DNA of 35,520 bases from a virus, in the IMG/VR virus record IMGVR_UViG_3300028920_001971, positions 1-35,520 of that record. One strand, written 5' to 3'. The translations under genes were made by a program, and so were the position numbers. Positions 1 through 35,520 of the stretch are shown here, piece after piece. The notes beneath the pieces were generated by a model that saw nothing but the letters and a program-made list of their open reading frames with translations, ran no database searches and had not been told where the DNA came from. Position 1 is the stretch's first letter, and each line of letters begins with the position of its first letter.

Positions 1-96
1 AACAGCCGACGAAGAGACATCGAAATGGATTCAATGGGCTGGGTAGATAGCGATCCTTTCTATGACCGCTTCGATGACGACGGCCACCCCAAATAA
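1..96 (+). CDS. 3' end of an unidentified rightward gene (partial)
   Basis: Frame 1 is open from the window edge to a TAA at 94-96, giving 31 residues ending in DRFDDDGHPK. The visible part is acidic and no domain can be assigned. It faces the late operon tail to tail, with a terminator-like hairpin between them. The start lies outside the window. That this is a real gene end is inferred from the open frame and the convergent layout. Confidence 0.45.
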   Translation, partial: NSRRRDIEMDSMGWVDSDPFYDRFDDDGHPK

Positions 97-189
97 AAAA
101 AGACCAATGACTAACTCCGTGGTGTTCGTCGTTGTTATTGGCCTATAACTAATTATACCCCTTTCAGTCAAATTTAGCCAATAAAATAA

Positions 190-218
190 CCCCAGCGAGT
201 TAAAAAACATAGCTGGGG
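190..218 (-). terminator. Rho-independent-type terminator of the leftward late operon
   Basis: A 7-bp GC-rich stem (CCCCAGC 190-196 with GCTGGGG 212-218) encloses a 15-nt loop. Read leftward it is followed by a T-rich tract, the complement of 180-189. It sits just past the last leftward stop codon at 230. The loop is long and the T tract is interrupted, so it may be moderately efficient. Confidence 0.6.
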
Positions 219-229
219 CGGGAATACTT

Positions 230-541
230 TTAAAGTGGTTCGATTACCCCCAAACAAACACAGCTGTCTGTTCCACCGCCTTCGGTGTGGACATTGATTC
301 CATCAGGAAAGATTAGGGGTGGAGAGAAATTTTCAAAGTGTGAACCAGCCCCATCATCAGCCTCTATTTTCCAAACAACCGCTCCGGTTTTAGCATTTTT
401 CAAAGTTACGTGAAGATCGGCCTCGGTCGGTTTAGCTGATAAAAAGGCCAGCCTTGTTGAACGCTTGATTGCGTCGGTATTTGTTGCCGCTTGGCTAGTA
501 ACAGAAATATAAATTGGTCGGGCGTATCTTTCGACTACCAT
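230..541 (-). CDS. Putative beta-rich virion protein, last gene of the late operon
   Basis: Encodes 103 residues with no recognised family. The sequence alternates hydrophobic and polar residues (for example YISVTSQAATN and GAVVWKIEADDG), with Gly/Pro-rich turns in the C-terminal third. This resembles a small beta-sandwich structural protein. It starts immediately after the stop of the upstream zinc-finger gene (TAA-ATG junction), so the two are translationally linked, and a terminator hairpin follows. A head, neck or adaptor role is inferred from position only. There is no signal peptide or membrane segment. Confidence 0.6.
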   Translation of the reverse strand: MVVERYARPIYISVTSQAATNTDAIKRSTRLAFLSAKPTEADLHVTLKNAKTGAVVWKIEADDGAGSHFENFSPPLIFPDGINVHTEGGGTDSCVCLGVIEPL

Positions 542-1138
542 TTAAAGTTGGCCTCCTTTTCTTCTGGTTGGTTTCTGGCCTGGTGTGCCTTTTCGGCGGG
601 TTTGTTCTAAGCCCTCGCCATACCAAGTGACATTGTCCCTGTCTTTTGCCTCTACACCACCGCTGGTATTTGGCATACCCTCGGCCTCGTCTGGGCTAAC
701 CAGTTCGGTTTTGCCTGTCCCTGACTTTTCTGCTCCGATAACAAAAGCCTCCGGCTTGGCTTCAGGAATCTCATTTAAAATCTTTTGAGCTTCCTCCGAG
801 AGCTTGTGGCTTCTCATGTGGCCCTTCAGGGCAATCTCCGTGTTAGTTTTAAAATCACACAGCGGGCACTTAAATTTCTTCTCTTTCATCCGCTCTAATA
901 CTTTGTCGACATCTCTTGGTTGGACTTCTTCTAGGAAGCCATACTTTCTTAGCAAGTAGTCAGCCACATCCAACCTAAACTTCTTCAGTTCATTCGGGGC
1001 GATTGAATAGACGGCTGGCTTTTCAATCAGCTTGCCAGTAGGAACATTTCCTTCTCTAGCTCCGTAAATAGTCGAAATTTTAGCCTTGTTCGGCTGGTTG
1101 TTAAACTCTCTTGGATTATAGATTAGTTTATAGTTCAT
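542..1138 (-). CDS. Late-operon protein with a classical C2H2 zinc finger
   Basis: Encodes 198 residues. Residues 91-111 form a textbook C-X2-C-X12-H-X3-H finger (C91, C94, H107, H111) beginning CPLCDFK and ending GHMRSH. Residues 1-85 are a mixed helical domain with an arginine/lysine-rich segment, and residues 120-198 are low complexity and basic at the end (RRKGTPGQKPTRRKG). C2H2 fingers usually bind nucleic acid or protein. In a capsid-side operon this could be a DNA-contacting virion or packaging protein, which is inference. The gene lies between the Ser/Thr-tail genes and the terminal gene, with junctions of 0-2 nt. Confidence 0.75.
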   Translation of the reverse strand: MNYKLIYNPREFNNQPNKAKISTIYGAREGNVPTGKLIEKPAVYSIAPNELKKFRLDVADYLLRKYGFLEEVQPRDVDKVLERMKEKKFKCPLCDFKTNTEIALKGHMRSHKLSEEAQKILNEIPEAKPEAFVIGAEKSGTGKTELVSPDEAEGMPNTSGGVEAKDRDNVTWYGEGLEQTRRKGTPGQKPTRRKGGQL

Positions 1139-1140
1139 AA

Positions 1141-1437
1141 TTAAATAGTTGTGCTGGTGCTCGTACTCGTTGTCGTCGACGTGCTCGTCGAGGTTGAAGT
1201 CGACGTGCTTGTTGTGGTCGTCGAGGTCGAAGTTGAGGTGGTTGTCGTGCTTGTGCTCGTCGAGGTTGTCGTCGAGAAAAGACGGCCATACCAGGCACTC
1301 CCATACCTTAGTTTAAGTATATTTCTAGTGCTATCATAATAGATTTGCCCAGTTTCCGGATCGCCTGGAGGAGTTGTTTTGCTCTCTATCCGGCCTTCGT
1401 AGTTTTGAAAATGGGTGGCGTTTGTTTTTAAGCTCAT
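1141..1437 (-). CDS. Small fiber-like protein with a 43-residue Ser/Thr tail (paralogue 1)
   Basis: Encodes 98 residues. Residues 1-54 form a short head domain with the motif GQIYYDSTRN followed by LKLRYGSAWYG. This matches the 'GD-x-YY-x-T ... Y-x-G-x-x-W' motif common in phage fiber and tail proteins. Residues 55-97 are almost only Ser and Thr in T-rich blocks, a mucin-like tail. It is the last of three tandem paralogues directly downstream of the major capsid gene. A virion-surface appendage that could be O-glycosylated is inferred. The plus-strand open frame over this stretch (Leu/Val-rich) is a by-product of the repeat. Confidence 0.75.
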   Translation of the reverse strand: MSLKTNATHFQNYEGRIESKTTPPGDPETGQIYYDSTRNILKLRYGSAWYGRLFSTTTSTSTSTTTTSTSTSTTTTSTSTSTSTSTSTTTSTSTSTTI

Positions 1438-1932
1438 TTTATGCTGATGTTGATGTACTAGTCGTCGTTGACGTGCTTGTACTGGTTGTTGTTAAAAGTA
1501 TTCCTTCCCATTGAGTACCAGTGTATCTTTCAATGGTTTTGTTAGTTGTATTGAAATAAACATCGCCGGTTTCAGGGCCAGATGGCCTTGAGGCAAACAT
1601 AACTATCTTGCCCTTCAGGTTGCTTACGTGTGTTGCTTGTTCTTTTAGACTGCTCATATTTTCATTATACCTTATACCGTTGTACTAGTGCTAGTTGTCG
1701 TTGATGTGCTCGTGCTTGTACTGGTCGTGGTCGTTGTGCTCGTGCTAACCGTCGTCACCGATGTGCTGGTTGATGTCGTTGTTGTTGATGTGCTAGAACT
1801 AGTCGTTGTTGTTGTGCTGGTGCTGGTTGAGGTTAATGTTGTCGTTGTGCTGGTAGATGTAGTAGTAGTAGTGCTACTTGATGTTGAGGTCGAAGTTGTT
1901 GTTGTTGTGCTAGTACTAGTTGATGTCGTTGT
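1144..1932 (-). repeat. Ser/Thr codon repeat tracts in three paralogous genes
   Basis: Three tracts (1144-1275, 1442-1492, 1675-1932) are built from ACN and AGY/TCN codons, giving imperfect 3- and 6-bp periodicity. They encode the Ser/Thr tails. Synonymous variation within the tracts argues for selection on the protein rather than a pure slippage artefact. The tracts are nevertheless of a kind that can expand or contract, and the three lengths differ (about 43, 16 and 85 codons). Confidence 0.85.
1439..1657 (-). CDS. Small fiber-like protein with a short Ser/Thr tail (paralogue 2)
   Basis: Encodes 72 residues. The head domain (1-55) is homologous to its neighbours: GDVYFNTTNK followed by ERYTGTQWEG. 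Residues 56-71 are Ser/Thr only. It is the shortest of the three paralogues, and its tail is about a fifth as long as that of the 1672-2076 gene, so tail length varies strongly between copies. It is adjacent to the next gene with a 1-nt gap. The role is inferred as for the other two copies: a small virion surface protein. Confidence 0.7.
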   Translation of the reverse strand: MSSLKEQATHVSNLKGKIVMFASRPSGPETGDVYFNTTNKTIERYTGTQWEGILLTTTSTSTSTTTSTSTSA

Positions 1933-2076
1933 AAGGTCAACACCACGCCAATTAGTGCCATCATACCTCATCCATGACCGATCAGTAGATTGATAAAACT
2001 CATCGCCACTAGTAGAAACAGGTGGATTAGAAGTTCTTGTTTTCAATCTGCCTGCGAAAGACCTATATTTTGTCAT
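1672..2076 (-). CDS. Small fiber-like protein with an 85-residue Ser/Thr tail (paralogue 3)
   Basis: Encodes 134 residues. Residues 1-48 contain GDEFYQSTDR and MRYDGTNWRG, the same fiber-type motif as the two downstream paralogues. Residues 49-134 are Ser/Thr with only a few Val and Leu. It is the first gene after the major capsid gene and has its own promoter candidate: a -35 TTGACA at 2107-2112 and a -10 TAAACT at 2084-2089. That places +1 about one base before the ATG, so the local mRNA would be leaderless. A second ATG five codons' worth of bases upstream (2081-2083) is out of frame and stops quickly. Confidence 0.75.
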   Translation of the reverse strand: MTKYRSFAGRLKTRTSNPPVSTSGDEFYQSTDRSWMRYDGTNWRGVDLTTTSTSTSTTTTTSTSTSSSTTTTTSTSTTTTLTSTSTSTTTTTSSSTSTTTTSTSTSVTTVSTSTTTTTSTSTSTSTTTSTSTTV

Positions 2077-2083
2077 TTGTCAT

Positions 2084-2112
2084 AGTTTAAAACTAATTTC
2101 ATATTCTGTCAA
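2084..2112 (-). promoter_or_regulatory. Promoter candidate for the Ser/Thr-tail genes
   Basis: Reading leftward there is a perfect TTGACA (2112-2107), a 17-nt spacer and TAAACT (2089-2084). The expected +1 is near 2077 and the start codon is at 2076-2074. The 12-mer TTGACAGAATAT that opens this element recurs exactly at 4551-4562, upstream of the scaffold gene. Confidence 0.5.
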
Positions 2113-2120
2113 GACTTGGT

Positions 2121-2153
2121 GGGTAAAGTGTTAGACACTTTCATTCTTTACCC
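2121..2153 (-). terminator. Hairpin between the capsid gene and the Ser/Thr-tail genes
   Basis: GGGTAAAG (2121-2128) pairs with CTTTACCC (2146-2153) over 8 bp. An alternative inner stem, AAGTG (2126-2130) with CACTT (2136-2140), is also possible. It lies 11 nt past the capsid stop codon. No clear T tract follows leftward, so partial termination or 3'-end protection of the capsid mRNA is more likely than full termination. Confidence 0.5.
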
Positions 2154-2163
2154 GCTAAACGGC

Positions 2164-3084
2164 TTACCCTGAATAGGATGAGCCGTCGCCTAAACTGCCC
2201 CAGACACCTCGCCAATCAGTCCAGCCACCGACGCCTCGGAATCTGCTCTTGAACAGAGCCATTCCGGAATCGAAGGCAACATCCTGCTTGAACTCTGGTT
2301 TTACTCTCCAGAGCCAAAGCAGTTTGGCCTGACTCTTGTCGATCAAGAACCAAATGGTGTCGTTGACAGTAATATACTCCCAAGCAACTACCTTAAATTT
2401 GCCTTGATAAACATTGATGTCATTATCAGCAGTTCCAGGTCGTCCGCTAGAACCAACTAAGATTCTCGCTTCTTTCTCAAGATTCAAAGGAACAACTAAT
2501 ACATCAGGATTAACCTGAATAATCATTCCCCGATCATCGAGTTGCTGACGAGCGGCCAACATCCCTGTTTCCAAGTTGGTATCAGTTAAAGTGATGCCGT
2601 TGGAATCAGCGTTGGACTGAGCTGAACCGCCATCGGAACGATCGTGGTCAGTGGAACAAAGTTCCTCACCATCTCCACCATCTGCGTAGGAGCTGTTAAA
2701 GGCTCTGTTTAAGATGTTGGAAGTGATGGTTTCCACGCTTCGCCGAGCGGCACGCCCCATCTGAGCTGGCTTGCCTTTCATCACATTATATTGATCGTCC
2801 TCGTAAAGTTCCTCAGAGATTTTGAACCCCTTAGTGTACTTGACGTGGGTCAGAGTCACATCGTACATCTGCACCGGATCATCATAATTGATTTGGGCAC
2901 CCTCATCAGTCTGGTGGTAAAGGCCGAAGCCGGTTACGCCAGAATACTTCTCATCTTGCTTAGAAGAAGAATCAACATTGAAAACCTGCGGATACACTTC
3001 AGGCTCTTCCTGATAGGCATCATCAAAGATTTTCTTGAATCCTGGTTCTAGTAAGTCGCCGAAATTTGATCTATAGCTTGCCAT
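2164..3084 (-). CDS. Major capsid protein (HK97-fold, gpT-like)
   Basis: Encodes 306 residues, within the usual size range for HK97-fold capsid proteins. It begins with a helical N-arm (FGDLLEPGFKKIFDDAYQEEP), continues with a stretch like KYTKGFKISEELYEDDQYNVM typical of gpT/Mu-like capsid proteins, and has a P-domain-like segment around residues 180-220 (PDVLVVPLNLEKEA). The C-terminal part includes an FKVVAWEYI strand and the GVGGWTDWRG loop. Its position directly after the decoration protein and scaffold supports the call. No SD is visible before the ATG, which is odd for an abundant product. It lacks a recognisable N-terminal protease-processed delta domain, consistent with a separate scaffold gene. 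Confidence 0.88.
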   Translation of the reverse strand: MASYRSNFGDLLEPGFKKIFDDAYQEEPEVYPQVFNVDSSSKQDEKYSGVTGFGLYHQTDEGAQINYDDPVQMYDVTLTHVKYTKGFKISEELYEDDQYNVMKGKPAQMGRAARRSVETITSNILNRAFNSSYADGGDGEELCSTDHDRSDGGSAQSNADSNGITLTDTNLETGMLAARQQLDDRGMIIQVNPDVLVVPLNLEKEARILVGSSGRPGTADNDINVYQGKFKVVAWEYITVNDTIWFLIDKSQAKLLWLWRVKPEFKQDVAFDSGMALFKSRFRGVGGWTDWRGVWGSLGDGSSYSG

Positions 3085-3099
3085 GTTTTATTTGATTGG

Positions 3100-3648
3100 C
3101 TAATGTGTTTCGCGTTCAAAGGAAAACAACTGCGGAGCGGAGATTGTTACCAGACATTTGCTGGCATCACCGTCCTCATCTGGGTCGAGTTTCAAAATGA
3201 AAACCTGGCCATCATCCTCAGTTGTCTCGCTTTCATCAACCTGATCGTGGTCAGCCAAGTCACAATGTAGATACTCGTCAGCCGGATTGGTAAAGTCTCC
3301 GTCAGCATCGTTGTACCAAATCGCAAACGGATCAGCGATAACGATCGCCTTGACCTTTTTATCGGTCATGTTGTCGCTTGCCGCCACGTAAGTTTGGGTA
3401 GACGAAGTCCAAGCGCCATCATAGCTGCTTGGATTGGCATTATCTAAATCAATGCCATCGTCATTCACAATCCCGACACAGACTCCCAGCACTGGGTTAG
3501 TAGCCCCAGCCGCTGCTCTGGTAATCCCTGCACTATCATTGTAAACCATGTCGCCCACTTTAATAGTAGCGCTGTTTTTGATGGTACAATGAAGAGTAAC
3601 AGGGTTTTCAGACCCATTCAGTTGTCCTCGATACTCAAAACCTGCCAT
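3100..3648 (-). CDS. Head decoration protein-like (DUF2190-type)
   Basis: Encodes 182 residues. The N-terminal region reads NPVTLHCTIKNSATIKVGDMVY, then AAAGATNPVLGVCVGI. This is the 'gDlV ... a.a.a...i.GV..g' pattern of capsid decoration/DUF2190-like beta proteins. The C-terminal half is acidic (DPDEDGDASKC). It lies between scaffold and major capsid genes, the usual location for such a protein. There is a good SD (GGAGGTGA) upstream of the ATG at 3648. The product probably binds the capsid exterior. Confidence 0.7.
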   Translation of the reverse strand: MAGFEYRGQLNGSENPVTLHCTIKNSATIKVGDMVYNDSAGITRAAAGATNPVLGVCVGIVNDDGIDLDNANPSSYDGAWTSSTQTYVAASDNMTDKKVKAIVIADPFAIWYNDADGDFTNPADEYLHCDLADHDQVDESETTEDDGQVFILKLDPDEDGDASKCLVTISAPQLFSFERETH

Positions 3649-3684
3649 ATTTTCTTGTCACCTCCTTAGCGGTCAGACTAGAGC

Positions 3685-4512
3685 TTACTTCTGAGGAGGT
3701 TTTGCTAAGTCCTTTTTGGCCTTAATATAATCCTCCGCAGATATCCCCATCCTGCTTGCTACGGCTCTTTCTTCCGGTGTCAGGGTAGTGGATTCTCCCC
3801 CAGTCCCAGAAGCAGCGGATAAGGATCCAATAGAGGCTTGACGATTCTCCTCAGCCGTGAGGAGACCCTTGCCTTGTCCTGCCAACTTATCGACGTTGGC
3901 TAAAACATAGGCTCCTTCCAAAAACTTAGGTAACCGATCAAGAGGCACGCTGTTCAACAGTTGTTGAACGGGCTTTGTTCCGCCTGGGTCAAGGATGTCG
4001 GCGAAAGCAGTCGCAAGTTTTCCTTGCTCACTCTTCCGCTCATCATCTGGTAACTTGTCCAGACCGTGCTTCCTGTAAAAGTCCACTAACATTTGGTTTT
4101 GAAGGGCTCGTCGAGTGTCATCAGCCTGAGGCGTTGCCTCTGGCGTCGACCCAGTCTTCGCCTCTTCGCCGCCTTTAGGGGTTTCAGTCTTACCGCCCAA
4201 ATAGTCTTTCATCCAATCGACTACTTGCTTGTAACGAGTCGGGTCAGAATAGATAGAGGAGAGTAAAATCTCGCTATCTTTCTTGATTTGCCGAGCTTCC
4301 TTTACTTCGGCCGACTGCTCGCCCAGTTTTTTCTCTAAATTCTGATAAGCCTTAGTTAGCTCCTCGACCGATTTGCCCTGAAGCTTATCAGGAACTTCTA
4401 AAGGTGCTTCGTCAGTTTTTTCTTCACCGGTCTCTGAGCTGACGCTCTCAGGCGGTTGCTCTGATGTCTGCCCCTCATCTTCGGAGGGAACATCCTTATC
4501 ATCTTTTGCCAT
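3685..4512 (-). CDS. Capsid scaffolding protein
   Basis: Encodes 275 residues and is highly charged. The N-terminus is acidic and disordered (residues 1-45). It is followed by a predicted coiled coil with LQGKSVEELTKAYQNLEKKL at about 44-63 and more charged helix to about residue 85. A Pro/Thr/Gly linker follows, then a helical region, and the tail is basic (IKAKKDLAKPPQK), as expected for the capsid-binding end of scaffolds. Position between the lysozyme-like gene and the decoration and capsid genes supports the call. The start has an SD (AAAGGAG). The repeated 12-mer TTGACAGAATAT lies 39 nt upstream. Confidence 0.75.
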   Translation of the reverse strand: MAKDDKDVPSEDEGQTSEQPPESVSSETGEEKTDEAPLEVPDKLQGKSVEELTKAYQNLEKKLGEQSAEVKEARQIKKDSEILLSSIYSDPTRYKQVVDWMKDYLGGKTETPKGGEEAKTGSTPEATPQADDTRRALQNQMLVDFYRKHGLDKLPDDERKSEQGKLATAFADILDPGGTKPVQQLLNSVPLDRLPKFLEGAYVLANVDKLAGQGKGLLTAEENRQASIGSLSAASGTGGESTTLTPEERAVASRMGISAEDYIKAKKDLAKPPQK

Positions 4513-4550
4513 TTAGGGCTCCTTTCGAGTTGTCCTAATTAAATAATACA

Positions 4551-4562
4551 ATATTCTGTCAA
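4551..4562 (-). promoter_or_regulatory. Repeated TTGACAGAATAT element upstream of the scaffold gene
   Basis: This is an exact 12-mer copy of the element at 2101-2112, on the same strand, again in a short intergenic gap of the late operon. TTGACA could be a -35 box. No good -10 lies 16-18 nt downstream here (ATTAGG at 17), though TATTAT occurs 8 nt after it. It may be a promoter of non-standard geometry or a protein-binding site. Confidence 0.35.
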
Positions 4563-4565
4563 ATT

Positions 4566-5291
4566 TTATAATCCCAGCCCTGGGGCAGTGGCGGGGTGAT
4601 CTTTATATCCTCGTCTTCTATAAAGTTCTATCATCGCATTTATTGCCGCAACTGGATCATTCAGGTCTTGGAACTGTAGGCCGAGTTCATTCATTAGCGG
4701 CTCTTGGTAGAAATCGTTAAATTGAAATGGCCCCCAATCGGCAGTCGATCGGCCCGCAGCAGGGGTATATGGATTAACATTTGGTGCTATATTCGGATTT
4801 AGACTAGATTCTCTCGCCGAAAGGTTAATAAAGTTGTTTACTTGGTCAGCCAATCCAGCCTGGGTCAATAAATCAGCAATTTGAGCCTGAAAAGGCTTGT
4901 TTACACCCTGAAATTCAGGAATTATCGTTGGGGTTGGCTCTGGCTTAGGCTGGTCGACCTTAATTGTCACTTTCCCGCCCTCTTGGGTTGGTGAAGTAAT
5001 CGTGATATTCGTCATTTGGGCTTTTTCTTCGGTTTTCTCGCTTTTTTGCTCATCCATCTTCAATTTACTGCCCAAATCTTTAACCATTTCACTCTGCGGT
5101 TTCTTTGGCATACTTTTAAAACCATGTTCTGTGTCTACTGATCGTGTTGGTAAGCCGGAGTGCCACTCTTGAGGGCGAACTAGGTTCTGTAAATCACCCA
5201 AAAAGTTGCCCAGACCTCCCGCTACTCCTCTAGAAAGCGTTTGTAATTGGGCGGGGACTCCCTGAATGAATTGTCCGACATCAAATGGCAT
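4566..5291 (-). CDS. Virion protein with C-terminal lysozyme-like (lytic transglycosylase) domain
   Basis: Encodes 241 residues. Residues 1-40 are Gly/Leu-rich and possibly membrane-active (VAGGLGNFLGDLQNL). Residues 60-130 are a charged, Pro-rich linker. Residues 133-231 look like a lysozyme/SLT fold: SARESSLNP with E161 as candidate catalytic Glu, DWGPFQFND at 185-193 (the family's 'GPFQI' block), and DPVAAINAMIELYRRRGY at 212-229. Such proteins are often carried in the virion and cut peptidoglycan during DNA entry. Location inside the head module favours an ejected internal protein over a holin-linked endolysin. It overlaps the preceding gene by 1 nt. Confidence 0.7.
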   Translation of the reverse strand: MPFDVGQFIQGVPAQLQTLSRGVAGGLGNFLGDLQNLVRPQEWHSGLPTRSVDTEHGFKSMPKKPQSEMVKDLGSKLKMDEQKSEKTEEKAQMTNITITSPTQEGGKVTIKVDQPKPEPTPTIIPEFQGVNKPFQAQIADLLTQAGLADQVNNFINLSARESSLNPNIAPNVNPYTPAAGRSTADWGPFQFNDFYQEPLMNELGLQFQDLNDPVAAINAMIELYRRRGYKDHPATAPGLGL

Positions 5292-5590
5292 TATTTTTCC
5301 TCCCTTTTTTCTATTTCTTCGCCTGATCCTTCAATTAAGTGCATCAAAACAGTCAAACCAGCGATTCTTCCCTTCGCATTGGCGTGCTGTGTGCTTAGTT
5401 TAGCATCTGCCGAGTTAAGTTTCAAAACATAATCTTTCTCTTCGTCAATCATCTGGCGGATTACTTCTAATAAAGCGTCTTTTAGCTTGTCTTTTTTCCT
5501 GATTTCATTCAAAGACAGCAGGGTTTCGCTCGATAATCGGCTTAATTTGTCCTTAGCGACGCTGGAAACAAACTTTTTTTTCTTTTTCAT
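5291..5590 (-). CDS. Small coiled-coil protein of the head module
   Basis: Encodes 99 residues, very Lys/Glu-rich, with a basic start (MKKKKKFVSS) and long helical heptad-like stretches (LSLNEIRKKDKLKDALLEVI and the C-terminal HLIEGSGEEIEKREEK). No family is recognised. It overlaps the ADP-ribosyltransferase-like gene upstream by 4 nt and the lysozyme-like gene by 1 nt, so it is probably co-produced with them. It could be an internal virion or assembly protein; this is inference from context. Confidence 0.55.
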   Translation of the reverse strand: MKKKKKFVSSVAKDKLSRLSSETLLSLNEIRKKDKLKDALLEVIRQMIDEEKDYVLKLNSADAKLSTQHANAKGRIAGLTVLMHLIEGSGEEIEKREEK

Positions 5591-6183
5591 TTGACGATCT
5601 TGTTAAGAATATTAGGATTTATAACTCTTATTTCTTGTTCTCCATAGAGCGGGCTAACACTGAAGTCAATGGCATCGTAGCCTCTCTTTCTAAACTCATT
5701 GATTATTGAAGCATCTTCTGCTCCTAGGCGGAATTTTAACATTTCTCTAGCTATTTTGGGGTTTAGTTTCCCACCGCCCCTATTTAATGGAAATAGCTCT
5801 TCGGCAATTTTGTTAATATCAGCTTCTCTGGCTATCTTAGCTTTTGAACTTATGCTTAATTCTTCAACAATTCCTTTCTCGGCTTTAGCAAAATCTCTGG
5901 CAACTGACTTATTTGTAGTGGTCGAAATTCCACGTTTATTTCCCTTGCTTAAATCTAATGGCTTCCCGCCACGATATAACTTCATTTCCTTGGCCTGAGG
6001 AGCAACACTCGCCATCATTATCAAATCCATAATGGCAGACTGTGGGTTTCTAATCGCCTTGTCTCTCCAGGGTTCTCCACCAATAGCTCTTTGAAAACCA
6101 CCAAGCATAGGTAGGGCTCTTTGGATAAGAGGTAATTCCTGTATTCCCCTTGCCCTATCCATGTACGAAGAAACCAAGTTCAT
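5587..6183 (-). CDS. ADP-ribosyltransferase-like protein (R-S-E type) of the head module
   Basis: Encodes 198 residues. The C-terminal half carries the ordered landmarks of an R-S-E ADP-ribosyltransferase: Arg in KLYRGG (R71), the Ser/Thr strand in GISTTTNKSVARDFA (87-99), and E-x-E in GEQEIRVINP (E182, E184). The segment GYDAIDF just before it resembles the 'GYDG' strand of ART-PolyVal-like domains. In known phages such enzymes can ride in the virion and modify host proteins on entry (T4 Alt), or are attached to portal-proximal head proteins. It directly follows the portal gene, which supports an injected effector. Catalysis is inferred from motifs only. Confidence 0.65.
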   Translation of the reverse strand: MNLVSSYMDRARGIQELPLIQRALPMLGGFQRAIGGEPWRDKAIRNPQSAIMDLIMMASVAPQAKEMKLYRGGKPLDLSKGNKRGISTTTNKSVARDFAKAEKGIVEELSISSKAKIAREADINKIAEELFPLNRGGGKLNPKIAREMLKFRLGAEDASIINEFRKRGYDAIDFSVSPLYGEQEIRVINPNILNKIVK

Positions 6184-8427
6184 TTATGCCCCTCCTCTAA
6201 AAAAGTTCTTCACTCCTGCCAAGAGTCCTCTTGAGGGTGGCTGTTGGGGAACTTCCCCGCCGCCTTGGACTTTATTTGGCATCATGTCTTTCATTTGTTT
6301 ATTGATATTTGGCGGAGAGCCAGTTTCCCCACCTTGAGGGGTGGGCATTTGCGGGGCTTGTTGTCCGCCAACTTCTTGACGCTTTTCATGGAGCATCGCC
6401 TCGCCCATCGTATGTTTTAAAAGGGCTCTGAATGAAGGCGAAGTCGTTTCTATTTTTGGAGACTTTACCTGGGCAATATGAATCTCTGTATGGGCCGGAG
6501 TAGCATAGGGTGTTCCCTCTTCCATTTTCTTTTTCTTAAAGAAGTCGGGGTCTTTCTGAATCATCTTATTTTCTACTAATGCCAGCTCAACAATGTTGCC
6601 CATCCTAGTTTCCTCGGTCTTAGTAACCTGCTCGCCTTCTTTAAAATCAACAGGGTCAAATTCCAAAGCCTCGATGTATTTATCCGCCAGCTTGCTCGGC
6701 GAATACCCGCCGATTCCCTGTAAAGCAAGAGGCATCAACCGATCAAACATTTCCATTGTTTTAGTTTGTAAAAGCGGTTTGGAAACGGGCATGGTTGAGC
6801 CTGCCTCAAACCTAATGTCGTAGCTTCCCGCTGCGGGGATAAAAGTGTCTGGTCGGGCCTCAAAGAACGATACCCCGTCATAAGTTTCTTCGATTACCTT
6901 ACCAGCTTCGTCGTATTCTAATCTTTTGCCTGGGATTCTCACTTGGAGGAATTTTTTCTCGTAAGGAGTTCCCTCTTTCATTAAAAGCCTGTTTTGGGAT
7001 TTTGCCTCAGACACTCTCTGTTCTAAGTCCTTGCCTTTTTCACCAACAATCTTTTCAATTTTCGGCTGGGAGTAAAATTGGATAATGTTAGCCACTCTTA
7101 ATCGGCCGACATCGACCAAAGCTCCCTTTTCAAACATTCTTAGCTTCATGCGGATTCTTCGCAAAGTGCTTTCTTTGACAATCGCCGCTTCCGTAGCGGT
7201 AGAGATTGCCCGCGAGGATTGGAAGCGGTCATCAATCCCCGTTACCTTAATCGCGTCTTTGTTCATTTCTTCTTGTAAAATCTGGACGCTTCTGGGGATA
7301 TCCCCGTACTCAACCGGCTTGACTGAATTGGGATCATCAACAGGGATCACTCCGTGAGGGCGGGCGATCAAATCCCGATCATCTAGGGTCTCCCGATTGC
7401 TCACTAGGAACATCTTGTCTAAATCCAGATGGGAGCGGTCTGTCCACATCCTGCGGACGGTATTCATTTCCTCTTGGATAGAATCCAAAAGCTCCGGCTC
7501 ACCCTTGCAGTAAAATTGGTGGGGGCGAGTAACATCAACGCCCTTCGCAAAAGGCAGCTGTTTGTGGCGGTAGGGATTAGGCCCATGTTTGATGACAACG
7601 TCGTTGGCGACTATTATTAGAGCATCTTCCGGCCTTCTTAACCAGCCCCATAAAACCTCGACTTCATCGCCCTTCATTTCCGACTCAGGCGGTTTGAAAA
7701 ACTCATAATAATTTGTATCCCCGCCACCCCTGACGTACTTCGCATTATTCAGCGGGTTCCAAACATCCCCCTTAAAAAAATCGTGGAAGGCTTCTTCACT
7801 CATTACAAACCTTCGGTAAACATCCCTCGCCTTGTATGAGCCTCGGTTAAATTCCCTCGCCAGCTCATCAACATACATGTCGTAAAGGGAAACCGACTCC
7901 ATGTAAGAGCCATCAAACTCAGAAATTTCCTTTTCCTCATACTTGATCTTTTTCTTATCCATCCCGACGGGAGTTTTAATCATCCGCCGGTCTTGCCAGA
8001 AGTATTCTTGGACAATCCCTGTCCCGAAAATAAGCACATCCTTCAACCAGTTATAGAGTTCGATGTCGCCGTCAGCCGCCTCCCAGGTGAAGTTAAAAAG
8101 GTGCTGCATCACCGTGGCCTTGGCCTGGTCTTCAGGGGATCTTGCTAAAATGATCGGTCGGGGTGATTGGTCAACCATTTCGGAGAGAATAGTTTCCACC
8201 ACCGTAGTCGTTAAGGGAATGAAGTAGTTCGACTGCCAATTATCATTCTTGTCCGGCCGCCACGCCTCCCAGTTCTTCATCCAGTTATCCCACTTGGTAA
8301 CAAGCGATTGGCGCCGATTACTATCTTTAATAGTATAGTAGCGGTCGTAGCAATGTTTGAGGACGTCGAGTTCTCTGCCTTTGGGGTTGTATTCTTGTCT
8401 TATTTCTGGTTTATCTTTTAGGGCCAT
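6184..8427 (-). CDS. Portal protein
   Basis: Encodes 747 residues, long for a portal and closer in size to P22-type portals than to lambda-type. The N-terminal part (YFIPLTTTVVETILSEMVDQSPRP; then DVLIFGTGIVQEYFWQD) is typical of portal proteins. So is the mid region with the wing/clip helices (EEMNTVRRMWTDRSHLDLDKM). The C-terminus is a charged, Gln/Pro/Gly-rich tail (about 690-747). Its stop-start junction with TerL is TAA-ATG with no gap. It forms the dodecameric ring through which DNA is packaged. Confidence 0.9.
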   Translation of the reverse strand: MALKDKPEIRQEYNPKGRELDVLKHCYDRYYTIKDSNRRQSLVTKWDNWMKNWEAWRPDKNDNWQSNYFIPLTTTVVETILSEMVDQSPRPIILARSPEDQAKATVMQHLFNFTWEAADGDIELYNWLKDVLIFGTGIVQEYFWQDRRMIKTPVGMDKKKIKYEEKEISEFDGSYMESVSLYDMYVDELAREFNRGSYKARDVYRRFVMSEEAFHDFFKGDVWNPLNNAKYVRGGGDTNYYEFFKPPESEMKGDEVEVLWGWLRRPEDALIIVANDVVIKHGPNPYRHKQLPFAKGVDVTRPHQFYCKGEPELLDSIQEEMNTVRRMWTDRSHLDLDKMFLVSNRETLDDRDLIARPHGVIPVDDPNSVKPVEYGDIPRSVQILQEEMNKDAIKVTGIDDRFQSSRAISTATEAAIVKESTLRRIRMKLRMFEKGALVDVGRLRVANIIQFYSQPKIEKIVGEKGKDLEQRVSEAKSQNRLLMKEGTPYEKKFLQVRIPGKRLEYDEAGKVIEETYDGVSFFEARPDTFIPAAGSYDIRFEAGSTMPVSKPLLQTKTMEMFDRLMPLALQGIGGYSPSKLADKYIEALEFDPVDFKEGEQVTKTEETRMGNIVELALVENKMIQKDPDFFKKKKMEEGTPYATPAHTEIHIAQVKSPKIETTSPSFRALLKHTMGEAMLHEKRQEVGGQQAPQMPTPQGGETGSPPNINKQMKDMMPNKVQGGGEVPQQPPSRGLLAGVKNFFRGGA

Positions 8428-9918
8428 TTAGATAAAAGGTGAGTAAGAAATATAATCTCGGTGTCGATCGCGCTTCCTTTTCGGGGTGGTGACTAAATCC
8501 TTGGCGTAGGATAAGGCGTCAACCACGTCGTCATACCTTCCCCTCGGAAACCGAATCAACTCATCTTCTAGGTAATCATTATACACTAAATCTTTATTAT
8601 GTAAAATTTTACCATTAGCGTACAATGGCTGTAAACCTCTAATCCGGTTGTCTTTGGTTCTTAGCTGGGGCTTGACTTCCCTTAGGGGGAGATAAATATT
8701 TCTCTTCTTCATCTCTTCCTGGATCGAGTACTGGAGAGTTTTTTGGAAAGCGACATCCTCGATCCCGATGTCAAGCGGATGCCACTTCTCATTAAGATAA
8801 AAAATGTTGTCGATCAACTGCGAGGGGTTAACATGATCTCGGAAAATATCCAGAATGTACCAGAACCCAAAATCATCCACCCCCACCACCACCATCGCAG
8901 TGTAGTCAGCTTCCTTTTCCAAGGAAATCGCGGGATCGCATAAAACGTACTTGTTTAAAGGCCGTCCTTTTAATTCAGTCGGCTCGTAATACCTGAACCA
9001 GTTGGTTTTGAAAACCGCGTCTTCGTCAGGGACTGGGTCGTTTTGGTATTGACATGAAAATTCGTATGGGGACTTCTCCCGTAAGAGTTCTTTTAAGTAG
9101 CTCCTGGTAAACTTCTCAGGCCAAAGCGGGACAAACGAATCATTCTCCAGATTCCCTTCATAAGCCCTGCGGATCATCTGCTCGTAACTTTGGACAATGC
9201 GGTTGTCTGGGTTTAAAATCCAGTCGTAAAGATCCCGATCATGCCACCTTGTCCCGATTACCAAAAACTCAGTCGACTGCGAATCAGCTAAATCCAGAAC
9301 ATCCTTATAAAACATGATTGTTTTTTCGATTTGTTCGCGAGTGTTAATCATGTCCCTGTTGACGATGTCGTCTAAAATGATTAAATCGTAGTGCTGAGAA
9401 ACGAGGTTCCCCCCCATGCCGAAAGCCGTCACCGTCGCTTCCTTTTTCCCGTGCGAAGTTTTGGCGGTTTTTAAAGTAATCATGTCCTCCGACCACTTTA
9501 AGGGGTCTTCGGCTAGGTTGCCGTACAAACGGATTAAGTTCTCGTTGTATTTCAAGTGTTTCTTGATCTCTCCCAAAAAGGCAGTCGCCATCTTGTAGGT
9601 CGCGTTCGCAATCAAAATCCGCACCGAAGGATCGTGGACGATTTTAAACACCGAATACCCGATCGTGATTAAGGTTGATTTCAAATGAGACCTCGGCACT
9701 AAGATCAGCCGTTTCTTGTTCCGGTGCTTCATCACGAAGTTACATAGTTCCTCATGGAAAGGGGCTAGGGGAACCTTCCCCTTGCCGATCTCCGCGTCCA
9801 GAACTTTCTTATTAAACTTAAAAAGGTCGTTTTGTAAAACATCCTTTGCTAACCGATCATTGATCTCTTTTTCCCTTAAAAGGGCCTCCAGGATTTCTTG
9901 TTTGTTAGGGCCGGTCAT
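8428..9918 (-). CDS. terL: Terminase large subunit
   Basis: Encodes 496 residues from the chosen ATG at 9918-9916, which has a perfect SD (AGGAGG, 5 nt away) and overlaps the previous stop as ATGA. An earlier in-frame ATG at 9936 would contain that SD and is less likely. The ATPase has a Walker A-like PRSHLKST (about 75-82) and Walker B LIILDD. The nuclease domain has YVLCDPAISLEKEADYTAM, IGIEDVAF and GRYDDVVDALSYA, the three acidic clusters of the RNase H-like fold. It pumps and cuts DNA at the portal encoded next. Confidence 0.95.
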   Translation of the reverse strand: MTGPNKQEILEALLREKEINDRLAKDVLQNDLFKFNKKVLDAEIGKGKVPLAPFHEELCNFVMKHRNKKRLILVPRSHLKSTLITIGYSVFKIVHDPSVRILIANATYKMATAFLGEIKKHLKYNENLIRLYGNLAEDPLKWSEDMITLKTAKTSHGKKEATVTAFGMGGNLVSQHYDLIILDDIVNRDMINTREQIEKTIMFYKDVLDLADSQSTEFLVIGTRWHDRDLYDWILNPDNRIVQSYEQMIRRAYEGNLENDSFVPLWPEKFTRSYLKELLREKSPYEFSCQYQNDPVPDEDAVFKTNWFRYYEPTELKGRPLNKYVLCDPAISLEKEADYTAMVVVGVDDFGFWYILDIFRDHVNPSQLIDNIFYLNEKWHPLDIGIEDVAFQKTLQYSIQEEMKKRNIYLPLREVKPQLRTKDNRIRGLQPLYANGKILHNKDLVYNDYLEDELIRFPRGRYDDVVDALSYAKDLVTTPKRKRDRHRDYISYSPFI

Positions 9919-10280
9919 AATAGCCTCCTCATCCAAAATGAATGATACTGTGCGACTGTTTCTTCATTGTGCCTATCAAAAGGTACGCTTCTTCTTTCAA
10001 AGATTTTACTGACCAAGTGAATTACTTCATGGGAAAGAACAACCACATCATTTTTATCACTTACCCAAATCACGAACTCAACATAAAACGAACCGTCTTT
10101 TTTGGTAATATCGACACTAAAACAAGCCCCACCGAGTCCAGCAAAACTTTCGTTCTCATCAATCTTTATTCTTTCTTTCTTTTGCCAAGCGACAAAATCG
10201 GAGTAATGGCCAGTACAAAAATAAACGACGACATCATAAACCGACTCTCTTATCTTTTTAACTCTAAATTCTTTTTTCAT
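9915..10280 (-). CDS. Putative zinc metallopeptidase-like protein (HEVIH)
   Basis: Encodes 121 residues. The C-terminal third has VVLSHEVIHLVSKIF, an HExxH zinc site, then DRHNEETVAQYHSFWMRRLL, where the Glu pair could supply a third ligand. This arrangement ('HE..H ... nEE..A') is common in small phage proteins of unknown role and in minimal gluzincin-like folds. Residues 1-75 form predicted strands. It overlaps TerL by 4 nt. It could be a genuine peptidase or a degenerate one; the substrate is unknown. Confidence 0.6.
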   Translation of the reverse strand: MKKEFRVKKIRESVYDVVVYFCTGHYSDFVAWQKKERIKIDENESFAGLGGACFSVDITKKDGSFYVEFVIWVSDKNDVVVLSHEVIHLVSKIFERRSVPFDRHNEETVAQYHSFWMRRLL

Positions 10281-10820
10281 CTAAGGTAAATAGATGCCTC
10301 CTTTGCTTTTTTTTGCTTCGGGGTTGGTCTGGAGATCGTCCACTGTTTCCTGGGCACTCGCCGCCAACACTTGTACCGCTTTGTAATCGTACTTCGGGGT
10401 GCCCGTGGCCTTGATTCCCCTCACAAACCTTCTATAATAGTTATCCCGAAACTCAGACAAAATCTTTTTCCCCTCAATCAAGACTTTAAAATGATACCCC
10501 AAGGGCCAGTCCAAATCCTTTAGCTTGTGCCACAAGATGCTCGCCAAACTAATCAAATACTCCTCATCCCTAAACCGCCGCTTGCTCGTTAACCAATCCA
10601 GTTCATTAGCAAACAGCCTCTTCTCGGCCGCCTCGGTTTTCTCCCAGTCCTCAACCGTTAGCTTCCTTCCTTTCTTCTCATTTCTCTGCCCAACCTGTGA
10701 TAGTACATAATCCTCCTCCGCTGTCTCTCTTTTCTCTCTTTTTTCTTTCTCAAGCAGAGTCTCTCGTTTCGGCTTCTTTCTAAACTTGTATTCATCCCTA
10801 ATCGCTTTTTGGTTTTTCAT
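10281..10820 (-). CDS. Highly charged protein of unknown function, upstream of TerL
   Basis: Encodes 179 residues. Residues 1-70 are extremely Lys/Glu/Arg-rich and probably a long helix. The middle (LASILWHKLKDLDWPLGYHFKVLIEGKK) is amphipathic and aromatic. No family is recognised. It overlaps the Phd-like gene by 23 nt and abuts the HEVIH gene. Position next to TerL suggests a packaging accessory or a gene regulator, but nothing in the sequence decides it. The opposite-strand open frame at 9942-10289 is a shadow. Confidence 0.6.
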   Translation of the reverse strand: MKNQKAIRDEYKFRKKPKRETLLEKEKREKRETAEEDYVLSQVGQRNEKKGRKLTVEDWEKTEAAEKRLFANELDWLTSKRRFRDEEYLISLASILWHKLKDLDWPLGYHFKVLIEGKKILSEFRDNYYRRFVRGIKATGTPKYDYKAVQVLAASAQETVDDLQTNPEAKKSKGGIYLP

Positions 10821-10968
10821 ACTTCTCCAGCTCCTCTAAAACTTTCTTCCACTCAGGCGAAACCACAAAAGCCACCCTCCTTTTATGATGAGTAATCTCA
10901 AACGGAACCGAGTCCCTAAGAAGAGAACAAATATTCACCTGAACCTCCCTAATAGAATAAGATTTCAT
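10798..10968 (-). CDS. Small Phd/YefM antitoxin-like protein
   Basis: Encodes 56 residues: MKSYSIREVQ, then LLRDSVPFEITHHKRRVAFVVSPEWKKVLEELE. The order 'short N-terminal helix - Pro - strand ITHHKRRVAFVVSP - helix' matches the N-terminal DNA-binding module of Phd/YefM proteins ('epv.Itrhgkpvavlvs'). It is the first gene after the leftward promoter candidate at 11017-11025, so it could autoregulate the late operon. No toxin partner is recognisable next to it. No SD is visible before the ATG. Confidence 0.55.
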   Translation of the reverse strand: MKSYSIREVQVNICSLLRDSVPFEITHHKRRVAFVVSPEWKKVLEELEKYEKPKSD

Positions 10969-10975
10969 TTTATCA

Positions 10976-11008
10976 AGGGGAAGTCAGCCAGCTAAATCCC
11001 CTTCCCCT
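10976..11008 (-). promoter_or_regulatory. 5' hairpin of the late-operon transcript
   Basis: AAGGGGAAG-type arm 10976-10983 pairs with CTTCCCCT 11001-11008 (8 bp, 17-nt loop). It lies between the predicted +1 (about 11010) and the first ATG at 10968, so it would sit at the very 5' end of the late mRNA. It may stabilise the transcript or mask the start. Confidence 0.45.
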
Positions 11009-11016
11009 CAAAAAGA

Positions 11017-11025
11017 ATTATACCA
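11017..11025 (-). promoter_or_regulatory. Extended -10 promoter candidate for the late operon
   Basis: Leftward reading gives TGG-TATAAT, a perfect -10 with the TGn extension. The -35 region at 17 nt (ACATAA) is poor, which is tolerated by extended -10 promoters. The predicted +1 near 11010 leads into the 5' hairpin and the Phd-like gene. Phage or host activators could act at the missing -35. Confidence 0.5.
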
Positions 11026-11265
11026 TAAAAATCTAAGTATTATGTTCTACTAATAATTATTATTTTTAAATTTGGATCTACATCAGAGAGAAGCCTTACC
11101 TTAATTATAAACGAAAAAAAAGAGGCGTTGTGGGGGTCAATCTATCCTATAACCATTGTTTACACGCTGTGAAAGACAACGAAATCGCGGGTTTTAGCAC
11201 CATTTTATGCCTAACTAGTGTTTTTATTGATTATAACCTATAGTGGTGGTGGGCGTGGTGCGTGC
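11026..11265. other. Intergenic region between TerS and the late operon
   Basis: About 240 bases without a supportable gene on either strand. AT-rich stretches (11040-11080) and a short TTTATAATTAAGG-like -10 on the minus strand near 11105-11112 are visible, but the latter has no matching -35. It may hold late-gene control sites or the packaging site, since it adjoins the terminase small subunit gene. Confidence 0.3.
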
Positions 11266-11763
11266 CTAGTCTACTAGCCCAGCCCAGAAGTCCTTCAGCC
11301 TCTTGCGTTCCTCCAGAAGCTCGGATTTATTCATAGCGTTGTATTCTAAATGGATGGTTTTGTGCTCTTGGGTTGTGCCTAGCTTGTTCTGGGCCTTCCA
11401 GAGCGTTTCTATGCCTCTGAGGGCGTCTGTTGGGGTGCTTTTATCTTTATTTTGGATCCCAGCTTTGACTATTTCATACGTATCTTTAACTAATTGGTCA
11501 TCAGTTATTCCTTGAGCTTCCATTGCTATTTCAATCCCTTCTTTTACCATAGGATTCGATAGCATTTCACTGCCTCTTACTTGGGCTGACCTTCTGTTGG
11601 ATACTTCTAATGCTTCAAGGGCGGCTTTAGTTTGGTTGCCGTGGTTGTTCATATAAGCCTTAATGAACTTCCTTTGCTTAAAGGTTAGTTTTCTTTTTTT
11701 GGGCCAACGTTTGGCTTGGGCCTTCTTTAGAGCTTGGAGTTTCTTTTCTTTGGTGGTCTTCAT
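11266..11763 (-). CDS. terS: Terminase small subunit
   Basis: Encodes 165 residues. After a basic N-terminus (residues 1-25), LTFKQRKFIKAYMNNHGNQTKAALEAL and SAQVRGSEMLSNPMVKEGI (about 26-76) match the helix-turn-helix region of Terminase_2-type small subunits ('lT.kq..Fi..Y......AA......s....gs.lL.np.V'). The C-terminal half is helical and would form the oligomer and contact TerL. It lies unusually far (about 1.3 kb) from TerL, separated by three genes and the intergenic region. No SD is seen. A small hairpin (TGCAA 11766-11770 with TTGCA 11775-11779) lies just upstream of the ATG. Confidence 0.85.
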   Translation of the reverse strand: MKTTKEKKLQALKKAQAKRWPKKRKLTFKQRKFIKAYMNNHGNQTKAALEALEVSNRRSAQVRGSEMLSNPMVKEGIEIAMEAQGITDDQLVKDTYEIVKAGIQNKDKSTPTDALRGIETLWKAQNKLGTTQEHKTIHLEYNAMNKSELLEERKRLKDFWAGLVD

Positions 11764-11806
11764 AGTGCAAGGGCTTGCAGTGTTATTCGTGCCTATAAAT
11801 TGGTAC

Positions 11807-11835
11807 TTGACAATGTTTTTTACTTAGTGTAATAT
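11807..11835 (+). promoter_or_regulatory. Strong rightward early promoter
   Basis: A perfect -35 TTGACA (11807-11812), a 17-nt spacer (11813-11829) and -10 TAATAT (11830-11835) give +1 near 11842. This is exactly where the long inverted-repeat RNA begins. It is the best sigma-70 promoter in the window and faces away from TerS, so this region is the divergent control point of the genome. Confidence 0.75.
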
Positions 11836-11843
11836 AAGCATAA

Positions 11844-11948
11844 TAGCTCATTGACAAGTTAAGCGGAAACAACCGGACACCAATTAAGCCTTCATTTTAA
11901 AACACGAAGCACGGGCAGTTCCGGCCCCGTTTAGCTTGTCAATAGCTA
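11844..11948 (+). ncRNA. Structured leader RNA (about 105 nt) at the head of the early operon
   Basis: The arms 11844-11866 and 11927-11948 pair almost completely. TAGCT pairs with AGCTA, then one bulged C (11849) follows, then 17 consecutive pairs including two G-U wobbles (59 with 34, 63 with 30 in local numbering 118xx/119xx). Inside, CCGGA (11873-11877) pairs with TCCGG (11920-11924) and CTTC (11890-11893) with GAAG (11906-11909). The G-U pairs preserve an RNA helix better than a DNA palindrome, favouring function as RNA. It starts at the predicted +1. It could be a stable 5' leader, a cut-out small RNA or a regulator; no known RNA family is recognised. Confidence 0.6.
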
Positions 11949-11959
11949 ATTATAGCATA

Positions 11960-11982
11960 TTAGCACCTTAAAAAGCTAGTCA
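11960..11982 (+). promoter_or_regulatory. Unit 1 leader: conserved box plus gene-specific tag
   Basis: The box TTAGCACCTTAAAAA (11960-11974) is followed by tag GCTAGTCA (11975-11982), 15-22 nt before the ATG of the first early gene. The tag is the exact reverse complement of TGACTAGC (12251-12258) in the hairpin loop after the same gene. Confidence 0.7.
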
Positions 11983-11996
11983 AGAAATGGAGAATT

Positions 11997-12227
11997 ATGA
12001 CAACCAAACAGATTTTAGACGAACTTGAAGACCAGGAAATTTGGACAGATCAGTTTGGCGATCGCAAGTGTATTGGAGTTTACGATCGTAAAATTTTTCA
12101 CGCCGGAAAGCCGTTGAAATTCAACAAAAAACAACTTAAGGCTCTATTGGGTGAGTATTTTAGACAAGAGTTAGGAAACCTTGAAAACTGGCGAGCTGAT
12201 CTTTGCGAAGAATTAAAATCAGTTTAA
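11997..12227 (+). CDS. Early small protein 1
   Basis: Encodes 76 residues, acidic, beginning MTTKQILDELEDQEIW. The middle (RKCIGVYDRKIFHAGKPLKF) looks like two strands, and the rest is helical (KKQLKALLGEYFRQEL). No family is recognised. It is the first coding gene behind the strong early promoter and leader RNA, the position where phages place host-takeover or anti-defence genes. The SD is GGAG at 11989-11992. It is flanked by a matched 5' tag and 3' loop. Confidence 0.65.
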   Translation: MTTKQILDELEDQEIWTDQFGDRKCIGVYDRKIFHAGKPLKFNKKQLKALLGEYFRQELGNLENWRADLCEELKSV

Positions 12228-12235
12228 CTCTTTAC

Positions 12236-12271
12236 TTGAACCCTAACTAATGACTAGCGGTTAGGGTTCAG
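12236..12271 (+). promoter_or_regulatory. Unit 1 3' hairpin whose loop complements the gene's leader tag
   Basis: The stem GAACCCTAAC (12238-12247) with GTTAGGGTTC (12260-12269) is 10 bp, plus flanking U-A and U-G pairs. The loop is 12 nt (12248-12259) and contains TGACTAGC, exact complement of the tag at 11975-11982. TTTACTT precedes it after the stop codon and AGAATAA follows. No T tract follows, so it is not a standard terminator. Confidence 0.7.
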
Positions 12272-12284
12272 AATAAATAGTTAA

Positions 12285-12307
12285 TTAGCACTTTAAAAAC
12301 TGTTAGC
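12285..12307 (+). promoter_or_regulatory. Unit 2 leader: conserved box plus gene-specific tag
   Basis: The box TTAGCACTTTAAAAA (12285-12299) and tag CTGTTAGC (12300-12307) lie upstream of the second early gene. The tag is the exact reverse complement of GCTAACAG (12527-12534) in the following hairpin loop. Confidence 0.7.
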
Positions 12308-12320
12308 AGAAAAGGAAAAC

Positions 12321-12503
12321 ATGAGTCTTTTGTTTACTTGTGGTTTTCCCCGGTCAAACTATGCGGTTCTTAATAATGGCATGGTAATAAGAATTACCCG
12401 GGGCGATTGGTGGGGAAAAAATAAAAAGAGAAACTGGAAGCCGGCAGGCGTTGGGAAAAGTCTCGAAGTTATCAAGTGTCTTGAAAAATTTATCAAGGTT
12501 TAA
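12321..12503 (+). CDS. Early small protein 2
   Basis: Encodes 60 residues, basic, starting MSLLFTCGFPRSNYAVL. A beta-hairpin-like centre (NGMVIRITRGDWWGKN) is followed by a short helix (SLEVIKCLEKFIKV). No family is recognised. The SD is AAGGAAAA. Matched tag (12300-12307) and loop (12527-12534) enclose it. Confidence 0.6.
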   Translation: MSLLFTCGFPRSNYAVLNNGMVIRITRGDWWGKNKKRNWKPAGVGKSLEVIKCLEKFIKV

Positions 12504-12511
12504 CTTTTTAC

Positions 12512-12547
12512 TTTACTCTTGAGGGAGCTAACAGCCTCAAGAGTAAG
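12512..12547 (+). promoter_or_regulatory. Unit 2 3' hairpin whose loop complements the gene's leader tag
   Basis: The stem TTACTCTTGAGG (12513-12524) with CCTCAAGAGTAA (12535-12546) has 12 perfect pairs. The 10-nt loop GAGCTAACAG contains the exact complement of tag CTGTTAGC. The stem sequence is unrelated to that of unit 1, but placement is identical: after stop and TTTTTACTT, before the next conserved box. Confidence 0.7.
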
Positions 12548-12560
12548 ACTAAGCAGTTAA

Positions 12561-12582
12561 TTAGCACCTTAAAAATCTAGCC
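12561..12582 (+). promoter_or_regulatory. Unit 3 leader: conserved box plus gene-specific tag
   Basis: The box TTAGCACCTTAAAAA (12561-12575) and tag TCTAGCC (12576-12582) precede the third early gene. The tag is the exact reverse complement of GGCTAGA (12851-12857) in the following hairpin loop. Confidence 0.7.
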
Positions 12583-12596
12583 AAGAAAGGAAAATT

Positions 12597-12827
12597 ATGA
12601 CTAATTGGAAAAAGCTTCACGCCATTATCGAGGCTTCAAGCTTTGATAAGGAAAATAAAGAAGCTGATAAACACCTTGTTTATTTTTGGGATCAATTCAA
12701 GGCAATCAAGGGAAAAACCTTCGGGGACATAATCAAAAAGTGTGAGTATGAATTGAACTGCCACCCGTCATTTTTAGCAATCGCCTGTAATACAGCAGAA
12801 GACTATATCAAGAGAAAATACTCTTAG
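12597..12827 (+). CDS. Early small protein 3
   Basis: Encodes 76 residues, mainly helical: MTNWKKLHAIIEASSFDKENKEADKH without interruption of helix-formers, then GKTFGDIIKKCEYELNCHP and AIACNTAEDYIKRKYS. No family is recognised. The SD is AAAGGAAA. Enclosed by tag 12576-12582 and loop 12851-12857. Likely a host-interaction protein by position only. Confidence 0.6.
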   Translation: MTNWKKLHAIIEASSFDKENKEADKHLVYFWDQFKAIKGKTFGDIIKKCEYELNCHPSFLAIACNTAEDYIKRKYS

Positions 12828-12836
12828 TTTTTTACT

Positions 12837-12869
12837 TGCCTCTTGAGTCCGGCTAGAACTCAAGGGGCA
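12837..12869 (+). promoter_or_regulatory. Unit 3 3' hairpin whose loop complements the gene's leader tag
   Basis: The stem TGCCTCTTGAGT (12837-12848) with ACTCAAGGGGCA (12858-12869) has 12 pairs, one of them G-U. The 9-nt loop CCGGCTAGA contains the complement of tag TCTAGCC. TTTTTTACT lies just upstream after the stop codon. Confidence 0.7.
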
Positions 12870-12883
12870 GAATAAGAAACTAA

Positions 12884-12911
12884 TAGCACCTTAACAATTC
12901 AATAGTGAAGA
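12884..12911 (+). promoter_or_regulatory. Unit 4 leader: conserved box plus 13-nt tag
   Basis: TAGCACCTTAACAAT (12884-12898) resembles the box of units 1-3. The tag TCAATAGTGAAGA (12899-12911) is the exact reverse complement of TCTTCACTATTGA at 13236-13248, downstream of the same gene. Confidence 0.65.
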
Positions 12912-12931
12912 TAAGAGAAGCGGAGGTAAAC

Positions 12932-13171
12932 ATGTTATATGTATCAATGACTGATAAATTTCTCAGTGGCTGGGGCAAAGCCGAAGGTAAAACCGCTAAA
13001 ATGGTTATCTTATGTAAAGATTGGAAACAAGCCCTAGCGATTGAACGGAACGCTAAAAAGCGAAGCGAAATGAAATATATCAACATCTGTATCAACAAAC
13101 CACGATACGGAGAGAGCTATCAAGTCACTTGGAGAAAATTTGCCGAACTAGGCGAAATCTGGAAAAAATAA
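12932..13171 (+). CDS. Early small protein 4
   Basis: Encodes 79 residues from the ATG at 12932, chosen because SD GGAGG (12922-12926) precedes it. The longer frame from a GTG at 12905 would start inside the tag. The sequence MLYVSMTDKFLSGWGK, AKMVILCKDWKQALAIERNAKKRSEM, YINICINKPRYG suggests an alternating alpha/beta fold ('strand - helix - strand'). No family is recognised. It is bounded by the 13-nt complementary pair and followed by two overlapping hairpins. Confidence 0.65.
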   Translation: MLYVSMTDKFLSGWGKAEGKTAKMVILCKDWKQALAIERNAKKRSEMKYINICINKPRYGESYQVTWRKFAELGEIWKK

Positions 13172-13248
13172 CCCTTGCGGGCTGGTTCAAACTCGCAAGG
13201 GATTGAGCCAGCCATACTATAAAAACATTTACTTGTCTTCACTATTGA
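13172..13248 (+). promoter_or_regulatory. Unit 4 3' region: two mutually exclusive hairpins plus tag complement
   Basis: Hairpin A pairs CCCTTGCG (13172-13179) with CGCAAGGG (13194-13201). Hairpin B pairs GGCTGGTTCAA (13180-13190) with TTGAGCCAGCC (13203-13213), 11 bp with one G-U. The arms interleave, so only one can form fully. TTTACTTG (13228-13235) then leads directly into TCTTCACTATTGA (13236-13248), the complement of the leader tag at 12899-12911. Unlike units 1-3 the complement is not in a hairpin loop. Confidence 0.6.
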
Positions 13249-13254
13249 GTTATT

Positions 13255-13540
13255 AAAAGTTAAAAGAAAGGAAAATATGGAACTAAGCAAAACCAGTTTT
13301 AAAAACAAATGTTATCTCAAAAGAGTTTTAAGCAATCTTAGAGACGTTGACAAGATGATTTTTTCCGATAAAACAGTAGTTGGCCGAAAAAGCAACGGAA
13401 CCACTACCATCGAGTTTAAAAACAAGGATGGAGAAGCAATTACACCAATAATGAAAGAGGCCGGAAGCCCCTTAGTCCAATTAAAAACCGCTATCGAAGA
13501 TTTAGAATTTTACTTAACTAAAAGTTAAAAGAAAGGAAAA
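13255..13540 (+). repeat. 21-bp direct repeat flanking an early gene
   Basis: An identical 21-nt sequence (AAAAGTTAAAAGAAAGG then AAAA) occurs at 13255-13275 and 13520-13540. Each copy supplies the SD region for the following ORF. The second copy also contains the stop codon of the enclosed gene. Recombination between the copies would delete the gene cleanly. Confidence 0.7.
13277..13528 (+). CDS. Early small protein 5
   Basis: Encodes 83 residues, basic N-terminal half (MELSKTSFKNKCYLKRVLSNL) and strands in the middle (GTTTIEFKNKDGEAI), then an amphipathic helix. No family is recognised. The SD is AAAGGAAA. It is enclosed by a 21-bp direct repeat rather than the tag/hairpin pair of the four preceding genes. 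Confidence 0.6.
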   Translation: MELSKTSFKNKCYLKRVLSNLRDVDKMIFSDKTVVGRKSNGTTTIEFKNKDGEAITPIMKEAGSPLVQLKTAIEDLEFYLTKS

Positions 13541-13541
13541 C

Positions 13542-13580
13542 ATGAAGCATTTTATTTGCATAATTAAAAGAATTAAATAA
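13542..13580 (+). pseudogene. Truncated copy of the start of the 13864 gene
   Basis: A 12-codon ORF, MKHFICIIKRIK, follows an SD-bearing repeat. Its first nine residues match MKNFICIIK of the gene at 13864, and the DNA is alike over about 30 bases before diverging to a stop. It is best read as a remnant of duplication or of recombination between repeated early-gene leaders; a functional micropeptide cannot be excluded. Confidence 0.5.
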
Positions 13581-13594
13581 ATAAAAGGAGGAAT

Positions 13595-13855
13595 ATGAAA
13601 CTGATAAAACTATTGCCTTTTAAAAGTGTACTCGATGATCAAGAATTACCAGTAGCACTTTGGAAAAGCAAGGAAAATCTTTGCGAATACCATGATCCAC
13701 AAGCTGTAACTCAATTTGACAGCGTGGGCGAGTGTGATAATAGTGGTTACTACTATGGTACTGCTGATGAGCTAGAGCCGAAATTCTGTGCTCGGCATTT
13801 TTATCAACTTGTAGTAAATGGTGATGGTAAAAGCAATTATAAATTAGATAAATAA
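13595..13855 (+). CDS. Small Cys/His-containing early protein
   Basis: Encodes 86 residues, with ENLCEYHDPQ, SVGECDNSGYYYG and PKFCARHFYQL. The spaced Cys and His residues (CEYH ... C ... CARH) could bind one zinc ion. No family is recognised. The SD is strong (AAAGGAGG). The next gene starts 8 nt downstream. Confidence 0.6.
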   Translation: MKLIKLLPFKSVLDDQELPVALWKSKENLCEYHDPQAVTQFDSVGECDNSGYYYGTADELEPKFCARHFYQLVVNGDGKSNYKLDK

Positions 13856-13863
13856 GGAGGAAA

Positions 13864-14073
13864 ATGAAAAACTTTATTTGCATTATCAAATCTCATTGTG
13901 AAGCTCCGGACTTTGAGTGGGAGGGCGAAGCCAAGAACAAAGACGAAGCCGTTAGGTCGCTTTTAAGGGGTGGATTGGGGCAAAATGGGTGGGAGTATCC
14001 CGAAGTAGCCGAACGCGTTAGGGAGATAGATAAAAACGGAAATATAACTGAGGGGGGTGATAAAACATGGTAA
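13864..14073 (+). CDS. Small early protein with DUF-like alpha/beta fold
   Basis: Encodes 69 residues: MKNFICIIKSHCEAPDFEWEGEAKNKDEAV then helix and a charged C-terminus. The pattern 'strand - acidic strand WEGEAKNKDEA - helix' resembles small dsRBD-like or nucleotide-pool-related folds of unknown role in phages, but I do not recognise the family. The SD is AAGGAGG. It overlaps the next gene by 7 nt. Its N-terminus is duplicated at 13542. Confidence 0.6.
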   Translation: MKNFICIIKSHCEAPDFEWEGEAKNKDEAVRSLLRGGLGQNGWEYPEVAERVREIDKNGNITEGGDKTW

Positions 14074-14231
14074 CTTTTACCGAACGATATGGTGAACTGT
14101 GGGAAATGTTTATTACCAAGAAATTTAAGAACAGGACAATGACACTAACCCACAAGAGACTAGTACTTTTAGCTAACGAATTTGAAGGCTTTTTAAACAG
14201 GCTGGCTGAGGGATTAGGAGTAGCTGGTTAA
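14067..14231 (+). CDS. Small helical protein
   Basis: Encodes 54 residues (MVTFTERYGELWEMFITKKF ... LLANEFEGFLNRLAEGLG), all helix-forming. It has a strong SD (GAGGGGGGTGAT) and overlaps the previous gene by 7 nt. No family is recognised. The SD-to-ATG context GGTGATAAAACATG is shared with the gene at 14279. Confidence 0.55.
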   Translation: MVTFTERYGELWEMFITKKFKNRTMTLTHKRLVLLANEFEGFLNRLAEGLGVAG

Positions 14232-14234
14232 GGA

Positions 14235-14263
14235 TTGATTGTTTCTATTACTTATAGTATAAT
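14235..14263 (+). promoter_or_regulatory. Rightward promoter with a perfect -10
   Basis: TTGATT (14235-14240), a 17-nt spacer and TATAAT (14258-14263). The predicted +1 (about 14270) lies just past the SD GGAGG (14265-14269) of the next gene. Transcripts from here would therefore have a leader of about 9 nt lacking most of the SD, while read-through transcripts keep it. Confidence 0.6.
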
Positions 14264-14278
14264 AGGAGGTGATAAAAC

Positions 14279-14464
14279 ATGAATAGTAAACAATTTGCGA
14301 ATATTTTAGAACAGCAGTTAATGAGGGATATTGGCGTGGCTTCGGTGGTTTGCCCGACCTGCCAACGATTATACGCTGATCCGGATGAGATAAGTTTTAT
14401 CAATAAGTTTAAAGAATGTGGTTATTGTTCAACTAAGGCGAACTATGAAAATTACGCTGAGTAA
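14279..14464 (+). CDS. Small zinc-ribbon protein
   Basis: Encodes 61 residues, with VVCPTCQRLY at about 24-33 and KECGYCSTKA near residue 48: C-X2-C ... C-X2-C, a four-Cys zinc ribbon. The N-terminus is a short helix (FANILEQQLMRDIG). The SD is excellent (GGAGGTGAT). It overlaps the next gene by 20 nt. Likely a nucleic-acid or protein-binding early protein. Confidence 0.65.
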   Translation: MNSKQFANILEQQLMRDIGVASVVCPTCQRLYADPDEISFINKFKECGYCSTKANYENYAE

Positions 14465-14687
14465 AACAATTAAAATCCCTATTCCTGGGGTACAATTTAG
14501 CAACCAAGTGGTATCGGTGACTGAAGAGCATGAGTTTGCTAAAACACCCACTGATAAGGATGTGGTAAAATTGTGGGGTGAGTTAAATAAAAGATTGGAA
14601 ATGGGTCGGGATGAGGATCTTGGCACTCAACCGGAACAAACTGAATGGTTAAGAAAACCAATTGAGAAAGCGAGGAAATTTAAATGA
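14445..14687 (+). CDS. Small protein of unknown function
   Basis: Encodes 80 residues from ATG 14445 (an upstream GTG frame extends into the zinc-ribbon gene and is less likely). MKITLSKTIKIPIPGVQFSNQ forms strands, and the C-terminal half is a charged helix (VVKLWGELNKRLEMGRDE ... KPIEKARKFK). No family is recognised. It overlaps its neighbours on both sides, so translation is coupled. Confidence 0.6.
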   Translation: MKITLSKTIKIPIPGVQFSNQVVSVTEEHEFAKTPTDKDVVKLWGELNKRLEMGRDEDLGTQPEQTEWLRKPIEKARKFK

Positions 14688-14977
14688 AAGCGATTGTCCA
14701 ATTAAGCCCGAACTTAAAAATAGAGATTGAGGCGGAAGACGAAATGGAGGTGTTACACAAGGGGATAGTCTTGTCTAACCCGCGCAAAGTGTGTAACGAG
14801 TGTCAGGGCAAAGCAACTATGCTAATTTCAAGTAAAGACACCGAGGGCAACACTTATGTCAACAATTTATGCTTAAATTGTGGGGCGAGGTCAAAGCTCG
14901 GCCAATACAAAACTAAGGGTTATTTCTGGAGAGATTTTGAGAAGTGGGAGCGAAAACTTGACAAGAGCGAAAAATAA
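14684..14977 (+). CDS. Zinc-ribbon protein
   Basis: Encodes 97 residues. Residues 1-30 are strand-rich (AIVQLSPNLKIEIEAEDEMEVLHKG, an acidic start). VCNECQGKA (about 36-44) and LCLNCGARS (about 62-70) form a C-X2-C / C-X2-C ribbon, then KTKGYFWRDFEKWERKL. Similar small zinc-ribbon proteins are frequent next to phage ssDNA-binding or recombination genes; function is unproven. The gene overlaps its upstream neighbour by 4 nt and precedes the attenuator-like structure. Confidence 0.65.
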   Translation: MKAIVQLSPNLKIEIEAEDEMEVLHKGIVLSNPRKVCNECQGKATMLISSKDTEGNTYVNNLCLNCGARSKLGQYKTKGYFWRDFEKWERKLDKSEK

Positions 14978-14994
14978 GTTTATAAGAATATGAG

Positions 14995-15081
14995 GCGATT
15001 GAATCAGGTTTAATCCCTTTTTTAGGAGGCGGTAGTTCGCCTAAACCTGAGCTATCGCTTCCTAAGAGAGGGATTTTTTTT
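14995..15081 (+). promoter_or_regulatory. Attenuator: competing antiterminator and terminator hairpins
   Basis: Terminator: 15013-15031 pairs with 15056-15074 over 19 bp (three G-U) and is followed by eight T residues ending at 15081. Competing structure: GCGAT (14995-14999) and TCAGGTTTA (15004-15012) pair with ATCGC (15054-15058) and TAAACCTGA (15042-15050). The two share 15056-15058 and interleave, so they exclude each other. A small hairpin AGGCG/CGCCT (15027-15041) is nested. The ATG of the next gene follows the T tract directly, and its only SD-like AGGG (15069-15072) lies in the terminator arm. Confidence 0.65.
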
Positions 15082-15345
15082 ATGATTGATCCACGAGCCA
15101 GCTTCAATGGCTTCCACAACCCCTATAAACATAAGGGATTAACCCCAACTGAATTTCTTCAAGAGTACCTTCATGGTCGTGTCAACCGCCTTCAAAAAAA
15201 CAATTCAGCCGAATACCGTCAACTCATTGTTGATGTATTGGTGAATTGGGAAAAAGCGGTTACGTACGTAGCAGAACACTTTAAAAATACATTGAGAAGT
15301 CCCTGTCCCAAAGTGTCCGATAGGGGACAAACTGCGATATTTTAA
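15082..15345 (+). CDS. Small protein controlled by the attenuator
   Basis: Encodes 87 residues, MIDPRASFNGFHNPYKHKGLT then a helical region (LQEYLHGRVNRLQ ... LIVDVLVNWEKAVTYVAEHF). No family is recognised. The ATG follows the T tract of a terminator with no independent SD, so expression should depend on antitermination. The last 14 codons overlap the first hairpin of the structured region 15304-15598, so the C-terminus may be the less reliable part. Confidence 0.5.
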   Translation: MIDPRASFNGFHNPYKHKGLTPTEFLQEYLHGRVNRLQKNNSAEYRQLIVDVLVNWEKAVTYVAEHFKNTLRSPCPKVSDRGQTAIF

Positions 15346-15598
15346 GACAGTCGGAAAAGCCCGCGGGTCGTATCGACTTAGCGGAAGCTCTACCCAGACG
15401 ATACAAAACCGTACTGGAGCCGCAGTGGATGAGGGTTAGAAAGAAATCAGAGGGGGTCGGCGCACGATAAGCGGAAAGCTGGTAACCAGTTAGTCGAGGT
15501 TGCCCCCCTCTTATCTCTTTCTAACTCAAGGGCCATTGAACGGAGGACGAAGCCTGCTGAGAGTAAAGCCAGACCTGGGTCGGTGAAGCAGGAGATAT
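15304..15598 (+). ncRNA. Candidate structured RNA in a 330-base gene-free stretch
   Basis: Several nested helices are visible. TGTCCC/GGGACA pairs 15304-15309 with 15324-15329. GTATCG/CGATAC pairs 15370-15375 with 15399-15404 around AGC-GGAA-GCT. ACTG/CAGT is near 15413-15426. A long helix joins 15433-15456 and 15504-15527 (GTTAGAAAGA with TCTTTCTAAC, then AGAGGGGG with CCCCCTCT), capped by a bulged stem with CTGG-TAA-CCAG (15479-15489). CCTGCT/AGCAGG pairs about 15553-15558 with 15586-15591. No convincing ORF exists here. It has no tRNA, tmRNA or RNase P hallmarks I recognise. Confidence 0.5.
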
Positions 15599-15632
15599 TT
15601 CAGAGCACTGTCGAATTTATAAAATCGTTTAC

Positions 15633-15638
15633 TATAAT
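15633..15638 (+). promoter_or_regulatory. Perfect -10 box upstream of the HTH/zinc gene
   Basis: TATAAT at 15633-15638 lies 38 bases before the ATG at 15676. The matching -35 position (GTCGAA) is poor. It may be a promoter that needs an activator; an SD (GGAAAGGG) sits between it and the ATG. Confidence 0.35.
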
Positions 15639-15675
15639 GATAGGGACAAGTAGTTCTTATAAAAGGAAAGGGCTT

Positions 15676-16068
15676 ATGAACAAACTAAAAAAAAGCGAAT
15701 GGTTTGCCGAATTGGTTGGGGAGTGTAAAGCCATTGTTACCGAGGCGGTGTTTGGGTCGAGGTGGCTGTTGGTGGAAGGCTACCATGCTTTAGGTGAACG
15801 AATTAGGAACGAAGGCAAAAAGGTAACGCCTTTACTGAAAGACCTTGCAGTAGAGATAAATCTCTCCGAACGGACTTTATGGAACGCTCTTAAACTATTC
15901 GATAAATACCCCCAATTGGACAAACTGCCGGAAGGGAAGAACATTACCTGGAATAAACTAATAACTAAATACTTGCCTGACAAGAAAGATAAAAACGAGC
16001 CCTGTAAACACGAGTGGGAATTGTGGAACATCTGCAAGCACTGTAAAAAGAGAGAGAGGATTGACTAA
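15676..16068 (+). CDS. HTH protein with a C-terminal zinc knuckle
   Basis: Encodes 130 residues from ATG 15676, which has SD GGAAAGGG; a longer frame from GTG 15583 runs through the structured RNA and is rejected. LLKDLAVEINLSERTLWNALKLFDKYP (53-79) is a helix-turn-helix of the type seen in phage ParB/KorB-like or DUF3102-like proteins. PCKHEW (109-114) and NICKHCKK (118-125) supply C110, H112, C120 and C123 for one zinc ion. Likely a DNA-binding early or middle regulator. Confidence 0.6.
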   Translation: MNKLKKSEWFAELVGECKAIVTEAVFGSRWLLVEGYHALGERIRNEGKKVTPLLKDLAVEINLSERTLWNALKLFDKYPQLDKLPEGKNITWNKLITKYLPDKKDKNEPCKHEWELWNICKHCKKRERID

Positions 16069-16089
16069 TTATCTATCTTATGGTAATAT
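16061..16089 (+). promoter_or_regulatory. Promoter giving a leaderless mRNA
   Basis: TTGACT (16061-16066), a 17-nt spacer and TAATAT (16084-16089). The +1 position seven bases past the -10 is 16096, the A of the ATG. No SD is present in front of that ATG, consistent with leaderless translation. Confidence 0.65.
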
Positions 16090-16095
16090 AAATAT

Positions 16096-16326
16096 ATGGA
16101 TAAATTATACCCTTTTAGTGAATTACGAAAACGAATGAAAGAAGCGGGACTACCTTCTTCTAAACCAACCCTGTACCGGTGGGAAAATCAAGGCCGGTTG
16201 ACATTAAAACGACTCCCTGGCTGGCAAGGCAAAAAACAACAACGGATCGTAACTGAGAAAGATATTGAGGGGATTATCAAAGCATTTTCCCCCGGCGGTT
16301 CGGGTGAATACCACTCGTCTGTTTAG
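16096..16326 (+). CDS. MerR/excisionase-like HTH protein
   Basis: Encodes 76 residues. FSELRKRMKEAGLPSSKPTLYRWENQGRL (7-35) is a MerR/Xis-type winged helix ('...y...gi....l..we..G.l'), followed by the wing KRLPGWQGKKQQRIVTEKDIEGII. The tail FSPGGSGEYHSSV is Gly-rich. It is probably a DNA-binding regulator of the following small-gene cluster. It is predicted to be translated from a leaderless mRNA. The stop codon lies in the 5' arm of a 13-bp hairpin. Confidence 0.7.
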   Translation: MDKLYPFSELRKRMKEAGLPSSKPTLYRWENQGRLTLKRLPGWQGKKQQRIVTEKDIEGIIKAFSPGGSGEYHSSV

Positions 16327-16372
16327 AAGGTAGGCTGGAGAGGAGCAGGCTTTTCCCTGGCCTACCTTCTAA
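16323..16372 (+). promoter_or_regulatory. 13-bp hairpin between HTH gene and next gene
   Basis: TTAGAAGGTAGGC (16323-16335) pairs perfectly with GCCTACCTTCTAA (16360-16372). The 5' arm contains the upstream stop (TAG 16324-16326). The 3' arm ends at the AAGGAG SD (16371-16376) of the gene at 16383, overlapping its first two bases. There is no T tract, so it may regulate translation or mRNA stability rather than terminate. Confidence 0.5.
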
Positions 16373-16382
16373 GGAGACAAGT

Positions 16383-16577
16383 ATGATTATATCCGACCTG
16401 AAATACTACCGCTTTAGTCTAAGTGAAGAAATGAACTTCGTGATCGAAGAGAAATTGACCGGCAGCTCAGTTACGGTTCTCAAACCTAACCTCTACTCAC
16501 TCCAGAGTGCGATAGCTAGGGCTCAAAACAAACGAAGAATATTAGAAAAGAAACAAATCAGAGAAAGGAAAAAATGA
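16383..16577 (+). CDS. Small basic protein
   Basis: Encodes 64 residues: N-terminal strands (MIISDLKYYRFSLSEEMNFVIEEKL) and a strongly basic C-terminal helix (AIARAQNKRRILEKKQIRERKK). No family is recognised. The SD is AAGGAG. It overlaps the next gene by 4 nt. Confidence 0.55.
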   Translation: MIISDLKYYRFSLSEEMNFVIEEKLTGSSVTVLKPNLYSLQSAIARAQNKRRILEKKQIRERKK

Positions 16578-16846
16578 AAGAAATAACCAAGGCCCGCCTA
16601 GAAACGGCCATCGCCTTATTGATTATTTTTTACGTGATCCTCACCGCCTACTTAATGATTAAGATCCATCCGGCGGAATTGTTGGAATGGAAGGATTTGT
16701 ACCAAGTCGAAAAACAACGAGCCGAGCAATGCGTCAGGAACTTCGAGGCAATCACCCCCCAGTTAGACCAGAAGATAATCCACCTGTATCCTTACAATGT
16801 GGAAGACCACGATGAGATGAAATTAGAAGACGGAGTTGTTAAATGA
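16574..16846 (+). CDS. Small single-pass membrane protein
   Basis: Encodes 90 residues. Residues about 12-30 (TAIALLIIFYVILTAYLMI) form one transmembrane helix after a short basic N-terminus. The remainder is soluble and partly coiled-coil (LYQVEKQRAEQCVRNFEAI). The layout is like small phage membrane proteins, including i-spanin-like ones, but no lysis partner is visible nearby. It overlaps neighbours by 4 nt on both sides. Confidence 0.6.
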   Translation: MKEITKARLETAIALLIIFYVILTAYLMIKIHPAELLEWKDLYQVEKQRAEQCVRNFEAITPQLDQKIIHLYPYNVEDHDEMKLEDGVVK

Positions 16847-17055
16847 AAAGGCCGGAACAGGTAGAAAGTCCATTCATGAAAAAACAATATGACCTAAAGG
16901 ATGTTATTGAAGCATTTGGCGCGGTAACTAGAGCCGAAGTAAAAAGAGAAAGGTTGGGCGAGCAGATGGAAACCAGAATTGTAGCCAGAAAAGTAACAAC
17001 CTTTTTATCAACCCTACAAAGTATCGGCGAGCGAAATGAAAGAGATATTAAGTAA
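16843..17055 (+). CDS. Small helical protein
   Basis: Encodes 70 residues, charged and helical (DLKDVIEAFGAVTRAEVKRERLGEQ and VTTFLSTLQSIGERNERDIK). No family is recognised. It starts in ATGA overlap with the membrane-protein gene and overlaps the next gene by 20 nt. Confidence 0.5.
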   Translation: MKRPEQVESPFMKKQYDLKDVIEAFGAVTRAEVKRERLGEQMETRIVARKVTTFLSTLQSIGERNERDIK

Positions 17056-17212
17056 GCTAAGGACTATTTACAATGAACCGGCAATAAAAAGAGATGTTTG
17101 GGGTCGGCGACCCGCAACACCTAAAGAAATCGAGGGGGCTTTAAAAGAAGAGGGTTGGGAAGATCGCTATTTACCGACAGAGGAAGACGTAGCCAGGAAA
17201 GGCGACGAATGA
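17036..17212 (+). CDS. Small protein (58 residues)
   Basis: ATG 17036 to TGA 17210-17212. It reads MKEILSKLRTIYNEPA, RDVWGRRPATPKEIEGALKEEGWED, RYLPTEEDVARKGDE. The central part (TPKEIEGALKEEGW) looks like a helix-turn unit. It ends in an ATGA overlap with the following gene, which supports it as a real member of the run of small genes. Function unknown. Confidence 0.5.
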   Translation: MKEILSKLRTIYNEPAIKRDVWGRRPATPKEIEGALKEEGWEDRYLPTEEDVARKGDE

Positions 17213-17358
17213 AGTGCCAGTTCAAGAACATCAAGACTGGAAAACCATTAAGCGATAAGTGCCCGATCTGTGAGCTTTACATCAGTAAGCACACGCCTAA
17301 AGAAATGAACATTGTCTTTAGAAAGGTTAACGAGGTAATAAGATGGCTAAAAAAATGA
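17209..17358 (+). CDS. Small Cys-containing protein
   Basis: Encodes 49 residues from ATG 17209, in ATGA overlap with the previous gene; a longer frame from 17155 would overlap that gene heavily and is not preferred. It has KCQFKNIKTG ... KCPICELYISKH, with a C-X2-C that together with C3 and H25-type residues could bind zinc. No family is recognised. Confidence 0.5.
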   Translation: MKCQFKNIKTGKPLSDKCPICELYISKHTPKEMNIVFRKVNEVIRWLKK

Positions 17359-17765
17359 AACCCATAAAACCAAGTAAGGGAAGAAAGCCCAGCATTAAAT
17401 CCTTGGAAAAGAAACTTTGGGACTTGACTAAAGAATATGTCTTCGCAAGAGATAGGTCTCGGTGTCAGAAGTGCGGTAAAAAAGTGAGCGGAAGCAACCG
17501 CCATCCCAGCCATGTCTTTAGCAAGAAGAATTATAAATATTTACGCTACGATCCTTTAAATTTAAAAACGCTCTGCTTCCATTGCCATATCAACTGGTGG
17601 CATTTAAACCCCGTAGAATCGGGCTTATGGTTCAAGAACACCTTTCCAGAACGGTATGTTTATTTGCTCAGGAACAAGCACAAGACTATCAACGAAGAAC
17701 GCCGGAAGCAAGGATTAACTCTTAGGGAATGGTACGAATTAAAGATTAAAGAAATAGATAAATGA
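17343..17765 (+). CDS. HNH-type endonuclease (NinG-like)
   Basis: Encodes 140 residues. CQKCGKKV (41-48) and LCFHCH (77-82) give a four-Cys zinc site. SHVFSKKNYKYLRYDPLNLKTL (56-77) supplies the HNH His (H57) and Asn (N73). The C-terminal NWWHLNPVE and helical tail recall the NinG/Rap recombination nuclease family of lambdoid phages; generic HNH nuclease is the alternative. It overlaps the previous gene by 16 nt. It may act in recombination, packaging or as a homing-type nuclease. Confidence 0.7.
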   Translation: MAKKMKPIKPSKGRKPSIKSLEKKLWDLTKEYVFARDRSRCQKCGKKVSGSNRHPSHVFSKKNYKYLRYDPLNLKTLCFHCHINWWHLNPVESGLWFKNTFPERYVYLLRNKHKTINEERRKQGLTLREWYELKIKEIDK

Positions 17766-17774
17766 AACTAATAT

Positions 17775-17912
17775 ATGAAATCAAACAAAGGATGGGAACA
17801 AAGATGTATAAGTTGCGGAAAGAAGCTCTCCGCAAGACAAGCGCGCTATTCATGGGCGGTAAGAAGAAAACCACTATGTCAGGAGTGCTTAAAAAGCAGA
17901 TTAAAAAACTAG
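17775..17912 (+). CDS. Four-Cys zinc-ribbon protein (45 residues)
   Basis: MKSNKGWEQRCISCGKK (C11, C14) and KPLCQECLKS (C35, C38) form a compact zinc ribbon separated by a basic, aromatic stretch (RQARYSWAVRRK). A second frame over the same bases, 17762-17941 (59 residues starting MKLIYEIKQRMG), is also open and joined to its neighbours by ATGA-type overlaps. The zinc-binding pattern favours 17775-17912, but the tight spacing favours 17762-17941. No strong SD decides it. Confidence 0.45.
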   Translation: MKSNKGWEQRCISCGKKLSARQARYSWAVRRKPLCQECLKSRLKN

Positions 17913-17937
17913 CAGAAAAAATAATTGTGGAGGTTAA

Positions 17938-18114
17938 ATGAAGGAAAGACAAAGACAAATTACCAATGACGAGAAGAGGGCGGTGTGGCAAGCAGTTAAA
18001 GGGCTAATGGGAATAGGCCCAATCTTTAGTGAGGAAGATAAGCTCAGAACAGATGACGGATTTGATTATCCAAAGACTGAACAAATAAAAAGGAAGAAAG
18101 GGGGGGCTAAATAA
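17938..18114 (+). CDS. Small charged protein ending the early/middle cluster
   Basis: Encodes 58 residues, MKERQRQITNDEKRAVWQAV then KGLMGIGPIFSEEDKL and a basic end (IKRKKGGAK). SD GGAGG is 5 nt before the ATG. No family is recognised. It ends 12 nt before the -35 of the glycan-operon promoter. Confidence 0.55.
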   Translation: MKERQRQITNDEKRAVWQAVKGLMGIGPIFSEEDKLRTDDGFDYPKTEQIKRKKGGAK

Positions 18115-18125
18115 TGGGGAAGGGA

Positions 18126-18154
18126 TTGAAATTACTTAGAATTTGTGGTATCAT
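18126..18154 (+). promoter_or_regulatory. Promoter of the glycan operon
   Basis: TTGAAA (18126-18131), a 17-nt spacer and TATCAT (18149-18154) with the extension TGG directly before it. The expected +1 is near 18161 and the first ATG is 18163, so the first gene is probably leaderless or nearly so. It is the only clear promoter before the 17-kb block of overlapping genes. Confidence 0.6.
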
Positions 18155-18162
18155 GGAGGACA

Positions 18163-19536
18163 ATGGAGACAAGTAAATCTGCGAAACCAAAAGTATGTAT
18201 CTTCACCAACTTCTTTAATTTTGATGAGGCATACAGCCTGATCCGCGTCACTGAAGACCAGATCAAGATGTTCAAAAAGCACGATTATCCTTTAAAGGTG
18301 ATCGTATCGGACAGCTTTAAACCAGCTGGTGAATTTACCGAAGACATTTTGGAGAGAGTCCCTAATGTCCCCTGCCACAATGAGGTTAAGAAAGATCCGA
18401 CCTTTGACGAAGATGTTGAGTCAATCCGCAAGCGACTAGCAGAAATCTTAAAAGACATTGATGTTTGTATCACGCAGGACATTGCCTACAAGCCTTCCGA
18501 GCTGAAATACCAAGTCGCCCTGAGGAAGCTCCTAACCAACCAAGATGTTTTCGGGGGGATTGTGTTCTATCATTGGATTAACTCCGCCACCCCGCCGGTA
18601 GTGTTAGGGAATTTGATGGGGATGTTTGAAGACGAATACTTAAACTTGTTTAAAAAGCCGATCCCCAATTCTTACTACGTTTTCTTCAACGACATCTCAA
18701 AAGAGATGATCGCCACGAATTTTAATGTCCCCTTAGAAAAAGTAAAGACAGTTCATCACCCCTGCGATTTGGATCGCATCTATGGAGTCACTAGCGACCA
18801 TCTAAAGGCTTTTATTGACAAAAGGGATGTGTATAGTGCCGACGCCATCTGTGTTTATCCTATTCGCTTAGATCGGGGCAAGCAAGTCCAGCACGTTATC
18901 AAGACAATGGCGAAGGTAAAAGAGTTTGACTTGTCTGTCCGGTGTATCATTGTCGACTTCCACTCATCCGGTGGGGATAAAGTTACTTACAGAGACGAAC
19001 TAAAACAACTTGGTATTGACTGGGGCTTATCACCCAAAGAACTGGCTTTCACCTCGGAGTTTTGTGAGGATTGGAATGTCGGCATCCCTGGGGATGATGT
19101 TCTTGCTTTGTTCAGACTAAGTAATGTTTTCATCATGCCGTCGGTCAGCGAAAGCTATTCTCTAATCACGCAAGAGGCGGCTCTGACTAAGAATGTCATT
19201 GTCTTAAACCAAGACTTTCCTCCTTTCCGAGACATCTTCGGCGATAAGGCAATTTTCAGGAAATATTCTTCTAATTGGGATGTGCTGGCTGGCTACAATG
19301 AGGCAATGGGAGAGGGCAAACATTCAACCACCGAGTATGGCCCGAACAACATTTCCAAAGATGAGAGGAAAAAGTACGAGGAAATGTACCACTTTGAAAC
19401 CGCCGCCAAGATTGTCAACGAGCTGAACACCGGCTTGGCGATGGCAATGCAAAGACGAATTAGAAAACTAAGGTCGCTGGACGCTGTGTTTAAAAAAGAA
19501 ATAGAACCATTACTTTATCTGGAGTCGGATGGATAA
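18163..19536 (+). CDS. GT-B glycosyltransferase (GT4-like)
   Basis: Encodes 457 residues from ATG 18163; an upstream GTG at 18145 lies within the promoter and is not preferred. The C-terminal donor domain has AICVYPIRLDRGKQVQHVIKT and the acidic motif FIMPSVSESYSLITQEAALTKN, the 'S-E-x-x-x-L-x-x-x-E' signature of GT4 retaining transferases, then GDKAIF. The N-terminal domain starts KVCIFTNFFNFDEAYSLI. No membrane segment, so cytoplasmic. It is the first gene of the glycan operon and overlaps the sugar dehydrogenase by 8 nt. Donor sugar cannot be read from sequence. Confidence 0.8.
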   Translation: METSKSAKPKVCIFTNFFNFDEAYSLIRVTEDQIKMFKKHDYPLKVIVSDSFKPAGEFTEDILERVPNVPCHNEVKKDPTFDEDVESIRKRLAEILKDIDVCITQDIAYKPSELKYQVALRKLLTNQDVFGGIVFYHWINSATPPVVLGNLMGMFEDEYLNLFKKPIPNSYYVFFNDISKEMIATNFNVPLEKVKTVHHPCDLDRIYGVTSDHLKAFIDKRDVYSADAICVYPIRLDRGKQVQHVIKTMAKVKEFDLSVRCIIVDFHSSGGDKVTYRDELKQLGIDWGLSPKELAFTSEFCEDWNVGIPGDDVLALFRLSNVFIMPSVSESYSLITQEAALTKNVIVLNQDFPPFRDIFGDKAIFRKYSSNWDVLAGYNEAMGEGKHSTTEYGPNNISKDERKKYEEMYHFETAAKIVNELNTGLAMAMQRRIRKLRSLDAVFKKEIEPLLYLESDG

Positions 19537-20305
19537 CGCTATAGTTCATGGGTATGGCGTGGTTGGCAAGGCGACTGCCCATGCCTTTGGAATAAAAGAC
19601 TATATTGACTTGAAAGAAAGCACGATTTCGATCAAGGATTCAGCCAGATTAAGGTATCACTTCATTTGTTTACCGACTCCTGTTAAAGACCATCACTACT
19701 TCATCGACGATATTAAAAAGTTAATTTATCAGCTTGTCGATATCGGTGGCGGGCAAAAGGTTTTCATTATCCGCTCGACCATGCTCCCTGGTACTTGTCG
19801 CTACTTGATGGATCAGTGTAAAACTGAGGCGATTGTCCATGTTCCGGAGTTTTTGTCCGAAACCACTTGGAAAAAAGACGCGGAGAATCCCGATCTGGTA
19901 GTAATTGGTGGAGACTTAGACAACTACCGCAAGGATGTGGTTGGTATTTTCAAAGTCCGCTATAAGGGGGTAGATATTATCGAAACTGATACCGCTACCG
20001 CCGAGCTAATAAAATGTACTCGCAACGCCCTTTATTCCACAAAAGTTATTTTCGCCAACGAGATTTATGAATACGCCCAGAAGACAGGTGCGAACTATGG
20101 GACAATCAAAGATGCCCTCTATAAGAGTAAGTATATTGGTAAAAACCATCTCGCGGTTCATTATCAGCGGAAAGATTGGGATCAGCCGAAAAGAGGCCTG
20201 AACGGGAAATGCCTGCCCAAAGATCTTGATGCCCTTGCTGAGGGAAGCAGGTCAGAATTACTTATTTTAGTTAGGAAGCTAGCAGAATTTTACGGAGGAA
20301 AATGA
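19529..20305 (+). CDS. UDP-glucose/GDP-mannose dehydrogenase family protein, short form
   Basis: Encodes 258 residues. The Rossmann start is HGYGVVGKA (7-15). FICLPTPV, IIRSTMLPGT and PEFLSE are the following family blocks. The central helix AELIKCTRNALYSTKVIFANE and the catalytic-Cys loop NGKCLPKDLDAL (C228) are intact. Full-length enzymes are about 400-450 residues, and the C-terminal nucleotide-sugar domain is missing here. Such short forms occur in phages and may still act as dimers. Expected product is a sugar acid nucleotide (for example UDP-glucuronate), supplying the transferases. Activity without the C-terminal domain is uncertain. Confidence 0.75.
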   Translation: MDNAIVHGYGVVGKATAHAFGIKDYIDLKESTISIKDSARLRYHFICLPTPVKDHHYFIDDIKKLIYQLVDIGGGQKVFIIRSTMLPGTCRYLMDQCKTEAIVHVPEFLSETTWKKDAENPDLVVIGGDLDNYRKDVVGIFKVRYKGVDIIETDTATAELIKCTRNALYSTKVIFANEIYEYAQKTGANYGTIKDALYKSKYIGKNHLAVHYQRKDWDQPKRGLNGKCLPKDLDALAEGSRSELLILVRKLAEFYGGK

Positions 20306-20463
20306 AGTGTAAACATAAGTTTTACTACTTAGAAACAAAAACGAAAACAAGTCCTAATTTGGAGCTACGGACTCCAGCTAAAGGCGATGTCTGGCTGTGC
20401 AAAAAATGTTATGTAAAAAGAATGATAAAAAATATAGAATTTACAGATATAGAGGAAAACTAA
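20302..20463 (+). CDS. Small zinc-ribbon-like protein in the glycan operon
   Basis: Encodes 53 residues, MKCKHKFYYLE ... GDVWLCKKCYVKRMIK. C3/H5 and C-X2-C could form a small zinc site. SD GGAGG precedes it and it overlaps the dehydrogenase stop (ATGA). Role unknown. Confidence 0.5.
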   Translation: MKCKHKFYYLETKTKTSPNLELRTPAKGDVWLCKKCYVKRMIKNIEFTDIEEN

Positions 20464-20464
20464 A

Positions 20465-21508
20465 ATGAAAAAAGGACTCACATCAATAATAATCGCCGTC
20501 GCTAACACCGAGTATTTCCAGTGGCATTACACGGGGAATTGTTTGGGTCGAGTGAGAGAACACACGCCGGAAGACCACGAGGTCATCATCATTGACAACG
20601 GCTCAACTCACGGCAAGGATATGTACGCCAAATACTGCGACAAATACCACCGCTTCGAGGAAAACCAGGGCGTATCTAAGGCATGGAATAAGGGAATAGA
20701 ACTAGCTGAGGGGGAGTTTATCTGTATCCTAAACAACGACGTCGAAGTGTTTGAGTATTGGCTGGGAGATTTACTGCAGGGGTTGCAGTTCGTTGACGTG
20801 ATTATGTCCCACCCAATGTATGACGAAGCGTATGGTCGGGCAGTCGAGTCAGCCAACCGGAGAAAAGAGTGGCTAGACAAACCATACGAGGAGTCGCTTG
20901 AAGATTTTAAAGACTTCTCCTGCTTTGCTTTCAAACGAGAACTGGTTGACAAACTGGACAAGCCATTCTTTGACGAAAACATTGTCCTAGGTTATGGCGA
21001 GGATGTTGACCTGACTAAAAGGGTAGAGGCCATCGGGGGAAAACTGATGTCCACCCAGCGCGTCCGCACTTTACACATTATAGGCTCAACCTCGCACGGG
21101 ATGAAGAAGGAAGACTTTGAAAAGCACGGAGTAAAAGATATCGGCGAAGCAATGAACAAGAACAAGGAGTATATCGAATTAAAATACACAGAAACCAAGC
21201 CCCCGAAAAAGGGGATAGTTCGCACCTCACAAACCGGCGACAAGATTTACCTTATCAAAGAGGGCAAGCGCCACTGGATCACCAATCCAGACACCCTGAA
21301 AGCACTGGGTTTTAGTTTTGGGGAAGAAAAGCTGATTAGCCATAAAGAATTATTAAAAATACCAGAGGGAGAACCACTAAGCATGGCTCTACCTGGCGGG
21401 GAAACTTTATCACCTCCAGAAAAAGGGCAGTCATCCCCGCCAGTTAAGCCAGTCTTGGGGTACAGAAAAGACGCTAGTTTAGAAACATTCGAGAAGTACA
21501 ATGAGTAA
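20465..21508 (+). CDS. GT2 glycosyltransferase with a C-terminal surface-repeat-like domain
   Basis: Encodes 347 residues. Residues 1-230 are a GT-A transferase: SIIIAVANTEYF, EVIIIDNGST (39-48), NQGVSKAWNKGIELAEG and ILNNDVEVF with NND (90-92) as the metal site, then CFAFKRELVDKL and GYGEDVDLTKR, the general-base region. Residues about 250-305 carry KIYLIKEGKRHWITNPDTLKALGF ... ELLKIPEGEPL in order, resembling a short repeat known from secreted or surface proteins. The end is Pro/Ser-rich. Fusion of such a module to a cytoplasmic transferase is unusual and could bind glycan or target the enzyme. Confidence 0.75.
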   Translation: MKKGLTSIIIAVANTEYFQWHYTGNCLGRVREHTPEDHEVIIIDNGSTHGKDMYAKYCDKYHRFEENQGVSKAWNKGIELAEGEFICILNNDVEVFEYWLGDLLQGLQFVDVIMSHPMYDEAYGRAVESANRRKEWLDKPYEESLEDFKDFSCFAFKRELVDKLDKPFFDENIVLGYGEDVDLTKRVEAIGGKLMSTQRVRTLHIIGSTSHGMKKEDFEKHGVKDIGEAMNKNKEYIELKYTETKPPKKGIVRTSQTGDKIYLIKEGKRHWITNPDTLKALGFSFGEEKLISHKELLKIPEGEPLSMALPGGETLSPPEKGQSSPPVKPVLGYRKDASLETFEKYNE

Positions 21509-21725
21509 AGGAACGCCATCGTTTACTATAAAAGAAATAACTAAGGCCTGGTATAAATTCACCGAGCCAAAGTATCTAATCAGTAATGAGGAAATAGACC
21601 CTGATTCACTAAAACCAGGCAGGGTTATTGAATGTAATGACCCATCGTCGATAAGGGGAATGCCCATTGATTATTCGAGGTGGATTCCTTATTTAATTTC
21701 GAAAGAATGGAAAGATGAAGCCTAA
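21501..21725 (+). CDS. Small protein of unknown function in the glycan operon
   Basis: Encodes 74 residues: IKEITKAWYKFTEPKYLIS, DPDSLKPGRVIECNDPSSI, DYSRWIPYLISKEWKDEA. No family is recognised; aromatic and soluble. It overlaps the previous gene by 8 nt and the next by 11 nt, so it is translated as part of the series. Confidence 0.55.
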   Translation: MSKGTPSFTIKEITKAWYKFTEPKYLISNEEIDPDSLKPGRVIECNDPSSIRGMPIDYSRWIPYLISKEWKDEA

Positions 21726-22455
21726 ATACTCAATAATCACTCCGGTGCACGTCTACGACGAGTGGCGGTTAGATATGCTGGTCAGGGCGGTAGAGAGTGT
21801 CCAAAAGCAAACCTACCAGAACTTCGAGCACATCATTATTGATGACGGGTCAGTCGTTCCCTTTAATTTCAAAGGCTATGACAGGGTTAAGATTCTCCAC
21901 CAGCCCCACTTAGAAAGGATCAGAGCTTACAACCTTGCTTTTGAGAAGGCCGAAGGAGAGTGGATTTGTATGTTGGACTCAGACGATGAGTGGGCCAGTT
22001 ATTATTTAGAGGCGTGTAATCAGATGATGGTTCAACACCCAAAAGCCAAGGTGTTTAACTTCGGCTCAATTCACATCTCACTCGATTACAAGGCTACGCC
22101 AAGGGGAACATTTAAGCCGGAGAAAAAAGGCAAGGGCCATGTCAACTTCGGCGGGGGCAATATTGTCAACGGCACTTATATCTTTAAGAGAGAATGTCTG
22201 AAAAAGACCGGCGTTTTTCCCGACACCAGTAGCCCGTGGGATATGTCCACGATGGCTCAAGAAAAATACCCAGAACTAAGAGAGAATTTCATGGTCGACC
22301 ACGTTAATGAGCCGGAGAAAATCGTTAAAGAATTAGGCAATCCCTGGGGAAATGATTTCCTTTTATTTTATATGTTGACCAGGGAGTACCACTCCGTACC
22401 CTATGACTGTAACCTTTATATCGTCCATCCGAGCCGAAAGGAGCATAAGCTGTAA
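21715..22455 (+). CDS. GT2 glycosyltransferase
   Basis: Encodes 246 residues. The GT-A start is YSIITPVHVYDEW with HIIIDDGSVVP, then AYNLAFEKAEGEWICMLDSDDEWA, where DSDD is the metal/nucleotide-binding DxD. The acceptor side has FGGGNIVNGTYIFKRECLKKTGVF. No membrane helix. One of ten transferases in this operon. Sugar specificity cannot be deduced. Confidence 0.8.
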   Translation: MKPKYSIITPVHVYDEWRLDMLVRAVESVQKQTYQNFEHIIIDDGSVVPFNFKGYDRVKILHQPHLERIRAYNLAFEKAEGEWICMLDSDDEWASYYLEACNQMMVQHPKAKVFNFGSIHISLDYKATPRGTFKPEKKGKGHVNFGGGNIVNGTYIFKRECLKKTGVFPDTSSPWDMSTMAQEKYPELRENFMVDHVNEPEKIVKELGNPWGNDFLLFYMLTREYHSVPYDCNLYIVHPSRKEHKL

Positions 22456-22475
22456 GTGGAAGGAGGTAAGTAATA

Positions 22476-22691
22476 ATGATTAGAACTCAAGTTTATATTT
22501 CAGAGAGAACTCACTTCCTTCTAAAAAGGATAGCTGAGCAGAAAAAGACAACCCTTTCTAAATTAGTAAGGGAATATCTTGAAAAAGGAGTCAGCGTTGA
22601 TAGAAAGTTATTACGGCGTTCACTGAGTAGTTTAATAGGAATTATAAAAGGTGGGCCTAAAAACCTATCAGAAAAGATGTGGGAAGCATGA
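22476..22691 (+). CDS. Ribbon-helix-helix DNA-binding protein
   Basis: Encodes 71 residues. MIRTQVYISERTHFLLKRIAE forms the ribbon and first helix, and TTLSKLVREYLEKGV the second helix, a standard CopG/Arc-type RHH domain (residues 1-42). The remaining helix ends LSEKMWEA. The SD is the strongest in the operon (AAGGAGGT). No toxin is encoded next to it, so an operon regulator is more likely than an antitoxin. It overlaps the next transferase by 4 nt. Confidence 0.75.
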   Translation: MIRTQVYISERTHFLLKRIAEQKKTTLSKLVREYLEKGVSVDRKLLRRSLSSLIGIIKGGPKNLSEKMWEA

Positions 22692-23440
22692 TTGATCCAA
22701 TCGACATTGTTATCTTAACTTGGAACCGAAGGGCAATGACGGAGAAGTGTCTGACCTATTTAAACAATCGGACAAAGTATCCGCATCGCATCTTCGTGGT
22801 TGACAACCACTCTACTGATGGCACTGACGAGCTTTTAAGGTCGTTCGAGAAGAAGGGCAAGATCTTTCACTGGGTACGGATGAGCAAGAATGTCGGTGTC
22901 CACATGGGCTGGAATGTCGGCCTATCGTTACCAATGAGTGAGCACTACATCACCGCCGATAATGACCTTTATGTCCCCGACCACGACCCCGACTGGCTGG
23001 AACAACTGGTCAGTCTAGCCAAAGCCAACCCAGATTACGGAGCAATCGCTCTCCAGCCTCACACTTTCTTAGGTTCTTCTATGCCTGAGCCAAACAAGAA
23101 TGGACTGATTGAATACCCCCATTGCGGAGCAGTATTCCGGATAATGAAAACAGAGAACGTCCGCAAGGTGGGCGGCTGGCGGCACACCTACGACAGCAAG
23201 CGGAACGACGAAGAAAGATTTATCTGCGGGAAAATACGTAATATGCTCGGACTCAAGACTGGCTATGTTGACAAATTAAAGTGTTGGCACGACTTTGGGG
23301 CTGACGACAACTGGGGCTATGACAAGATCAAGCCCCACGATCACGGGCATAGGATTCCTGGGGAAGAGATTTGGCCTACCCCGAATATGTTAAACAAGAT
23401 TGAACTATACGATAAAAAAACATGGGAACTAAAACAATAA
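22688..23440 (+). CDS. GT2 glycosyltransferase
   Basis: Encodes 250 residues from ATG 22688, which overlaps the previous stop as ATGA; a GTG nine bases earlier is possible. IDIVILTWNRRAMTEKCL and RIFVVDNHSTDGTDELL are the GT2 nucleotide fold, and SKNVGVHMGWNVGLSL and ITADNDLYVPD (DND as DxD) follow. AVFRIMKTENVRKVGGW and RNDEERFICGKI fit the acceptor/base region. No membrane segment. Confidence 0.8.
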   Translation: MIDPIDIVILTWNRRAMTEKCLTYLNNRTKYPHRIFVVDNHSTDGTDELLRSFEKKGKIFHWVRMSKNVGVHMGWNVGLSLPMSEHYITADNDLYVPDHDPDWLEQLVSLAKANPDYGAIALQPHTFLGSSMPEPNKNGLIEYPHCGAVFRIMKTENVRKVGGWRHTYDSKRNDEERFICGKIRNMLGLKTGYVDKLKCWHDFGADDNWGYDKIKPHDHGHRIPGEEIWPTPNMLNKIELYDKKTWELKQ

Positions 23441-23952
23441 AAGAGTTCTACCAGAAACAGGAAGACATCGGCTTGACCGGCTGGATTAGTTTAGAAGAGG
23501 CCAGGTTCTTAAAAGAGCAAGCTGAGAAACTTAATCCTGGTGATGTTTACCTTGAGATTGGTGTGGCTTATGGGCGGAGTTTATCAATCGTTGCTAAGTA
23601 TGCTTTCACCAAAGAGGTTTATGGGGTTGATATCCTTAACTGGAAAGAGAGAGAGGATAACCTGAAGAAATTAAAAGTGAAAGCTAACTTTATTGAGGGC
23701 AACTCCCAGGCTCTTGCCCTCACTTGGAAGAAGCCGATTGACCTATTATTTATTGACGGCGATCACACCTATGAAGGAGTAGTGAAGGACATTGACTCAT
23801 GGCTACCGAAGGTCAAAGACGGAGGAATGGTTATGTTCCACGACTATTGTGAGCGAGAACCAGGGGTAATGCAGGCGGTACAATTCATTCAGGGCCACTA
23901 TCGGAAGTCTGGGATCGTCGGAACTATTTACTGGTTTACTAAAGATGACTAA
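23422..23952 (+). CDS. Class I methyltransferase, family-24 type
   Basis: Encodes 176 residues. VYLEIGVAYGRSLSIVA is the SAM-binding motif I. DLLFIDGDHTYEGVVKDIDSW and GGMVMFHDY are the hallmark blocks of Methyltransf_24/CmcI-like enzymes that O-methylate sugars and other small substrates. Homologous to the protein at 29346. It overlaps the transferase before it by 19 nt and the methyltransferase after it by 8 nt. Confidence 0.8.
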   Translation: MGTKTIKEFYQKQEDIGLTGWISLEEARFLKEQAEKLNPGDVYLEIGVAYGRSLSIVAKYAFTKEVYGVDILNWKEREDNLKKLKVKANFIEGNSQALALTWKKPIDLLFIDGDHTYEGVVKDIDSWLPKVKDGGMVMFHDYCEREPGVMQAVQFIQGHYRKSGIVGTIYWFTKDD

Positions 23953-24547
23953 ATCGTACTGGGAAACATTTTCGGGAGCTTACCAAATGGGGCCGCAGAA
24001 GCACCGCCTCTTCCTGTTAAAGAAACTGAAAGAGAGAAGAGTTAAGAGTATTTTAGATGTCGGCTGCGGGACTGGTTGCTTGTGGGACCTGATTGACTGG
24101 CAGGTGGTCTACAAGGGGGTAGATTACTCCCACGCCATGATTAAGACTTGTAAAAAAACATTTCCTGAAGTAATCTGGCAGGTACAAGATGCTCGTCATC
24201 TCGATGAAGAAGATAACTCGTGGGAAGCAGTCGTTTTAATGCACTGCCTCGACCATCTTGACAACTACCAAGCGGCGATTAAGGAAGCAGCAAGGGTGGC
24301 TAGGAAATATGTATTTATCATTCTTTGGCGACCTCTGCTGGAAAAAGGGACTAACTTAAACAGCGTCAACACGATGCACAAGAAGCCTGGCGAGAAACCA
24401 TGGAACGACACCCACTTACAGGAATATTCTGCTAAAGTATTACTCAAAGAGTTTAAGAAAAATAAACTTAAACTAGTGCGAGGCTACTCAGGCAATGAGA
24501 TCAACGACAAGGGCAGTTACAATACTATGTTTATCTTAAAGAAATGA
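23945..24547 (+). CDS. Class I SAM methyltransferase
   Basis: Encodes 200 residues. SILDVGCGTGCLWDLIDW is motif I, VYKGVDYSHAMIKTCKK motif II, and AVVLMHCLDHLDNYQAAIKEAARV motif IV with the usual post-I spacing of UbiE/Methyltransf_25-type enzymes. The C-terminal part has NTMHKKPGEKPWNDTHLQEYS, unlike quinone methylases and probably substrate-specific. In this context a sugar or glycan methyltransferase is likely (inference). Confidence 0.8.
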   Translation: MTKSYWETFSGAYQMGPQKHRLFLLKKLKERRVKSILDVGCGTGCLWDLIDWQVVYKGVDYSHAMIKTCKKTFPEVIWQVQDARHLDEEDNSWEAVVLMHCLDHLDNYQAAIKEAARVARKYVFIILWRPLLEKGTNLNSVNTMHKKPGEKPWNDTHLQEYSAKVLLKEFKKNKLKLVRGYSGNEINDKGSYNTMFILKK

Positions 24548-24756
24548 ATGAACTTGGAATAATAATAATCTTACTTGTTTTACTTGTAATAGCAACTTAT
24601 GACTATATTCGATTTAAAAAACTGTTAAAAAGAATGAAAGATAATAACGAGCCGCTAAGTCTTTCGGAGGCTTTTGATAAGCGGATATCTGATTTATTTA
24701 AAGAAAGCTACAGGCAGGAATCTCAAATTTTTAAAGATATCTTCAAAGTAAAATGA
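24544..24756 (+). CDS. Small membrane-anchored protein in the glycan operon
   Basis: Encodes 70 residues. Residues 4-22 (LGIIIILLVLLVIATYDYI) form one transmembrane helix, then a charged cytoplasmic-type tail with heptad-like helix (SLSEAFDKRISDLFKESYRQE). It overlaps both neighbours by 4 nt. It is one of very few membrane proteins here and could tether glycosylation enzymes to the membrane; this is speculation. Confidence 0.6.
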   Translation: MNELGIIIILLVLLVIATYDYIRFKKLLKRMKDNNEPLSLSEAFDKRISDLFKESYRQESQIFKDIFKVK

Positions 24757-25550
24757 GTCCGAAACACAACACCACCATCATTATTCCACACCTCGGCAAG
24801 AGCGAGGAGTCAAAGTACGCCTTAAAGCAATGCGTCGATTCTTTAAAGATGACCTGCGATCTGCCGGTAATTTTGGCGGCTAACGGAGGCTATGCCAAGG
24901 GAGACATCAACATTAAAGAGCAGGGCCAGTGCAAGGCAGTAAATGAGGCGGTTAAGCAAACCAACGACAGCTGGTTGTTCGTTACCAATGACGACATGGT
25001 TTATCCGCCTGGCTGGTGGGAAAAACTAAGTAATTTTGTTAAGTATAATCCTAAAATTAAGTGCGTTTCCCCAAACCTGTGTGAGCCACGGCCAGGTGCA
25101 CCACCTTTTAAAACTTACTTTTGCGGAGGGGCGGGTGGAGATTTTAATAAGGAAAAGTTCTATGCTTATGCCGAGTTCTTCCAAGACTTCCGGCTTAAAG
25201 AGGGCTTTAATCTCCCCTTTCTAATTACCCGTGAGCTTTGGGAAAAGATTGAAGGCTACGACGAAAACTACGACCCATGGGGAAGCAATGGCGACAGCGA
25301 CCTACAAACCAAGATTTACTTAGCCGGAGAAAAGACCTGGCGGTATTACAACGTCTTAATCTATCACTTCAGTCAGACATCAGGCACTTTCCACCCCGAC
25401 CAAAGAAAATACTGGCAGGAAAATTGGGACTACTTCATTAAAAAGTGGGGCTTCCCCCGACAGGGCGACGACCAGAAGATTTGGTACAGCAAGGAATTAA
25501 TTGATTACGAGAAGTTAATTTACAAACCAAAATGGGCGAAACTAAAATAA
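24753..25550 (+). CDS. GT2 glycosyltransferase
   Basis: Encodes 265 residues. TTIIIPHLGKSEESKYAL and VILAANGGYAKGD form the nucleotide fold. WLFVTNDDMVYPPGWW carries NDD as the DxD. PFLITRELWEKIEGYDENYDPWGSNGDSDLQTKIY is the acceptor/base region. Soluble and cytoplasmic. It overlaps the following CgeB-like transferase by 19 nt. Confidence 0.78.
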   Translation: MSPKHNTTIIIPHLGKSEESKYALKQCVDSLKMTCDLPVILAANGGYAKGDINIKEQGQCKAVNEAVKQTNDSWLFVTNDDMVYPPGWWEKLSNFVKYNPKIKCVSPNLCEPRPGAPPFKTYFCGGAGGDFNKEKFYAYAEFFQDFRLKEGFNLPFLITRELWEKIEGYDENYDPWGSNGDSDLQTKIYLAGEKTWRYYNVLIYHFSQTSGTFHPDQRKYWQENWDYFIKKWGFPRQGDDQKIWYSKELIDYEKLIYKPKWAKLK

Positions 25551-26509
25551 ATTTCATCGGGAACTTCGGCTCAGGCTATGTCGGCGAAGTCGCTGACGAG
25601 ACTCACCTGGCTGATAATCTGGAGAAATTAGGCTGTAAAGTCAGGCGGGTACCGAGAGATATCTGGAAAGCCTACTGCGACGGGGAATGGAGCAAAGACT
25701 GGAAGAAGAAACTGCCGATAGAGGCCGACTTCTCAATTATTGCCAAATGGCACCACTTCAACAAGAAAGACTATGTCCAGATTCTTCAGCACCGCTTTAA
25801 AAGCAAAGTCTTTTACTGGGTGTGGGATTATATGTGGGACTATCCCGCCACCCACCCGATAGACTGGCATCAGTGTATGGCCGAAACCGCCGATTTCCTT
25901 TTGACTAATGAGGGCGGGCTGATCCCCTCCTATCAGAAGCTAGGGATCAACGCTTATTATTTTCCCTTTGACTGTGCTGACGAGAAGATCAGGCGGTTTC
26001 CCTACGAACCCACTAAGGATGTCATTTTTACCGGCTCATATCTTGGTCAGGGTGATCGGGTTGAGTGGCTAAAGATTATCAATAAAGAAATCCCCGTAAA
26101 GATTTATAGCTGGAACCACGAAGAGTGGAAAAAGGATGGCTTCGAAGCCCATCCAGCGGTGTATGGGGAAGAATTTAACCGGCTGGTAGCTGAATCAAAA
26201 ATCTGTTTACAATTCTCAGTCAACGACCACTGCTGGGGGTACTGGAGTAATCGGGTCGGCAAGGTTTTATTGGCGGGCGGGTTCTTATTGGCCCGCTACG
26301 CCCCAGGCATGGAGATTTTCTTGAAAGACGGGGCTGATTATTTCCACTCTCCAGAAGAGGCAATCAGTAAGATAAAGCATCACCTTTCAGACGACAGAAT
26401 ATCGCGCAAGATAAGAGAACGGGGAAGATTCCTGGGCGAAGCCCACTTTTCTTCACTCCAGCGCTGTAAAGAACTACTTATTTTATTGAAAAGTTATGAA
26501 AAAAAATAA
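25532..26509 (+). CDS. GT-B glycosyltransferase, CgeB-like
   Basis: Encodes 325 residues. The N-terminal domain has NFIGNFGSGYVGEVADETHLADNL. The C-terminal domain has DVIFTGSYLGQGDRVEWLKII and, near the end, WSNRVGKVLLAGGFLLARYAPGMEIFLKDGADYFHSPEEAISKI, the typical block of CgeB/Glyco_trans_1_2 proteins ('R..E.la.GG..l......l...f.dg.d...f.s..el'). CgeB-type enzymes are implicated in decorating spore coats and viral or surface glycans. No membrane helix. Confidence 0.78.
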   Translation: MGETKINFIGNFGSGYVGEVADETHLADNLEKLGCKVRRVPRDIWKAYCDGEWSKDWKKKLPIEADFSIIAKWHHFNKKDYVQILQHRFKSKVFYWVWDYMWDYPATHPIDWHQCMAETADFLLTNEGGLIPSYQKLGINAYYFPFDCADEKIRRFPYEPTKDVIFTGSYLGQGDRVEWLKIINKEIPVKIYSWNHEEWKKDGFEAHPAVYGEEFNRLVAESKICLQFSVNDHCWGYWSNRVGKVLLAGGFLLARYAPGMEIFLKDGADYFHSPEEAISKIKHHLSDDRISRKIRERGRFLGEAHFSSLQRCKELLILLKSYEKK

Positions 26510-27257
26510 GCCGCTTACCTCGATCATCATGCCCGCCTATGATGTTACAGATATCAGCCGCGCCCTTACAAGGGCAGCATTGTTCCTGATTTTCAAATAC
26601 ACCGACGAGGCTGACTACGAACTGCTTTTCATGGACACTATCCCGCCTGGAAGCAAAGAACACAGCCTCTTTGATACTTATAATGTCCTTCAGCTCGGCG
26701 AAAGGGAAGATCGCCAATGGATCAAATTGTATTGCGACAAGGAAGAAAACCCTGGCCCATACGCCATGTATAACCGCGGGGCAAAACTCGCTAGGGGTGA
26801 TTACTTATGCTTTATCCATACCGATATCCTTGTTGAGGACAATTGGCTGAAAAACCTGCGCTACTACCTTGATGGGGGACATTGCTCGGCAGTCATGCCC
26901 GACCAGAGAAACCACTGCCGAGAAGATATCCTCTACTACCAACAGGCAGACTATTTGGATAGCAGAGTACTGAACGAAACCCTGCGCGAGGCAGGATTGA
27001 TCATGATGACCAGAAAAGCATTTGAAGATGTCGGCGGTTGGCCAGAAGATATCCGCATCTACTATGGTGAAAAGGTAATGTACCCACGGCTTACAGGAAC
27101 CAAAAACAAGCTGATTTGTACAGCTAAATGCCAGATCCACCATGTTGCCATGGTTAACTACAAAAGCCGCGTAGCCAACGACTATGACAATCTGCTTAAT
27201 GATAAGAATATCAGCGGCGCGGCAATTAAAGAGTACGACGAAGGAAGGAGAAAATGA
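26496..27257 (+). CDS. GT2-like glycosyltransferase with an HTD metal motif
   Basis: Encodes 253 residues. TSIIMPAYDVTDISRAL is the GT-A start, then PGPYAMYNRGAKLARGDYLCFIHTDILVEDNWL, where HTD occupies the DxD position. VMPDQRN and GLIMMTRKAFEDVGGWPEDIRIYYGEKVMYPRL match the acceptor side. The HTD variant is found in some active GT2 enzymes. It overlaps neighbours on both sides (14 and 4 nt). Confidence 0.75.
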   Translation: MKKNKPLTSIIMPAYDVTDISRALTRAALFLIFKYTDEADYELLFMDTIPPGSKEHSLFDTYNVLQLGEREDRQWIKLYCDKEENPGPYAMYNRGAKLARGDYLCFIHTDILVEDNWLKNLRYYLDGGHCSAVMPDQRNHCREDILYYQQADYLDSRVLNETLREAGLIMMTRKAFEDVGGWPEDIRIYYGEKVMYPRLTGTKNKLICTAKCQIHHVAMVNYKSRVANDYDNLLNDKNISGAAIKEYDEGRRK

Positions 27258-28375
27258 AAACCTGTCGGATTGACGACATCCCATTCGACGACCATAATGA
27301 TCCTCGCACTTGGAACAGAAAGATTGGGGGAAAATTCAAAGACATTAAAGGCTATCATATTGGCGGCAACTCGGTGGTTGTCCCGCCGGAGATGATGGAC
27401 GAGAAACTGCCGGAGATAATTAAACACTATCCAAACCTCGACCTTTGTGCCAAGATCAATATCAGGTACATTAACCAGACCTATAACTTAGACAAATATA
27501 CGATCAAGAATATCGCTTGGCTTAATGGTTTCGGGCCAAGAGTTTATCAGGTATTTGATGTCAAATGCGGCGAACAATTATGCTACCACGCTCACCTAAT
27601 GGAATACATTCGGGGTTCACACCCCAGCACTAATAAAGCAATCAAACTTTGGGTGAAATACGAAAAGAAATTTGAAAAACACCACATCAAGTTCTTCGGC
27701 CGCGATCTATTCCCCTCAAACTTTATCGGCAGGAGGCTGATCGATTATGATGAGTTCTATTTAGGCAATAAAAAGGCCTATGCCCGCCGAGTCAGGCGGG
27801 ACTATAAGAAACACACCTTTTGGGGCAATCCGGCTTCCCCCTACCAGGATATTCCCATGCTAAGAATCAAGGGGTGCCGGAGTTACGACCGCTTCAGGCT
27901 GTTGGGAATGGACAAGCTGGATTTAGAAGGCAAAACAATCCTTGACATTGGTTGTAGCGGTGGACAAGTGTTATTCTGGGCGGCGGAAAGAGGGGCGGCT
28001 AGAATTGTTGGCCTGGATACCCCCGCAATCGCCAGGGTTACTTTCGAGTTAGCTAACCTTTACCACTACTTCAACATCGAGACAATCGGGTGCGACTTAA
28101 ATGAGGACAATATCGTTGAGCTCGTCAAGAAACAGACCGGCCTGGATAAGTTTGACTATGTAGTTATGTTTTCGGTCAACGCCCATATTGGTTTTCACCA
28201 GTACATGAAAGACCTTTGTGGCGGAACTCTTTTTCTGGAAACTAACGCCGCCAAAATGCCGGAGGTAGAGAGAGTAGAATATCCAGAAATACTTAAAAAG
28301 ATGGGCTATACTAAGTTTGAATATAAAGGACAGGTCAATGAATCTGGAGGAAGGAGCTTGTTTAGATGCCAATAA
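27254..28375 (+). CDS. Fusion of a kinase-like domain and a SAM methyltransferase
   Basis: Encodes 373 residues. Residues about 30-190 show the order of kinase landmarks: LCAKINI (K67, beta-3 Lys), [11 protein letters not shown], hinge HLMEYIRG (114-121), catalytic loop [10 protein letters not shown] (D151, N156) and metal motif LIDYD (D164, D166). Residues 221-373 are a class I methyltransferase, with [21 protein letters not shown] and [17 protein letters not shown]. The pair of activities recalls WbdD, which phosphorylates and methylates the end of an O-antigen chain, although WbdD has the domains in the opposite order. A glycan-capping role is inferred. Confidence 0.65.
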
Positions 28376-28893
28376 CTATCGGCAGAGACACTACCCTAGA
28401 TGAGGATCACGAGCTGGCTGATATGTTTTACCCGCAGGATGTAAAGATCGGCAAATTCTGTCAAATCGGGCCTAGAGTAGTTTTCTGCGGAGCGATTAAC
28501 CACATTACCGTTACCCATCCGAAGGCGGTAACTCCCTACTCCTTCGCCTACCACTGGAAGCTGCCCTATTTTGAGTATACCGTCAGCCGCGGCCCCATCA
28601 AAATCGGTCATGATGTTTGGATAGGTAGGGATGTCTTTATCCTTGATGGTGTTAAGATCGGCACAGGAGCGACAATCGGAGCGAAATCAGTCGTTGCCAA
28701 AAATATCCCCCCCTATGCGGTGGCTACCGGCAATCCGGCAAGGGTCAGGCACTACCGATTTAAACCAGAACAAATTAAAGCTCTATTAAAAATCAAATGG
28801 TGGAACTGGTCTAATAAAAGGATCAGGGAAAGGATCGAAGACTTCAAGGATATTGATGTCTTTATCAAAAAGTATGGGCATAAAAATGGGTGA
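28366..28893 (+). CDS. Hexapeptide-repeat O-acetyltransferase (CatB-like), copy 1
   Basis: Encodes 175 residues. Left-handed beta-helix repeats are clear in [15 protein letters not shown] and [38 protein letters not shown] loop with [12 protein letters not shown] fits the catalytic His region of xenobiotic-type acetyltransferases. [13 protein letters not shown] is the family's end motif, and the C-terminal [13 protein letters not shown] helix is typical of the CatB group. It probably O-acetylates a sugar using acetyl-CoA. Paralogous to the next gene. Confidence 0.85.
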
Positions 28894-29377
28894 CTGCTCC
28901 CATATCGGCAAGAACGCCACCTGCTACTTTCCCCAGGAGGTAGTGATTGGCAAGTACTGTGCGATTGCTGAAGAAGTAATCTTTTGCGGAAAAATGAACT
29001 ACCCCTGGGTTGCCAACCGCAATTCCGTGAACTCTTATCCGCTCGGCGTCCAGTGGGGAGGAGAAACAAACGTTGGCGTCAACCGAGGGAAGATCGAGAT
29101 CGGCAATGATGTCTGGATTGGCTATCGGGCTACTATCCTTGACGGAGTAAAAATCGGCGACGGGGCAATAGTCGGCCTAGGAGCATTAGTCGCTAAAGAT
29201 GTTCCGCCTTACGCGGTAGTCGTCGGCAACCCAGCCAGAATTGCTCATTACCGCTTTTCCAATAAGCAGATAGAGTCTCTTTTAAAAATTAAATGGTGGG
29301 ACTGGGACATAAAAACAATTAAGAAAAGAAGGGAGGATTTTAACAATGTCAATCGTTTCATTGAAAAGTATCGCTGA
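28886..29377 (+). CDS. Hexapeptide-repeat O-acetyltransferase (CatB-like), copy 2
   Basis: Encodes 163 residues from ATG 28886; in-frame ATGs at 28874 and 28853 are also possible but overlap the previous gene more. [43 protein letters not shown] and [13 protein letters not shown] mirror copy 1, and the C-terminal [12 protein letters not shown] helix is also conserved. The substrate loop differs ([15 protein letters not shown] instead of [13 protein letters not shown]), so the two may acetylate different sugars or positions. Tandem duplication is evident. Confidence 0.82.
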
Positions 29378-29924
29378 GTATGCCGATAAATACATCCAGG
29401 GAGTATTCAGCATCAACGAGATGGAGTTATTAAAAGAAGAAATTGATAGGCTCAAAGCTGGTGATGTTTTTGTCGAGATCGGCGTGGACGAAGGGCTGTC
29501 GTCATTCGCCGCCTTCAAACTAGCCAAGCCAGGGGTGATCAGAATAGGCATTGATATCAACGATCCTGGCGAAGCCTTTACTGAAACTGAGGGGAAAGTT
29601 TCCATCGGCAGGAGAGATTTCTTCCAGCAGGAAAAGATGGTTGGTTTAGGGATCAATGGCTTCTTTGTCCACGGAGACGCTAATATGTTTGCCAAGCTGT
29701 TCCATGAACCATTCGTCAATCTCTTGTTCATCGATGGCTTCCACGGGTATGATGATGTCAAGAAGAACGTCGATAACTGGCTGCCACTGGTTAAAAAGGG
29801 CGGGACGATCCTGTTCCATGATTATTTAGACCCCAACTCCGATGGGGTTAAGCCGGTGGTTGACGAAACCTTCGGCGATAAAGCCGAGATTATCGGGGAG
29901 ATGGCGAGGGTAAAACTACCATGA
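29346..29924 (+). CDS. Class I methyltransferase, family-24 type (second copy)
   Basis: Encodes 192 residues. [17 protein letters not shown] is motif I, and [21 protein letters not shown] and GGTILFHDY the late blocks, parallel to the protein at 23422. SD GGGAGG at 29331-29336 precedes the ATG. It overlaps the acetyltransferase by 32 nt and the next transferase by 4 nt. Likely O-methylates a sugar; substrate unknown. Confidence 0.78.
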
Positions 29925-30916
29925 AAAAGATCCTTTTTATCAGACACACACCAACCCAATGCCCGTGGTATGTCGAAAACCACATCGAGTACATCATCCG
30001 CTACTTGGGAAATAAGTATAATTTTGATTTGGCGATGGCGTCGGAGACGATCAATGACGGCTTTCACCGCAACCCCAATGATTATGATTTGCTCGTTCCC
30101 TTACTAACCACCCACACCCACATGGAGAACCCCGAAAAGTTCTATCACAAGATGGCAGGGATTGTGTACGAACCAGGTGAGGTGGGAATGATTAAGGGGG
30201 TTTGTTACGCCTCGACTAACCCGATCACCGACCAGCGTTTAGAAGAAATGAAACTGCCCTATGTCAAAACCCGCTTTGGAATCGACACCAACTTATTCAG
30301 ACCCTATAATCTTTTTAAAGGGGATAGTGATTTAATAGTGGGGGTTGTCGGCAAGTGCCATAGTCCGAGAAAATTGTTCAAGGATTTGGTATTGCCCTTG
30401 GCCGGCCTGGAGGGCATCAAAGTAAAAGTCTACTCCCAGCAACCATTGCCGGAAAAAGAACTGGAGTACTGCGGGGGAGAGAAGTTTGTCGAGTGTTTGG
30501 CGGGCGGGAATAAGTCTTGGATAGGGATGCCGAACATTTACAATAGCATCGATGTTCTTCTTGAGACTGACTGCGACCTTAGTGTCAGTTTCCCGACCTT
30601 AGAGGCAGCAGCCTGTGCCGCACCAGTAATCTGTACCCCAGGGGGTCTTAGCGGCTATTTAAAAGACGCAGGCGTAGCGATAGAGCTACTCCCCGAAGGA
30701 ATGGACATTAACGATTTCCGCAATTGGGCATACGACAATCCCAAGAAACTATCTGATAAAATAAGGGAGGCGGTTATTTATTTGCGTGACCACCCTGAAA
30801 AGAGGAAGGCAATGGGAAGAAGCGGAATTCAGGAGGTCGTCCTCCATTGGCAGTGGAGCTGGACAATCAGCGGGTGGGACGAATTTCTTACGAAAGCACT
30901 GGAGTTAGCAAAATGA
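29921..30916 (+). CDS. GT-B glycosyltransferase (GT4-like)
   Basis: Encodes 331 residues. The donor domain contains LIVGVVGKCHSPRKLFKDLVLPL and IDVLLETDCDLSVSFPTLEAAACAAPVICTPGG, the GT4-type region with the glutamate (E in TLEAAA), followed by a C-terminal helix that crosses back (KKLSDKIREAVIYLRDHPEKRKAMG). The N-terminal domain starts ILFIRHTPTQCPWYVENHIEYI. Soluble. It overlaps the GNAT gene by 4 nt. Confidence 0.78.
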   Translation: MKKILFIRHTPTQCPWYVENHIEYIIRYLGNKYNFDLAMASETINDGFHRNPNDYDLLVPLLTTHTHMENPEKFYHKMAGIVYEPGEVGMIKGVCYASTNPITDQRLEEMKLPYVKTRFGIDTNLFRPYNLFKGDSDLIVGVVGKCHSPRKLFKDLVLPLAGLEGIKVKVYSQQPLPEKELEYCGGEKFVECLAGGNKSWIGMPNIYNSIDVLLETDCDLSVSFPTLEAAACAAPVICTPGGLSGYLKDAGVAIELLPEGMDINDFRNWAYDNPKKLSDKIREAVIYLRDHPEKRKAMGRSGIQEVVLHWQWSWTISGWDEFLTKALELAK

Positions 30917-31470
30917 AAGAGCAAGAACAACCACAAAGAGAAGTCCTCTGGGAAGGCAAAAGAATCAGGTTGGCAACACTAACCCATGATCGCATCCATG
31001 AGCTTAGGGAATACCGCAATTTGCCTAAGATGAGAAGGTGGCTTAATTATGGAAAAGAGATCAGCGAAGAACAGCAAGAGCAGTGGTTTGCTGGACTCAT
31101 TGGTGATAGAAGCAGGATAGTTTTGGCCGATGAAGACCGCGCCGGAAACTTTATAGGCTTATCTTCCGGCTCACAATGGGATCATGATAACCGATCAATA
31201 GTCACCACTCAAATTATTTTCCCGCCTTATTGGAACATGGGCTACGGGCGGGAATGTCTCGGTAATTTCACTATGTTTCTTTTAGAAAAATGCGACATCC
31301 ATCGGGCATGGTTCTTGGTCACTCCAGACAACATTTCTGCCTTTAAGATGGACTTGGCGCTGGGCTTTCAGGTTGAAGGAGTCCAAAAAGACGCTTTATT
31401 TAGAGACGACCGTTACTACGACTGCGTAATGATGGCCGCCATTAAAGGAGAATGGGAGTACCATGAGTAA
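30913..31470 (+). CDS. GNAT acetyltransferase (PseH/RimJ-like)
   Basis: Encodes 185 residues from ATG 30913, overlapping the previous stop as ATGA; an in-frame ATG at 30847 would overlap by 70 nt. IRLATLTHDRIHELREYRNLPKMRRWLNYGKEIS starts the fold. IIFPPYWNMGYGRECLGNFTMF carries the acetyl-CoA loop (GYGRE), and VTPDNISAFKMDLALGFQVEGVQ the C-terminal strand-helix of Acetyltransf_3. With the adjacent aminotransferase it would make an N-acetylated amino sugar, as PseC and PseH do in pseudaminic acid synthesis. Confidence 0.8.
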   Translation: MKEQEQPQREVLWEGKRIRLATLTHDRIHELREYRNLPKMRRWLNYGKEISEEQQEQWFAGLIGDRSRIVLADEDRAGNFIGLSSGSQWDHDNRSIVTTQIIFPPYWNMGYGRECLGNFTMFLLEKCDIHRAWFLVTPDNISAFKMDLALGFQVEGVQKDALFRDDRYYDCVMMAAIKGEWEYHE

Positions 31471-32566
31471 AGAATACAACTTGTTCTATCCGTATATTCC
31501 AGAGGAGGCCAAGAAAAGGGCTAGAGAAACCCTGGACAGCCGGTGGATCGGCCAAGGCCCGCAGGTAGATGAATTCGAGTGGTTTTTTGAGAAACAGATT
31601 TCGGGTGAGCACAGGGCGATCGCAGTCAATTCAGGCACTTCGGCTCTCCACCTGGCTTACATTTTGGCGGGGATACATGACGGCGACGAAGTAATCTGCC
31701 CTGTCTTTTCCTGCTCAGCCACAATGACACCCCTTCTCTACCAACGGGCAAAGGCTGTCTTCGCCGACATTGAGCCGGATAGTTTGAATATTGATGTTGA
31801 TTCGGTTGCCAGCCTGATGAGTGATAGAACCGCAGCGATTGTCGGTGTCCATTATGGGGGTTTTCCTTGTGACTTAGAAAGACTCCAAGACATTGCCGAT
31901 CACTGGGGCGTGCCGATTATTGAAGACGCTGCCCAAGCAATTGGGGCAACCCATAATGGCGTTAAGATCGGCCAAACATCAGACTTTGCTGCCTTCTCTT
32001 TTCAAGCAGTGAAGATCTTAACCACCGCTGACGGGGGAATGCTCACGATTAAAGACGCGTCGCTAGAAGAAAAAGCCAAACGGATCCGCTGGTTCGGGAT
32101 TGACCGCAAGGCTAAATTCGCTGACCGGTGGAAGAAAGACATCTCCGAAGTGGGGTACAAGTACCAGATGACCGATATCTCCGCCGCCATGGGAATTGAG
32201 GGGATGAAAGTCCTTGACCAAACCCTCGCCCATTACAAGGAAATGTTTGACGCCTATCGGGAAGGACTGCAAGGGGTTGCAGGGATTAAACTGATCCAGG
32301 AAAAGCCCTACGCCGTCCCTTCTTATTGGTTAGCGACAGTAATCGTTGAGCGCAGAGATGATTTAAAAAGAAAACTCGCCGAGTACCACATTGAGTCCGA
32401 CCCCACCCATTATCGGTGCGACCGCTACTCGATCTTTGGGGGGAAAGTAGACCACTGCCCGAACATGGACGCAATCGAAGATAAGTATTTGCTTTTGCCG
32501 ATGCACTACCACATCAGCACAGAAGACATCAGGCATATCTGTAACGTCATCAGAGGAGGCTGGTAA
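31463..32566 (+). CDS. DegT/DnrJ/EryC1/StrS sugar aminotransferase
   Basis: Encodes 367 residues, the usual family length. NSGTSALHLAYILAG (56-70) binds the PLP phosphate, GVPIIEDAAQAIGATH contains the Asp that contacts the ring nitrogen (D155), and AFSFQAVKILTTADGG holds the PLP lysine (K184). The reaction is transfer of an amino group to a keto-sugar nucleotide. The 4,6-dehydratase needed to make that substrate is not in the window, so it must be elsewhere or from the host. It overlaps the GNAT gene by 8 nt. Confidence 0.9.
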   Translation: MSKEYNLFYPYIPEEAKKRARETLDSRWIGQGPQVDEFEWFFEKQISGEHRAIAVNSGTSALHLAYILAGIHDGDEVICPVFSCSATMTPLLYQRAKAVFADIEPDSLNIDVDSVASLMSDRTAAIVGVHYGGFPCDLERLQDIADHWGVPIIEDAAQAIGATHNGVKIGQTSDFAAFSFQAVKILTTADGGMLTIKDASLEEKAKRIRWFGIDRKAKFADRWKKDISEVGYKYQMTDISAAMGIEGMKVLDQTLAHYKEMFDAYREGLQGVAGIKLIQEKPYAVPSYWLATVIVERRDDLKRKLAEYHIESDPTHYRCDRYSIFGGKVDHCPNMDAIEDKYLLLPMHYHISTEDIRHICNVIRGGW

Positions 32567-33246
32567 TGATCACGGCTATTATTCTTGCCCATTACAAAGA
32601 ACGAGAAAAGAATTTAAGTATAATTGTCGACCAACTGCTAGCTGGTTCAGTCAAACCCAGCCAAATTGTTATCTTTATTGATAACCCTGAGATCAAGTAC
32701 CAAGATGACAGGGCAACGATTGTCACCTCAACCACTTCCTTCCTGCCCAAGATCCGCTTCGCCCTTGGAAGTTATTTTGATACCAAGTACTGCTTCTTTA
32801 TTGATGACGACCTTGTTGTTAAGCCAAGAACCTTAGAAAACTTCATGGACTATGCCAGCGAAAACAAAATCCTCGGCTTAGAGGGAAGCATTTTGGGCAA
32901 TACTCCCAACCCCTATGCTGACGACGAGTGTATCAACCGCGGCCAATTCAAAGTGCCTGGCGAAGTTGACATCATTATCCGAACCTACTTTGTCCCGACC
33001 AAGTTGATCACCGCTGGGCTCAGGCTCCAGGCCATGTATCCAGAACTACCACGGGTCTCACTTGACGACGTCTACCTCTGCCTGGGAAACAAGTATCTCA
33101 ACAATAAGAAAAACATTGTTATTCCCGTGGAGGGCGACAGCAACCTGGGCGAGCTTTTTGATGGTGGCGTTGGACAATCAAGAGAGGGAATACATTACGA
33201 GAACCGCAACAAGGTCTGCCGGTTCTTAATGGACAGGTATGAGTAA
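32566..33246 (+). CDS. GT2-like glycosyltransferase
   Basis: Encodes 226 residues. ITAIILAHYKEREKNLSIIV and QIVIFIDNPEIKY form the start of the GT-A fold. YCFFIDDDLVVKPRTLENF carries DDD as the metal motif. RVSLDDVYLCLGNKYL lies where the general base is expected. Shorter than its neighbours and more divergent. Overlaps by 1 and 8 nt. Confidence 0.72.
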   Translation: MITAIILAHYKEREKNLSIIVDQLLAGSVKPSQIVIFIDNPEIKYQDDRATIVTSTTSFLPKIRFALGSYFDTKYCFFIDDDLVVKPRTLENFMDYASENKILGLEGSILGNTPNPYADDECINRGQFKVPGEVDIIIRTYFVPTKLITAGLRLQAMYPELPRVSLDDVYLCLGNKYLNNKKNIVIPVEGDSNLGELFDGGVGQSREGIHYENRNKVCRFLMDRYE

Positions 33247-33406
33247 GGAAGTAATCGTCGAATCGTTTGAAAAGGTAAGGGCGGCGCGGGAAGCAGACCC
33301 AAGGCTGACCGCAAAACAGGCAATCGACATTATTAAGAAAGTAATTGTGGAAAGGGGGGTATTAGATGAGCGTCCCGTTCGGAACAAAGGCGGACTACCT
33401 AAGTAA
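33239..33406 (+). CDS. Small protein in the glycan operon (55 residues)
   Basis: ATG 33239 to TAA 33404-33406: MSKEVIVESFEKVRAAREAD, LTAKQAIDIIKKVIVERGVLDE. Helical and charged. It overlaps the previous stop by 8 nt and the deacetylase start by 41 nt, which is longer than the other overlaps, so it is less certain. Function unknown. Confidence 0.4.
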   Translation: MSKEVIVESFEKVRAAREADPRLTAKQAIDIIKKVIVERGVLDERPVRNKGGLPK

Positions 33407-34004
33407 TTGCGTGTTCGACCTGGATGATTTCTACTTCCAGCATGACCGCAATGCCCTGTCAGAGCTGTTCTACTTAAAGACACTCTATCCGAAGATGAAA
33501 GTAACTCTTTTCACCGTTCCCAACCACGCCGACTCTCCCTTTAAAGAGATGAGGCGGTTTATCGAGCTGGTCAGGCCACATTCTAGTTGGATCCAGCTAG
33601 CCTGTCATGGCTGGACACATGATACCCCGATTGAGGCGAAAGAGTGGGACGAAGATAAAACCAGGGAGGTCTTAGATGGGTGGGAATCGCTGCGGGCCTT
33701 TGACCGTGACCCCCTTGTCAGGCGAGGGTTCAAAGCCCCTGGCTGGCAAATTAGCGAAGCAACCTATCGAGTGCTAGTCGAGCGTGATTACTGGGTAGCC
33801 GACCATACTTACAATGAGGAGCGTCGCCCGACTAGTTTAAAGTCTTACACTCTTGCCCATCCCTGGTGTTTCCACGGACATACTTGGGATTTACCGAACG
33901 ACAACCCTACCTATCAGAACGGGATCAGGCAGTTATTCCAAGTCCATAAGTTGCCCTGGGATCAAAGCACTAACTTTCATTTCGTTTCGGAGGTAGTAGA
34001 ATGA
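33366..34004 (+). CDS. Polysaccharide deacetylase-like protein (NodB/CE4)
   Basis: Encodes 212 residues. CVFDLDDFYF (15-24) gives the metal and catalytic Asp residues, LACHGWTHD has the H-x3-H zinc pair (H81, H85), and FKAPGWQIS is the 'R-x-P-x-x' strand. The later strand HPWCFHGHTWD supplies the last His. These are the five CE4 motifs in order, somewhat modified. No signal peptide, so it would act on an intracellular sugar or glycan, removing N-acetyl groups. It overlaps the sulfotransferase gene by 4 nt. Confidence 0.75.
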   Translation: MSVPFGTKADYLSNCVFDLDDFYFQHDRNALSELFYLKTLYPKMKVTLFTVPNHADSPFKEMRRFIELVRPHSSWIQLACHGWTHDTPIEAKEWDEDKTREVLDGWESLRAFDRDPLVRRGFKAPGWQISEATYRVLVERDYWVADHTYNEERRPTSLKSYTLAHPWCFHGHTWDLPNDNPTYQNGIRQLFQVHKLPWDQSTNFHFVSEVVE

Positions 34005-34624
34005 GAAAGACAATCATTGTTAGCGGAGTCATCCATAGCGGGACAACAATGGTCGCTGGGGTTTTACAGATCCTTGGCGTGCCGATGGTCGGCGAGTGGT
34101 TCCGGCCAACTGCTTTGGAAGATTCTGATGTTTACAAAAACTTCCAGATCAGGAAGGACTTTGAGCCAGTGGTTAAGGCCCGCAATGAAAAACACAAAGT
34201 TTGGGGATTTAAAGTACCCGAAATCGACTTTGCCCATGCCAACATTCTTGAGCTTTGCCCCAATCCCCACTTCATTATCATGTTCCGCTGTCCGTATGGG
34301 GCAACGATCAAGTCCCACGCCATGAACGCAAGCGGAGAAATGCCAATGGTCATCCACAAATCAGAGCGGATGATTTTCAACGCCAATCGGGTTATCGCCC
34401 TAAGAGAGCAAGGCCTGCCGGTAATGAAGACATCCTATGAAAAGGCAATTTTAGATAAAGAGAAATTCTTAAATGAGCTTATTTATTTCTGCGGCCTAGA
34501 ACCGACGCTTGAGCAATACTGCTGGGCAGCCAATCATATCCAGCCTGGTGTCGGCAATAAGCGCAATCTAAGGGAGGTTTTACCACCATGGACATCCAAT
34601 CGACCTTCATTTTCAACCCCGTAA
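34001..34624 (+). CDS. Sulfotransferase-like protein
   Basis: Encodes 207 residues. IIVSGVIHSGTTMVAGVLQIL is the P-loop-like 5'-phosphosulfate loop (S13-G-T-T) of PAPS-dependent sulfotransferases. HFIIMFRCPYGATIKSHAM contains the Arg and Ser (R112 region) expected to bind the 3'-phosphate. The product would be a sulfated glycan. Its C-terminus overlaps the next gene by 37 nt. A kinase of the P-loop class is an alternative, but no Walker A Lys is present. Confidence 0.7.
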   Translation: MRKTIIVSGVIHSGTTMVAGVLQILGVPMVGEWFRPTALEDSDVYKNFQIRKDFEPVVKARNEKHKVWGFKVPEIDFAHANILELCPNPHFIIMFRCPYGATIKSHAMNASGEMPMVIHKSERMIFNANRVIALREQGLPVMKTSYEKAILDKEKFLNELIYFCGLEPTLEQYCWAANHIQPGVGNKRNLREVLPPWTSNRPSFSTP

Positions 34625-35496
34625 GAAATGATTTCTTGGGCAGGGCGATTGAAACCCTGTATAAATATACCGACATGACTAACAATAAAGTCATTGTCGT
34701 TGACCAAACTAAGTCAGGCTGGATCGGCCGAATACCAGAAAAAGTCCACCTTTGGCTGACTCCTCACAGAAATTTAGGGTTCGCCAAGTCGCACAATGAA
34801 GGGATTCTTCACGCCCTCCATTGGGGAAGTAAGTATATTGTTTGTGCCAATGACGACATTGAATTTATCAATAAGGCGTGGTGGCAGGGAGTGCTAGATA
34901 CTTTTGCGATGGAAGACAAGATCATGGCGGTCAACCCAGAGAGTCCGCGCATACCTTTATGGGGTTATGGCCGACCCCACGGAGAATATGTCGACATCTT
35001 AAAGCATAAGAAAGAATATACCCAAGAGGACTACGACTACCTTTTGGCCGGTGATTTTAAAGATTGGCAAGATGTGGGGGAACTGAAGTCGCAGGAACCT
35101 GTCCTTCCTGCGTCTTTCCCCCTGAAAAAAGAAGGGGTCTGTGATGCGGTGGCGATGTGGCTGACCTGTTTTAAGAGAGAATGTTTTGAACGATTTGGCT
35201 TATTTGATGAACGATTTTACCCAGGAGGGGGAGAAGATTATGACTATGACGCTAGAGTTTATCGTGAGGGAGGCAGGCTCGTCGGCACAACTAAGAGCTG
35301 GGCTTGGCATTGGTGGGGCGGCTCTAAAGATACTGTTGGCAAGCTCGACGCTAATATTGATAAAGAACTTTGCTGGCAGGATAATTCCTATCTTTGGCCG
35401 AAAGAAAGGAACGAGGGCAAACAGATGGATCCCTGGGGCAAAGTCAATGGCCGACCAATGTACCGTCGCCCTGAAATCGGCGTAGTCGAGATATAA
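34588..35496 (+). CDS. GT2 glycosyltransferase
   Basis: Encodes 302 residues. STFIFNPVRNDFLGRAIETL and KVIVVDQTKSGW start the GT-A fold, and RNLGFAKSHNEGILHAL and YIVCANDDIEFINKAWW carry the NDD metal motif. WLTCFKRECFERFGLFDERFYPGGGEDYDYDARVY contains the ED base pair, and then WAWHWWGGS. It is the last gene seen, with SD AGGGAGG upstream, and the operon may continue outside the window. Confidence 0.8.
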   Translation: MDIQSTFIFNPVRNDFLGRAIETLYKYTDMTNNKVIVVDQTKSGWIGRIPEKVHLWLTPHRNLGFAKSHNEGILHALHWGSKYIVCANDDIEFINKAWWQGVLDTFAMEDKIMAVNPESPRIPLWGYGRPHGEYVDILKHKKEYTQEDYDYLLAGDFKDWQDVGELKSQEPVLPASFPLKKEGVCDAVAMWLTCFKRECFERFGLFDERFYPGGGEDYDYDARVYREGGRLVGTTKSWAWHWWGGSKDTVGKLDANIDKELCWQDNSYLWPKERNEGKQMDPWGKVNGRPMYRRPEIGVVEI

Positions 35497-35520
35497 GTAA
35501 ATTCTTCTATTTTTCTGGCG

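Follow-up and report, generated by a model that had tools for sequence, protein, structure and literature searches.

Many uncultured phages pair proteins that end in tails of Ser and Thr with one glycosyltransferase (GT) gene, and thus the virus studied here probably makes its own sugar coat on such tails. The window, which is the whole stretch of 35,520 nucleotides analysed, is an IMG/VR virus contig (IMGVR_UViG_3300028920_001971) with three tail-bearing genes and a glycan island that begins with a GT of cluster c8 (Table 1). In our assessment, it is likely that the three genes encode small proteins of the virion surface, on which the Ser/Thr tails serve as acceptors for a phage-built glycan. 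The original prediction had described the tails as O-glycosylation acceptors; this reading, drawn from sequence, now gains from the GT linkage, the portability of the tail, and the absence of membrane proteins in most islands. Taken together, the results point to a system, widespread in uncultured phages, that makes its own glycoprotein coat and for which there are an evident acceptor tag and a transferase candidate.

Table 1. Features of the window that bear on the Ser/Thr tails and the glycan island
Feature	Position (nt)	Strand	Basis or remark
Cluster c19 small protein (~100 aa)	230..541	-	synteny
Cluster c6 protein, single C2H2-type zinc finger, WYGEGL-type C-terminal motif	542..1138	-	close to tail genes in most relatives
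ST-tail gene 3	1141..1437	-	98 aa: ~54 aa head + 43-residue tail + Ile
ST-tail gene 2	1439..1657	-	72 aa: ~55 aa head + 16-residue tail + Ala
ST-tail gene 1	1672..2076	-	134 aa: ~48 aa fibre-type head + 85-residue Ser/Thr tail + Val
Major capsid protein (Mu gpT-like / Phage_capsid_4, HK97-type)	2164..3084	-	PF25209 1.6e-16, PF10124 2.4e-16, phrog_371 3e-24
Cluster c4 protein before capsid gene; decoration/cement candidate by position	3100..3648	-	synteny
Scaffold/protease-like protein (cluster c3)	3685..4512	-	phrog_328 1.6e-4, PF10123 0.0035; synteny
First island glycosyltransferase c8, GT-B fold, GT4-like; candidate priming O-glycosyltransferase	18145..19536	+	PF00534; alignment A3; Foldseek
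UDP-glucose/GDP-mannose dehydrogenase-like protein, short (258 aa)	19529..20305	+	PF00984, PF03721; alignment A5
Glycan island: GT2 and Glyco_trans_1_2 GTs, methyltransferases, hexapeptide acyltransferases, GNAT, DegT aminotransferase, DUF2334, sulfotransferase-like (weak)	20465..35496	+	family matches

The three tail genes are adjacent on the minus strand and come directly after the major capsid gene; in relatives, the orthologue of gene 1 is likewise the first gene past the capsid gene. The open reading frames and translations confirm three capsid-adjacent paralogues with tails of 43, 16, and 85 residues, as had been predicted. When the gene-1 tail is counted as 86 residues, 4 of them are not Ser or Thr (L, V, V, and the terminal V). 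Since Ser and Thr make up 10.7% of eight other window proteins, the tails are not a product of chance (p ~1e-42 for a pure 43-residue run), and since they draw on every Thr codon and on several Ser codons from each of the two classes, they are not a simple in-frame DNA repeat. In almost every tail gene, a single residue other than Ser or Thr closes the run: V in most gene-1 tails, G in many gene-2 tails, and L in most gene-3 tails. The promoter that had been proposed for these genes (2112-2084, 10/12) did not hold up, as 4 such sites were found compared to 2.2 ± 1.7 in shuffled sequences, which is chance level.

The head domains are homologous to one another and to heads in other contigs, and their matches to PHROG tail-fibre and virion structural families are weak yet repeated (phrog_8309 in 16/26, and phrog_21412 (tail-fibre) and phrog_20787 (virion) in 6/26 each), in agreement with the predicted common fibre-type head. 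The ~50-aa head (G-D-E-Y-x-N...W-x-R-Y-x-G-x-x-W) resembles parts of phage fibre or virion proteins (PHROGs 8309, 1325, 20787, and 21412), most of which are much longer and extend beyond this domain, whereas here the Ser/Thr tail alone follows the head. The motif GDEY[FY]NTT also occurs on ordinary fibre and other proteins in ~20 contigs, all without such a tail. The head alignments A1 and A2 were too variable for scanning a collection, a scan of genome contigs with a single head gave no match, and PDB sequence searches with the head and with the c8 GT gave no real relative. Foldseek searches with the tail-protein model returned weak matches only, to fibre or collagen-like viral proteins.

Using the second tail protein, the capsid protein, and a head-motif DNA pattern as queries, we gathered ~15 further contigs with tandem tail genes. 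The order in these relatives, on one strand, is scaffold, c4, capsid, the three tail genes (ST1, ST2, and ST3), the c6 zinc-finger protein, a ~100-aa beta-type c11/19 protein, the c8 GT, a UDP-sugar dehydrogenase, and the glycan island, and the operon order from scaffold to island is kept in about a dozen contigs. Most c6 orthologues contain a single C2H2-type zinc finger, and their C-terminal D-G-V-x-W-Y-G-x-G-L is conserved. In two loci (L101:8636 and L105:8197), ST2 and ST3 are apparently fused, with the first head lacking its tail; the L101 fusion retains an Ala/Thr/Pro linker. In contig G014, an SU10-type adaptor, a tailspike, and a fibre protein are encoded beyond the island, which thus lies between the head and tail modules, and therefore the Ser/Thr-tail proteins are not obvious receptor binders. 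Their position in the head operon, together with Ser/Thr tails on a cement protein and on a major-tail-protein homologue, supports a putative location in the virion. In the relatives, the island follows directly on the same strand, but in the window 16 kb separate it from the tail genes and it is read from the opposite strand, which counts against our main reading. Island (18145-35496) and head genes (1-11763) lie at opposite ends and on opposite strands of the window, an arrangement that may reflect a rearrangement or an assembly inversion.

The original prediction asked whether Ser/Thr tails and phage GTs occur together, and they do. After dereplication, 12 tail contigs were 15 kb or longer, and 10 of them carried GT2 genes, compared to none of 16 controls (p 5e-6). 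The controls had been picked by a shared motif and were not lineage-matched; PF13524 and PF00534 were likewise missing from all of them. The tail-first DNA pattern retrieved mostly internal Ser/Thr tracts and DNA repeats. A search that starts from the GT is a stronger test of co-occurrence than the tail-first comparison of contigs. The window GT as sole query found no viral relative, whereas the c8 alignment A3, with the tails unused as query, retrieved 69 viral loci. C-terminal Ser/Thr tails were present in 57 of these, all encoded just upstream of the GT and on its strand, at a median distance of 1.4 kb, and no Ser/Thr tails were found elsewhere within the c8 loci. Tails occurred in 35 of 38 clusters at ≥44% identity to the window GT and in 8 of 16 assessable clusters below 44%. 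In three of the remaining c8 records, Ser/Thr tracts lie at other places in the genome. Two observations count against our main reading: several c8 homologues lack a tail in their vicinity (L114-L116, L122, L129/L130, and L133), and a 20-kb contig with all three tail genes (G006) has no c8 GT, 5 kb of downstream sequence included. When the c8 alignment was run against genome contigs, three distant relatives were found, all without tails.

The carriers of the tail also differ among phages. Beside the GT, a Ser/Thr tail is found on a PF09956 phage cement protein at the c4 position (L127; 26.4 bits vs a cut-off of 24), on a 227-aa protein (L104), and on ~279-aa proteins (L134-L137); in L109, it is on a c11-like protein whose position is equivalent to that of the window c19 protein. 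Two large contigs with distant c8 homologues, G039 (L144/L281) and G043 (L280), have Ser/Thr or poly-Thr tails on 3 and 4 different proteins, respectively. The poly-Thr-tailed protein in G043 shares homology with a part of the major tail protein known from chi-like phages (YSD1); the chi-like proteins are annotated with a C-terminal Ig-like domain, in place of which the one in G043 has a terminal Ser/Thr tail of 14 residues. What the divergent carriers have in common is the tail and the GT, which suggests that the tail may be a portable tag, used on other virion proteins in divergent phages.

We compared tail lengths across 19 triple sets. In gene 1, the shortest tail has 18 residues and the longest 104. 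Gene-2 tails have 37-41 residues in 14 of the 19 sets (39 Ser/Thr + Gly in many relatives, with the window copy being short), and gene-3 tails have 37-43 residues in 17 of the 19 (coefficient of variation 0.08; the commonest form is 41 + Leu). Among ten gene-3 tails of exactly 41 residues, pairwise Ser/Thr agreement was 36.3 positions compared to 21.7 by permutation, which ignores phylogeny. At agreeing gene-3 positions, 27% of codons were identical; in the first gene-3 set, codon identity was near the usage expectation except in the closest pair, and in fully conserved Ser columns, AGY and TCN codons were mixed nearly at random, even though a switch between them needs two substitutions. With synonymous sites saturated, shared ancestry alone is not the cause of the kept Ser/Thr order, and therefore the order of the tail is under protein-level selection. 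A residue order that persists while synonymous sites are saturated is an unusual sign of selection. It had been proposed that the differing tail lengths imply repeat expansion. This applies mainly to gene 1, since it is variable and, in some of its tails, long stretches of DNA are duplicated exactly, over 53 nt in L058, 36 nt in L003, and 32 nt in L061. Neutral repeat expansion does not predict the near-fixed length and conserved order seen in gene 3 and in a subset of gene 2. Nor does the proposal fit the window tails themselves, as their DNA repeats are 6-16 nt compared to 9-14 after codon shuffling and, without long repeats, no recent expansion is visible.

A generic acceptor role does not on its own explain the conserved Ser/Thr order, and this counts against our main reading. 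The order points either to a different treatment of the two residues or to an underlying structural register. Given the favoured length of the gene-3 and gene-2 tails and the selection on their order, Ser and Thr are probably not interchangeable in them, for example for transferase acceptor specificity or glycan spacing, and this raises the question of whether the GT reads Ser and Thr differently. As a more tentative proposal, which we think somewhat doubtful, the tail sequence could be a read code, in which Ser and Thr are glycosylated differently or at set positions, the ~41-residue gene-3 tails specify the glycan pattern or spacing on the virion, and the tag and its transferase can be grafted as a pair onto unrelated phage proteins.

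The near-constant length of gene 3 and its conserved order also resemble structural constraint, so that the tails could instead be capsid bristles that stay unmodified and have a structural or adhesive role (beta-rich Ser/Thr fibres), with the island acting on something else. An AlphaFold2 model of the tail protein places strands in the tail, at a mean pLDDT of 65, which is low confidence. We regard this alternative as unlikely, since unmodified bristles give no explanation of why the tail tracks one GT family across unrelated carriers, and the gene-1 tails vary widely in length.

The c8 protein, ~440 aa long in relatives, has a conserved E-x7-E motif (family alignment A3) and a predicted GT-B-type fold (pLDDT 83), and the closest Foldseek matches are GT4 enzymes such as MshA. 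It counts against our main reading that c8 is structurally nearest to GT4 enzymes that act on small molecules or lipids, rather than to a protein O-glycosyltransferase already known, such as GtfA. A GtfA-type reading of c8 was down-weighted, its best matches being GT4 small-molecule enzymes. In the dehydrogenase, the catalytic Cys (C228) is invariant (alignment A5). No membrane-like segment was found in 7 of 9 islands tested, including that of the window, where the proteins of at least 100 aa were scanned.

Phage GTs are generally known to act often on the O-antigen or on DNA (roles listed in PMC12619734), and the island might accordingly act on the host surface, in serotype conversion or superinfection exclusion, or on the phage DNA, sharing a locus with the tails by chance or co-regulation. 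We consider this quite improbable. The lack of membrane-like segments in most islands argues against host-surface modification, and neither a flippase nor a bactoprenol GT was seen among the Pfam matches of the window island. The scans of window proteins turned up no enzyme of nucleotide hypermodification, and in relatives, the island lies inside a structural operon. It is less probable still that the tails carry another modification, such as phosphorylation or acylation, which the island only elaborates. Ser and Thr accept several kinds of modification, and the island encodes acyl- and sulfotransferase-like proteins, but the window proteins scanned included no kinase, and the most constant neighbouring enzyme is a GT. 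That replication slippage produced the tails, as low-complexity sequence of little function, is hardly credible, despite the varying length and exact duplications of gene 1, because amino-acid order and gene-3 length are kept at saturated synonymous sites (the codon analysis contradicts slippage for genes 2 and 3), and the tails are C-terminal and tied to one GT family.

We therefore return to tails that are glycosylated by the phage, for which the following course can be proposed. Judging from gene position and head type, the heads would attach to the capsid. The c8 GT, to which gene linkage points, would put the first sugar on tail Ser/Thr residues in the host cytoplasm. The dehydrogenase, GT2 enzymes, aminotransferase, and methyl-, acyl-, and sulfotransferases, going by their families, would build and cap the chain, and virions would emerge with sugar-coated bristles around a conventional tail. 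Such a coat may be used for shielding, for diffusion in glycan-rich habitats, or for adhesion. The tag and transferase pair might also give a bacterial route to mucin-like glycopeptides.

The nearest precedent, as far as the sources that cite it describe it, is virion glycosylation in the mycobacteriophages Che8, Corndog, and Myrna, in which phage GTs glycosylate the C-termini of capsid and tail-tube proteins (Freeman et al. 2023, Cell Host Microbe, cited in PMC12619734 and PMC12363180). Both systems have phage-encoded GTs, with GT2 and methyltransferase (Methyltransf_24) families in common. In contrast to the window, with its dedicated tail-bearing proteins, long tails, GT4-like c8, and large island, the Che8 capsid and major tail proteins have short ordinary ends (...KTGS and ...YSDGS) without Ser/Thr tails, and the Che8 GTs are of the GT2 and GT25 types. 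In the comparison with the Che8 GTs gp108-gp110, the window proteins scanned gave no GT25 match, and no c8 homologue was found in the phage collection that includes Che8. In serine-rich repeat (SRR) glycoprotein adhesins, a long Ser-rich tract is O-glycosylated on Ser/Thr inside the cell by dedicated GTs such as GtfA/GtfB, and the proteins use accessory Sec export and reside on the bacterial surface, according to PMC6973325 and PMC7948813. The window also has a Ser-rich tract with linked GTs; unlike in the SRR proteins described there, the carrier is a phage protein, and scans of the window found no accessory Sec export, cell-wall anchor, or GtfA/GtfB families. On these descriptions, SRR proteins are a functional analogue by resemblance, not the same family. 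The components of a Gtr-type serotype conversion cassette (flippase, bactoprenol GT, and membrane-bound GT) were all missing from the window island in Pfam and membrane-segment scans. No description of the tail and GT pairing was found in the open-licence literature, and no c8 homologue was found in 50,697 phage records at the thresholds used; the system would be a variant of virion glycosylation without a match in those records.

Related arrangements were also seen in other contigs. Loci L150 and L189 encode paired small proteins (NNRLKAYVRYDGTGRV...ECCNY) with Thr-rich tails and no c8 homologue, and their contigs carry other GT domains (PF00534, and in one also PF00535). In contig G069 (L276), which has a c8 homologue, two proteins (8930-10129 and 16209-17594) contain internal Ser/Thr tracts of 146 and 179 residues between other protein parts, and other proteins there have C-terminal tails.
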